Shown: positions 1 to 45,378 of the stretch, piece by piece
How positions within the stretch are numbered: position 1 is the stretch's first letter
Layout: every line of letters begins with the position of its first letter
From: a virus
Length of the DNA: 45,378 nt
IMG/VR virus record: IMGVR_UViG_3300007540_000023
Location: 1-45,378 of that record
Direction: 5' to 3' (one strand)
Made by a program: the position numbers and the translations under genes
Notes under the pieces: model-generated
What the model saw: the letters and a program-made list of their open reading frames with translations, nothing else
Databases searched by the model: none
Told to the model about the DNA's origin: nothing

Positions 1-1
1 G

Positions 2-277
2 AAACAAGACACTATCGAGATGCAAGAGGTTACTAAAAGATGGTCTGCTGATATGATGTCTGATTCTTGGTTAAGTAAGAATATAAGACCTCTAAGCCTT
101 GCTTTTCTAACTATAACCCTATTCGTCTACATCATATTAGATAGTTCATTAGAAGGCTTTACAATAGCCGACAATTGGATAGATTTACTATCTTCATTGT
201 TGCTTTTAGTTTATGGTGGTTACTTTGGATTTAGAAGTGCTGAAAAGATTACTAAAGAATGGCGTAAAAATAAATAA
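2..277 (+). CDS. Holin-like membrane protein, 5' end cut by window edge
   Basis: The reading frame is open from the first bases, so the gene starts upstream of the window; an internal ATG at 20 would give 85 aa. The visible part begins with a charged stretch containing RWSADMMSDSWLSKNIRPL. Two hydrophobic segments follow (about residues 27-41 and 52-70 from the ATG), then a basic tail ending EWRKNK. The SWLSKNIRPL motif and this layout resemble the three-TM holin family described from gene transfer agents, which permeabilises the inner membrane during lysis. Its position before the tail fibre, at the edge of the virion block, fits a lysis gene. A holin call is an inference; a generic small membrane protein is the alternative. 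No endolysin is visible in the window. Confidence 0.6.
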   Translation, partial: KQDTIEMQEVTKRWSADMMSDSWLSKNIRPLSLAFLTITLFVYIILDSSLEGFTIADNWIDLLSSLLLLVYGGYFGFRSAEKITKEWRKNK

Positions 278-346
278 CAAATGAAGACAGATATAAAGTG
301 GTTTTAAGTACGGTAAAAGATTTAATTTCTAATAAATATAGAAGCA

Positions 347-2956
347 ATGGCAAGAATTAAGAACAAGAACAAATACCCAGTAGTAGTACCTAACCTAGAT
401 GACTACTTTGTAGGTAGTAAGGAGGATAACAATGGTAAGACTGTAAACTACGACTTTAGCACCTTAATAGACATCATCAAGAATGCTGATGGTGTACCTA
501 CTACGGTGTACAAGTTCTCAGCTGTTGAGGACGCTACGACGGTTGGTGGTTACTTTAACACAAACGATGACACTCTAGAGTTCCTATCTATTACAGATAT
601 TGTAATCAGTAAGGAGGATATAAACGAGAACGACATGTCACTAGTTCTTGACAACCTAGTAGCTAACCAACAGAACGTGGTTATGTGTTTAAGGGACGGT
701 AACAGCAGGTACTACTTCTTTAAGGTAACTGCGTCTGTAACAAACACAGAGTCCTACTCACTTACGGTTGAGAGTATAGGTACTACTAGTATTGGGGTTA
801 TGCAGGAGGGTTCAAGCTTTGTATTTAGCTTTATAGTTACAGCTAGGGACGCAGCGTTGATAGAGCAGGTTGAGAACAACACTGAGATTATAAACGGGCT
901 TTCTAACAAAGAGGTAGACAGAATTATAGTTGGTGGTGCTTTTATTTGGACAGAAGAGGATTTAATATTCCAATGGTCGTTCTACCAGTATGTTCTTTTA
1001 GGTAGTGTATCTTATATAGCTGGTAATAGTGGTAGTCCAAACTTAATAACTCTAGACGCTCCAGATGTTGGAGAGGTAGACGACAGGATAGATTTAATTG
1101 TTATCGATGGCATTTCTAGAGATGTAATAGTCCTTAAAGGTGTTCCATCCCCTACCCCACAAGAGCCAACTCTAGTGTTTGGAGTTCAGTTAAGGGTTAC
1201 GGCTATCTACGTACCTGCTAATGGAAGTCCTATAGGTATTACTACTGAAAAGGTTTACGACGAGAACTTAGGAGACCCTGCTGAGTGGGATGTGACAAAC
1301 CTTCTGGGGACTGGTGTAGTGTCTGACGATACTACTGTTGGTATACCTTCAGGTTCATACAACATAAAGTTCCCTAGTAATTTAAACGTGAATCAGTATG
1401 AGGCTATTACTCTTACGGCTGGCACACCTGTTACTTACGACAGTGGCGGTGCATTGATATTTCAGTTAAAGCAATCGGAACGGTGGGAAAGCTCTACAAG
1501 ATTAGTAATCAGGCTAGAGGACAGCTTAGCTGCACAGATAGAGATTCAATTAAATTACACCTCGATACTACCATTTGGGTTTGACTCTGCGAATGATGAC
1601 ACTTGGATGACGGTAGCGATACCAATAAGTAGTATTGATATATCGAGTAGTGCCTTGGTAGATGTTAGTAAGATAACTATTGAAGCACACAACCACCCTG
1701 TTCTATATATAGACAACATACGCTACCAGACAGGTATTAGTACACCTAATGGCACACTTACTTCTTTATTACAGGAAGTAGTAAACCCCATAGATGCTTA
1801 TTTTGGAACAAGATTAGAGTCTGTAGAAGAAAGAGATGGATTTTATGTAGAGAGTTCTAATAACAAAGCAACGGGATATATTATAAATAACACAAACACA
1901 ACAGATAATGCCGCTTTATCAGGATTCAGAGCTGTTATAAATAGTGACCCATTTGGAGATGGAATCTACATGGGTATACAGAATACTAACTACTACGCAC
2001 CGTGGTTAAGGGCTGTAGGGCTTATTAATTCTAAGAACATTAAAATATTAACTAATGATAATACTGGGGATATTATATTCGGATTAGGGAATGCCGCTAG
2101 TACTAGTATTATAGAGAGTACTCAAGATATAGTTTTAGCCCTTAATAATGACAGGACAGTAGTAGTACCAAGTTTAACTACAGCTTTAATTGATGGAGAA
2201 GGGACTGGAAAGAGTTTAATTACTAAAGAGTGGATTACTGCACAAGGATTTAGTACTGGTTTGGGGTTTGTACCTTATACAGGTGCAACAGCTCCTGTTG
2301 ACTTAGGAGTATATAGTTTAACATCAAGTTTACAAATTAATAAAGGAATACTAGTTGAAGATTCATCTAACACTTCAAATTCATTAAACTTAAAAACAGC
2401 AACACTGGGTGCGTCTATAGCTGGGGCTGGGTATGTTTCTTTGACTTCAACTACTGCTGACTATTTAAGTATATATTATGGTAATGTTTCAAAAATTGCT
2501 GACTTAGACGGCTCTGCTATAACAGCCAAAAGAACCTATACTTTTCCCGATGCATCAGGTATACTACCACTAAGCGTTAACGGAGAGGTAGCGGATGCTG
2601 CGGGTAATATTACTATTTATGCTGTCACAAATTCAAACGTTGCGGGTAGCGGTGGTGTTGGTTCAAGAACATTAAACTGGGGTACTCCTGAGATAGTAAA
2701 ATTCGGGATTTCAGCGTCGGGTAATATGACCTTCTCAGATACCAACCTTCCTGCTGCGGGTACTTACCAAAAGAAAGAGATTTATATCACAGGTAATACA
2801 GGAAGTACAGCAACTTTTCCAACGTACTGGCAACAAGAAGAGAATGGTGAATCTTTATCATTCCCCTCTTTAAACAGGGTAACTATAACCTGCCTTAATT
2901 CCACTGCCTTATCAGAAGAGATTTATTATAGGATTGATAGAATAAAAGCAATTTAG
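347..2956 (+). CDS. Tail fibre / receptor-binding protein
   Basis: 869 aa, Ser/Thr/Asn/Gly-rich and beta-prone, with no catalytic motif. The N-terminal third (MARIKNKNKYPVVVPNLDDY onward) looks like a virion-attachment region. The middle carries a sandwich-like domain. From about residue 620 there is the KEWITAQGF...FVPYTGAT pattern common in Bacteroidota phage tail-fibre tips. The last ~100 residues form a compact beta-rich tip ending YYRIDRIKAI. The start is the first ATG after an AT-rich leader. The part encoded after about base 1780 is visibly more AT-rich and uses different codons from the first half, suggesting the host-binding half was exchanged. Fibre identity is inferred from composition, position and the tip motif; a baseplate/appendage protein is the alternative. 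Confidence 0.65.
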   Translation: MARIKNKNKYPVVVPNLDDYFVGSKEDNNGKTVNYDFSTLIDIIKNADGVPTTVYKFSAVEDATTVGGYFNTNDDTLEFLSITDIVISKEDINENDMSLVLDNLVANQQNVVMCLRDGNSRYYFFKVTASVTNTESYSLTVESIGTTSIGVMQEGSSFVFSFIVTARDAALIEQVENNTEIINGLSNKEVDRIIVGGAFIWTEEDLIFQWSFYQYVLLGSVSYIAGNSGSPNLITLDAPDVGEVDDRIDLIVIDGISRDVIVLKGVPSPTPQEPTLVFGVQLRVTAIYVPANGSPIGITTEKVYDENLGDPAEWDVTNLLGTGVVSDDTTVGIPSGSYNIKFPSNLNVNQYEAITLTAGTPVTYDSGGALIFQLKQSERWESSTRLVIRLEDSLAAQIEIQLNYTSILPFGFDSANDDTWMTVAIPISSIDISSSALVDVSKITIEAHNHPVLYIDNIRYQTGISTPNGTLTSLLQEVVNPIDAYFGTRLESVEERDGFYVESSNNKATGYIINNTNTTDNAALSGFRAVINSDPFGDGIYMGIQNTNYYAPWLRAVGLINSKNIKILTNDNTGDIIFGLGNAASTSIIESTQDIVLALNNDRTVVVPSLTTALIDGEGTGKSLITKEWITAQGFSTGLGFVPYTGATAPVDLGVYSLTSSLQINKGILVEDSSNTSNSLNLKTATLGASIAGAGYVSLTSTTADYLSIYYGNVSKIADLDGSAITAKRTYTFPDASGILPLSVNGEVADAAGNITIYAVTNSNVAGSGGVGSRTLNWGTPEIVKFGISASGNMTFSDTNLPAAGTYQKKEIYITGNTGSTATFPTYWQQEENGESLSFPSLNRVTITCLNSTALSEEIYYRIDRIKAI

Positions 2957-2979
2957 AAGTTAGAGTTTACAATTAATAA

Positions 2980-3011
2980 AAGGGGGGCAGCTCTAACCCG
3001 TTGTCCCTCTT
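2980..3011 (+). other. GC-rich hairpin after the tail fibre gene
   Basis: A 12-bp stem with a few G-U pairs (arms 2980-2991 and 3000-3011, loop of 8) lies between the fibre stop and the next promoter. The plus-strand RNA has no U-run after it, so it may be a 3'-end stabilising structure or a factor-dependent terminator rather than a classical intrinsic terminator. Confidence 0.45.
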
Positions 3012-3040
3012 AATAAAAACAGAGGTGTGCTAATAATTTG

Positions 3041-3048
3041 TATTTTTG
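3041..3048 (+). promoter_or_regulatory. Bacteroidota-type promoter -7 box (TATTTTTG)
   Basis: Matches TAnnTTTG, the Bacteroidota -7 consensus, 13 nt before the ATG at 3062. It would start the operon carrying the 85-aa protein, tandem GroES-like protein, terminase and portal. No clear -33 element is seen. Confidence 0.55.
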
Positions 3049-3061
3049 TATTAAATTTAAA

Positions 3062-3319
3062 ATGAATACAATTATGAAGATTATAAGAAAGATATCAGTA
3101 GGCAGAGACTACCCAAACGGGTCGATACATTATCAGGTTGGAAAGGAGATAAACCTACTAGGTCAGATGTACACAATATCCTCAATCATGCTAGAGTACG
3201 TAGAGGGAGATAAGCTGGGGTACAACATATACATAGAGAGCCAAGAGGTTGGTACGATGCTATGGAAGACTATAATAGACATGCCTATACATATAGAGAA
3301 TGATATAACCTTCATGTAA
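3062..3319 (+). CDS. Conserved-looking small hypothetical protein
   Basis: 85 aa, function not recognised. It contains KISVGRDYPNGSIHYQVGKE near the N terminus and ends MPIHIENDITFM; it is mostly beta-prone, with no membrane segment and no cysteine. The ATG at 3062 lies just downstream of the promoter box; an alternative ATG is at 3074. A longer frame from TTG 3038 would overlap the promoter box and is disfavoured. The stop overlaps the start of the GroES-like gene (TAATG), so the two are probably translationally coupled. It is the first gene of the packaging operon, so a role near co-chaperonin or terminase is possible but unproven. Confidence 0.6.
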   Translation: MNTIMKIIRKISVGRDYPNGSIHYQVGKEINLLGQMYTISSIMLEYVEGDKLGYNIYIESQEVGTMLWKTIIDMPIHIENDITFM

Positions 3320-3885
3320 TGACTATAAACTATATAATAGTAGAGGTTGATGATGCATACAAGAACGAGATAGATGGGTTGGTGGTCAACTCGACTATTG
3401 AAAGTGTGGCTCACATCAACAGGGTAGCTAAGGTTGTAGAAGCCCCAAGCTTCACTATCATAGAGAAGGGTGATGAGGTCGTGGTACACCATAACATGTT
3501 TAGGCTTAGAAACGGCTTAAGGGGTAAGAGGGTGTCATCAAACTACCACCTAGAGGGTAACAGGTACTTCATACCACTAACAGAGGTGTTTATGTACAGA
3601 CGTGGTGGTGAGTGGCAGGCTATCAGACCCTTTGTGTTTGTTGAACCTATCAAGCAGGAGGATGAAGTAATAGGTAGGGTAATAATCAACAGTGATAATG
3701 CAAAGAGTCACAATGGGATGGTTAAGCTACAGGGTATTATAAAGTACCCTAACGATGAGTTAACAAGAAGAGGTGTAAGCGTTGGTGATAAGGTGGTGTT
3801 CTCTTATTGGAGTGAGTACGAGTTTAACATAGACGGTGAGACCTTATATAAGATGTCAACAAACGATATCTTGGCTGTAATATGA
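3319..3885 (+). CDS. Tandem-domain GroES-like co-chaperonin
   Basis: 188 aa. Residues 101-188 align by eye along the whole GroES fold: IRPFVFVEPI at the first strand, a loop with the hydrophobic stretch GRVII (119-123) where GroES has its GroEL-binding GGIVL/GGIII mobile loop, then GVSVGDKVVF (152-161) matching VKVGDxVxF, and YKMSTNDILAVI matching the GroES terminus LIMSESDILAIV. Residues 1-100 look like a second, more diverged barrel: YIIVEV, GLVV at a loop position, EKGDEVVV, and YFIPLTEVFMY. The layout recalls two-domain plant Cpn20. It would cap the phage GroEL encoded at 39772-41349. It overlaps the terminase gene by ATGA. The second domain is well supported; the first is inferred. Confidence 0.72.
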   Translation: MTINYIIVEVDDAYKNEIDGLVVNSTIESVAHINRVAKVVEAPSFTIIEKGDEVVVHHNMFRLRNGLRGKRVSSNYHLEGNRYFIPLTEVFMYRRGGEWQAIRPFVFVEPIKQEDEVIGRVIINSDNAKSHNGMVKLQGIIKYPNDELTRRGVSVGDKVVFSYWSEYEFNIDGETLYKMSTNDILAVI

Positions 3886-6557
3886 TAGGATTAAGCTCGG
3901 ACATAAAACTAGCACTAGACACTGTAATAGAGGGTCTAGAGTACAGGTTCAATGATGACGACCTTCTCAATCCAGAGAAGATGCAGATTATCATGAAGTC
4001 TAAGGTATCCTCATTCAAGTCGGCTAAGGATATACTAATGAGGTGGTCGGGGTCGCCTAACGCACCTACACAGGAGATACTGGTAGAGTACGTTAAGGGT
4101 GTTATACACGCAGGAGACAAGGCTTTACTTACACTAAGACACGCACTTAGACAGAAGATTGACTACACAGAGTTAGACGCAACAAGCCACAACCAAGCCA
4201 TAGCAGCTAAGTCATTTATACTAGAGTCTGTATTCGACCTAGATAAGGCTTTAATTGACTTAAGAAATAAGCTAGAGGATGGTAACCTAGACCTTTCAGA
4301 CAAAGAGTTTAAGCTAGGATACCCAGAGGTCTACGCTAAGAAGGCTAGCTACAACATAAAGAACTACTTTAAGGACTGGTATAACGAAGATACCGACGGA
4401 GTAAATATATGCCCACACTCTACAGTAGGTGAGACGATAGTTCTACAGGACTTATCTATCACACTACCAGAAGAGCCAGAGGACAAGACTAAGATACTGT
4501 TCCACAACCTGCCTCAGAAGAAGCAGCACTGGGTAAGACAGCAAGCACCAGAGGAGATTAACCCAGACAATGTAGAGCTCTGGGATGAGTACATTAAAGA
4601 GGAGTACAGGAGACGTAGAGAGGGTCTTTGGTTCTACAACAACGGAGAGGCTGTATACCTAACAGGTCACCACTACTTTGCATTACAGTGGTGTGCCATG
4701 CTGGATAACGGTGGCTACATGGACTTTAGGGTTGCACAGTTAAATATGTTCTACCACATACAGGCGTGTATCACAGATAAGAGATGCCTAGGTCAGTTGT
4801 TTGTTAAGTCAAGACGTACAGGGTTTACGTACGCTGTACTATGTGTACTACTTAACCAAGCCACTACAACACCTAACAGTAAGTTCGGTATGACCTCTAA
4901 GTCAGGGGATGATGTACAGGAGGCGTTTGACAAGATGTCATACATGTTCCTATCCCTACCGTTCTATTTTAGACCTGTCGTGAGAGGCAAGGAGGATAGC
5001 CCTAACGAGCTTTTCTTTGGTAAACCATCTAACAACTCCAAGGAGGCTAAGAAGACTCGTAATACAGGCATTAAAGACTATTTAAACACTAGTGTAGACC
5101 ACAGACCAACTAAGAATGATTCATATGACTCGGTGAAGTTAGATGGGTACTTAGGGGATGAGGCTGCTAAGTGGATGAAGCCACATGATTATATCGTCCA
5201 TCTAGGTATGGTAGCTCCAACAATGATGCCTAACGGTAAGGTTGTAGGTAAGGCTTACATAGGTTCAACTATGGGAGCTAGAGCTAAAGGTGGTGACCAG
5301 TACGTGGAGATGATAAACGGCTCTCAGGTTAGTAAAAGAAACGTTATAACCAAGAAGACCTCAACAGGTCTTTATATGTACTTCCTACCTGCACAGGATA
5401 ATATGGAGGAGTACACGGATAAGTACGGCAAGTGTCATGTACTTAAGCCAGAGGTTAAGACATATAACATATCAGGAGAACTCATAGAGAGAGGCTCTAT
5501 TGAATACTTATTGGCTGTAGAGGAGCAGAAGAAGGCTCAGTCAGATAAGGCTCTTAACGAGCAGCTGAGGACGTATCCGAGGACGTTAGAGCATGCCCTT
5601 AGGGATGAAGAATCTCAGTGTGTGTTTAACATCAATAAACTATACGAACAGATTGACTACGACGCTACACTACCAGAGGAGTCTCTATACACTAGGGGTA
5701 ACTTCAAGTGGAGGAGTGGTGTGGTTGACACGGATGTAGAGTTCTACCCAGACGATAAGGGTAGGTTTAAGATATCTTGGATGCCCTCAAAGGTTGATAA
5801 TACAGAGGACTTAAAGAACGCTGTTAAGAGGCTGGGAGAGAAGTACTACCCACTTAACTTAGAGTGTGTAAGGTTGGGGTGTGACCCCTTCTCATTAAAG
5901 TCTACACACGGTAAGGGTTCAAAGGGTGGTATACATGGAAAGACTATTGTAAGTCCAGATGGTGGAGCACCCTCTAACAAGTTTGTGCTGGAGTATCTAG
6001 CCAGACCTACTGATGAGACTGTGTTCTTTGAGGACGTTATTATGTGCTGTAGGTTCTATGGTGCACCAATACTAGTGGAGTCTAATAGGATTGACCTGCT
6101 ACGTCACATGAGGAATAGAGGGTATAGAGCGTTCTGTATGGATAGGTTGGATAGACCTAAGTCTAAGCTAAACCCTAATGAGTTAGAGTATGGTGGTCAG
6201 GTGATGTCAGGTAAGGATATACTAGACTCGCATATGAACGCTATAGGTCTGTGGGTTGAAAACTACGTAGGGGTCTATAACAATGAAGAGCAGAAGGTAA
6301 GACCTCAGGGAGAGATGGGTGATATGCCTTTCGAGGAGACGCTTAAGGATTGGCTAGCGTTCAACCCAGATAAGAGGACTGAGTATGATGCAACAATCTC
6401 TAGTGGACTAGCAATAATGGCTTGTCATACAGAGCGTTATAGAGGTAAGAAGGAAGTAGTAAAGAGAATACACGTAAAGAGTCTATTAAAGAAATATAAC
6501 AACAAGGGTGCGATAGGCAGCCAAGTAACAATGAAAAATAGTAATTATGCAAAATAA
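3882..6557 (+). CDS. terL: Terminase large subunit (TerL)
   Basis: 891 aa; the packaging motor that translocates DNA into the prohead and cuts the concatemer. A deviant Walker A is at about residue 308 (KSRRTGFTY, in place of GxxGxGKT). A Walker B follows at about 420-427 (DGYLGDEAAKW). The C-terminal RNase H-like nuclease begins around residue 665 (RLGCDPF), with later acidic residues in VESNRIDLL and YDATISSG. The GLWFYNNGEAVYLTGHHYFALQW block before the ATPase is typical of crAss-like and related Bacteroidota phage terminases. The long ~230-residue N-terminal region is mostly helical and makes the protein longer than T7- or lambda-type terminases. No separate small terminase is visible, so the extension could serve that role (inference). 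It overlaps both neighbours. Confidence 0.9.
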   Translation: MIGLSSDIKLALDTVIEGLEYRFNDDDLLNPEKMQIIMKSKVSSFKSAKDILMRWSGSPNAPTQEILVEYVKGVIHAGDKALLTLRHALRQKIDYTELDATSHNQAIAAKSFILESVFDLDKALIDLRNKLEDGNLDLSDKEFKLGYPEVYAKKASYNIKNYFKDWYNEDTDGVNICPHSTVGETIVLQDLSITLPEEPEDKTKILFHNLPQKKQHWVRQQAPEEINPDNVELWDEYIKEEYRRRREGLWFYNNGEAVYLTGHHYFALQWCAMLDNGGYMDFRVAQLNMFYHIQACITDKRCLGQLFVKSRRTGFTYAVLCVLLNQATTTPNSKFGMTSKSGDDVQEAFDKMSYMFLSLPFYFRPVVRGKEDSPNELFFGKPSNNSKEAKKTRNTGIKDYLNTSVDHRPTKNDSYDSVKLDGYLGDEAAKWMKPHDYIVHLGMVAPTMMPNGKVVGKAYIGSTMGARAKGGDQYVEMINGSQVSKRNVITKKTSTGLYMYFLPAQDNMEEYTDKYGKCHVLKPEVKTYNISGELIERGSIEYLLAVEEQKKAQSDKALNEQLRTYPRTLEHALRDEESQCVFNINKLYEQIDYDATLPEESLYTRGNFKWRSGVVDTDVEFYPDDKGRFKISWMPSKVDNTEDLKNAVKRLGEKYYPLNLECVRLGCDPFSLKSTHGKGSKGGIHGKTIVSPDGGAPSNKFVLEYLARPTDETVFFEDVIMCCRFYGAPILVESNRIDLLRHMRNRGYRAFCMDRLDRPKSKLNPNELEYGGQVMSGKDILDSHMNAIGLWVENYVGVYNNEEQKVRPQGEMGDMPFEETLKDWLAFNPDKRTEYDATISSGLAIMACHTERYRGKKEVVKRIHVKSLLKKYNNKGAIGSQVTMKNSNYAK

Positions 6558-8982
6558 GAAAATGTTAACCAAGAGGTCTTACCCTAACCCTCTAGCACCA
6601 GATGAGGAGAAGATTACTGAAGAGTACGGACTAAGCATGGCTAAGGCTATCGAGTATGAGTGGTGGTACAGACCTAACGGTAGTATGTGTAACTTCTTAG
6701 ACAAGCGTCAGCAGTACCATAACCTTAGGCTATATGCCAGAGGTGAGCAGGACACTAAGTTGTATAAGGATTTAATTACAGGTGGTGATGAGGAGTCTTA
6801 CAGTAACTACGACTGGAGACCTCTTCAGATTGTACCTAAGTTTGTAAAGCTGCTATCTAATCAGATGACTGAGAGGCTGTTTGATATAAAGGCAGACGCT
6901 GTTGATAAGTACTCCACAAACCTTAAGGAGGACTACAAGGCTAGTATACAGAGTCTTATGGACACCCTACCAACTATGAGAGCTGCAGAGGAGGCTCTAG
7001 GTGTTAGTGTTGTACCACCAAACGCTGATGAGATTCCAGAGACAGAGGAGGAGTTGGATTTATATATGAAGCTAAAGTACAAGCCTGCTATTGAGATTGC
7101 AGCAGAGGAGGCTATAAAGTATACATTAGAGCTTAACGACTTTGATGAGACCCAGTCTAGGGTTATAGAGGATGTAGCTACATTAGGTGTAGGTGCTGTT
7201 AAGCATAGAACAGACCCTAACAAGGGTATCGTCATTGACTGGGTAGACCCTGCGGACTGTGTACACTCTTATGCTAAGCATAGGAACTACAAGAAGGTAC
7301 ACTACTTCGGAGAGGTTGAGAGAATGACTGTCAATGAACTAAAGAGGTTATCTAACGGTAAGTTCTCAGATGAAGAGCTTCTAGAGATTGGGGCTAGTAC
7401 AAGTGAGTGGAACAAGTACCACCAGACAGGGCAGTCTGATAACTTCAGAGAGAGCGACTTAGCTGGTAGTATGGTTGACGTACTACACTTCACATTCAAG
7501 TCTACAAAGACACTATCATACAAGAAGAAGTACACAGCTAACGGTGGCTTTAAGATGACTAAGAGGGAGAGTACCTTTAAGAAGAAGAACAACGCTAAGG
7601 GGTTCGATGTATCTAAGAAGGTTATAGACGTATGGTACGAGGGTTCTTTAATACTAGGGACTGACAAGGTATTTAACTACAAGCTTTGTGAGAACATGAT
7701 TAGACCTAAGGGCTACCTAAACAAGACGTTACCTAACTACTTATTCTACTCACCAGATTTATATCAGGGTAGGACTAAGAGTCTTATTGGAAACATTATA
7801 CCCTACGTAGACCAGATGCAGCAGATTCATATCAAGCTACAGCAGCTTATTGCTAAGTCTAGACCTAACGGGGTGTTCATTGATGTGGATGGCTTGAGTG
7901 AGATAGACATGGGAGACGGTAGCTTCTTAACACCGCTTGAGGTTATTAAGATTTATGATGAGACTGGTAATGTACTAGGTACTTCTAAGGATTATGCTGG
8001 AGAGTACAACCACGGTAAAGAACCAATTAGAGAGCTAAAGAATGGTATAGTAGATGGTCTTGACAGACTAATCTCTGCATACAACCACTACCTTACACTA
8101 CTTAGAGATGCTATTGGTGTACCAGTGGGAGCTGATGCATCAACACCAAACCCTAAGATGGCTGTAGGTGTACAGGAGCAGTTAGCTTTAAACTCTAACA
8201 CGGCTACCAGACACATACTAGACTCAGTACTTAATATTAGCGAGAGACTTGGAGAGGGACTATCTCTAAGGCTTAAGGATATCTTTGAGTACTCGAACCT
8301 AAAGGAGGCTTACACAAACGCTATAGGTATGGTTAATGTACAGACGCTAAAGGCGTTAAAGAACTACCACCTACACGACTTAGGTATCATTATAACCCTT
8401 AGACCAGATGCTCAGGACAAGCAGTACCTAGAGCAGAATATACAGGCAGCTGTATCTAAGGATAGTATAACAGTAGACGACGCTCAGGATATTAGAACCA
8501 TATCCAACATTAAGCTAGCTAACGCATTACTTAAGACCAGAAGGGTTAAGAGGGACAAGCTTAAGCGTGAGCAGGAGATGCAGAAGATTGAGAAGAACAA
8601 CGAAGGTCAGCTACAGGTTACTCAGGCAGCTTCACAGGGCAAGCAGCAGGAGATTCAAGTTGCTACACAGTCCGAGCTTGCTAAGATAAAGGCTAAGACT
8701 CAGGGTAGACTAGCTGAGATAAAGGCAGAAGAGGAGGCTAAGATGAGGCTGATGGAGAAGGAGTTCAACTACAACATGCAGATTAAGGGTGCTGAGACAG
8801 ACCTAGCTAACGACCAGAAGAGGTACGATAACGACAGGAAGGATTCAAGGCAGAGGGAGCAGAACTCAGCCACATCTAAGATAGCAGAGCAGAAGCAGTT
8901 CAATAAGCCAGCTATGAATTTTGAGTCAGCAAACGACTCAATATCTGGAAACATAGGTATGGAGGACGTTAACGTGTCCTAA
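6547..8982 (+). CDS. Portal protein
   Basis: 811 aa. It follows TerL directly and is read as the dodecameric portal at the DNA-entry vertex. The N-terminal region carries YEWWYRPNGSMCNFLDKRQQYHNLRLYARGEQ. A core with long helices follows, and the C-terminal ~130 residues are a Gln/Lys/Glu-rich coiled coil (about 680-790) that could form the portal barrel or crown. Size, order (terL-portal-scaffold-MCP) and sequence style match crAss-like/Bacteroidota podophage portals. The first ATG (6547) overlaps TerL by 11 nt; an ATG at 6562, 5 nt past the TerL stop, is a plausible alternative start. Confidence 0.8.
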   Translation: MQNKKMLTKRSYPNPLAPDEEKITEEYGLSMAKAIEYEWWYRPNGSMCNFLDKRQQYHNLRLYARGEQDTKLYKDLITGGDEESYSNYDWRPLQIVPKFVKLLSNQMTERLFDIKADAVDKYSTNLKEDYKASIQSLMDTLPTMRAAEEALGVSVVPPNADEIPETEEELDLYMKLKYKPAIEIAAEEAIKYTLELNDFDETQSRVIEDVATLGVGAVKHRTDPNKGIVIDWVDPADCVHSYAKHRNYKKVHYFGEVERMTVNELKRLSNGKFSDEELLEIGASTSEWNKYHQTGQSDNFRESDLAGSMVDVLHFTFKSTKTLSYKKKYTANGGFKMTKRESTFKKKNNAKGFDVSKKVIDVWYEGSLILGTDKVFNYKLCENMIRPKGYLNKTLPNYLFYSPDLYQGRTKSLIGNIIPYVDQMQQIHIKLQQLIAKSRPNGVFIDVDGLSEIDMGDGSFLTPLEVIKIYDETGNVLGTSKDYAGEYNHGKEPIRELKNGIVDGLDRLISAYNHYLTLLRDAIGVPVGADASTPNPKMAVGVQEQLALNSNTATRHILDSVLNISERLGEGLSLRLKDIFEYSNLKEAYTNAIGMVNVQTLKALKNYHLHDLGIIITLRPDAQDKQYLEQNIQAAVSKDSITVDDAQDIRTISNIKLANALLKTRRVKRDKLKREQEMQKIEKNNEGQLQVTQAASQGKQQEIQVATQSELAKIKAKTQGRLAEIKAEEEAKMRLMEKEFNYNMQIKGAETDLANDQKRYDNDRKDSRQREQNSATSKIAEQKQFNKPAMNFESANDSISGNIGMEDVNVS

Positions 8983-9006
8983 AAAACGACCATACGCTTT
9001 TTTTCG

Positions 9007-9014
9007 TATATTTG
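9007..9014 (+). promoter_or_regulatory. Promoter -7 box (TATATTTG) before scaffold/capsid genes
   Basis: Matches TAnnTTTG in the 72-bp gap between portal and scaffold genes, 40 nt before the next ATG. A short inverted repeat (ATACG at 8992, CGTAT at 9005) with a T-run loop overlaps it; this could be a weak terminator or an operator. It would allow capsid genes to be expressed above portal level. Confidence 0.55.
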
Positions 9015-9054
9015 CAAGTATAAATAGTTAAATAAAATATAAAATTACAACAGT

Positions 9055-10266
9055 ATGAAAACAGGAGGATATAGAGACAATTCCAACTCAAGTATGGACA
9101 TTGACTTAAGTGGAGAGGTACAAGACACGAGTGGAGAAGCACCTGCACCAGATGCAGTAGCTGCAGCAGCAGAGTCAGAGCCTAGCACTCCAGTAATACA
9201 GGACACATCAAATGAAATCCAAGAGACTGGACAGTTTGATGTTCCACCAACAGTAACTGAAACTGCATTGAATGCAGATGAGGATAAACGTTCTTTAAAT
9301 ACAGACTCTGAACCAGTCGCTAATGAATTAAGTAAGCCAGTAGTTGAGAATACTCCTGTCGAGATTAGTGAGGAACTACACCTTAAGTACCTAAGCGAGA
9401 AGCTAGGGAGAGAGGTGAAAGGTTTCGATGAACTAACTAAGACCGAGAGTAGTCCACTTGACTCTGACCCTTACTTGAAGGAGTTAGCTGAATGGAGAGA
9501 CAAGACGGGTAGACCGATAGAGGACTGGATTAAATTTCAAAAGGATTACACCACAGTGTCGGACGCTGATATTGCAAGAGAGTTTCTGCAGATTGAGTTT
9601 CCCGAACTAACACAGGATGAAATCGAGTTAGAAGTTTCCCAGAAGTTCTTATCATCGGAAGATGACTTTGACAACGAGATAGCGATTAAGAATCTAGAGC
9701 TTAAGAAGTATGCGTCAAAGGGTCGTAAGGAGTTAAATAAGTTAGTTTCTGACTTAGGTAACCCCAATCCAGCTAATCTTACACCAGAGCACCAACAAGA
9801 TTTAGCTATCGCTAAAGAGTACAAGGAGCTGAAGGCTCAAAGCGTTGTAGACAATAAGGCTTACAGCGAAACAATAGCCAACAGTGCTGCCGAGTTAAAG
9901 ACTATTAAGTTGAACTTAGCAGAGAATGTATCTTTAGATTATAGGCTACCAGACAACTACTCTGGTGAGATAGTAAAGATGGTACAGGAAGCCCCGCATT
10001 GGAAGAATGAGGATGGCTCTTGGAATCATCAAGCAATTGTTAAGGATGCTGCTATAGTGCAGAACATGGACAAGATGCTACAGCTAGCTTACGAGCAGGG
10101 AAAGAGTTCTGGTGCAGATACAGTAGTTCGAGAGACTAAGAACATTACCTTGGATAGGAGAGGCTCTAACGAGTCAGCTCTACCACAGGGTAACAACGGA
10201 GTACAGATTGAGGGACTGGATAACTATTTAGGTAACAAGGGAATGAAGATTATCCGAGGTAGATAA
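9055..10266 (+). CDS. Probable scaffolding protein
   Basis: 403 aa lying between portal and major capsid genes, the usual place of the scaffold. The first ~115 residues are low-complexity, acidic and Pro/Ala/Ser/Thr-rich (disordered). The rest is charged and helix-rich, with LGREVKGFDELTK near residue 120 and coiled-coil-prone segments. The C terminus is basic (NKGMKIIRGR), as in scaffold proteins that bind coat protein through a basic tail. No protease motif is seen. The role is inferred from position and composition; a minor head protein is the alternative. Confidence 0.6.
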   Translation: MKTGGYRDNSNSSMDIDLSGEVQDTSGEAPAPDAVAAAAESEPSTPVIQDTSNEIQETGQFDVPPTVTETALNADEDKRSLNTDSEPVANELSKPVVENTPVEISEELHLKYLSEKLGREVKGFDELTKTESSPLDSDPYLKELAEWRDKTGRPIEDWIKFQKDYTTVSDADIAREFLQIEFPELTQDEIELEVSQKFLSSEDDFDNEIAIKNLELKKYASKGRKELNKLVSDLGNPNPANLTPEHQQDLAIAKEYKELKAQSVVDNKAYSETIANSAAELKTIKLNLAENVSLDYRLPDNYSGEIVKMVQEAPHWKNEDGSWNHQAIVKDAAIVQNMDKMLQLAYEQGKSSGADTVVRETKNITLDRRGSNESALPQGNNGVQIEGLDNYLGNKGMKIIRGR

Positions 10267-10301
10267 AACAGATAATAATAACATAGATAAATTTTATAAT
10301 A

Positions 10302-11657
10302 ATGGCATTAAATGCATCACCAAGTGCGAAGGTAACACCTACTTCTACTAAAGCAGTATTGAAGACTAACTACATCTCTTTATTTGATTATTCAAGTCAA
10401 GAAGCACCAGAAACTCACGACCAAATAGCTACCATTTATGGTAAGCAGTCTGTATCTGGAATGCTTTACATGCTTGGAGCAGAGGGTGGTTTCGCATCAG
10501 ATAAGTATATATGGACTGAGGAAGGTCGTCTACACACAGTGTACAATGACGTAACTCGTTCTGGAAGCGTATTCTCTAAAGCAGGGCACGTATTCCGTTT
10601 AAATGAAACAGTACATCTTTCGGATGGTTCTGTAAAACGTAGAGGTATCATTATAGCTGTGGATGACGCAGCAGGTACTTTTGAGGTAGCACCTTACAAA
10701 TCAGCAGGTTTCACTGCGTTAGGTACAACAGCTATCACAGCGTTTGTAGATGGTTCTGAGTACCGTAAGGGTACTAATGGAGCTCAAGGGTCTTTAGAGA
10801 CTGACTTCACAATCTTAGACAACAAGCCTATCATCTTGAAGGATAAGTATGAGGTTAATGGTTCTGACGCAACTCAAATTGGTTGGGTTAAGACATCTGC
10901 AGGAGGGTACTTATGGTACTTAGAGTCTGAAAAAGACACTCGTAGACGTTGGGAAGATAGATTAGAGACTTCTTTAATCTTAGGAGAGAAGGCAGAGAAT
11001 GGTTCTGCTGCACAGGCTAACGGCTATGCAGGTACAGAAGGTTTCTTTGAAGCTATCCGTAAGAGAGGTAACACATACGCAGGTATCTTAGGAGATATTG
11101 CTGACGTTGATGAGGTTGTGAAACGTTTCGACGCACAGGGTAAGATTCAAGACTACATGTTCTACTGTGATAGAGACCAGTCTTTAAGTATCGACAATAT
11201 GTTAGGAGTATTAAATGCAGGGCATGCCACTGGTATATCTTACGGAATGTTTGATAACGACAAGGACATGGCTGTAAACTTAGGTTTCAAAGGGTTCACT
11301 AGAGGTTCTTATAACTTCTTCAAGACTGACTGGAAGCTGTTAAACGACCCTACATTGTTAGGTTCAGTAGCAGCAGCAGCTGGTAAGATTCGTGGAGCTT
11401 TAATCCCAGTTGGGACTAAGGAGGTTTACGAGGGTGAGTACAACGGTAACGGTGGAGGTGAGAAAATCACTGTACCATTCTTACAGTCTAAGTACAGAGT
11501 AGCGGGAGCAGAGAATCGTAAATACAAAACTTGGGTAACAGGTACTGTAGGTGGGGTTTACACTGACGACGAGGATGTAATGAAAGTTCATCACTTATCT
11601 GAAAGAATGCTTTGTACTACAGGTGCAAACAACTTCATGTTATTTGAAGGAGCATAG
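10302..11657 (+). CDS. Major capsid protein
   Basis: 451 aa; shell subunit of HK97-type capsids (fold inferred). Features shared with crAss-like/Bacteroidota podophage coat proteins are RRWEDRLETSLILGEKAENG (about 212-231), GYAGTEGFFEAIRKRGNTY (about 242-260) and YCDRDQSLSIDNMLG (about 287-301). The start follows an AT-rich leader after the scaffold gene. Unlike neighbours, which favour AGG/AGA for arginine, this gene uses CGT often, as expected for the most highly expressed virion protein. A strong terminator follows 13 nt after the stop. Confidence 0.85.
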   Translation: MALNASPSAKVTPTSTKAVLKTNYISLFDYSSQEAPETHDQIATIYGKQSVSGMLYMLGAEGGFASDKYIWTEEGRLHTVYNDVTRSGSVFSKAGHVFRLNETVHLSDGSVKRRGIIIAVDDAAGTFEVAPYKSAGFTALGTTAITAFVDGSEYRKGTNGAQGSLETDFTILDNKPIILKDKYEVNGSDATQIGWVKTSAGGYLWYLESEKDTRRRWEDRLETSLILGEKAENGSAAQANGYAGTEGFFEAIRKRGNTYAGILGDIADVDEVVKRFDAQGKIQDYMFYCDRDQSLSIDNMLGVLNAGHATGISYGMFDNDKDMAVNLGFKGFTRGSYNFFKTDWKLLNDPTLLGSVAAAAGKIRGALIPVGTKEVYEGEYNGNGGGEKITVPFLQSKYRVAGAENRKYKTWVTGTVGGVYTDDEDVMKVHHLSERMLCTTGANNFMLFEGA

Positions 11658-11669
11658 TAATATAGTACT

Positions 11670-11709
11670 AATAGGGAGGGGCTTAAATCTCTCCCTATTA
11701 TTTATTTCA
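11670..11709 (+). terminator. Intrinsic terminator after major capsid gene
   Basis: A 9-bp perfect stem, AATAGGGAG (11670-11678) with CTCCCTATT (11691-11699), is extendable by a G-U pair and followed by ATTTATTTC. Partial termination here would give capsid mRNA in excess over downstream genes. Confidence 0.75.
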
Positions 11710-11736
11710 ATAGTAATTTAATCTAAATATAATACA

Positions 11737-12552
11737 ATGGCAGTAGCAAAGAAGGTAGACCCTAAGAGGACTACAACAAAGAAAGTACTCACATCTAAGG
11801 AGTACAGATTAGCGGATGACCGTTCTGGTCTAGCTTTTATAATGAAAACAGGAAAAAACAAGAAGCTTTTAGTTTGGGATGACAAGCAGGAACTTAGTAT
11901 TCCTATCAGGCATTGTCCTAGTGAGAAGTCAATCTTTATAGATAAGCAGTCTGACTATGCGTATGTTGAGCCTATCGTCTTTATGCACGGTAGTATTGAG
12001 ATACCTCGTGAGGCTCAGATAACGCAGCAGTTCTTAGACGCCCACCCAGATAATGTAAAGAATGGTGGGACATGGTTTGAGGAGATTAATGAAGAGGCAG
12101 AGGCAGAGAATGATTTAGTATTAGATGAGATTAAGATTGACATCTACAACGCTGTTCGTGAGAAGGCGTTAAAGGATGGAGGAGAATATGAGTTAGAGGC
12201 TGTGGTAGCAGTGCTGGATAATGATGTACAGGGTGCGTCTATAATGAAGGTAAAATCTCTTAAGAGGCGTATATACCAAGAGATAGAGGCAGACCCGTTC
12301 TACTTCTGTGACGACAATGGTAACGTTACAATCTTTGAGGACGACTACATCACACGTAAGTACTTTACTCTTAGAGCAATCAAGGAGTCAATCATCAAGA
12401 AGAGTAGCAACAACAAGTCCATGGTATGGGTAAGGGATGGCAAGGTAATCGTCTCAGCACCTAGGGGTATTGAGCTTACAGAGCACTTCGCAGACTTCCT
12501 ATCAACGGATGAAGGCATGCTAGTCTCTGAAGAGATTAAGAAGAGGAGTTAA
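11737..12552 (+). CDS. Capsid-associated structural protein (function unknown)
   Basis: 271 aa, directly after the major capsid gene. It has a basic N terminus (KKVDPKRTTTKKV) and a beta-rich domain, with IPIRHCPSEKSIFIDKQ around residues 66-82. A helical, acidic middle follows, and the C-terminal half contains RRIYQEIEADPFYFCDDNGN. No enzyme motif is present. Crass-like and related phages often carry such a protein between coat and connector genes; a head-decoration or head-completion role is inferred from position only. It is followed by a terminator and a new promoter. Confidence 0.5.
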   Translation: MAVAKKVDPKRTTTKKVLTSKEYRLADDRSGLAFIMKTGKNKKLLVWDDKQELSIPIRHCPSEKSIFIDKQSDYAYVEPIVFMHGSIEIPREAQITQQFLDAHPDNVKNGGTWFEEINEEAEAENDLVLDEIKIDIYNAVREKALKDGGEYELEAVVAVLDNDVQGASIMKVKSLKRRIYQEIEADPFYFCDDNGNVTIFEDDYITRKYFTLRAIKESIIKKSSNNKSMVWVRDGKVIVSAPRGIELTEHFADFLSTDEGMLVSEEIKKRS

Positions 12553-12573
12553 TAACCTCTAAATATATAACCT

Positions 12574-12607
12574 AACCCTGCAGTTTCATATTGTGGGGTT
12601 TTTTATT
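12574..12607 (+). terminator. Intrinsic terminator
   Basis: Stem AACCCTGCA (12574-12582) with TGTGGGGTT (12592-12600), including two G-U pairs, followed by TTTTATT. It ends the capsid transcription unit just before the next promoter box. Confidence 0.75.
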
Positions 12608-12623
12608 GCTTCCTAATTTTTCT

Positions 12624-12631
12624 TATCTTTG
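12624..12631 (+). promoter_or_regulatory. Promoter -7 box (TATCTTTG) for connector/tail genes
   Basis: Matches TAnnTTTG, 20 nt before the ATG at 12652 and directly after a terminator, forming a terminator-promoter cassette. It probably drives the connector, small GroES-like and tail-tube genes. Confidence 0.65.
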
Positions 12632-12651
12632 TAACACTTAAAATACACACA

Positions 12652-13338
12652 ATGATAGACACGATTTATAAAGTGCTGTTGACTATAATCAACAAAGAGA
12701 ACCAAGGCTATATATCACCAGAGGAGTTCAACCTCATAGCAATCAATGTACAGAATGAGATATTTAGTGGCTACTTCAAGGACGCTAATGAGTTTAAGAA
12801 CCTGCAGAATAGGGGGTTCACAAACAGAGGGTACGCTAACCTACCGCTACAGAATAGGGAGGATATAGGTGCTTTTGCTGCAACAGCTAATGGTACAGTA
12901 ACCGCTGGGCTTGTAGACCTACCATCAGATATGTATGTAATAGAAGACCAAGGGGTTACGACCTCAGCAGGTATCTTGATAGATGAGGTGGAGAGGAGTG
13001 CTATAGCTATTATGGCTAGGTCAGAGGTCGCTCCTACAGAGCTGTACCCTGTTTACGAGTGGTTTGGGAGCACTTTAAAGGTCTACCCTACTACTATTAC
13101 CTCTGTTAATTTTAGGTACATTAGAAAGCCTCTAAACCCTAAATGGACTTACACTATAGTAGCTAATAAGGAGATGTATGACCCTTCTAATGCTTCATTC
13201 CAAGACTTCGAGTTAGACTCCTCAGAGTTCTACAACATCATACTAAGGATGCTTACCTACTTTGGAATCAACCTTAGAGAGCCAGAGGTGGTTAAGATGG
13301 CGGAGCTAATGAAGGATAAGGATAACGTAAAAAACTAA
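12652..13338 (+). CDS. Head-tail connector / ring protein
   Basis: 228 aa. It opens with MIDTIYKVLLTIINKENQGYISPEEFNLIA, a helical pattern recurrent in Bacteroidota phage connector genes placed between capsid and tail-tube genes. NRGFTNRGYANLPLQNRED comes next, then a beta-rich middle (VDLPSDMYVIED; VYPTTITSVNFRYIRKP) and a helical end. It is one of two consecutive connector-like genes, 5 nt upstream of the second. A ring or adaptor under the portal is inferred from order and pattern; no residue-level function is visible. Confidence 0.55.
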   Translation: MIDTIYKVLLTIINKENQGYISPEEFNLIAINVQNEIFSGYFKDANEFKNLQNRGFTNRGYANLPLQNREDIGAFAATANGTVTAGLVDLPSDMYVIEDQGVTTSAGILIDEVERSAIAIMARSEVAPTELYPVYEWFGSTLKVYPTTITSVNFRYIRKPLNPKWTYTIVANKEMYDPSNASFQDFELDSSEFYNIILRMLTYFGINLREPEVVKMAELMKDKDNVKN

Positions 13339-13343
13339 TATAG

Positions 13344-14216
13344 ATGCCAGTAAATATAATACCATCAGCAGACTACTACGAGAACCAAGATTTACATGGT
13401 AGCTATCAGTATATAACACTAGAGGATATAGTAAACAACTACATGATGTCTACAGACGATGATGATTTCGCATCCAACGTCCCTAGGCACAAGGTGCTAT
13501 TCCAAGCGAGGAGAGCCTTTAGAGAACTCTACTTCGACTCAATACAGGAGGTTAAGGTAATGTCCTTAGAGCTTAGTGACCAGCTCACTGTGACGCTTCC
13601 ACCTGACTTTGTAAACTACGTAAGGATATCGTGGTTAGGTGATGACAACCTACTACGTCCAATGGCTTCTAACGGCTACACCAATATTGCTAGGGACTAC
13701 CTACAGGGTGACAGCTACGAGATACTGTTTGATGATGACGGCTGTGCACTACAGGATGATGTACAGGGCTTAGCAGAATTAGCTGCAGGTGGTGAGGGTG
13801 GTACAGCAAACTCTTACACATTCTGTGGGGATGCCTTTAACCCTAATAAGAATATGGCTAACGTATACTCCAATGGGAGCTACGTGGTGGATAAGAATAA
13901 TGGTTTAATAAAGTTTGGGTCAGAGGTGTTCGGTAGGACGGTTGTCTTGGAGTACATATCAGACGGTCTGTACACAGGCTGTGAGGGCTCAGCAGAGGTA
14001 GATTTAAAGATACATAAGTTCGCAGAGGACTCAGTATACAACTGGATGTACTGGAAGCTAATAGAGAGGCGTAAGAACGTCCCTGCTAACGCTAAGGTTT
14101 TAGCTAGGAAGGATTGGTTCAACAGTAGAAGGATTTGTAAAAGAAGGATGAACACCATAAGACCTGCTGAATTAAGACAGGTGTTTAAGGGTTCTAGTAG
14201 ATGGTTCAAGGCTTAA
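13344..14216 (+). CDS. Head-tail connector / tail adaptor protein
   Basis: 290 aa. The N-terminal helical part includes PRHKVLFQARRAFRELYFD, followed by a beta segment LTVTLPPDFVNYVRISWLG, resembling podovirus adaptor (T7 gp11-like) proteins in which helices dock on the portal. The Asp/Gly-rich middle varies. The C terminus is strongly basic (DWFNSRRICKRRMN). With the preceding gene it forms the neck module upstream of the tail nozzle. Function is inferred from position and general pattern. Confidence 0.55.
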   Translation: MPVNIIPSADYYENQDLHGSYQYITLEDIVNNYMMSTDDDDFASNVPRHKVLFQARRAFRELYFDSIQEVKVMSLELSDQLTVTLPPDFVNYVRISWLGDDNLLRPMASNGYTNIARDYLQGDSYEILFDDDGCALQDDVQGLAELAAGGEGGTANSYTFCGDAFNPNKNMANVYSNGSYVVDKNNGLIKFGSEVFGRTVVLEYISDGLYTGCEGSAEVDLKIHKFAEDSVYNWMYWKLIERRKNVPANAKVLARKDWFNSRRICKRRMNTIRPAELRQVFKGSSRWFKA

Positions 14217-14239
14217 CAGTAATTAAAATTAAATAGAGT

Positions 14240-14485
14240 ATGAAGATGTTAAACAGCAACATATGTTGCAAAGACTTAGATGAGGTAGTAGAGAGGGTAG
14301 GTAGAGTAATGATACCTACTAAGGATAAGAAGTACAGAAGCTTACAGGTAGTAGTGTCTGGTGATGATAATGTTAAGGTAGGTGATGTTATATACGTCCC
14401 TATAAGCTCTGGAGTCGACGTGAAGGTTGAGAAGGAGTTATACACCATTGTAAACGCTAGAGAAATTATACTAATATTAGACTAA
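14240..14485 (+). CDS. Second, single-domain GroES-like protein
   Basis: 81 aa. From residue 20 the sequence tracks bacterial GroES. VGRVMIPTKDKK (20-31) matches the mobile-loop region IGGIIIPxxxKEK of Bacteroidota GroES, VVVS (37-40) matches the strand before the roof loop, NVKVGDVIYV (44-53) matches the VKVGDxVxY signature, and VDVKVEKELYTIV...IILILD matches the final strands. The roof loop is shortened, which explains 81 rather than ~97 residues. It lies between connector and tail-nozzle genes, away from both GroEL and the tandem GroES-like gene. It could be a dedicated co-chaperonin for a tail substrate or a barrel recruited as a structural part. The similarity is by eye and unverified. 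Confidence 0.5.
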   Translation: MKMLNSNICCKDLDEVVERVGRVMIPTKDKKYRSLQVVVSGDDNVKVGDVIYVPISSGVDVKVEKELYTIVNAREIILILD

Positions 14486-14489
14486 CAAT

Positions 14490-17400
14490 ATGAAGTTACA
14501 GAACACTTTTGTTCAGAGCAAGATGAACACGGATATTGACGAGAGGCTTCTGCCTAAGGGTCAGTATCCTGATGCAGTAAATATAAGGGTGGCTAATACA
14601 GAGGGTTCTGACGTAGGAGCTATAGAGAACGTTAAGGGTAACGAGAAGTTAACAGACCTTGGCTTAACCAATGCAGAGACTATAGGGTCGTTTGCTGATG
14701 GTGCAGCACAGAGGGTGTACTGGTTTGTAGCGTCTGACACTAGAGATTTAGTGGTGGAGTATGATACTCAGACTACTGACATTAACATACTACTAGACTC
14801 CACCAACCCAGACGGTGTATTAAACTTTAGTAAGGACTACCTTATAACAGGGGTGGTAAAGATAATAAATGGTGACTCGGATAGGGATTTACTTATATGG
14901 ACTGATGACTTAAACCCACCGAGGGTTATAAACATTAAGAGGGCTAAGGATGTATATACAGCAGACAGCTTTGATGAGCAGGACATATCACTAATAAACA
15001 GAGCACCTAGATATGCACCAGATGTAACACTGACCTACACAGCTTCAACACAAGAGAATGAGTTAGTTAATAAGTTCTACAGCTTTGCATACAGGTATAA
15101 GCACTTAGATGGTGGTAAATCACCTTTATCTTCATTTACTAACTACCAGTTTGCACCTTCTAAGTTCGATATGGACTACCAGACTATGGAGAACAGGGGT
15201 ATGTCTAATAGCTTTAACGCTGTCAAGATTGACTTCAACACAGGAGACTACAAGGTAACAGACGTAGAGTTGGTTTACAAGGAGTCTGGTTCTAACACTG
15301 TCTTCCTTATAGAGAGTTTTAACAAGGCTGAGGAGTTATGGGCAGATGATGCAACAGAGAGCTTCACATTCTCCAACAACAAATCTCTTGTGGCACTACC
15401 ACAGGATGAGTTATTCAGAACGTTTGATAACATACCTAAGAAGGCTAAGGCTTTAGAGTTAATGGGCTCAAGGATAGCCTTCGGTAACTATGTTGAGCAG
15501 TACGACCTTACAGATATAAGTGGAGACCCTGTAGCTATGGACTACTCACTATCACTTAGTAGTATAGATACAACAGGAGAGGTTTTGGATGTAACTGTAG
15601 GGACTAACACCTACACGGGTGACCTATTAACCATAGACCTTAACGGTTATGTACTAAGTAGGGATAATAAGATAACCATAACAGTTAGACTTGATGAGGA
15701 GACTTACGCTGGTTTTTATGAAGACTCGTTTGACTTTATTCTTAACACATCATATACAGATGCCGCAGAGCTAGCTGCAGACCCTGACTTTATATACTTT
15801 GTAGAGACACTAATAACAGCAGGTTTTGAAGCAGATAGTGATATTGAGTCTCCCCCAGATAATATATTAAGCATGCCTGCGATAACTGGTTTTACCATAC
15901 AGTCATCCACTGCTACAACAATAAGTATAAAAGCACCTATAGTGCCATATGAGGTAGACTTAGAGCCCTTAGGTTCAGACCCTACAGATATAGTGTACGC
16001 CAACTTCCAGTTTAATGTAGGTAGTGAAGCCTACTATAAAGAGATAGCTATAGACTCCTCTGTAAAGACTAATAGGAGCTATGAGGTAGGTGTAATATAC
16101 ATTGACGCAGATGGTAGGACTACTACAGTTCTAACAGACCCAGATAATACAATATACGTAGACCAAGAGTTCTCTACTTTCAAGAATAAGATTATAGTTG
16201 ATATAAACCACAAGCCACCAGAATGGGCTGACAGGTATAAGCTTGTGTTTAAACAGAATAAAGGCAAGTACCAGACTATCTACACAAACCTGTTCTACGA
16301 GGATGGGCTTTATAGGTGGATTAAGCTAGATGGTGCTAATGTAGGTAAGGTAGCTAAGGGTGACTCACTTATTGTTAAATCGGATTTAGGTGGTGCGGTA
16401 GAGGACATTATAAAGGTAAGGGTGCTAGATATAGTTAGCCAGCCTAGGGATTTCATAAAAGGAGATGACCCAGATGGTACACCAGAAACTGACCCTACTA
16501 ATATACTAGACGAAGAGTCTGGTCTATATATGAAGGTTAAGCCTGTAGGTTTTGATATGACCTATGATGAGTCTACTATTCAGACATTCTCAGGTAGTTC
16601 ACACCTAAGGTATCCTACAAAGACATACACAAGCCCAATCTTTGGAGATAACCAACTTAGCGGGGGTTCTAGGGTCAAGATAAAGATTAGCTTTAAGGCT
16701 AGGGGTTCTATATCCTACTTCGCTGAGTATGAGAATACTTTTACGGTTTTTGCGGATTATACCAATGACCTAGATTTAACCATAAATGGAACTAAAAGTG
16801 CAGTACAGAAATGGTTTGAGGCTGAGGTTATAGACTTAGGTTCGTTTGGTGAGAACTTCACTAGAGACCCACTAAACCCAAACGGTATCATAGGTAGTTA
16901 TTATACAGGAGACCCATTAGAGCCAATACTTCCTTGGCATGATGCGGGTACATATGATAATGGTTATGGCTTTACTAAAACAGAGGATGGTGATTTAAGA
17001 AACGGAGAGAAGTTCTACGTATGGGCTCACAGAAAGGGTACGACATCTAGAAACATAACCACACACGTAGAGCTTGAGATACTCAACACAGATGGTACAA
17101 ACATATTTGAGACTATACCAGAGGATAAGGGTACAGAGCTTTACTACGAGACAGCTGAGACTTATGACATAGTAGATGGTACATACCATCAAGGTAACCT
17201 ACATCAGGGCACTACACAAAGTCAGAGTCTTACAGAAGATACAGCTATAATAGAGTCCGACTTCTTTAACTGCTACGTACAGGGTAACGGTGCTGAGTCA
17301 TACAGATACTTAGACGCATTAAACGTGGGTACAGATGACGACGGAAACCAATTAAGAGCTACCTACTTAGATATAGACCTTAGACCTACAACAACAAGCG

Positions 17401-18662
17401 AGGAGAGGTACAGAGAGGTACGTAGGTACGCTGATATAACATACAGTGAACCCTACAATGAGAATACTAATTTAAACGGCTTAGGGGTCTTTAATTTAGC
17501 TAAGGCTAACTATAAGGAGGATATAGAGAAGAAGTACGGTTTCATACAGAAGCTATACGCTAGGGATACTAACCTACTTGTTATGCAGGAGGATAAGATT
17601 TCTAAGGTACTCTTCGGTAAGAATATAATAACCAATGCGGATGGTACATCAAACGTATCAACCATAGAGGACGTATTAGGACAGCAGGTAATGTACACTG
17701 GTGAGTACGGTATAAGTAGAAACCCAGAGAGCTTTGCCTTTGACTCCGCTAACGTTTACTTCATAGACTCCAAGAGGGGCTGTGTATGTAGATTAGGAGC
17801 ACAGGGTATCACTGAGATTTCTATGGCGGGTATGAGGACATTCTTTAAGGATGAGTTTAAGGACGTTATAGATATTAAGAAGATAGGGGCATATGACCCC
17901 TACCTAGACCAGTACGTTGTTAACTCAAGTGCGGTTAAGACACTAACGTTTGATGAGAAGGCTAAGGGGTGGACATCTTTCCACTCCTACTTCCCAGAGG
18001 ATATGTTAGGGATGAATAACAAGTTCTTCTCATTTAAGGATGGGGAGCTATACCAACACCACTCAGATAATGTGGATAGGAATACATACTACGGAGAGTT
18101 CTCACCATCTAAGATAGGGGTAATGGTTAATGACCACCCGTCTGAGATAAAGGAGCTACAGGCTATAAGCCTAGAGGGTAACGATACGTGGGAGACCTTA
18201 ATAAAGGCTTACATATCTAACTCTGACGACTACATGGAGAGCTCTATACACACTGTAGAGTTTGTTAAGAAGGAGGGCATATGGTTTGCCTACGCTAGAA
18301 GGAATGAGTCTGATGTAGCATTCGACTCTAAGGCTACCTATGGTATAGGGACAGTTGACGCAGTAGTAGGGTTAGACGTTACATTTAACGGAGGCTCTAT
18401 CTCTTTAACTGTAGGAGACCAAATCATAAGAGGTTCAGACCTGTTAGTTATAGGTACAGTTACAGCTATAGTAGATAGTACTATAACACTAGATGCTGTA
18501 GGAGACCTAGCGGTGGGTGAGTATATACTAGGTGCTAAGGACTCTAGGATAGAGGGAGGAAATCTAAGGGGGTATACCCTAAGGATGGACTTGACTAACA
18601 GCTCTACTGAGAAGGTGGAGCTATTCGCAGTCAACGCTGAGGTGATGAAGAGCTACAGTTAA
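14490..18662 (+). CDS. Tail tube / nozzle protein (T7 gp12-like role)
   Basis: 1390 aa. The N terminus MKLQNTFVQSKMNTDIDERL, with LPKGQYPDAVNIRV and GSDVGAIENVKGN, is the hallmark opening of the large tail-tube/nozzle proteins of Bacteroidota podophages. Short beta repeats, likely propeller blades (ADGAAQRVYWFV, YSFAYRYKHLDGG), fill the first 400 residues. A long insert of sandwich-like domains follows (about 400-960). The C-terminal part returns to blade-like motifs (SFAFDSANVYFIDSKRGCVCRLG; YDPYLDQYVV). The position after the connectors and before internal virion proteins fits the distal tail tube. It starts 5 nt after the small GroES-like gene, suggesting coupled expression. Confidence 0.72.
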   Translation: MKLQNTFVQSKMNTDIDERLLPKGQYPDAVNIRVANTEGSDVGAIENVKGNEKLTDLGLTNAETIGSFADGAAQRVYWFVASDTRDLVVEYDTQTTDINILLDSTNPDGVLNFSKDYLITGVVKIINGDSDRDLLIWTDDLNPPRVINIKRAKDVYTADSFDEQDISLINRAPRYAPDVTLTYTASTQENELVNKFYSFAYRYKHLDGGKSPLSSFTNYQFAPSKFDMDYQTMENRGMSNSFNAVKIDFNTGDYKVTDVELVYKESGSNTVFLIESFNKAEELWADDATESFTFSNNKSLVALPQDELFRTFDNIPKKAKALELMGSRIAFGNYVEQYDLTDISGDPVAMDYSLSLSSIDTTGEVLDVTVGTNTYTGDLLTIDLNGYVLSRDNKITITVRLDEETYAGFYEDSFDFILNTSYTDAAELAADPDFIYFVETLITAGFEADSDIESPPDNILSMPAITGFTIQSSTATTISIKAPIVPYEVDLEPLGSDPTDIVYANFQFNVGSEAYYKEIAIDSSVKTNRSYEVGVIYIDADGRTTTVLTDPDNTIYVDQEFSTFKNKIIVDINHKPPEWADRYKLVFKQNKGKYQTIYTNLFYEDGLYRWIKLDGANVGKVAKGDSLIVKSDLGGAVEDIIKVRVLDIVSQPRDFIKGDDPDGTPETDPTNILDEESGLYMKVKPVGFDMTYDESTIQTFSGSSHLRYPTKTYTSPIFGDNQLSGGSRVKIKISFKARGSISYFAEYENTFTVFADYTNDLDLTINGTKSAVQKWFEAEVIDLGSFGENFTRDPLNPNGIIGSYYTGDPLEPILPWHDAGTYDNGYGFTKTEDGDLRNGEKFYVWAHRKGTTSRNITTHVELEILNTDGTNIFETIPEDKGTELYYETAETYDIVDGTYHQGNLHQGTTQSQSLTEDTAIIESDFFNCYVQGNGAESYRYLDALNVGTDDDGNQLRATYLDIDLRPTTTSEERYREVRRYADITYSEPYNENTNLNGLGVFNLAKANYKEDIEKKYGFIQKLYARDTNLLVMQEDKISKVLFGKNIITNADGTSNVSTIEDVLGQQVMYTGEYGISRNPESFAFDSANVYFIDSKRGCVCRLGAQGITEISMAGMRTFFKDEFKDVIDIKKIGAYDPYLDQYVVNSSAVKTLTFDEKAKGWTSFHSYFPEDMLGMNNKFFSFKDGELYQHHSDNVDRNTYYGEFSPSKIGVMVNDHPSEIKELQAISLEGNDTWETLIKAYISNSDDYMESSIHTVEFVKKEGIWFAYARRNESDVAFDSKATYGIGTVDAVVGLDVTFNGGSISLTVGDQIIRGSDLLVIGTVTAIVDSTITLDAVGDLAVGEYILGAKDSRIEGGNLRGYTLRMDLTNSSTEKVELFAVNAEVMKSYS

Positions 18663-18669
18663 TTCTTTT

Positions 18670-18681
18670 ACAATGCATTGT
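18670..18681. promoter_or_regulatory. Perfect 12-bp palindrome, candidate operator
   Basis: ACAATGCATTGT is a perfect inverted repeat located 9 bp upstream of a TATCTTTG box, within the spacer where a repressor or activator would touch RNA polymerase. No regulator gene is identified in the window. Confidence 0.35.
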
Positions 18682-18690
18682 TTATTTTGC

Positions 18691-18698
18691 TATCTTTG
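18691..18698 (+). promoter_or_regulatory. Promoter -7 box (TATCTTTG) for internal virion genes
   Basis: Matches TAnnTTTG and lies 22 nt before the ATG at 18720. It would drive the GNAT-like gene, the two internal virion genes and the 10-kb giant gene as a late unit. Confidence 0.65.
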
Positions 18699-18719
18699 CA
18701 TTACTAATTTATATACAAC

Positions 18720-19139
18720 ATGGAGTTTAATTGGAGACTAGAGGATAAGTCAGTATGCTACAAGAGGTTACAGTCTTGGTGGGATAAGCACGAAGCCTTT
18801 GAGGGTAATGATATACCCTACAGCTCAACGCCTAACAGAATCTTTACTGTATCCACTACGGTAGGTGAGGATGAGGTTGACCTGTACAGCATAGCTATAA
18901 TAGTTACAGACACGGATATATGCTGGGTAGGGTGGATAACATCTAACCCGCTTGCAGACGCTAGGCTTAAGGTGGGCGGTCTGGAGTATCTATACACTAT
19001 CATAGCTACAGTAATGAAGTCACAGGGCTTCGTAAGCATGGTATCACACGCTAAAATAAACGCTCTAATGAAACCTTTAGAGAACAGTGGCTTTATAAAT
19101 ATAGAGTCTAATACAAACTTTTACATTAAACAATTATAA
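18720..19139 (+). CDS. GNAT-like protein of the internal virion module
   Basis: 139 aa. The layout suggests a compact acetyltransferase fold: N-terminal helix with WRLEDKSVCYKRLQSWWDKH, beta strands DLYSIAIIV and CWVGWITSNPLA, a helix LEYLYTIIATVMKSQGF, then KINALMKPLENSGFINIES and a final strand NFYIKQL. Podophages commonly place a GNAT-like protein at the start of the ejection-protein cluster, as here. The acetyl-CoA-binding Q/RxxGxG/A loop is not clear, so it may be a structural rather than catalytic copy. It starts a new transcription unit and ends 4 nt before the next gene. Confidence 0.5.
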   Translation: MEFNWRLEDKSVCYKRLQSWWDKHEAFEGNDIPYSSTPNRIFTVSTTVGEDEVDLYSIAIIVTDTDICWVGWITSNPLADARLKVGGLEYLYTIIATVMKSQGFVSMVSHAKINALMKPLENSGFINIESNTNFYIKQL

Positions 19140-19143
19140 TAAT

Positions 19144-19746
19144 ATGGCAGCAGCAATAGGTGGGGCAGTAAGTGGCTTCGGTAAAATTAAGGAAGGTAAG
19201 GCTATGATGAGAGCAGGGCAGCAGGGTATTGATAACTTTCAGTGGGATGATATCACCAACCCCTACAAAGAGCTTACAGCTAGTCAGGTAGGAGCAGATA
19301 TACAGAGGGAGGAGTCTGCCAGAGGAACTGCTACAGCGGTTAACGCTCTGCGTAGTGCAGGTGTTAGAGGTGTAGTTGGTGGAATGGGGCAGGTACAAGC
19401 GTCTGCTAATAAAGTAAACCAAGATATAGCCGCTGATGTAGATAAGGCTACTAAGGATATACAGATGAAGGCTGCAGGGCAGGATGTTAATAACGCAGCT
19501 ATACAGGAGAAACGTCAGGGAGAAGAGCTAGCAGGTTACGGTAAGCAGTTAGATGTGGGTATGGATATGAAGGCTCAGGGTATGGGTGACCTAGTTGCGG
19601 CAGCAGGTGCTGTAGATAGTTTTGCTATGTCAGCTATGACAGGTGGAATGGGTGGTGGAGGAATGCTAGGTGAGATAGGCGGTGGAGGCTCTGGAAACGT
19701 AGACTTCATGTCTCAGTTAAATAAAGCAAACGGGGGTATTAAATAA
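19144..19746 (+). CDS. Internal virion protein, gp14-like role
   Basis: 200 aa, Gly/Ala/Met-rich. The start MAAAIGGAVSGFGKIKEGK is a short amphipathic Gly/Ala segment, followed by a helical, Gln-rich middle. The C-terminal tract MSAMTGGMGGGGMLGEIGGGGSG is Gly-rich. T7 gp14-like channel proteins ejected into the cell envelope have similar small size, alanine/glycine content and position before the long ejection proteins. No enzymatic motif. The role is inferred from position and composition. Confidence 0.5.
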   Translation: MAAAIGGAVSGFGKIKEGKAMMRAGQQGIDNFQWDDITNPYKELTASQVGADIQREESARGTATAVNALRSAGVRGVVGGMGQVQASANKVNQDIAADVDKATKDIQMKAAGQDVNNAAIQEKRQGEELAGYGKQLDVGMDMKAQGMGDLVAAAGAVDSFAMSAMTGGMGGGGMLGEIGGGGSGNVDFMSQLNKANGGIK

Positions 19747-19758
19747 TAAAGAATAACT

Positions 19759-21303
19759 ATGGCTAAAGCAGGAGCAGGAGCATACAGTCAACTACAGAGG
19801 GTTGGTAATTACGTAGCACCACAGATAAATAAGGCAGCTGACCGTTTGAATCAGCAGGGCATGCAGCAGAAGCAGTTTAAGGCTGAAGCGGGTGCTAGAA
19901 AAGAGGCTAGGGATGAGACTTGGAGATTAGACACCCAGACAGACTTCTCAAACTTTGAATTAGAGGCTACAGGTAACACTGGTAGGGATGACATGTTCAA
20001 ACTAGCGGCAGAGAAGGGTATACAGAGGGCTGAGAGCTACTTTAGACAGGCTAGGGAGCTAAGGGCTACAGACCCAAATAAAGCCGATATAATGAAGGCT
20101 AAGGGTAGGAGTATACAGACCTCCTTTAAGAACCTATCGGCTGACTCATCTATTGTTAAGGAGATGTTTGATGGATACGCTGAGGCGTATGCTAAGGGTA
20201 AGATTAAAGAGGGTGCTTACAGAAGCTTCATGAACGGCTTATCTAGGAACGAGGCTGTGCCTTACCTAGATGACAATGACCAGTGGAGGGTTAGGGTTAT
20301 GGTTAGGGATGAGACCTCTGGAGAGATACTAAAGGATGAGAATGGTGAGGTAAAGTATGAGGATAAATCTTTATCTGAGATTAAGAAGGGTCTAGATAAG
20401 CCTTATGACTTTAATGAGGTACACGGTCAGACTGGTGAGCTTAATAAGGTTCTAACCGCTATGGGTAAGAACAAGTGGGATGAAATAAATGGACAGTTTA
20501 TAGACACAAAACAAGAGTTTGGGGCTGAGCAGGAGAAGTCGCTTAAGGACTTTATTGAGGGTACTTTAGGTAGCGATAGAGAGATGTATAAGTGGTACTA
20601 CTACGCCACTGGTGAGGAGAAGCTTAAGGGCTTTAATACCGCAGATAAGGATAAGATTACAAACTACATTAACACAGCGGTCAAAGGTGCTTACGGTAAG
20701 GAGGTTACTAGAAAGGTTACCCCTACTACACAGGGGGAGAAAGAAGAGGCGGCTAGAAAACTTGCAGCAGCTAGGGTGAAAGCAGCTGATGTATTAGCAG
20801 AAGCAGTTGATGATAGGTTTACTAAGACCAATAAAAGATTAACTGACGAAGCTGTAGCTAAAAACCTAGCGGCTAAGAATAAGAAGGGAACTAAGGAGGT
20901 AGTTAGAGCTGAGAAGAGTAAGATGTACTACGACCTAGCATACAAGCTAAGGGAGGTTGACTCTGAAGAAGACGCACAGAAGATATTAGATGACTCTGGG
21001 TACTCTATAAATGTCAACGACAACTTTTGGAACTGGTGGGATAAGTGGGATAGTAAAGCAGGTGAGGCTTTAAACGTTGGTACTACAGACGAGACTAGTG
21101 AGGTAACTATAAACGTAAGTGACACACACAAGATGGCTGCACAGTTTGCTAAGATAGTAGAAGGCTTCGGATTTAACTATGACGATAAGTTCTCAGATAA
21201 TGTTACAGAAGAAGAGGTGGCAGCTGAAGGAGCTGATGAGACAACTACTACTACTACTACTACTAATACTCCTACTACAAAATCAAAGGGAAAGATAAGA
21301 TAA
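19759..21303 (+). CDS. Internal virion (ejection) protein, coiled-coil
   Basis: 514 aa; helical, Lys/Glu/Ala-rich, long coiled-coil segments (e.g. about residues 320-400). It opens with MAKAGAGAYSQLQRVGNYVAP and contains a tryptophan-rich patch NDNFWNWWDKWD near residue 417. The C terminus carries an acidic stretch followed by a run of about ten threonines encoded by ACT repeats, then a basic end. It fits the second of three consecutive ejection proteins (compare T7 gp14-gp15-gp16). Not recognised at family level. Confidence 0.5.
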   Translation: MAKAGAGAYSQLQRVGNYVAPQINKAADRLNQQGMQQKQFKAEAGARKEARDETWRLDTQTDFSNFELEATGNTGRDDMFKLAAEKGIQRAESYFRQARELRATDPNKADIMKAKGRSIQTSFKNLSADSSIVKEMFDGYAEAYAKGKIKEGAYRSFMNGLSRNEAVPYLDDNDQWRVRVMVRDETSGEILKDENGEVKYEDKSLSEIKKGLDKPYDFNEVHGQTGELNKVLTAMGKNKWDEINGQFIDTKQEFGAEQEKSLKDFIEGTLGSDREMYKWYYYATGEEKLKGFNTADKDKITNYINTAVKGAYGKEVTRKVTPTTQGEKEEAARKLAAARVKAADVLAEAVDDRFTKTNKRLTDEAVAKNLAAKNKKGTKEVVRAEKSKMYYDLAYKLREVDSEEDAQKILDDSGYSINVNDNFWNWWDKWDSKAGEALNVGTTDETSEVTINVSDTHKMAAQFAKIVEGFGFNYDDKFSDNVTEEEVAAEGADETTTTTTTTNTPTTKSKGKIR

Positions 21304-21318
21304 ACTTAATATAAAATT

Positions 21319-24300
21319 ATGGACGAATTAACATCTGCATTAAACGACTACGTAGCTACAGTTAATAGTGGTAAATACGGAGACGACATAGAGACATTAA
21401 TGTCAAAATTTCCAGAGCTTCAAGGCTATGAGCAGGGGGCTTTAAATGACTATGTTGCTACTTCAAACAGCAACAAGTATGATGAGGAGACTCTAAAGTC
21501 TAAGTTTCCAGAGTTCTTTGGGGATAATGAACAAGTAACACCCGAAGTACCAAAGGAAGTAGTAGCCGAAGCGAGTGGGGACTCAGCATCTCCTTCGGCA
21601 GGTACAGACTCTTCATTGGATTCCAGTGTAGATGAGGGTTTAAAAGCTAAGGACGAGGCAGCTAGGAGAATACAAAAGAGGTATGAAGAAGCTGGTGTAA
21701 CTGAGTATGAGATAAATGAGGAGGATATTAACCGTGAGGTTGAAGCTACTAACAAGGTTAAGCATATTACAGCAAGTAATAAACCAGCTAAAAAGTTAGA
21801 GCACTGGTCAAAGGCACACTCAGGTTTTATAAAAGAGATTAACAACCCTGAGTTATATAAGCGTAAGAAAGAGTTAGAGGCAGAGATAGCGTCGAGACCT
21901 ATAATGGCTAACAACACTGATATACAGTCTAAGTTAGATGAGGTCAACGCAACTATAGAGAGGATAGACGCACCTAAGCAGTCTGAGAGCAGAAAGGCTG
22001 ATATAGCAATAAAAGGATTAGAAGAAAAACAGTTTGAGCTAGAGCAAGAGGCTATAGAGGCTGCAAAGAGTAGCGACCTTTCTTATGAAGAGATTCTTAC
22101 AGGGGAGGGTAACTACCAAGACATACTTAAGCAGAAGTCTAAGCTAAAGGATTCTAAGACGTTAGAGAACGCTGTTTTAGATAAGATTAAGGAAGACACT
22201 AACTCTTCCTTTGGAACTAAAGACCTTTTTACTAACGCTGCTAGGTACTTTGGTTACTCTGATAAGTCTGAGCAGACTATAAAGCTTTCTGAGGAGGTTT
22301 CTGAGGAAATACTATTAAGTCTTACAGAGAATCAAAAGGAGAAGATGGCTAGGGGTTTTACATCCCTTGACGAGAAGGAGGCTATAATAGGGCAAGCTAA
22401 GGGTAAGGTTATTAACAGAACCACAGAAAAGTTTAAGCAAAGGGAGAGGGATATAATTTCTAGTGACTTAGAAGACACTGAGAAGGTTAATAAGATAAAA
22501 GAAAATACAGAGGAGTATAATGGGTTTCTAGGTCAGATTGGGTATGATGTGGCAGGTGACATACTTAACAATCAGTTTAAAAAGACCGACGCTAGAGATA
22601 ACTTTAATGAGTCTGTAGTTAAGAAGGGGTTCTTAGGAGATGTTGCTACACCATTCCTTACATTCTTTGATGAAGGTGCTAAGTTAGCACTTAAAGGGAC
22701 TGCAGGTTGGGGTTCTGCGTTTGCGTCTGTAGGTGATATATTTATGTCTGACGACCACTACAGCAGCTACGACGCCTTTGGAGATGTTGTGGGACAGTTC
22801 ACAGACCAAGCGTTCTTACCAAACACTAAGGATGAGAGGTTTAGTTTAAGGAAAGAGGATGGCTCACTAAGGGTCACTCCTTTATCAGTATTAAATACTG
22901 TATCTAGAAGTGCAGGTTTTACAGTTGGTATAGCTCTTATGGCTAGGAGAGGTGGTGCTGGAAACATAGAGAGACAGTTGGGTCAGTTCATAAACCCTAC
23001 AAAGAGTGTTAAGTTTACTAATGATTTAAAATTAATGGAGTCGGCTTATGGTTTGACTTTATCAGACAACTATAGAGAGGCTAAGAGGTTGGGATTAGAC
23101 GGTCTATCCGCAGCAGCTTACACTAATACCTTATCTATGATAGAGGGTATTACAGAGCCTATAATGCGTGACACCAAGTTCTTTGAGACTACTGGTGGTA
23201 CTGCAATATTGAAACAATTTCAAGGAGACCTAAAAAGTGCTACTAATAGAAAACTAATTACTGAGTCTGTAAAAAGGATGAGTAAGAATGTTAAGAACGA
23301 GTTTATTGAGGAGGATATTGTACTAGCCGTACAAGACCTTACTAAGTTTATGCTTGTTGCAGAGCATGAAAACTCCGAGTTCTGGGATATTAGAAATCAA
23401 TTAGAGTTAGGTATAGTTACTACAGGTATGTCTGGTATTATGGGTACTATTTCAATGAGAAATAACATTAAGGCTGATGATATTAATATATACAAAGCCA
23501 TATCTAAGGATATTAATGGTGTAGTTGATAACCTTTTAAAAGCTAAGGAGGGTGCATTGACCCCAGAGGCTGCAGAGGGGTTTACTAAGACTATCGAGTG
23601 GGCTAACAACATGAACAAGGCTATTAAACTAGCTCCTGCAAATGTTACTGGTGAACAGATAGACCTTTTAATGGAGAAGGCTAACTTGGTTACAGAAATG
23701 AAGTCGTTAGACCCAGCATTCCACGCACAGTATAAGGAGAAGATTGAGGCTATTGATGCTAAGATAAACCCTTTAAATAAAAAGACTGAAGAGGGTGTGG
23801 CTAAAGCTGAGGCAGATATTGCTAAAAGGAAAGAGGAAGCCGCTAAGAAGAAAGCTGCCGCAGATAAGAAGGCTGAAACCAAAGAGCCAAAGGTGGAAGA
23901 AGTTACACCTGAAGATAAAAAACCAGAAGAAGGAGTAGAAGATGTTGATAAAAAAAGTAAAGATAAAATATTAGATGATATAACATCTTCTTTTAAAACA
24001 GAAGGAGATAAGGAATTTACAAAAGACCAAAGTGAAGCATTTCTAAGTGCAGCCAAAGCAGCAGGTATTAAAGTGCTTGAAACTTCTGATGGAAGAAAGT
24101 TTATTGACCCTTCAAAAAAGGAGGCTATAGCTTTATACAACTATTTAGGTTTAGGAAACAACGCAAAGAAAAAGGACACTAAGCCTACCAAGACTGTAGA
24201 GCAGATAGAGGTTGACAGAACTGCTGAGCTAGAGGCACAGAAGGATAAACTTGATGAGACCTACGGTGTAGATAGTAAGCAGACTGTAGGTGAGCAAATC

Positions 24301-27300
24301 AACGCTAAGTATGATAAGCTTGTAGCGGACAGAAAAAGAGAAGACCTTGTACCATATAAGGCTGAGGAGGTGTCAGAGACTACAGATGCTAAGCAGTTTG
24401 CAGAGGCACAGGCTAAGGCTATATCTAATAGGACTGAGGACTCTATGCAGGTAGACCCTGTAACTGAGGAGGATATACAGAAGATACTAGAAGAGGGTGG
24501 TAAGATATTTATGACATCAGATGGCAAGTCTGGTGCATACGTTACTAAGGATGGTTATATGGGAGGTCTATTTAAAGACCCAAGTGCTGGACGTTCACAG
24601 GCAGCGAAGGTGCTACAGCAGGCTAGGATTAAAGCTGGTGGTAGATTCTTTGACGCATACGGTGAGAACGCTAAGACTGGTGAGGGTACTACCTTAGAGG
24701 ACATCTACATTAAGAATGGGTTTAGACCTGTTGTTAGGATGTCATTTAATGAGGAGTACGCTAAGAAGGGTTGGGAGAAGACTAACCTATCTAAGAGACC
24801 AGATAACGTATTCTTTGTATACGACCCAGCATATAAGGCAGAGAAGGGAGAGGGTGTACGTAACGAGGACTACGACGCTGCTATGGAGATTGCTAAGAAC
24901 TTCAAGACAGAGACTAGTAAACAAGAGGCTGCTAAAGACATAGACGCTGACTTAGACGCATTCATGGGTACACCTGAGGTTGAGTCTGCAAAGGCTAAAG
25001 AATCTAGACGTGCAAATGTAAAGGTACTAGCTGACAGAGCTAAGAAGTCTTTAAGTAGGATAGCCCCTAACGTTAGTATTAAGATATACAACACAACCGC
25101 TGAGTTTGAGGCAGCCACTGGTGATAAGAACACAGCAGGGAAGTGGAGTCCAAATAAAGGTAAGGGTGGTACTATAAGTATAAACCTTGACTACGCCACT
25201 GGGAGGACTGTAGCACACGAAACAGTTCACGCTGTACTTGGTACTATGATAAAGTCAGATAAAGCCTTAGAGAGGCTTACAGACAAGTTCTTGGGCGTGT
25301 TAGCTAAGAATGTAGATGGTGATGTAAAGGTTGAGTTAGATAACTTTATAAACCTGTACGCTGATAAGCCAGAGGTAATGAGTGAGGAGTTCGCTGCAGA
25401 GTTGGGTGGTATGTTGGCAGACAACTACACCAAGCTTAGTAACAAGGCACAGGGTATTGTTAAGCAGTGGTTAGATACTATAGCTAAGAAGATAGGGTTG
25501 AAGGAGTTTACAGACTCTGAGATTATAGACCTACTAAACACAATAGCAGGTAAGACGGCTAAGGGTGAGGTTATTACTGAAGCTGATTTAGAAATACTAG
25601 CAGACTTTGATGGAGAGTCTGGGAGTGAGATGAGACCAAGCTCTAAGAGTCAAATTACAGCTAAGTCTATAAAAGAGTCTATTGTTAGTGGAGTGAACGC
25701 AGCATTTCCTTACAACTTTGCCAACTATAAGAGAGGTGTAACCCTTCCGAAACAGCAAAGCATGTCAGATGTTTTAAAGGTTTCTGGTGGTTACGCTGTT
25801 TTTATAAACTCTGATGGTACAAAAGTAGGTGTTAGAAATAATGGTGAAGGTTTAGATGGTGGGTGGCAGTATACTTATCTTGATGATAATATAAAAGATA
25901 ATATAGGGTTTGCAGCTACTAGTGGAACTCATGTAAAAAGCTTACATAAAATAACTAAAGAGTTAACAGCGAAAAGAGATGCTGAGTCGCCAGAACATAA
26001 AGGGAAGCCTGTGGCTGTATTTGTTACAATACAACACGCACCTACTATGCTTGGTGAGTGGTATGCAGCTGAGTTCTTTATGGAGGGTATTGATAAGGCA
26101 TTGTCCGAGGATATATATAAAGGAGGTGTAGATGCTTTTAGGAAAGATTTAAGAGAGGCAGTAGCTTCAGCTTACCCTAAAAAGAGTGCCTCTACAGTAG
26201 CTGGTATGACAAAGGAAAACCGTTCCAAGTATAACGCTACTCAAAAACAGGTAGAGACTTTAATTGATTTAGTAAACTCTAACAAATTCAATACACATAA
26301 AGGTAGAATAGGGATATCTAAAATATTCGCTAGTAAGGACTTTACTTTTGGTTTTAGGGTAAACGTACTAAAAACAGTAATGCCTAAGAATAAACTTACT
26401 AAAGCTAATAAGAAGAATATTAATATATTACAAGCATTATTAGATGTAGAGGGAGGTCGAAAGGATTTCTATCGTGAGCACATGGATGAAGCTTTGTTAG
26501 AAAAACTAGAGGCTTCAAACTTTGATGAGAAAGCTATAGGAGGTTTAACAATGGGAGGTTATTATACAAACCCTTACAAAACTGTTGAGGAGGTATATGA
26601 GAATAGGGTAAATGGTATAGAGCATGACCAATTTAATGAGTCTTTTAGTTCTAATGGTGAAACATTTAGATTAGATAATGCCCATGATGTAAACATTCTT
26701 AACCCTCATATGGGTTATCCTACACAACTGGGGTATGATTTATATAACAAAGATAATGGTACTGATGTAACTAAGAAGAATTATACAATACAAGATAGAC
26801 ACGATGTAAGTACTTATATAAAAGAGAAGTATGGAGAATCTTTACCTGCACTACAAAAGGGTGGTAAAAGGAGACCTACACTTACACCACCTTTCACATC
26901 TCTTGGAGGTTCTATGTACACGGCATCTGATTCTGATTTAGATTTAGAATCTGAGCCACAAAGAAAAGAGAAGAGTCAAAGAACTGACAAGGCATCAGAA
27001 AAGTTAGTCAGCCTCTTCGACAGGGATAATGTACCATTAACTATACCTGAGGCAAAGGAGATGGTTAATGAGGTGTTAGATTGGGCTGATTGGTATGATG
27101 GTTTATCTGGTTACGTAAATAAAGTATTTGGAGAGTATGGTTCGGATGTCTTATCTATCCTACCCCTAGCATCTATGGGTAATGGTAGTGCAGGTACTGT
27201 GACTATGGCTATAAATAATGTTGAAAAGATATATAAAGGTGAACGTCCTTCTGGGCTAGCTGAGTACTATAACTTTGTAACAGACTTCTTAGAGGGTAAG

Positions 27301-30300
27301 GGTATTAAGTCGGATAAGATGTACAACTTCTTTAAGGCTTTATTAGGAGACCCTAATGCTGTCGCTGTTGATATGCACGTATACTCTATAATAAAATGGA
27401 AGGACTCTAATAAAAAGCAGGTTAACCCAGCTAATAAGAAGGAGTTTGCTAAGGCTAAAGAGTTTGTAAATACCTTAGCTAAAGAATTAGGAATGCAGCC
27501 AAGAGAAGTACAAGCTTCTTTATGGGCTTTAAATATATTAAGAACAGGAGGAAAACCAGATAGTTATGAACAATACATTGAAAAACACATCAAAGAAAAG
27601 AACCTCTACCAAAGGGTCGAGAGCTGGAGAGAGCAAGGCTATAAACCATTTTCTGAAGTTCGTGAAGCAAAAGAAAGAGAGCAGATAGGGGAAAGAAAAG
27701 AGAAGAGTCAAAAGGTAGGTATAGGTTACTTTAAGAGTAAGCCTGCCGCTAATGTACGTTCTGGCAACAAGGCGTTCAGAGATGCAGTAGAGGCTAAGAG
27801 AGAGGCTAAGAGGCTTGAAAGGGAGGCTAATATTAAGAGGATTGAGAAGCTACAGAAGGAGATAGAAGGAAGTCCAGCTAAATCCGTAGAGGAGGTGGTA
27901 GAGTTCTCAAGAGACAAGGGCTACGAAGACACTGTTATAAAGGATGCGTTACTAAAGCGTGGTTTCTCTAAGGAACAGATAGAGACAGCACTAGCTACAA
28001 TAATACCTACCGCTATAGTTAAGGGTGCAGCTAAGGCTGTAAGGGACAACAAGAAGTCCAACCTAAAGGCTGATGTAGACGCTGTAGGTATAGAGCACGT
28101 TAAGAGCACTAAGTGGTACAGAGGTCTAACAGTTAAACAGAAGGACGCCTTAAACAAGAAGGGTATATCCAACATACTAGCTGACAAGGAGCTTGCACTT
28201 AGAAAGGGTTCACAGCCTACTAAGGCGGGTAAGAAGTTTAGAGACACGGTTAAGGATGTTACAGGTCAGACTGATACATCTGCTGAGGTTACTATGACTA
28301 AGGCTAAGCTACTTAAGGAGCAGATTAAGACCCTAGTAAGGGGAGCTAAGATGGGTGCTAAGGGTCTACAGGACTTAAAGGCATCATTCATCAAGGAGAT
28401 ATCTATAGAGCTAAAGTCCCTTACCAAGAGTAAGATTATGACACTTACTGAGGCTAGGAAGGTATTAGCTGCAGTAAACCAGCTTAACTTTAAGAACTAC
28501 GACAAGGTATCTGAGCTGGTAGATAAGGTTATAGCGGAGATAGAGAACAAGGGTGTAAGAAGAGCTATAAAGCAGGTTAAGACTAGACTAAGAAAGGGAG
28601 CTAAGTCACCTAAGAACCCAGTTAACATGAGAGAGCTTGCTAAGGAGGCTGTCAAGGTAAACGAGGTGTACCTAACACCAGCAGAGAGGGTTAAGTACTC
28701 CGACCTGCTGACAGAGATACAGGCTTCGTTCAAGCTTGCTACAAGTAAGACCTACAGGATGGCTAACGAGGCTGATATGCTTAAAGCCCTAGAGGTCTTA
28801 AACCAAAAGGCTGAGGCTACTAGGTTAAAGGAGTTGGCTACTAAGCTAGGTCTTGACGGGACAGGATTAACTAACTCTCAGCTAGTAGAGCTTGTTAACT
28901 CTGTAGACGTTGACGAGTACTTAGGTACACTAAAGAAGGAGAAGGCTAGAGAGGCTAGGATAGCCCTTGAGAAGCAGGCAGAGTATGCTAGGATAGCTTT
29001 AAACGATGTCGATGGTGATACACTAACACAGCAGGAGAAAAAGGACGTTAGAACGCTTAAGGAGGCTAATCTAGAGCTACTAACATCTACAGACATAAGA
29101 GACCTTATAAAGATAGTTGATAACATAGTTACTAACCAGACATTCGCATCGTCAGGTAATCTAGCATCTAAGATTAGAAGCTACAACGCATCTGAGATAG
29201 CCACTAAGGAATTCAACAAGGGTAACACTAAGATGATTGATAAGAGCGTTATAACAGACTTAAAGTCTCTAGCACTTGTATTCAAATCAGTGTTCCAGAG
29301 TACTAGAGCAGCTGCTTTATTTGACAAGATATCTGGTCTTACTAACCTAGGTATAGCGTACACTAAGCACAAGAAGGCTATGAACGCACTAGCTAAGTCA
29401 TACGATGAGCTATTCGCTAAGCTACTTAAGAACCATAAGGGGTTAAACAAACCAGAGAGCACTATGTTCAGAGGTCTAGTTGCACAGCTTATACAGGGTA
29501 CAACATCAGAAGATTTTGATATCAACAAGTCTAGGCTTGAAGACCACATAGAGCGTAGTAAAGAGTCACAAAAGAAGAGCACTAGGTTAGGAGTAGAGGT
29601 GTTAGAGGAGCAGTATGAAGCTCTTAAGGGATTAAAATCTCAGGAGGAGGTTATAGAGTACGCCAAGGGATTAAAGGACGGTAACTGGGAGCTTGTAGAG
29701 TTCTGGATGAACCACTTTGATGCTAATAAGGATGCGTTGAAGTACAACACAGAGGTGGTACACGGTAAGTCATTCGAGGAGGTTGTTGGTAACTACCTAC
29801 CTATAAAACTAAAGGCTGACGGTACAGCTACTGAGGATGTAGACAACCAAGCGTTCTTTGATAGAAATGGACTACCTGCTACAAACCCATCTGTTACAAC
29901 TATATCTAGGACTAAGACTAAGAAGCTACCACCTAACAGGGTGTTAGATTTAGACTTTGACTCGGTGATGTTTAACAAGGCAGCTGGTGTGTCTATTGAT
30001 ATAGAGACCTCAGCAGCTTATAAGGATGTGTACAACTTCTTTAACTCACCTAACATGAAGAAGATGTTTGGTAAGGAGACTATAGGGGTATTCCAGAAGA
30101 AGCTTACAGAGATGAGAAAGGTTCAGCTAGGTATAGCTAGTATGGACGTAAATAAGGATGAGACCATTAAGGCGGTTAACAAGGTTGAGAGAATCTGGAA
30201 GACTATAGCTACAACTATTGGTCTAGGTTCTATTACCCAGTACCCTAAGCAGTATATATCTGTAGCGTTTAATGCTATGGCTCACCTAGGAAGTGATAGT

Positions 30301-31542
30301 GGTCTTATGTTCAAGGCTATGTTCACAGATAAATCTAAGATACCTCTACTAGATATGGTGTCTGTAAGCCTAAGGGGTGAGACTCAGGCTGGTACTATAA
30401 CAGGTGGTACTAGAATATCTGAGGCTGAGAAGAAGGCTACAAAGGCTGTGGTTGGTAGGGTTGTACAGGAGACTGGTCTAGCTGCAGAGAAGGTTAGAGA
30501 GGTGCTGTTCTATTCATTAAGGAAGGGTGATGTAAACGTAGCTAAGTCTTCTTGGATAGCGTTCTACCAGAAGTACTTGAAGGATAACAACATCACTGAT
30601 GTAGATATGGCTACAGAGCATGAGAGAATGGATGAGGACATTAGACAGGAGGCTATAGCTTACGCTGAGCTTAAGGTTGAGGAGACTCAGATTTCCTCTG
30701 ATGAGTCAAGAGGGTCAGAGTTCTACCAGTCTAAGGAGACCAGTAGAGCTATCCTAAGGGGTATATTTCTACCGTACCAGTCCTTCAATATAAACTCTAA
30801 GATGAGGATGCTTACGGACATTAGAATTATTGGTGATAGGAATGCTAACGCACAGCATAGAAGGGATGCTGGAGCTTCTCTACTAGGTACAGCAGCTGAG
30901 ATGATAACATTTCAGACCATGAAGTACTACGTACTTTCTCCAATTATAGGTTTAGGTAAGGCTGCTTTAATGTCTCTATTTGGATTAGATGAACCAGAAG
31001 AGGAGGAGTGGGATGCAGAACACAAGAGTAAACAGTTTAAGTTTAAGCAGTGGTATTCAGCGTTGGCTAAGGATTTAAACCCGCTAGCTATTGGGTCGTT
31101 TTCAGAGGATATGGTTATAGAGACCTTAAACCTTATGCAGTACTTTGCTGAGGCTAAAGATGGGGAGGCTTATGTAGACTACATTAAACGCCTACGTGAT
31201 GAGGGTGGTGGTCAGATGTTCTACAGATACAAGGACAAGGAAGAGCGTGGTAAAGGCTTCGGAGCTTCACTACTAGGTGGTGGTGGTCTGTACAGCATAC
31301 CTTACTCCCAGTTTAGTGAGACCTTAGACGCCTACGAGCTTATGATGGATAATACTAGAAGAGATGATTGGGGTAACTTATTTGAGTATAACTTTACTGA
31401 GAACCAGCAGTTGATGTTAAAGTTTGCATTCGCTGCAGAGTTTATATCACTGTTTGGTCTAGGTGAGGCAGACTCCAGAAGGCTACTTAGAAACCTGCGT
31501 AAGGACGCTCAGAAGAATACAGAGAAGAAGAAGATTAATTAA
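21319..31542 (+). CDS. Giant polyvalent virion/ejection protein with metalloprotease motif
   Basis: 3407 aa, the largest gene. The domains, read by eye, come in this order. Two tandem ~30-residue repeats (LNDYVAT...SKFPE) occupy about 5-68. Helical regions with TLSMIEGITEPIMRDTKFFE follow. A GNAT-like segment lies at about 1055-1190 (IYIKNGFRPVVRMSFN). A zinc-metalloprotease motif HETVH sits at about 1300, with a likely third ligand in EEFAAELGGML (~1357). A unique beta-rich module spans about 1440-1880. A DUF7178-like module (DWADWYDG... AVAVDMHVYSIIKW) spans about 1895-2120. Long coiled coils follow, and the C-terminal region has FLPYQSFNINSKMRM and a hydrophobic stretch near 3200. It closes the ejection-protein cluster, so it is probably packaged and injected, with a role like T7 gp16. 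No RNA polymerase DxDGD catalytic context was found. Confidence 0.7.
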   Translation: MDELTSALNDYVATVNSGKYGDDIETLMSKFPELQGYEQGALNDYVATSNSNKYDEETLKSKFPEFFGDNEQVTPEVPKEVVAEASGDSASPSAGTDSSLDSSVDEGLKAKDEAARRIQKRYEEAGVTEYEINEEDINREVEATNKVKHITASNKPAKKLEHWSKAHSGFIKEINNPELYKRKKELEAEIASRPIMANNTDIQSKLDEVNATIERIDAPKQSESRKADIAIKGLEEKQFELEQEAIEAAKSSDLSYEEILTGEGNYQDILKQKSKLKDSKTLENAVLDKIKEDTNSSFGTKDLFTNAARYFGYSDKSEQTIKLSEEVSEEILLSLTENQKEKMARGFTSLDEKEAIIGQAKGKVINRTTEKFKQRERDIISSDLEDTEKVNKIKENTEEYNGFLGQIGYDVAGDILNNQFKKTDARDNFNESVVKKGFLGDVATPFLTFFDEGAKLALKGTAGWGSAFASVGDIFMSDDHYSSYDAFGDVVGQFTDQAFLPNTKDERFSLRKEDGSLRVTPLSVLNTVSRSAGFTVGIALMARRGGAGNIERQLGQFINPTKSVKFTNDLKLMESAYGLTLSDNYREAKRLGLDGLSAAAYTNTLSMIEGITEPIMRDTKFFETTGGTAILKQFQGDLKSATNRKLITESVKRMSKNVKNEFIEEDIVLAVQDLTKFMLVAEHENSEFWDIRNQLELGIVTTGMSGIMGTISMRNNIKADDINIYKAISKDINGVVDNLLKAKEGALTPEAAEGFTKTIEWANNMNKAIKLAPANVTGEQIDLLMEKANLVTEMKSLDPAFHAQYKEKIEAIDAKINPLNKKTEEGVAKAEADIAKRKEEAAKKKAAADKKAETKEPKVEEVTPEDKKPEEGVEDVDKKSKDKILDDITSSFKTEGDKEFTKDQSEAFLSAAKAAGIKVLETSDGRKFIDPSKKEAIALYNYLGLGNNAKKKDTKPTKTVEQIEVDRTAELEAQKDKLDETYGVDSKQTVGEQINAKYDKLVADRKREDLVPYKAEEVSETTDAKQFAEAQAKAISNRTEDSMQVDPVTEEDIQKILEEGGKIFMTSDGKSGAYVTKDGYMGGLFKDPSAGRSQAAKVLQQARIKAGGRFFDAYGENAKTGEGTTLEDIYIKNGFRPVVRMSFNEEYAKKGWEKTNLSKRPDNVFFVYDPAYKAEKGEGVRNEDYDAAMEIAKNFKTETSKQEAAKDIDADLDAFMGTPEVESAKAKESRRANVKVLADRAKKSLSRIAPNVSIKIYNTTAEFEAATGDKNTAGKWSPNKGKGGTISINLDYATGRTVAHETVHAVLGTMIKSDKALERLTDKFLGVLAKNVDGDVKVELDNFINLYADKPEVMSEEFAAELGGMLADNYTKLSNKAQGIVKQWLDTIAKKIGLKEFTDSEIIDLLNTIAGKTAKGEVITEADLEILADFDGESGSEMRPSSKSQITAKSIKESIVSGVNAAFPYNFANYKRGVTLPKQQSMSDVLKVSGGYAVFINSDGTKVGVRNNGEGLDGGWQYTYLDDNIKDNIGFAATSGTHVKSLHKITKELTAKRDAESPEHKGKPVAVFVTIQHAPTMLGEWYAAEFFMEGIDKALSEDIYKGGVDAFRKDLREAVASAYPKKSASTVAGMTKENRSKYNATQKQVETLIDLVNSNKFNTHKGRIGISKIFASKDFTFGFRVNVLKTVMPKNKLTKANKKNINILQALLDVEGGRKDFYREHMDEALLEKLEASNFDEKAIGGLTMGGYYTNPYKTVEEVYENRVNGIEHDQFNESFSSNGETFRLDNAHDVNILNPHMGYPTQLGYDLYNKDNGTDVTKKNYTIQDRHDVSTYIKEKYGESLPALQKGGKRRPTLTPPFTSLGGSMYTASDSDLDLESEPQRKEKSQRTDKASEKLVSLFDRDNVPLTIPEAKEMVNEVLDWADWYDGLSGYVNKVFGEYGSDVLSILPLASMGNGSAGTVTMAINNVEKIYKGERPSGLAEYYNFVTDFLEGKGIKSDKMYNFFKALLGDPNAVAVDMHVYSIIKWKDSNKKQVNPANKKEFAKAKEFVNTLAKELGMQPREVQASLWALNILRTGGKPDSYEQYIEKHIKEKNLYQRVESWREQGYKPFSEVREAKEREQIGERKEKSQKVGIGYFKSKPAANVRSGNKAFRDAVEAKREAKRLEREANIKRIEKLQKEIEGSPAKSVEEVVEFSRDKGYEDTVIKDALLKRGFSKEQIETALATIIPTAIVKGAAKAVRDNKKSNLKADVDAVGIEHVKSTKWYRGLTVKQKDALNKKGISNILADKELALRKGSQPTKAGKKFRDTVKDVTGQTDTSAEVTMTKAKLLKEQIKTLVRGAKMGAKGLQDLKASFIKEISIELKSLTKSKIMTLTEARKVLAAVNQLNFKNYDKVSELVDKVIAEIENKGVRRAIKQVKTRLRKGAKSPKNPVNMRELAKEAVKVNEVYLTPAERVKYSDLLTEIQASFKLATSKTYRMANEADMLKALEVLNQKAEATRLKELATKLGLDGTGLTNSQLVELVNSVDVDEYLGTLKKEKAREARIALEKQAEYARIALNDVDGDTLTQQEKKDVRTLKEANLELLTSTDIRDLIKIVDNIVTNQTFASSGNLASKIRSYNASEIATKEFNKGNTKMIDKSVITDLKSLALVFKSVFQSTRAAALFDKISGLTNLGIAYTKHKKAMNALAKSYDELFAKLLKNHKGLNKPESTMFRGLVAQLIQGTTSEDFDINKSRLEDHIERSKESQKKSTRLGVEVLEEQYEALKGLKSQEEVIEYAKGLKDGNWELVEFWMNHFDANKDALKYNTEVVHGKSFEEVVGNYLPIKLKADGTATEDVDNQAFFDRNGLPATNPSVTTISRTKTKKLPPNRVLDLDFDSVMFNKAAGVSIDIETSAAYKDVYNFFNSPNMKKMFGKETIGVFQKKLTEMRKVQLGIASMDVNKDETIKAVNKVERIWKTIATTIGLGSITQYPKQYISVAFNAMAHLGSDSGLMFKAMFTDKSKIPLLDMVSVSLRGETQAGTITGGTRISEAEKKATKAVVGRVVQETGLAAEKVREVLFYSLRKGDVNVAKSSWIAFYQKYLKDNNITDVDMATEHERMDEDIRQEAIAYAELKVEETQISSDESRGSEFYQSKETSRAILRGIFLPYQSFNINSKMRMLTDIRIIGDRNANAQHRRDAGASLLGTAAEMITFQTMKYYVLSPIIGLGKAALMSLFGLDEPEEEEWDAEHKSKQFKFKQWYSALAKDLNPLAIGSFSEDMVIETLNLMQYFAEAKDGEAYVDYIKRLRDEGGGQMFYRYKDKEERGKGFGASLLGGGGLYSIPYSQFSETLDAYELMMDNTRRDDWGNLFEYNFTENQQLMLKFAFAAEFISLFGLGEADSRRLLRNLRKDAQKNTEKKKIN
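26960..26980 (+). repeat. 21-bp direct repeat, copy 1 (inside giant gene)
   Basis: Begins AAAGAAAAGAGAAGAGTCAA and encodes part of the linker RKEKSQ. Identical to bases 27692-27712; the offset of 732 bp is a multiple of three, so the repeats bracket an in-frame ~244-residue module. Confidence 0.85.
27692..27712 (+). repeat. 21-bp direct repeat, copy 2 (inside giant gene)
   Basis: Perfect second copy of the repeat at 26960-26980, again encoding RKEKSQ in the same frame. A shorter relative (AAGAGTCAAA, protein KSQ) lies near 25646 at the start of another domain. Confidence 0.85.
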
Positions 31543-31545
31543 ACT

Positions 31546-31584
31546 AAAAAACCCCCAACCAATTAAGGAAGGGGGTTTCTTTTT
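31546..31584. terminator. Bidirectional terminator between convergent gene blocks
   Basis: Stem AAACCCCC (31549-31556) with GGGGGTTT (31571-31578). On the plus strand CTTTTTA follows, and on the minus strand TTTAG after the stem's own T-run. It serves both the giant gene (stop at 31542) and the membrane protein gene ending at 31583. Confidence 0.85.
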
Positions 31585-32314
31585 ATATAGAACCTTTTAC
31601 AAAGTCCTCGTACGTCTTAACTGTCTTTAGCTTAAACCTAAAGGTGTACCTATAACCGACACCTAGTTGTAACTCTAGGTAGAGCCTACCCACCAGCTTT
31701 CTAACTGTTGAGTACCTCCAGTACAGCTTATTCTTTATCTTAAACCACAGGAACACTGTACCTATAGTTGAGTACTTTAGTGACAGATACTCGCCTATGT
31801 TGTGACTCCACTTACCATCCCTATCCACATACATCATCACAGCTACATTTGATAGGGCTATAGGCTTACCATCCCTAGTAAGGCTACCAGACTCTGATAC
31901 GTGAACCTCTTCACCCTCTATGGGCACGAGCTCAGTGTGCATGTTCCACATTGGGTTACGAAGGGCTAGCCATCTATAGCTTGTCCAGAAGTTGTCCCTT
32001 GTTATACCCTTAGCTACCTTCCAGTACTCTGCACCGTACAGACCGTCTTCATCGTCGAACCACCACCACAGTGGCTTCTTATCAGCCCAAACAAGCCACC
32101 CACCGTCTTCATCGAACAGTACCCCACCCTCATCATTAAACAGGACGTCACCGTTGCTATCGAACAGCATATCATCGTCCTCTGTGTCAGGGCGGCTCTT
32201 ATAGTTCCTTAGCATGTACGCTATTGGATATAGTATAGGGGCTGTTAGTAGTGCTATCAGCGGTAGTGTCATTACTACTACCCACTTCATTATGCTTAAA
32301 ATCTTCTGTATCAT
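31583..32314 (-). CDS. Membrane-anchored protein, DUF7338-like
   Basis: 243 aa. A strong N-terminal hydrophobic segment (about 9-35, VVVMTLPLIALLTAPILYPIA) acts as membrane anchor. Next comes a repetitive acidic stretch with three LFD/LFN...GD/GG units (about 48-73), then tryptophan-rich ALRNPMWNMH and a basic beta-rich C terminus. The organisation resembles a family of phage membrane proteins that I recall as DUF7338, function unknown. It lies last in the leftward block. Its own terminator follows; another terminator lies just upstream, and no TAnnTTTG box is seen in the short gap before it, so it may depend on read-through. Confidence 0.5.
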   Translation of the reverse strand: MIQKILSIMKWVVVMTLPLIALLTAPILYPIAYMLRNYKSRPDTEDDDMLFDSNGDVLFNDEGGVLFDEDGGWLVWADKKPLWWWFDDEDGLYGAEYWKVAKGITRDNFWTSYRWLALRNPMWNMHTELVPIEGEEVHVSESGSLTRDGKPIALSNVAVMMYVDRDGKWSHNIGEYLSLKYSTIGTVFLWFKIKNKLYWRYSTVRKLVGRLYLELQLGVGYRYTFRFKLKTVKTYEDFVKGSI

Positions 32315-32336
32315 ATTAAACTATTTAAAATATTAG

Positions 32337-32373
32337 TATAAAAAACCCCTAACAAGTAAATGCTAGGGGTTTT
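32337..32373 (-). terminator. Intrinsic terminator (leftward)
   Basis: Stem of 9 bp, arms 32343-32351 and 32364-32372 (AAACCCCTA / TAGGGGTTT), followed on the minus strand by a T-run at 32341-32336. It ends the transcript of the 101-aa basic protein gene. Confidence 0.8.
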
Positions 32374-32390
32374 AATTAAGTTGGCTATAC

Positions 32391-32696
32391 CTAGTACGCT
32401 TCCAGATTACCTTGGTCGTTTAGTCTGAAGTTAGCCTTTGTACCTTTGGTCTTTCCTGCTAGACTTTGAGAGCTTCCTCTAACCTTCTTACTGACGGTCT
32501 TAATCTTACGAACCTTAGCGTCCGCTACAGAGTCTGTAGCTCTACCCTGCTCGTAGGTCTTCTTACCGCTAGCTACTAGTTTGGCTTGTCTGTCTGACAA
32601 CTGCTGACCTCTCTTATCCTTGTTAGCTGTGCTGTCAATCTTCTTTCTAGGGTCTGTCACCTTGTGCTTCCCTCCTTTGTTCTTTCCTACTGGCAT
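32391..32696 (-). CDS. Small basic hypothetical protein
   Basis: 101 aa, very Lys/Arg-rich and probably disordered (MPVGKNKGGKHKVTDPRKKI at the N terminus; VRKIKTVSKKVRGSSQSLAG later). No membrane segment or cysteine. The strong positive charge suggests nucleic-acid binding, but nothing proves it. It is translated after the 44-aa membrane microprotein, one base apart, both under the promoter at 32857-32864, and is followed by a terminator. Confidence 0.55.
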   Translation of the reverse strand: MPVGKNKGGKHKVTDPRKKIDSTANKDKRGQQLSDRQAKLVASGKKTYEQGRATDSVADAKVRKIKTVSKKVRGSSQSLAGKTKGTKANFRLNDQGNLEAY

Positions 32697-32697
32697 G

Positions 32698-32832
32698 TTA
32701 TTTCTTGTCCTTTAGTTGTTTGTGCAGCTCATCAATCTTGTCTGCGTATTTACCTATTACTGCTTGGTTGTTTCTGTAGACAAAGATTGCTACTACTCCA
32801 CCAACTGCTAATCCTAATAAAAAGTTTACCAT
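32698..32832 (-). CDS. 44-aa single-pass membrane microprotein
   Basis: ATG at 32832 (minus), stop TAA at 32698-32700. The N-terminal hydrophobic helix VNFLLGLAVGGVVAIFVY is followed by a charged amphipathic helix ending DELHKQLKDKK. It lies 25 nt downstream of a TATCTTTG promoter box and one base before the 101-aa gene. The topology recalls small phage envelope proteins (spanin-, holin- or superinfection-exclusion-type), but no family is recognised. Confidence 0.6.
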   Translation of the reverse strand: MVNFLLGLAVGGVVAIFVYRNNQAVIGKYADKIDELHKQLKDKK

Positions 32833-32856
32833 ATCGTTTATGTTTTAAGTTATATG

Positions 32857-32864
32857 CAAAGATA
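32857..32864 (-). promoter_or_regulatory. Promoter -7 box (TATCTTTG), leftward
   Basis: The minus-strand TATTATTTGTATCTTTG stretch is shared, base for base, with the promoter at 33704-33711. It lies between the kinase stop and the 44-aa gene. Confidence 0.65.
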
Positions 32865-32881
32865 CAAATAATATCTTTATG

Positions 32882-33613
32882 TTAAAATGTATTGAATGTT
32901 GCAAGACCTAATGCCTTGGCTCTCCTAATCACCCTTACACTATCATCGAATACTCCTACTATGTAGCTGTCCTCAGCGACCCTTCTCCAGACCTGCTCCT
33001 TAACAACCCAGTCGGGTCTACAGTCTCCTTTAGATTTAGTGTACAAATCATCGTATGTAAGGATGCCGTTATACGCTATACTGACAGGACTCTCTGATAT
33101 GAAGCACCTATCGTTATCTACGTTCTGTATAAGCTCTACAGGTGTAAAGTCTATAGGTTCTTTAGACAACTGCTGCATAAGTGTAACAAACCTGTTGTAC
33201 TGCTTAGTAATTACTACCTCACCCACCATCCTACTGCGTGAGATATCTCTATCCAGTGCTTTGTCCAGTTCAATTTCAAATACGACAACCTCAGAGGGTA
33301 CGTTCCAGTACCTATAATTATTTAAGTACCTGTGTGTCAAGTTAGTAGCGTCTATGATGACCTTCTTACCCATATCGAGCCCCTCACTGATTAGCGTCTC
33401 CTCATACTGTGTGACCTGCTCCTCTAAGGTTTTAAGGTCTAGTCTGGTGTAGTATTTATCTACAGAGGTCTCTGTTTAGCCAAACAGGAGCTCTCTTATC
33501 TTGTCCCTGTTAACTATGGTGTAAAGGTTGGGGTTCTTAATCCACTTCTCGTGAGCCCAAGTAGATTTACCAGAGCCGCTTATTCCTATTGTTATTATTA
33601 AACTTCCTCTCAT
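32882..33613 (-). pseudogene. Polynucleotide kinase, interrupted by in-frame TAA
   Basis: Read from ATG 33613, the frame encodes a P-loop kinase start MRGSLIITIGISGSGKSTWA, NRDKIRELLFG, then a TAA at 33476-33478 (codon 46). The same frame continues without interruption: TETSVDKYY, VIIDATNLTHRYLN (the DATN motif of T4-type kinases), and lid-like RDISRSRMVGEVVI. Its end GDCRPDWVVKEQVW plus VFDDSVRVIRRAKALGL resembles the C terminus of the T4 Pnkp 3'-phosphatase. The phosphatase DxDGT and SGR motifs are missing. T4 Pnkp has ~301 residues; this frame has 243. Relatives often have FGY at the stop, so TAC/TAT to TAA is the simplest change. Nonsense mutation, sequencing error, restart at 33373 or read-through are possible. 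Confidence 0.75.
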
Positions 33614-33632
33614 GTTATTATATTTAGGTGAT

Positions 33633-33661
33633 AAAAATACCCCCTAATCTCTTAGGAGGTA
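33633..33661 (-). terminator. Intrinsic terminator (leftward) with GAGA tetraloop
   Basis: Minus strand: TACCTCCTAA (33661-33652), loop GAGA, TTAGGGGGTA (33647-33638), then TTTTT. It is a 10-bp stem with one G-U pair. It lies downstream of the promoter at 33704-33711 and upstream of the kinase start at 33613, so it would stop transcripts before the kinase. Confidence 0.8.
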
Positions 33662-33703
33662 CTTATTTTAATAAACTTAAAACACGAAGATGACTCTCTT
33701 ATA

Positions 33704-33711
33704 CAAAGATA
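33704..33711 (-). promoter_or_regulatory. Promoter -7 box (TATCTTTG), leftward, just before a terminator
   Basis: Same TATTATTTGTATCTTTG core as the promoter at 32857-32864. Only about 40 nt separate it from the terminator stem, so it may give a short RNA of about 60 nt or an attenuated kinase message. Confidence 0.65.
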
Positions 33712-33741
33712 CAAATAATATACGTGCCTTAAATTTCATAG

Positions 33742-33903
33742 CTAGATTAGTTTCTTGTAGTGCTTAATCAGCTTATGCATCTTACTGTCGTAGTACTCAT
33801 CGAAGGTGTCGAAGTCCTCGCTGTCCTTATCAAATAGTGCGAAGAATACATTCCTTAACTGCTTTGATGGTGAGTCTGGTTTAATCCTCTTTGTTCTGCT
33901 CAT
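33742..33903 (-). CDS. 53-aa hypothetical microprotein
   Basis: ATG at 33903 overlaps the stop of the PD-(D/E)XK gene (ATGA), stop TAG at 33742. The basic start MSRTKRIKPDSPSKQLRNVF is followed by an acidic, aromatic helix (DKDSEDFDTFDEYYD) and a basic end HKLIKHYKKLI. The coupled start and coding-like composition support a real gene. Function unknown. Confidence 0.55.
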   Translation of the reverse strand: MSRTKRIKPDSPSKQLRNVFFALFDKDSEDFDTFDEYYDSKMHKLIKHYKKLI

Positions 33904-34580
33904 ATTAATCCTATTAGTTTTAAGTACGCTGTGTAGTACGCTGAAATCTCCTCAGCCACCTCTTGAACCTGTGCTAGTACAACATCACACCTCTCCATTG
34001 ATATTGGTCTATCAATAATTGCTGCCTCAAGTGTAAGGTTTAAATCCTCACCTGCAAAGGCGTTGCCAGAGCGTCCTATAAGCACCACAGAGCCCTTCTC
34101 TGGATAGTGCCCGTACTCTTGGGCTAAGGCTGCTGCGTAGATGTCTACCTGCCAGTAGTCCTCTGATTCATACTCTGGAGACCTCTTCTCGATATCACCA
34201 GTCTTGTAGTCTGCTAGCTCCTTAACGTACTTAAAACCATCAGACTCAGCTTCGGTATTAGTATCTATATAACCTAGCACATAGAACCCGTCCATCTTAA
34301 GCCGTATCACCCTCTCAAACTCATCTAGGCTTGGTAGGGTCTGAAGGAACTCAGCCTCATCATCCTCCCACACTGAGAAGTCGTTGTTCTCATAAGACTC
34401 ACCAACCTTAGTACCGAAGTCTCCGTAGAGCTGCAGTGCTGCGTTGTCATCCTTCTCACCGAAGAAGTAGTTCCTCATGTAGTCACGCTTACTACGTTTC
34501 CACTTACTCAACTGCGAGTAGGAGATGTAGTAGTCTCCGTTCTCGTCAGTCCTTGGTAGTATCAATTGTTTCTTACTCAT
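33900..34580 (-). CDS. PD-(D/E)XK nuclease (Cas4/RecB-like)
   Basis: 226 aa. SYSQLSKWKRSKRDYM near residues 20-35 is the usual N-terminal helix of this nuclease family. The catalytic core shows GYIDTN (about 103-108; D is a metal ligand) and ELADYKTGD (about 119-127; D-x-K pair), followed by the helix motif YWQVDIYAAAL (QxxxY type). Such enzymes act as 5' exonucleases or recombination nucleases. It is coupled to the DnaQ-like gene upstream (shared bases at 34580) and to the microprotein downstream, inside the replication/recombination operon. No Fe-S cysteine cluster is present, unlike Cas4. Confidence 0.75.
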   Translation of the reverse strand: MSKKQLILPRTDENGDYYISYSQLSKWKRSKRDYMRNYFFGEKDDNAALQLYGDFGTKVGESYENNDFSVWEDDEAEFLQTLPSLDEFERVIRLKMDGFYVLGYIDTNTEAESDGFKYVKELADYKTGDIEKRSPEYESEDYWQVDIYAAALAQEYGHYPEKGSVVLIGRSGNAFAGEDLNLTLEAAIIDRPISMERCDVVLAQVQEVAEEISAYYTAYLKLIGLI

Positions 34581-35491
34581 TATATTAATGCCTTTAGGTG
34601 TGCCTTAGTAATCTTAGTCTTCTTGTTCTTAGCTGTGGATGTCATAGCTGTAAGGACTACTATAGCCTTGTCCTTCTCATCCTTATCCATACCGTCTAGC
34701 AGAGCCTTAAGCTCCTTCTTCTCAGCTGCACCATACTTACCACCGTTAAGCAGCCTTGTGAACAGTGTGTCCTCTACAACCTCTTCCTTAACCGCAGGCT
34801 CTGCAACCTCTAAAGGCTCTTCTATCCTCATACACTTGAATACGTTTATAGTGGTAACCACATCCTTCCTGCAGTACTCAGATATTCTAGCTAGACCCTT
34901 TTTACCTTGAGCCCAGTATACTCTACCTACTTCAGCACCTGCCACATCGTCCTTTGGGGATGGTAGACCAAAAGCTGTAGCTACGTTAAGGAGTGACGCC
35001 CTCTCAAAGCTATTACCCTTCCACTCTAATGCTAGGTCGGTATCTACTATATCCCAAGGCTTTAATCCTGAGGAGTCTACCTTGTCGTGAGGTGTAATCT
35101 TGTTGATGACCATACGCTTGTAGATGAATGGTGTATCGAAGCTGTGGTTTACAAAGCCCACTAGGTTACACTTAAGATTCCTCTCCAGTATATCATTGAA
35201 CCCGTGCAGTAACTCCTTCTCACTATCATGGTCTAGAGTTATTAGGTGTATCTTACCCTTGACAATCTTACCCACCACAATGGATATGACCTTAGCAAAC
35301 TCTGGATACAGACCAGACTTAATAGAGTACGACTCTATAATCTCATCGTTGGTCATCTCACCACTCTTATTTACCTTGTAAGCCCAGCTATCAAATAATG
35401 GTGTGTCTAGCTTTAGCTTAGGGACTACTGACGCAGTCTCGATGTCGAAGAACAGTAACCTATCCTCTTTTAGTTTCTTTAGTACTCTCAT
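34580..35491 (-). CDS. DnaQ-like 3'-5' exonuclease (DEDD family)
   Basis: 303 aa. Exo I motif FFDIETA (D16, E18), Exo II VNHSFDTPF (about 113-121) and Exo III YCRKDVV (about 203-209), of DEDDy-type layout, are all present. This resembles predicted exonucleases related to the family B polymerase exonuclease. The C-terminal ~80 residues are acidic then basic, ending KNKKTKITKAHLKALI, and may bind a partner. As the family A polymerase in this operon has its own N-terminal exonuclease, this protein probably serves repair, recombination or RNA processing. Confidence 0.75.
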   Translation of the reverse strand: MRVLKKLKEDRLLFFDIETASVVPKLKLDTPLFDSWAYKVNKSGEMTNDEIIESYSIKSGLYPEFAKVISIVVGKIVKGKIHLITLDHDSEKELLHGFNDILERNLKCNLVGFVNHSFDTPFIYKRMVINKITPHDKVDSSGLKPWDIVDTDLALEWKGNSFERASLLNVATAFGLPSPKDDVAGAEVGRVYWAQGKKGLARISEYCRKDVVTTINVFKCMRIEEPLEVAEPAVKEEVVEDTLFTRLLNGGKYGAAEKKELKALLDGMDKDEKDKAIVVLTAMTSTAKNKKTKITKAHLKALI

Positions 35492-35516
35492 ATTCTATTA
35501 AATTTATATTAGTTTA

Positions 35517-35681
35517 TTACTCCTCTACTCTAACTACCCAACCCTCGCTCACTAAATCTCTAATGACTTGGGTGTAGTCTGCGGGCTCTATATAGTCTGG
35601 CATGAAGATAGTCCTAGACTCTGTGTCTACATATCTTTTAGTGCCGCACCTCTCGTATAACCATGCCTTGTGTCTACTCAT
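35517..35681 (-). CDS. 54-aa hypothetical microprotein
   Basis: ATG at 35681 overlaps the end of the HTH-exonuclease gene by 8 nt; stop TAA at 35517-35519. The protein MSRHKAWLYERCGTKRYVDT... ends WVVRVEE and looks like a compact alpha/beta fold. It lies between two exonuclease genes in the same operon. Function unknown; a partner of one of them is possible. Confidence 0.5.
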   Translation of the reverse strand: MSRHKAWLYERCGTKRYVDTESRTIFMPDYIEPADYTQVIRDLVSEGWVVRVEE

Positions 35682-36666
35682 CCTGTGGGTTATTAAAGTT
35701 ATCTATAAGGTCTTGGAGATACCTGTTGTACTCCCTGTGTGATATCTTAAACTGAACGTCATCCACGTTACACTTCATAATATACTGCAGTGTACCCGAC
35801 GCAGTTCTGATAGCCTTGAAGAGTGATACATCAGTGCCACCACAGTGCGGGCAGCTATACTTCTCACCTCCCTCAAACGCACCTACATGTACAACGTGTC
35901 CCATGTACTTCCTAATCTTTAGGTATATCTCCTCTGTTGTGATGATGTCACCCACGTTGTAGTCTATCATCTTCTGGATGTACTCTGCCTGCTGCTCAGG
36001 TGTACCATCCTCAATCATGTCCCACATCAGGATACCTTCATGAGACTGCTTAAGGGTAACCCCTATATAGTCTGCTAGGAATGCCATAGAGTAGCTCAGT
36101 AGTCTGAACAGCCTCTTAGACTGCTTGATAAGGTCAAACGACTTGACGTGTACATTAACGAATAGGTTATACTTCATAGCCCTAGCATTTATCCACCTGT
36201 CGTCGAAGTTCTTGTTGTTGTACCCCACCACCATATCAGCTGTGTTGTACACCTCTAAGAAGTCCTTCATAAGCTGCTCGTCGGTGTGGGTCTTCATGTC
36301 CCACTTAAGATGGTGAACCTTGTCCTCCCCTAGCCACTTCCAAGAGACGGATATTATAGTAGGCTCACCCCTAATCTGCTTGTAGTTAATGTACGTCTTA
36401 CCCGTCCAGAAGAGCTTAGCGGACACCCTAGAGGTCTCTATATCATATATAAGTATCTTAGCAGGGTCGACTACATTTGAAGCCATTAGACCGAGCCCTA
36501 GCTTGTTAGCCCACCCTCTAATTGTACGCTTAGATACGTTAAAGTATTCAGACAGTGTGTCTTGAACCTCATCTCTTGTAAGAGCCCTCTTGTTATCTCT
36601 GTATGTAGGGTCGTACAGCTTGGCTATAAGATTCCTGTTGTCTGCTGTTAGATTTTTAAACTTCAT
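35674..36666 (-). CDS. HTH + RNase H-like DEDD exonuclease + zinc-ribbon protein
   Basis: 330 aa. Residues 1-60 form a helix-turn-helix (TRDEVQDTLSEYFNVSKRTIRGWANKLG). From residue 70 an RNase H-like exonuclease follows: YDIETS (D75, E77), YNNKNFDDRW (about 148-157) and YNVGDIITTEEIY for the third motif. The C-terminal part has a zinc-ribbon-like SCPHCGG with a later single Cys (MKCNV); the fourth ligand is not clear. DNA recognition plus trimming of DNA ends or RNA is the likely role. The combination occurs in Bacteroidota phages, but I cannot name a characterised member. It overlaps small genes on both sides. Confidence 0.65.
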   Translation of the reverse strand: MKFKNLTADNRNLIAKLYDPTYRDNKRALTRDEVQDTLSEYFNVSKRTIRGWANKLGLGLMASNVVDPAKILIYDIETSRVSAKLFWTGKTYINYKQIRGEPTIISVSWKWLGEDKVHHLKWDMKTHTDEQLMKDFLEVYNTADMVVGYNNKNFDDRWINARAMKYNLFVNVHVKSFDLIKQSKRLFRLLSYSMAFLADYIGVTLKQSHEGILMWDMIEDGTPEQQAEYIQKMIDYNVGDIITTEEIYLKIRKYMGHVVHVGAFEGGEKYSCPHCGGTDVSLFKAIRTASGTLQYIMKCNVDDVQFKISHREYNRYLQDLIDNFNNPQDE

Positions 36667-36832
36667 CGTTTATTAGATTTGATTTTAAATGTTTTAGAGA
36701 CTCTACCATAGCGTCAATCAATACCGACACCTCTTTGAACTCCCCATCCATAAGGCTCTCGTAGATATCATCAACCCCATCGTGTAGGCTGTTTGTTATA
36801 CCATTTATACTAACGGCTTTATTCTTGTCCAT
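36656..36832 (-). CDS. 58-aa hypothetical microprotein
   Basis: ATG at 36832 lies within the end of the endonuclease gene (14-nt overlap), and its stop overlaps the next start by 11 nt. The protein MDKNKAVSINGITNSLHDGV... is acidic and helical, ending SNLINDEV. The tight overlaps on both sides support a translated gene. Function unknown. Confidence 0.5.
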   Translation of the reverse strand: MDKNKAVSINGITNSLHDGVDDIYESLMDGEFKEVSVLIDAMVESLKHLKSNLINDEV

Positions 36833-37325
36833 ATCCTTCTTGTATTAAAATTTCAATTACCTTCTTACAGTCCTTTTTATTCCTAGGCACAAAGAGTAGC
36901 ACCTCCTGCTCTAGGCTGTTCATCTGCTTCTTGAACAGTCTCCAAGTCCTAGAGAAGTCTGGCATAGCCCTACCCTTTGTCTCTATGACCCACTGCAGGT
37001 CTTCTGCTACGGGGTTGGTGAAGTCTGGTGTGTAGATTGCATCTCTAAATGTCTTCTTACCCCTGTCCTTAAAATCACCCTTGCCGTTCATAAACTTCTC
37101 GAATGAGATTCCTGCGTACTTGAACCCCTCATCGATTGTAAACTTCTGACCCTCGTAGGAGAACTTGATACCCGCTGCTATTAGCTCATCATTCATCTCT
37201 AGCTCTAGACCAGACTTGAAGATGTTACCGTTACTCTTGACCGCCTTAGCATTAGTCTGCTTGTTATAACCCCTCTTAGTCTTCTTCTTTGAGGTCTTCC
37301 TCATCGTTTTCTTTACTACCGCCAT
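36819..37325 (-). CDS. Endonuclease I-like (T7 gp3-type) Holliday junction resolvase
   Basis: 168 aa. After a very basic N terminus (KKTMRKTSKKKTKRGYNK), the core shows SGLELEMNDEL (E41/E43), YTPDF (D101) and WVIETKGRA (E115, K117). This is the E...PD...ExK order of T7 endonuclease I, which cuts branched DNA. A PDF/ETKG enzyme of this size beside a family A polymerase matches T7-like replication modules. The first ATG overlaps the preceding gene by 50 nt; an ATG at 37304 is an alternative. Family confirmation would need a profile search; a DUF1064-type nuclease is the close alternative. Confidence 0.65.
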   Translation of the reverse strand: MAVVKKTMRKTSKKKTKRGYNKQTNAKAVKSNGNIFKSGLELEMNDELIAAGIKFSYEGQKFTIDEGFKYAGISFEKFMNGKGDFKDRGKKTFRDAIYTPDFTNPVAEDLQWVIETKGRAMPDFSRTWRLFKKQMNSLEQEVLLFVPRNKKDCKKVIEILIQEGYGQE

Positions 37326-37863
37326 ACTTGTGTGTTAAGTGTCCCTCGATTGTTTTAATGTAGGCATCAAGGTTACCTATACTGTCTAGTGTCTTTAAGA
37401 GCTTTAATATATAGTCCTTGTCGTGCTCATCCAACCAGTCTATAAACTCATCAATAGACATCCCTTTAACCAACTCCTCTACATCCTTATCCTGTCCAGC
37501 ACTTGCTCCTGATAATGTCCAGTGTATCTCAAACTCTGTGTCCTCTTTATCATCTTCGCTCTTACCCCTCCAAGCCTTCTTTAGCTCCTCAAAGGCGTCG
37601 TCAACCTCCTTGTCAAGCTCCTGCTCGAACTTGTTGTCCTCCGCCCACTTATCATACCTCTTAAGCTCGTCGTCCTCATCATCCTTCTTTGCTCCACCAT
37701 TATACCAGTCGCCTGTAAGCCTTAGGTGTGGCTTGTCAGCCTTGTTTAGGTTCTTATGAGCCTCTCCCATAGTGTCGCCACTAAGGAATAAATCTCCTAC
37801 CAACCCCTCTAACTCGCCTGTCTTAAAGTTCAGTGCGAAAAACTCGGTCTCCCATATCTTCAT
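37276..37863 (-). CDS. Highly acidic protein with acidic C-terminal tail
   Basis: 195 aa. ATG at 37863 (MKIWETEFFALNF) is preferred because it follows the polymerase stop with an AT-rich leader; a longer frame from 37914 would overlap the polymerase end. By my count about 55 Asp/Glu and 27 Lys/Arg. The middle is a charged coil (KKDDEDDELKRYDKW) and the tail is KENDEEDLKEED. Position between DNA polymerase and endonuclease I mirrors T7 gp2.5 next to gp3, and gp2.5 also has an acidic tail, but no OB-fold pattern is evident. SSB-like, polymerase accessory or DNA-mimic roles are all open. Confidence 0.5.
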   Translation of the reverse strand: MKIWETEFFALNFKTGELEGLVGDLFLSGDTMGEAHKNLNKADKPHLRLTGDWYNGGAKKDDEDDELKRYDKWAEDNKFEQELDKEVDDAFEELKKAWRGKSEDDKEDTEFEIHWTLSGASAGQDKDVEELVKGMSIDEFIDWLDEHDKDYILKLLKTLDSIGNLDAYIKTIEGHLTHKYGGSKENDEEDLKEED

Positions 37864-37873
37864 ATAAATAGTT

Positions 37874-39751
37874 TTAGTGTATTTCTGCGTAGCTGTTACC
37901 AAACTGTACGTCAATGTCTAAATCTCTGTTTAGCTTAAGCTGCTTGTTTGTTAGCTGTATAGCATCCTTTAATAACTTAGTCACCTCATCCCTGTGACCT
38001 TTCTTAACTGTAAGTATAACCTCATCATGCATCTGACCAGTAATCTGTGCCCTGTTGCTCATGAAGTTGTGAATCCACATATCGAAGCAGAAGACTCCAG
38101 TACCTTGGTTTAGTGTTGAGAACCTATCCTTGTCAGTCCTTAGTGAGTACCAGAATTTACTGATTGGGTTGAACAGCCACATGCTGTCTAGACACCTCTT
38201 AGTCTTCTGAGCCTCTGCAATCTTCTTAACAGACCAGTTACGCTCCCAGTACTTCTCGACCAGATTGACACCCTCTTGTTTGGTCATATCTGCTCCCCTA
38301 GCCACTGTTGCACCACCTGCCCCGTATACACACGCATAGTTAGCTGTCTTAGCCTTAGCCCTCTCAGCTCCGAATCTCTCAGTGCCATCCTTATGAGCTT
38401 GAGCCTGCTGCTCTGTCAAGAAACCTGCTACAACAGCTAAATCTAGATGGGGGTCGAAGTCATCAGTCTGCATCTCCTTTACATACTCAGGGTCATATTT
38501 CCACATGTAATGCTGCTTAGTCCTGTCCTCTAAGGATGACATATCAGAGCCACATAGTTCATAACCCTCTGGAGCTATTAGACACCCTCTAACCTCCTCA
38601 CCATAAGGCTTACCCACTGACGGTAGGTTCACAACCACCTTGTGTTTGAACCTTAGTGTGTTAGTTAGACCTTGAATCTCAGCCCTGATATACCCACTAT
38701 CATCAACATTCTTTAGGAACGTCTTCAGTACTGGTATCCTATGTGTTAGAACAGATAGACCTTCAAGGACTACTAGCTGAGGTTCTTTGCTGTATAGCCT
38801 CTTAACAGACTCACACAGCACCTTCTCACCCTTTATCTCCTTACGAACCTGCTCCGTCTTCTTGGTAGAGCCATCGGTCTGTCTACTAAAGGTAAAGGTC
38901 TCAGGCTTCCAACCTAAAGAGAATAGCCACTTCTTAATCTGCTGAGTCGCATTAGGGTTAGGCTCTTTAGAACCCGTGACGTATTCTACAGTCTCCTCAT
39001 GTGTCTCAGGCAGTCCTTTAGCTTCCAGTAGCTCTAGCCACTTCATAGCCGCTGCTGATAGGTCTCCGTTCTTCTTATAGAACACTACAGGCTTCTTCAT
39101 CTTACTAACCTTGTCAACCCACGGCATCACTGCCTTAAGTTGTAGCTCCTTCTCAGCCTTCTCTGCCTCTAGCCTCTGTATAACAGACTCACACCTCTCT
39201 ACATCAAGCTTCCACCCGCTTACCTCTGCTGCTCTAGCACACTCCATCTTAAACATTAGATACTTTACTAGCCTGTTGATGTCATCTTTATTCCCATCAT
39301 ACAGGTTGTTCAAGTTCCTCCACTGCTTATCTATAAGCTTACAGTTTATCTTGACATCCTCCTCACACCTATGTGTGTATTCCTCGACGCTTAAGTCCTC
39401 CCAGTTATCAATCTTAGGCTTAGGTATACCAAAGTCTTCACCGTACTCGGCTAGACCGTGTCTATTTCTATAGGGCTCTAAGTACCAAGACAGAGCTAAG
39501 GTGTCAATAACCTTAGCCTTTATCTTGATGTCTAGAATCCTTTCAATGTGTGGTATATCCCATAGCATGATGTTGTGACCTATTAAGGTATCACAGCCAA
39601 GGAAGAACGCCCTCATCTCGTCGTAGTCGGTGGTGGACTTTAATCTCCACCCACCCTTAGAGAATATGGCTGCAGACATAACCCAGATTTTAGTTGGACT
39701 GAGGCTATCACCTTCAATATCGAACACGCAAATCTTTTTATCTTTATCCAT
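37874..39751 (-). CDS. polA: DNA polymerase, family A with 3'-5' exonuclease
   Basis: 625 aa; T7-like replicative polymerase. Exonuclease: VFDIEGDSL (about 9-17), GHNIMLWDIP (about 58-67), and HRCEEDVKINCKL (about 147-159). Polymerase: motif A SDMSSLEDR (about 397-405), motif B RAKAKTANYACVYG (about 465-478), motif C MHDEV (about 573-577). The motif A form DxSxLExR is closer to T7 (DASGLELR) than to Pol I (DYSQIELR). No 5'-3' exonuclease domain, and at 625 residues it is shorter than T7 gp5 (704). The AAATTTAATAGAATGG leader resembles those of other genes of this operon. Confidence 0.9.
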   Translation of the reverse strand: MDKDKKICVFDIEGDSLSPTKIWVMSAAIFSKGGWRLKSTTDYDEMRAFFLGCDTLIGHNIMLWDIPHIERILDIKIKAKVIDTLALSWYLEPYRNRHGLAEYGEDFGIPKPKIDNWEDLSVEEYTHRCEEDVKINCKLIDKQWRNLNNLYDGNKDDINRLVKYLMFKMECARAAEVSGWKLDVERCESVIQRLEAEKAEKELQLKAVMPWVDKVSKMKKPVVFYKKNGDLSAAAMKWLELLEAKGLPETHEETVEYVTGSKEPNPNATQQIKKWLFSLGWKPETFTFSRQTDGSTKKTEQVRKEIKGEKVLCESVKRLYSKEPQLVVLEGLSVLTHRIPVLKTFLKNVDDSGYIRAEIQGLTNTLRFKHKVVVNLPSVGKPYGEEVRGCLIAPEGYELCGSDMSSLEDRTKQHYMWKYDPEYVKEMQTDDFDPHLDLAVVAGFLTEQQAQAHKDGTERFGAERAKAKTANYACVYGAGGATVARGADMTKQEGVNLVEKYWERNWSVKKIAEAQKTKRCLDSMWLFNPISKFWYSLRTDKDRFSTLNQGTGVFCFDMWIHNFMSNRAQITGQMHDEVILTVKKGHRDEVTKLLKDAIQLTNKQLKLNRDLDIDVQFGNSYAEIH

Positions 39752-39771
39752 TCTATTAAATTTAATTATAA

Positions 39772-41349
39772 CTACTTATCTAGTGCAACTATAGTACACT
39801 CAGTCATCAGTACCAGTGAGGCTACTGACGCAGCGTTCTCTAACGCCACCCTAGTAACCTTTGTAGGGTCAATTATACCAGACTCTACCATATCTACAAG
39901 CTTATTGGTTGTAACGTCATATCCAGTACCTATAGGGCTAGTGCTAAGGTCTGTAATTACAGTGTCAAAGCTTACACCTGCATTCTGTAGGATTACCTTA
40001 AAGGGCTTTACCAGTGCATTTATTACTATTAGATACCCACTCCTTATGTCCTTATTAGTTGATGTAAGGGAGTGTAAGGGCGTTGCACAGTTGTGTAATG
40101 CTATACCACCCCCAGATACAATTCCTTCCTCTAAGGCTGCTCTAGTAGCCCCTAGTGCGTCATCAATCCTGTCCTTCTTCTCCTTCATCTCAATCTCAGA
40201 GTTAGCACCTACGTACAGTACCGCTACACCACCTGATATTAAAGCCAGCCTCTGCTTAATCTCCTCTATCTCGTAAGGACTGTTTGAGGTCTCAATGTTA
40301 GACCTTAGATTAGCCTTAAGCTCTTCTATGTCTGCAACCTCTCCGTGACCGCCAATGATGATAGTGTCATCCTTATCGACAACAATCCTATCGCAGCATC
40401 CGAACATCTCAAAGGTAAACTCCTCAAAGGTAAGCCCTGCTGCCTCAGTCACTACAGTACCACCAGTAATAACCGCTAGGTCTTCCATCGTGTAGTTCCT
40501 CTTCTCTCCTAGGAACGGTGCTTTGATAGCTGCAACCTTCCATCCACCTCTAATCTTGTTGATTACCAGTGTAGCTACAGACTCACCTGATAGGTCACCT
40601 GCTATTATAAAGATAGGCTTGCTCTCAGGGATACACTCCAGTACCTTTATGATGTCAGTAACAGCCTCTATCTTAGCCGTGGTTAGTAGTATCAGAGGGT
40701 TGTCTAACTCTACAGTACTCTTAGCCTCGTTGTTGATGAAGCCTGATGAGGTGAACCCTCTAGAGAACTTCAAGCCCTCAACTACATCTACATAGGTATC
40801 GACACTCTTAGACTCCTCAACAGTAATAGTACCCTCCTTGGTTACCCTGCTGATAGCGTCCTCAACTATGTTACCTATCTCAGCATCTCCATTGGCTGAT
40901 ATAGTAGCGACCTGTCTGGTCTGCTCTGTACCGTTAACAGGCTTAGACATCAACGCTAGCTCCTTAACCACTAAGGCTACGGCTTCATCTATACCCCTCT
41001 TTAAATCTACTGGGTTAGAACCCTTGTCTAGGTACGCCATACCCTCAGCAATCATCTCCTGTGCTAGCACTGTAGCGGTTGTTGTACCATCTCCAGTGTC
41101 CTTAACAGTCTTAGCTGAGACTCCTTTAATCATCTGAGCTCCCATATTAGCTAGGCGGTCATCCAACCACACCTCCTTGGCTACAGAGTAACCATCCTTA
41201 GTTACGTGAGGAAGTGCAGGTGCAGGCTTCTCTATAACTACATTTCTACCCATAGCTCCCATAGTACAGGCTACCGAGTCTGCTACTACGTTTATGCCAC
41301 GCATAAGACCCTTCCGAGCCTCCTGCGAGAAGTTTATATCCTTGCTCAT
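39772..41349 (-). CDS. groEL: Chaperonin GroEL (phage-encoded)
   Basis: 525 aa; full-length Hsp60. Equatorial: GMRN-type segment TMGAMGRNVV (E. coli TLGPKGRNVV, so Pro33 is Ala), TKDGYSV, ATP loop DTGDGTTTATVLAQ. Apical: EGLKFSRGFTSSGF, where E. coli has RGYLSPYF, so one aromatic substrate/GroES-contact residue (Tyr203) is Gly. Intermediate/equatorial: GGVAVLYVG, EMKEKKDRIDDALGATRAA with the catalytic Asp398 equivalent, and EEGIVSGGG. The GGM-repeat tail is absent; it ends MTECTIVALDK. It folds proteins in the host cytoplasm with a GroES lid, probably one of the GroES-like proteins at 3319-3885 and 14240-14485. Start overlaps the preceding stop (TAATG). Confidence 0.95.
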   Translation of the reverse strand: MSKDINFSQEARKGLMRGINVVADSVACTMGAMGRNVVIEKPAPALPHVTKDGYSVAKEVWLDDRLANMGAQMIKGVSAKTVKDTGDGTTTATVLAQEMIAEGMAYLDKGSNPVDLKRGIDEAVALVVKELALMSKPVNGTEQTRQVATISANGDAEIGNIVEDAISRVTKEGTITVEESKSVDTYVDVVEGLKFSRGFTSSGFINNEAKSTVELDNPLILLTTAKIEAVTDIIKVLECIPESKPIFIIAGDLSGESVATLVINKIRGGWKVAAIKAPFLGEKRNYTMEDLAVITGGTVVTEAAGLTFEEFTFEMFGCCDRIVVDKDDTIIIGGHGEVADIEELKANLRSNIETSNSPYEIEEIKQRLALISGGVAVLYVGANSEIEMKEKKDRIDDALGATRAALEEGIVSGGGIALHNCATPLHSLTSTNKDIRSGYLIVINALVKPFKVILQNAGVSFDTVITDLSTSPIGTGYDVTTNKLVDMVESGIIDPTKVTRVALENAASVASLVLMTECTIVALDK

Positions 41350-41582
41350 TATATTCTAGCTCTATTAAGGTTCAACGCTCTAAATCTCTTAAACATAGAC
41401 CTCCTGTCCTTTCGGTTCATGAAGTTGTTTAGGTACGGGTTATTCTTTGTTATAGGGTTAACCAAGACCCCCTCACTGTTGATAATCTTAGTGTAGGGGA
41501 TGTTCTTAGGTATCTGACCTATTGTAGGCTCTGGTGTTACAACCTCTGGGTCTACTACTGTAATCTCTTTACTGTCTTTCAT
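41349..41582 (-). CDS. 77-aa hypothetical protein between RNR and GroEL
   Basis: 77 aa with two parts. The N-terminal half is acidic and Pro/Val-rich, probably disordered (VVDPEVVTPEPTIGQIPKNI). The C-terminal half is basic, NNPYLNNFMNRKDRRSMFKRF, and may be an RNA/DNA- or protein-binding helix. Its stop codon overlaps the GroEL start (TAATG), so GroEL translation may be coupled to it. It does not resemble GroES. Function unknown. Confidence 0.55.
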   Translation of the reverse strand: MKDSKEITVVDPEVVTPEPTIGQIPKNIPYTKIINSEGVLVNPITKNNPYLNNFMNRKDRRSMFKRFRALNLNRARI

Positions 41583-41603
41583 GTTCTTAAATTTAAGTTA
41601 AAG

Positions 41604-43514
41604 TTATTTAATTGGGCATCCACCTAATCCGCAAGCTCCAAGGTCTTCCAAGTCGTCCTCGTTAATCTCTACCAAGACGATAGGCTTAGTTAAGCTAGAT
41701 AGGTATTCAAACTGTTCTTTACTAATATCCTCGTTAGGAATCTGCTTAAAGCCTGACGCTCCCATCTTTAGTAGGAAGCTAAGTGACTTAAAGTTGTCCT
41801 TGAAGTTCTCCTCTAGGTAAGCCTTAATCTCTGGTAGCTCCTCCTTAGTATAGTATGCTGTAACAGACACTGAATTATCCGACCAGTTCTCCTGCATAAA
41901 CTTGACGGTATCAAGCTGCTCAAACACTGTTATATCATTAGCTGAAGGCACACCCTCTGGGTAGCTACAAGGAAACTCTACAACACATATCTTCTTGTCT
42001 AAGCTGCCGTCAAAGTTCTCTTGAAACTCTACGTGGTATCCGTGCGACTTACACACCTCTATAAGTGGTGACTCTGACGCCATTCTAACCCTCCTGATGT
42101 AGTACCTACCTGCTGTAGCGGGGTGAACACCTGCTGTGACACCTGCTAATAATGATAGTGTACCACTTGGCTTAACTGTTGTAAGCTTAATAGACTCTGG
42201 AAAGCCCATAGCCTTAGAGTACTCCTTGTCATAGGCTCTTAGGTATGTGTAGCAGCCATCCAGCCAGCTTAACTGTTCCTTAGTACACATCATAACACCC
42301 GTGATACCGATACCCATCCTCATGTTCTTGTGGACTATATCCTCTGTAGTCTTCTGGTGACACTTAAGTGCTAACGAATGTTTAGCAACTCTATACAGCA
42401 TTACTGCTACCCTCTTAAGCTCCTCGTAAGAGTCTATGTTAGGTAGGTATATCTCAGCTAGGCAGCATGTCTCCCTGTTAGCTAGACCCTGCTCTGCACA
42501 TGGGTTATACCCCTCAACCTCTGGGTCTGGATACTCAGTCTCACCAAGTCTGCCCATCTTCTTAGATAGGGCGATGTTAACCAAGCCGTAAGGCTCTCCT
42601 TGCTCGTACGTGTCCCAGAACTCCTGAGTCAGTAGCTTAGCATCTGGACAGTCAACCGAGTTGTTAGACATAGCCCTCCAGTTAGGTACAGAACCTAAGT
42701 CCCATCGCTTAGCCTTCAAATACTCTAGGTCATCATAGTCACCGATAGCAATCTGTGCTGAACGTCTTATGTTACCTGCTACAACAATGCTACCTATAAT
42801 GTTCATGATATCTAGGCAGTCGATAGGTCTTAGCTGCTTACCTCTCCTACCGTTTAGTATACCTATTATATCGTTCAGACCTTCTACCAATATAGCAGCA
42901 CCTGACGCTACACCACCAAAGCCCTTGATAGGCTCACCGTAGCCCCTAATTAACTGGGTGCTGTAAGTAAACCCCTTACCTGAGTAGAAGTAAGACTTCA
43001 AGACCTTACCTAGCAGCTTTACCCAACCCTCTCTAGTGTCTGGCACTATGTAGTCAGCCTGCTTGTCATCCATCTTCTTAATCTTAACCTTCTTCTTCTG
43101 TAGCTTAGGCAGCTTGTATACGTGCTCCCTCTTTATAGAGAACCCCACACCAGACCCTAGCATAAGCATATCCATAGCCCACGTAAATGGACTGATAGGC
43201 TCATCAATAACTACGAATGCACAGTTCTGTAGTGACGGTAACCCCAACTGGTCTACTGTCCTTGTACCTAACTGCCACATAAACCTGCCTGCAACAGAGC
43301 CCTTCATATTGTGCCTCATGTCACGGTAGAACTCCACCTCACTATCATTAAGCTTTAGGTTGAGCTGTTTATCAATCCCATTCAGCTCACGCTCTACGGT
43401 CTCTGAGAAGTTCTCCTTACTTCCGTCTGACTTCTCTCTGGAGTAGGTTCTGGAGTACACTATGTTCCCAATCTCTCCCCACTTAACTGGTCTCTCTACT
43501 ATCTTCTTACTCAT
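41604..43514 (-). CDS. nrdJ: Ribonucleotide reductase, adenosylcobalamin-dependent (class II type)
   Basis: 636 aa; converts ribonucleotides to deoxyribonucleotides for phage DNA. AGRFMWQLGTRTV, NCAFVVIDEP (first redox Cys), GSGVGFSIKREH, NPCAEQGLANRETCCLAEI (active-site Cys and Glu, second redox Cys), PSGTLSLLAG, and the C-terminal redox pair LGACGLGGCPIK are all present. The pattern and single-gene organisation match monomeric class II enzymes (L. leichmannii RTPR type); no class I small subunit is nearby. It depends on host cobalamin (family knowledge). Overlaps the DUF3310 gene by 8 nt. Confidence 0.88.
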   Translation of the reverse strand: MSKKIVERPVKWGEIGNIVYSRTYSREKSDGSKENFSETVERELNGIDKQLNLKLNDSEVEFYRDMRHNMKGSVAGRFMWQLGTRTVDQLGLPSLQNCAFVVIDEPISPFTWAMDMLMLGSGVGFSIKREHVYKLPKLQKKKVKIKKMDDKQADYIVPDTREGWVKLLGKVLKSYFYSGKGFTYSTQLIRGYGEPIKGFGGVASGAAILVEGLNDIIGILNGRRGKQLRPIDCLDIMNIIGSIVVAGNIRRSAQIAIGDYDDLEYLKAKRWDLGSVPNWRAMSNNSVDCPDAKLLTQEFWDTYEQGEPYGLVNIALSKKMGRLGETEYPDPEVEGYNPCAEQGLANRETCCLAEIYLPNIDSYEELKRVAVMLYRVAKHSLALKCHQKTTEDIVHKNMRMGIGITGVMMCTKEQLSWLDGCYTYLRAYDKEYSKAMGFPESIKLTTVKPSGTLSLLAGVTAGVHPATAGRYYIRRVRMASESPLIEVCKSHGYHVEFQENFDGSLDKKICVVEFPCSYPEGVPSANDITVFEQLDTVKFMQENWSDNSVSVTAYYTKEELPEIKAYLEENFKDNFKSLSFLLKMGASGFKQIPNEDISKEQFEYLSSLTKPIVLVEINEDDLEDLGACGLGGCPIK

Positions 43515-43713
43515 CTACTATAACTGTTTTTAAATATGTTAACTCCCTCTCTAAATACTCCTGAGCCTTTGTTAAGTCCTCAATCTCATTGTCCTTCTTC
43601 CCTGCCCTGCAGATATACTTTAGGATGTTGCCTCTATTAAAGTTGAGGTCATACTCCTTAGCTATATCTATAACATCGAACTCGGACTTGCTTTTATAAT
43701 ACCTTGGTTTCAT
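43507..43713 (-). CDS. DUF3310-family small protein
   Basis: 68 aa. YYKSKSEFDVIDIAKEYDLN, then GNILKYICRAGKK, EDLTKAQEYLERE is the DUF3310 pattern (also annotated as nucleotide kinase-like/SaV-like), widespread in phage replication modules; biochemical role unsettled. ATG at 43713 is chosen; a TTG three codons upstream lies inside the promoter box. The promoter at 43720-43727 places the likely transcription start almost at the ATG, so the mRNA may be leaderless. First gene of the nucleotide/chaperonin/replication operon. Confidence 0.75.
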   Translation of the reverse strand: MKPRYYKSKSEFDVIDIAKEYDLNFNRGNILKYICRAGKKDNEIEDLTKAQEYLERELTYLKTVIVDE

Positions 43714-43719
43714 AGTTTG

Positions 43720-43727
43720 CAAATTTA
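43720..43727 (-). promoter_or_regulatory. Promoter -7 box (TAAATTTG), leftward
   Basis: Matches TAnnTTTG between the helicase stop and the DUF3310 ATG. It would drive the long leftward operon through RNR, GroEL and polymerase. The spacing leaves at most a few bases of leader. Confidence 0.55.
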
Positions 43728-43766
43728 CGGTTTAATTAAACGTCTCATTGTTAAATTGTGTTAAAG

Positions 43767-45362
43767 TTAGAACGGAGTCTCATAATCAACCTCCTCTACC
43801 TCTCCAAACGCCTCCTCTGGCGTAGCTGTGTTCATCTGAGCCCTGATGCCTCTCCTAGATTTAATAGCTGCGTACATTGGATTATCTCCGTTAGTATCAA
43901 AGTAACCTAGAAACCCATCACGGGTCTCGAATATAAGTGACGTGTAGTCATCCTTGTCGTGCCTCTTACCACCAGTCTCAGTCTCCTTGACCTTCTCCAC
44001 TATGAACTGCATAGTCCTCTTAACCTCATTGTCTGTGTGGTTAACAACCCTGTGCACCACAAAGAAGTCATCCACCCTGTAAGGGAAGTCAGCCCCACCT
44101 TGTATAGAGTACTTAGACGGTGGCATTAGATAGCCGTACTCGTCTATGTTAGTCCTAGGTGAGCTTGATGATGGGTGAGCCATGATGTACACCGCACAGT
44201 ACTCCTCAGCAAACACCCTCAGCTCTGAGAGTATCTCGTTGTTGTGACTGTAGGAGTTACCATCAACCTTAAAGAAGTTGTAGGGGTCTATAAGTAGGGC
44301 GTCTATACCCTCAACCTCGTACAACCTCTTACCCATCTCTATCACGTCCCTGATGGAGTAGTGCTTCTTGTTGGATATGATGTGGAACGCTGCCCTAGAG
44401 TCCTGCTTGTACTTATCAAACAGTAGTGGACTGTCCTTGAACGACCCTATAGACTTACCCGAAAGGGTCTCTATAAGACGTCTACGTGACATAGCAGTCC
44501 TGTTCTCTGGCATTACCATCCCCCACTTCCAATCGTGCAGTACGTGCGTCGCTGCAGCTATTGTAAGCATGAATACAGACTTACCAACACCGTCATAACC
44601 TAGCCCTATGTTAAGTGAGTTAGGCTTAATCCTAAAGTACTCGTCAACATCCCTAAACCCAGTGGACAGACCTAAGCTAACCTCGCCCTTTCTGGCTTGG
44701 TCTAGGTAGGAGTTCTCCTCGATATCGTCTGAAAGGAATGATAGTGTATCTAACTGCTCGTCCCAGTCCTCGGCATCCTCCTCAACCTTAAGCTTCTTAG
44801 GCTCTTTAGCGTCCTCTAACCCGTAGCCTAGCTCATATAGCTTAGCGTAAGCCATGTCATACCTACCGTCACACTCAAGCTCAGCAAATATAGCGTGGTT
44901 GTTGTAAGGCTTCTCCTCATCAAACGTGTCCTGTGATGATGTGAACACGTATATGAACTTACCCTCCTTATGATACCCTGCTGAGATACCCTCAGTCTTG
45001 TTAGGTCTTGTTAGGTTAATCCAGTCACTGTCCTCATTCCACACAGTCCAACCATGCTTCTCCAGTATCTCTATACCAATAGCAGGGTCGTTGTTATACT
45101 CAGGGAACTTATCAAACTTCTTCCTATCCTCAGACCTCATACGCTTAGAGGCGTCCTTGACTATAGTCTGGTTCAGCATCTTAGCCGACACAAACAGTGA
45201 TAGCCTCTCCTCTGGCTGTATGATTGGTATGTTCTCGAAAGAGCCTTGTAGTAGCTTATATCCCTCTGATGGGTAGCACTTAATAAGACCACCCTCGCCC
45301 CTAGTCTCTATGATAGCAAGAAAATCTGGGATCTTAGCTAGCTTCTTCGATGAAGAAACAAC
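43767..45362 (-). CDS. Primase/helicase, DnaB-like (5' end incomplete)
   Basis: Frame open from 45362 to the stop at 43767 (531 codons). An ATG-less frame with a TAG at 45363-45365 precedes it, only 13 bases from the window edge. N-terminal part: LIKCYPSEGYKLLQGSFENI and IPIIQPEERLSLF, resembling the end of a primase/polymerase-type domain. From about base 44640: RecA-like helicase core with Walker A GYDGVGKSVF, GMVMPENRTAMSRRRLI, Walker B-like IDALLIDPYNFF, MAHPSSSSP and the C-terminal arginine region. This is the hexameric replicative helicase, loading ahead of the family A polymerase. A GTG at 45191 could start a shorter form, but the sequence upstream of it also looks coding. Confidence 0.75.
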   Translation of the reverse strand, partial: VVSSSKKLAKIPDFLAIIETRGEGGLIKCYPSEGYKLLQGSFENIPIIQPEERLSLFVSAKMLNQTIVKDASKRMRSEDRKKFDKFPEYNNDPAIGIEILEKHGWTVWNEDSDWINLTRPNKTEGISAGYHKEGKFIYVFTSSQDTFDEEKPYNNHAIFAELECDGRYDMAYAKLYELGYGLEDAKEPKKLKVEEDAEDWDEQLDTLSFLSDDIEENSYLDQARKGEVSLGLSTGFRDVDEYFRIKPNSLNIGLGYDGVGKSVFMLTIAAATHVLHDWKWGMVMPENRTAMSRRRLIETLSGKSIGSFKDSPLLFDKYKQDSRAAFHIISNKKHYSIRDVIEMGKRLYEVEGIDALLIDPYNFFKVDGNSYSHNNEILSELRVFAEEYCAVYIMAHPSSSSPRTNIDEYGYLMPPSKYSIQGGADFPYRVDDFFVVHRVVNHTDNEVKRTMQFIVEKVKETETGGKRHDKDDYTSLIFETRDGFLGYFDTNGDNPMYAAIKSRRGIRAQMNTATPEEAFGEVEEVDYETPF

Positions 45363-45378
45363 CTAAAAACTGAATATC

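Follow-up and report, generated by a model that had tools for sequence, protein, structure and literature searches.

A tandem GroES-like co-chaperonin gene beside the phage terminase gene and its single-barrel companion

Gene arrangement in the window

The DNA considered here, referred to as the window, is a stretch of 45,378 nucleotides, positions 1 to 45,378 of the viral record IMGVR_UViG_3300007540_000023. On its plus strand, at 3319..3885, lies an ATG-initiated open reading frame (ORF) of 188 amino acids that is assigned as a tandem two-barrel GroES-like co-chaperonin, with barrel 1 covering approximately residues 1–98 and barrel 2 residues 99–188. The assignment draws on Pfam, PHROG, AlphaFold2 (AF2), and VIA; it is made from sequence and fold for barrel 2 and from the predicted fold for barrel 1. 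The start of the gene overlaps the stop of a 93-residue ORF (3038..3319, plus strand, TTG start as listed) in the junction TAATG, and its own stop overlaps the ATG of the terminase large subunit gene (TerL; 3882..6557, plus strand; PHROG 6681, E 6.3e-151) in the junction ATGA. The 93-residue ORF has no Pfam or PHROG match. The two overlaps suggest that translation of the tandem gene is coupled with that of both neighbors. Further along the same strand are the portal protein (6547..8982; PHROG 6547, E 1.3e-167) and a virion structural protein (10302..11657; PHROG 13704, “head and packaging”, E 5.2e-140), which from its position would be the major capsid protein.

A terminator-like hairpin of 13 pairs followed by a T-run was found by consensus scan at 11669..11700 (plus strand), and it may mark where the transcript carrying the tandem gene ends. 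Because it follows the gene at 10302..11657, the tandem gene would be made together with TerL, portal, and capsid. The preliminary description had placed the gene in a packaging operon, and the overlap with TerL bears this out. Across 2900–19200 the scan returned 15 terminator-like sites, compared to 7.4 in shuffled sequences. A second terminator-like hairpin, of 11 pairs, stands at 12574–12600 (plus strand), downstream of a gene at 11737–12552.

The main ORFs are on the plus strand up to 31542 and on the minus strand from 31583. A giant plus-strand ORF of 3407 residues (21319–31542) has one weak match, to phrog_3842 of unknown function, over residues 1994–2070; at the corresponding place in the gene order, a gene labeled as structural protein measures 5 kb in phi38:1 and 11 kb in elemo. 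It had been proposed that the lid is made late and GroEL early, which is plausible for the window on the basis of strand and gene order. The single-barrel GroES gene of phi38:1, Calle, and elemo accompanies GroEL on the other strand from the tandem gene; MW202828 and Panino have GroEL, the single-barrel gene, and the tandem gene all on one strand. With these strand patterns, a simple rule of late lid synthesis cannot be extended to both lids or to every relative. Promoters are uninformative since the scans stayed at the level of chance: sigma-70-like matches numbered 35 against 35.2 in shuffles, and the Bacteroidetes promoter pattern was absent from the scan with 0.83 expected.

The window carries a second GroES gene that the preliminary description had left out. 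It encodes a single-barrel protein of 81 residues (14240..14485, plus strand; loop tip GRVMIP) with matches to Pfam Cpn10 (PF00166; E 1.1e-5, 25.8 bits, cut-off 21.1) and PHROG 3188 (E 8e-6), and it sits between virion structural genes at 13344–14216 and 14490–18662. Most aligned single-barrel relatives have a loop of the form SGLxL, and the window’s own reads VGRVMIP. By comparison with GroES, the window protein lacks the roof hairpin, as do most of its aligned relatives. The Arabidopsis Cpn10s are said to be without it as well (PMC4242682). On the related contig G003, a single-barrel gene is flanked by homologs of the same two genes as its counterpart in the window. On three further contigs (those of L017, L018, and L004), a second Cpn10 match is separated from the tandem gene by about 10 to 11 kb, again as in the window. 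On the L004 contig that match is below the cut-off, and the ORF there (L057) is 52% identical to the window’s single-barrel protein.

The group I chaperonin GroEL (525 residues) is encoded at 39772..41349 on the minus strand. It matches PF00118 (E 2.3e-56), exceeds the cut-off of the equivalog TIGR02348 (606.0 bits against 582.1), and aligns nearly end to end with solved GroELs. It contains the ATP-site and apical-domain motifs DGTTT, VTKDG, RIDDAL, and ATLVINK. The gene is real and the protein looks complete from its sequence, in agreement with the phage GroEL that had been read at this position. Directly upstream of it, a 77-residue ORF (41349–41582, minus strand) has no credible family match in Pfam or PHROG. 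At the corresponding site, phi38:1 has a small ORF followed by its single-barrel GroES. The phi38:1 genes are gp005 for GroEL, gp007 for the single-barrel protein, and gp089 for the tandem protein. The single-barrel gene is near GroEL in phi38:1, Calle, elemo, MW202828, and Panino but in the structural region in the window, and it may have moved in the window phage.

Fold and mobile loops of the two barrels

Sequence searches treat the halves of the tandem protein unequally. Residues 106–188 score 36.1 bits with Cpn10 (PF00166; E 6.8e-9; cut-off 21.1). Searched against PDB sequences, the profile of the C half picks up GroES 1wnr (9.1e-7) as well as the second barrel of Cpn20, 7ekq_R (5.2e-5). 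It also aligns with the profile of the phage single-barrel proteins (hhalign probability 96.5, E 8.7e-10). For the N half alone (residues 1–100), the Pfam search gives no Cpn10 match and no credible family (best TsaE, E 0.15, below cut-off), and the profile search of PDB sequences gives no credible match; a lone acyltransferase entry was taken as spurious. With the profile of the whole tandem protein, GroES entries of the PDB match the C-terminal part only (best 0.0035). Compared directly by hhalign, barrel 1 and barrel 2 are not significantly similar (probability 3.5), and barrel 1 and the single-barrel family reach E 0.0016 but a probability of 15.9. By these comparisons, barrel 1 is without a significant sequence link to GroES. 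PHROG 13932, a family of 200 positions named “co-chaperonin GroES”, covers residues 3–188 (E 1.6e-30) and matches the N half alone at E 2.9e-11. The NCBIfam GroES models are widely missed, with a best score of 36.0 bits against a cut-off of 133, so the protein is not filed as a cellular GroES.

Structure prediction extends the assignment to the whole chain. The AF2 model of the tandem protein (51 sequences; pLDDT 83, pTM 0.77) has as its best whole-length PDB match 7ekq_R, a Cpn20 co-chaperonin subunit, with a Foldseek E of 5.7e-6, and VIA superposes the two over 161 residues (model 2..188; Z 10.6, rmsd 4.5, 16% identity). The analogy with Cpn20 that had been drawn from the sequence is thereby sustained. 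Predicted alone, barrel 1 (residues 1–98; pLDDT 80.6, pTM 0.72) ranks co-chaperonins first: the top 16 rows of the VIA comparison are all co-chaperonins (Z 7.5 to 5.1), headed by human Hsp10 (4pj1_U; Z 7.5, rmsd 2.5, 79 aligned), and they are followed by the GroES-like domains of dehydrogenases and reductases at Z 4.7 or less. Bacteriophage T4 gp31 (1g31) aligns by VIA with barrel 1 alone (Z 5.7, rmsd 3.7, 77 aligned) and with barrel 2 of the whole model (Z 6.0, rmsd 4.8, 88 aligned). The barrel 1 scores are modest, as Z values below 8 are by the tool’s own note, and Foldseek with barrel 1 alone returned nothing at E 0.001 or better (best 1.1e-2). Barrel 1 is accordingly a predicted GroES fold with modest scores. 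The ORF is real and of the length first described, and the two GroES-fold barrels in tandem are recovered, the C half as Pfam Cpn10 and the N half by predicted structure.

In GroES, a mobile loop with a hydrophobic tip is expected between strands 1 and 2. Judged by sequence alone, the window protein has both equivalents: residues 11–34 in barrel 1 (3349..3420, plus strand), with the tip GLVVN, and residues 112–137 in barrel 2 (3652..3729, plus strand), with GRVII. The loops were surveyed in 91 distinct tandem proteins, 61 of which are of the MW202828 type. Segment 21–34 of barrel 1 has a constant length of 14 residues in all 91, and residues 21–23 are at least two-thirds hydrophobic in 90, with alanine counted as hydrophobic. 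The barrel 2 loop has 14–16 residues in 76 of the proteins and 21–26 in the other 15, including the window protein with 26.

Conservation of the loops differs among lineages. In the window clade, the barrel 2 loop is full-length and the least conserved of four segments, with a mean pairwise identity of 0.26 compared to 0.57 in its barrel. Over six lineages, the barrel 1 loop is less conserved than its barrel (identity 0.20 versus 0.32), and in the MW202828 group the short barrel 2 loop is as conserved as its barrel (0.74 versus 0.75). Given the shortening, barrel 2 of the elemo, MW202828, and Panino lineages would hardly be able to bind GroEL in the usual way, and the loop of barrel 1 may be the one that binds it there. 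The preliminary description had taken the C half, with its mobile loop, for the recognizable GroES and had called the N half diverged. Across the relatives, it is the N-half loop that is kept and the C-half loop that is mostly short, though the window protein has both.

Relatives and accompanying chaperonin genes

By tblastn, 77 of 50,697 phage records contain the tandem protein, each with a query coverage of at least 80%. These are 68 Flavobacterium elemo phages, seven Cellulophaga phages, one Maribacter phage (Panino), and MW202828. Cellulophaga phi13:2 has a more distant homolog of 200 residues, annotated as chaperonin cpn10. Full-length relatives are annotated as GroES or cpn10 in the cultured flavobacterial phages phi38:1, Calle, elemo, Panino, and phi13:2. 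The phi38:1-type phages (Pervagoviridae, Pachyviridae, and elemoviruses) have the same gene, PHROG 13932, in the same place, and their annotation makes no mention of two barrels. Cpn10 is a listed core gene of the Pervagoviridae, although that source does not state in its listing which cpn10 gene is meant (PMC8776804), and Panino is reported to have homologs of both GroEL and GroES (PMC11590407).

The gene is already known and annotated, and so is GroEL in phi38:1-like phages. According to PMC5332604, GroEL homologs occur in 36 EVGs of the phi38:1-like group, in which 78 EVGs have homologs of phi38:1 structural proteins. The GroEL protein of phi38:1 is described in PMC13288928 as methylated and as seen in infected cells and in free-virion samples; the main text of that study contains no occurrence of GroES or Cpn10. 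In some phages, chaperonins are located near canonical DNA polymerase genes (PMC11348598), and a term search of PMC7077304 and PMC9855967 found no chaperon terms. A literature search, with most subscription papers outside its scope, returned no description of a tandem phage GroES, of its pairing with a single-barrel gene, or of the shortening of one loop. The earlier statement that there is no characterized phage example stands for biochemistry, as none was found, but not for occurrence, given relatives in 77 phage records of which several are named GroES or cpn10.

In all six phage records that were read, the tandem gene precedes TerL, either immediately or with a single small ORF separating the two. 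Among viral contigs, four different tandem queries returned 17, 20, 540 (80 kept), and 5 loci. The accompanying genes were surveyed in the window, the six phage records, and every contig of at least 45 kb among the returned loci, a total of 22 large records: the window; G003; phi38:1, Calle_1, elemoF 6-3D, MW202828, Panino, and phi13:2; G018–G028 (11 contigs); and G035–G037 (three contigs). The six phage records are five of the 77 from tblastn together with phi13:2, the third query contributed 80 of its 540 matches, and G034 was omitted because it agrees with phi13:2 in length and in match positions. As these records are related and several of them nearly identical, 22 should not be read as the number of independent events.

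All 22 large records contain, apart from the tandem gene, a short open frame whose Cpn10 match exceeds the cut-off. GroEL is present in 17 of them, and none was found in G003, phi13:2, and G035–G037. With no GroEL found in these five, the tandem lid does not necessarily work with a GroEL of phage origin, and the pairing of the two assumed in the preliminary description is not obligatory. G003 (L005) has 72,812 bases with the same 32 bases at both ends, by which the contig is probably complete. Its possession of tandem and single-barrel GroES genes with no GroEL match suggests that this relative uses host GroEL.

Smaller contigs give a mixed picture. Five contigs are between 33 and 42 kb, four of which (G030–G033) have the single-barrel gene and GroEL and one of which (G029, 41.8 kb) has neither. 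G038 (32.5 kb) has the tandem and single-barrel genes with no GroEL found. The remaining contigs, of 4 to 23 kb, are too short for absences to be counted. Gundel_1 has a TerL relative, and neither Cpn10 nor GroEL was found in it.

Proposed composition and role of the lid

The closest known counterpart of the tandem protein is Cpn20 of chloroplasts and apicoplasts, which likewise has two head-to-tail GroES-fold barrels per chain and a single-barrel Cpn10 alongside. The phage protein differs in that barrel 1 is far diverged, with a hairpin segment (57–84) of 28 residues compared to 17 in phage barrel 2, and in that the barrel 2 loop is shortened in most relatives. As for descent from the Cpn20 tandem, the C half matches the second barrel of 7ekq_R, as given above, and the N half has no sequence match. 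Since barrel 1 has no significant sequence relation, the phage tandem would likely have arisen independently of chloroplast Cpn20. Phage-encoded GroES-fold co-chaperonins are also represented by T4 gp31 and by the GroES of Pseudoalteromonas phage B8b (PMC4294664). Those are single-barrel lids, whereas here there are two barrels in addition to a separate single-barrel gene and often GroEL.

A lid with two barrels per chain faces a seven-fold chaperonin, which PMC5780408 describes for the even-barreled Cpn20 as a symmetry dilemma. The authors of an Arabidopsis study propose that the predominant form combines three Cpn20 with one Cpn10, and they cite a requirement for four or more functional subunits out of seven (PMC4242682). 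By chain count, the Chlamydomonas structure 7EKQ combines a single Cpn11 and a single Cpn23 with two Cpn20 chains, which amounts to seven barrels if Cpn23 (212 residues) is a tandem and all share one ring. Its title names CrClpP-S2c, a Clp protease complex, and the lid was solved there off the chaperonin, so it is a precedent for the make-up of the lid and not for its partner. The chain make-up of 7EKQ together with the phage set of tandem and single-barrel genes, kept even where no GroEL was found, makes a mixed seven-barrel lid most likely. On balance we favor, with some reserve, a tandem protein that acts as co-chaperonin in a mixed lid for a group I chaperonin. The two barrels of a chain would sit as adjacent subunits of the lid that closes the folding chamber, and three tandem chains with one single-barrel chain would complete the ring of seven. 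The kept loops, three from barrel 1 and one from the single-barrel protein, would hold GroEL, with barrel 2 mainly building the ring, at least where its loop is shortened. Such a lid would be made with the packaging and capsid proteins and would help to fold one of them. Its partner would be the phage's own GroEL if the genome encodes one, and host GroEL in the relatives that lack the gene.

Two separate lids that do not mix, namely a ring of tandem chains alone (e.g., four chains and eight barrels) for a large virion protein and a heptamer of the single-barrel protein, are a rather unlikely alternative that gene positions partly favor. In phi38:1, Calle, elemo, MW202828, and Panino, the single-barrel gene adjoins GroEL or is within one ORF of it, and the tandem gene is several kilobases away, on the opposite strand in the first three. 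In vitro, Cpn20 is active as a homo-oligomeric tetramer (PMC4242682, PMC5780408). However, the pairing of tandem and single-barrel genes holds in the five records without a phage GroEL too, and both lid genes are in the structural region in the window and in G003. More improbable still is a tandem protein that has kept the GroES fold but is no longer a lid, its GroEL-binding loops decaying. It would then help assembly or packaging through direct contact with TerL, the portal, or the capsid, or would cap a different ring, for example a Clp protease as the Cpn20 lid does in 7EKQ. Its overlap with TerL at the DNA level, its position upstream of TerL in six lineages, the shortened barrel 2 loop of 76 of the 91 relatives, the strong divergence of barrel 1, and the Clp title of 7EKQ would all be consistent with such a role. 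It accords poorly with the length of the barrel 1 loop and its hydrophobic tip, kept in 91 and 90 of the 91 proteins, with the single-barrel GroES in every large record, and with a window barrel 2 that still scores as Cpn10.

The small terminase subunit (TerS) is usually encoded just before TerL, and gene order is what would recommend the tandem protein as its replacement. This is hardly credible for a predicted GroES fold, and a separate ORF of 99 residues in phi13:2 and of 94 residues in MW202828 lies between the tandem gene and TerL. Gundel_1, without Cpn10, has a 103-residue ORF at that place. These small ORFs before TerL provide another TerS candidate. A role as a structural protein was considered weak, as the neighbors of the tandem gene in phi38:1 are labeled structural and the gene itself is not.

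A bolder form of the mixed-lid reading can be put forward tentatively. In it, phages evolved the lid of three tandem chains and one single-barrel chain independently, most barrel 2 domains serve as spacers while about four loops grip the chaperonin, and phages without GroEL take over host GroEL to fold a packaging or capsid protein from the same message. The idea of four active loops fits the relatives better than the window phage, for which it is weaker because its barrel 2 has a full-length loop. A second occurrence of the tandem in cultured phages such as phi38:1 and elemo would offer a small natural system in which to ask what number of loops suffices for a lid and whether rings are generally mixed. 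In most lineages seen, the GroEL-binding loop of one barrel is short, hence their use for the question of loop number. The system would also help to tell which virion protein depends on a lid of its own and whether phages can redirect host GroEL by means of a lid alone.

Outside viral records, one pattern-limited scan of genome contigs with the MW202828-type query gave four places, all on contigs titled as metagenome-assembled genomes (MAGs). These (L211–L214) carry the tandem gene at 61–66% identity in contigs titled Aliivibrio (two), bacterium TMED88, and Nitrosomonadaceae, and they are perhaps wrongly binned phage contigs.

Follow-up and report, generated by a model that had tools for sequence, protein, structure and literature searches.

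The 81-aa protein encoded at 14240..14485 on the + strand of the incomplete phage contig analyzed here (the window, meaning the whole stretch of 45,378 nt) most probably serves as the stand-alone co-chaperonin (Cpn10/GroES) of the phage, an ordinary lid for its folding machine and not a new tail part. Judged by its sequence, the gene encodes a genuine chaperonin lid of GroES type in shortened form, an assignment to which Pfam Cpn10, PHROG 3188, profile matches, AlphaFold2 and Foldseek all contribute. Its neighbors are both virion genes. Upstream lies the gene for a 290-aa connector or ring-1-like virion protein (13344..14216, +; PHROG 13977, head and packaging, virion structural), and downstream that for a 1390-aa tail muzzle (nozzle) protein (14490..18662, +; Pfam crAss_MUZ and crAss_MUZ_C, PHROG 14478). 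An initial annotation, made from the letters alone, had placed the open reading frame (ORF) between these two genes, where it is indeed found, and had put it 5 nt before the muzzle gene; it does lie directly upstream, but the spacing from its stop to the muzzle ATG (14490) is 4 nt, and 23 nt separate its start from the connector stop (14216).

Sequence Homology to GroES

The protein scores 25.8 bits (E = 1.1e-5) against Pfam Cpn10 (PF00166), passing the curated cut-off of 21.1 bits, with residues 2-79 aligned to profile positions 3-92/93, and it is also matched by PHROG 3188, “co-chaperonin GroES” (E = 8e-6). As a guard against circularity, two independent profiles were used, one of groEL-adjacent phage GroES alone and one of the 81-aa family alone. 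The former, free of members of the protein's own family, gave 30.5 bits, compared with 0.9 bits for the reversed sequence and 12.1 for the best of 2000 shuffles; the similarity to GroES exceeds chance. The latter gave an end-to-end match to GroES chains of the PDB (E = 2e-6), interrupted by a single 11-residue gap at the roof hairpin. In profile-profile comparison the family lies nearest to groEL-adjacent phage GroES (80 columns, probability 97.2, E = 3e-11) and close to Bacteroidota (host) GroES (79 columns, probability 96.4, 28% identity), and is distant from the two domains of the tandem co-chaperonin described below (46.8 and 5.7).

In the Bacteroidota alignment, VGRVMIPTKDKK pairs with the GroES loop ...GIIIPDTAKEK and NVKVGD with TVKVGD, after which the final strands are in register. 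The initial annotation had drawn these same pairings and proposed a profile-profile search, and every one of them was reproduced within a full-length match. The similarity extends beyond the VKVGD motif, because the host alignment spans 79 columns and the PDB match runs end to end. Against the NCBIfam housekeeping GroES models, the protein reached 27 bits with the best model, short of its cut-off of 99, and it is therefore not classed as a housekeeping GroES. T4 gp31 was absent among the sequence matches of the protein and its family. Matches to TIGR02922 and DUF2375 were dropped, as their scores fell under the respective cut-offs.

Predicted Fold, Mobile Loop, and Roof

The AlphaFold2 model of the protein has a pLDDT of 85.6, from an alignment of 18 sequences. 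That alignment contained other phage GroES (rows from annotated phage records were left out), and the predicted fold is consequently not independent of the sequence evidence. It is the GroES beta-barrel that the initial annotation had supposed: ranks 1-31 of a Foldseek search against the PDB are all co-chaperonins, ranging from H. thermophilus GroES to T4 gp31 (1g31), with TM-scores on the query of about 0.6-0.78 to PDB GroES chains. The best E-value, 2e-4, is modest, in line with the short length of the protein. Among viral structure models, the top named matches are likewise co-chaperonins.

The weak regions of the model are the last residue block and residues 11-30 (14270..14329, +), where pLDDT falls to 57-67 and most other residues exceed 90. 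Such low values are expected of a GroES mobile loop, and the segment aligns with that loop. Within it, the hydrophobic tripeptide VMI (residues 23-25; 14306..14314, +) is aligned with GIIIP of Bacteroidota GroES and would be the equivalent of the GroES tripeptide that contacts GroEL. Homologues carry VIV, IIV, VII, or FII here, and the tripeptide is hydrophobic in every member except L017 (LYK). The two most distant family members are weak in loop or barrel, L017 on account of this tripeptide and L016 through a shortened C-terminal region.

The roof hairpin of GroES is absent, its site being reduced to DDN (residues 42-44; 14363..14371, +), which faces the 11-residue gap relative to PDB GroES and also a gap relative to host GroES. 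T4 gp31 likewise has no roof loops (PMC6318259; PMC9598537), which gives it a wider opening (PMC6318259). Since gp31 lacks the roof too, the hairpin does not define Cpn10. In one homologous locus, L151 (5001-5300), 20 lysine-rich residues are inserted at precisely the point where the roof is lacking, and they may constitute a new roof.

The Chaperonin Set of the Phage

The phage also encodes a GroEL of 525 aa (39772..41349, -), which matches the NCBIfam equivalog TIGR02348 at 606 bits (cut-off 582.1). Aligned to PDB GroEL, it retains DGTTT, the DALxATRAA block, the ATP site and the GroES-facing helices, the residues that face GroES being those established for E. coli GroEL. By its sequence, this GroEL looks functional and GroES-dependent. 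Upstream of the terminase lies a tandem co-chaperonin of 188 aa with two GroES-like domains (3319..3885, +), matched over its whole length by PHROG 13932 and, in its second half, by Pfam Cpn10 above the cut-off. Its AlphaFold2 model (pLDDT 77.6) finds Chlamydomonas Cpn20 (7ekq_R) as the best Foldseek match, across both domains (201 columns, E = 3e-6). Profile comparison of the first domain by itself gives a weak match (probability 27), but the domain is backed by the fold and by PHROG 13932. The initial annotation's count of one GroEL and three GroES-like barrels in one phage is thus borne out, two of the barrels being those of the tandem protein. In many relatives the second tandem domain has a short loop and a weak hydrophobic tripeptide, and the two domains may be non-equivalent.

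A 77-aa ORF overlapping the groEL start (41349..41582, -) has no Cpn10 match and is not a groES; in a related contig, G003, a 158-aa version occupies the same place. The groEL region is adjoined by a B12-dependent-type ribonucleotide reductase (41604-43514). Elsewhere, the window encodes a 3407-aa protein (21319-31542) with DUF7178 as its sole Pfam match and an HExxH-like stretch (AHETVHAVLG).

Conservation and Genomic Position

Searching annotated phage records with the 81-aa protein itself gave no credible match, and relatives were therefore reached via the connector gene. The resulting sample comprised 80 viral loci found through that gene together with annotated phages, and a profile scan contributed three further contigs with a gene of the 81-aa family. 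Across the sample, connector and muzzle genes are spaced -9 to 18 nt apart; one set of loci alone departs from this, with an intergenic distance of about 250-310 nt that accommodates the 81-aa gene. Homologues in this slot show 35-98% identity and dN/dS between family members is 0.08-0.44; the gene is conserved and under purifying selection. In the connector-gene tree, all 12 carriers (the window and 11 contigs) fall on one side of a branch with support 98/89, as sister to phi38:1 and L018, and the family is also grouped in the GroES tree (support 100/98). The position between connector and muzzle has a single origin; since all carriers form one clade, it counts as one evolutionary event and not as several independent ones. 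At the remaining 78 loci in that connector tree, no groES was found ahead of the homologous muzzle genes.

Related records were searched with PF00166, PF00118 and the two family profiles. All 16 groEL-bearing records outside the clade have the tandem gene and one stand-alone groES, the latter 5-1846 nt from groEL (within 220 nt in 14 of them); indeed, fragments aside, every relative searched has a single tandem and a single stand-alone gene. Inside the clade the picture is different. In the window and G003, both of which include groEL, the single stand-alone groES detected precedes the muzzle gene and is separated from groEL by 25-29 kb, and two fragments without groEL (G005 and G021) each have one stand-alone groES, again ahead of the muzzle gene. 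In four further groEL loci 90-100% identical to that of the window, and in G003, no groES was found in the available groEL flanks; counting the window, six groEL loci of the clade show none beside them. Every contig of the clade is a fragment, the window included, and a further groES could lie outside. The 81-aa gene is probably not an extra co-chaperonin but the one stand-alone copy of the phage, unusually placed, because the relatives searched carry the same set of GroEL, tandem and stand-alone co-chaperonin and position alone differs. Phage phi46:3 (KC821622; L094 and L097) has a stand-alone and a tandem co-chaperonin with no GroEL match and may therefore use host GroEL.

Evolutionary Origin

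How the gene came to its present place can be read in two ways. Either the groEL-adjacent copy was relocated, or a groES was acquired independently, with a host or a different phage as conceivable donors, and rendered that copy dispensable. The second reading has the GroES tree on its side, which does not place the clade beside the groEL-adjacent GroES of sister phages, as well as the ...IP... loop of the protein, which resembles that of Bacteroidota GroES. However, the same tree is weakly resolved, and groEL-adjacent phage GroES is nearest to the family by profile. Tree tests rejected neither the joining of the clade with sister-phage GroES (AU p = 0.07) nor its joining with host GroES (p = 0.20). 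We regard independent acquisition as quite possible while leaning mildly against it; it would alter the history of the gene, not its function. Because the tree does not pair the clade with the sister-phage copies, a simple move is one candidate history. Relocation and replacement of an older copy both fit the data, and “moved” would accordingly describe position and not proven descent. When bacterial and archaeal genomes were scanned with the profile of the family, no relative turned up, and hence no recent host donor was identified. Origin by duplication of a tandem domain was set aside, as the match to the tandem domains is much weaker than that to stand-alone phage GroES.

Proposed Function

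In the preferred reading, seven GroES domains of this type would form a ring, presumably a heptamer, whose mobile loops would bind the apical domains of phage GroEL, and perhaps also host GroEL, in the ATP state. The ring would then shut phage proteins inside the folding chamber, its clients being general rather than muzzle-specific, and lacking the roof hairpin it would form an open-topped lid like that of T4 gp31. The gene sits in the rightward structural operon between connector and muzzle, which would suggest late expression; located there and away from groEL, it is probably co-expressed with the virion proteins.

The initial annotation had offered two other readings, both suggested by the neighborhood. 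One was a co-chaperonin that serves the 1390-aa tail protein specifically; the two would then be produced together. The 4-nt spacing to the muzzle ATG, similarly short throughout the clade, and the large size of the muzzle protein are in keeping with such a role, but homologous muzzle genes at other loci lack an adjacent groES (the connector-muzzle gap there is -9 to 18 nt), and those phages keep their groES at groEL. Moreover, the usual clients of the GroEL chamber are far smaller than 1390 aa, and a chain of this size would be oversized for it. As phages with homologous muzzles manage without an adjacent groES, we consider a muzzle-dedicated lid improbable. The other reading took the protein for a barrel of GroES fold that was recruited into the tail; a connector component was considered as well, as the position between two virion protein genes might imply. 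We think this highly improbable, given that the other muzzle phages have no counterpart between connector and muzzle genes and that in crAss001 the tail barrel is 12-fold and the muzzle 6-fold (PMC10172136), whereas GroES rings are sevenfold. The conservation of the mobile-loop tripeptide in all members but one also argues against a tail part, as does the fact that the clade shows no other stand-alone groES.

A further possibility is a variant of the preferred co-chaperonin reading and does not exclude it, namely a mixed lid in which three tandem subunits and one 81-aa subunit together would provide seven GroES domains, an arrangement proposed for chloroplast Cpn20/Cpn10, with the 81-aa subunit contributing the odd domain. 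According to a review (PMC5780408), the single- and double-domain co-chaperonins of chloroplasts combine into seven-domain rings, Chlamydomonas CPN20/23 with a Cpn10-type subunit giving functional seven-domain hetero-oligomers. The pairing of one tandem with one stand-alone gene in the relatives searched, the Cpn20 match across both domains of the tandem model, and the retention of both genes in phi46:3 without any GroEL match are all consistent with this arrangement. Yet the first domain of the tandem family has diverged from GroES, and many of the second domains have short loops, so that the tandem protein could have another role. On balance, a mixed lid strikes us as possible, though less likely than not. 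More speculative still is the broader proposal that these Bacteroidota phages might build a chloroplast-like hetero-oligomeric lid on their own GroEL, with the structural-operon gene of the present clade tying lid composition to virion assembly.

Relation to Known Systems

GroEL together with single- and double-domain co-chaperonins is a conserved set in this group of Bacteroidota phages, in which phi38:1, Calle_1 and the elemoviruses are isolates. It offers a small, testable system in which to ask whether chloroplast-like mixed lids arose independently and which virion proteins require a private folding machine. With groES lying apart from groEL, nature has also provided an experiment on how tight their co-expression must be. 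GroEL has previously been reported in phi38:1-like phages (PMC5332604). The literature searched, which did not extend to the original Cellulophaga proteomics study, contained no account of their co-chaperonin set, for which deposited annotations were used.

The likeness to chloroplast Cpn10/Cpn20 lies in the presence of single- and double-domain co-chaperonins beside a group I chaperonin, and in the match of the tandem model to Cpn20; the chloroplast system differs in that its chaperonin is itself hetero-oligomeric, and a mixed ring in the phage would be hypothetical. Bacteroidota GroES shares the full-length profile match at 28% identity and the GIIIP-KEK-like loop, but is about 91 aa long, against 81 aa for the phage protein with its shortened roof segment and a gene outside a groESL operon. 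T4 gp31 and RB49 CocO are, like the 81-aa protein, phage-encoded co-chaperonins, and gp31 shares the lack of roof loops. The match to gp31 is structural only (Foldseek 1g31, E = 0.054, 13% identity), and gp31, a 12-kDa protein with a 22-residue loop, partners host GroEL, whereas the present phage encodes its own. The GroES of Callevirus/Elemovirus-like Bacteroidota phages (elemoF, MT497071; phi38:1, NC_021796) is only about 15-29% identical to the 81-aa protein and is encoded near groEL rather than in the structural operon, but it has the same size, a short roof and one copy per genome, and it too occurs together with a GroEL and a tandem co-chaperonin encoded by the phage.
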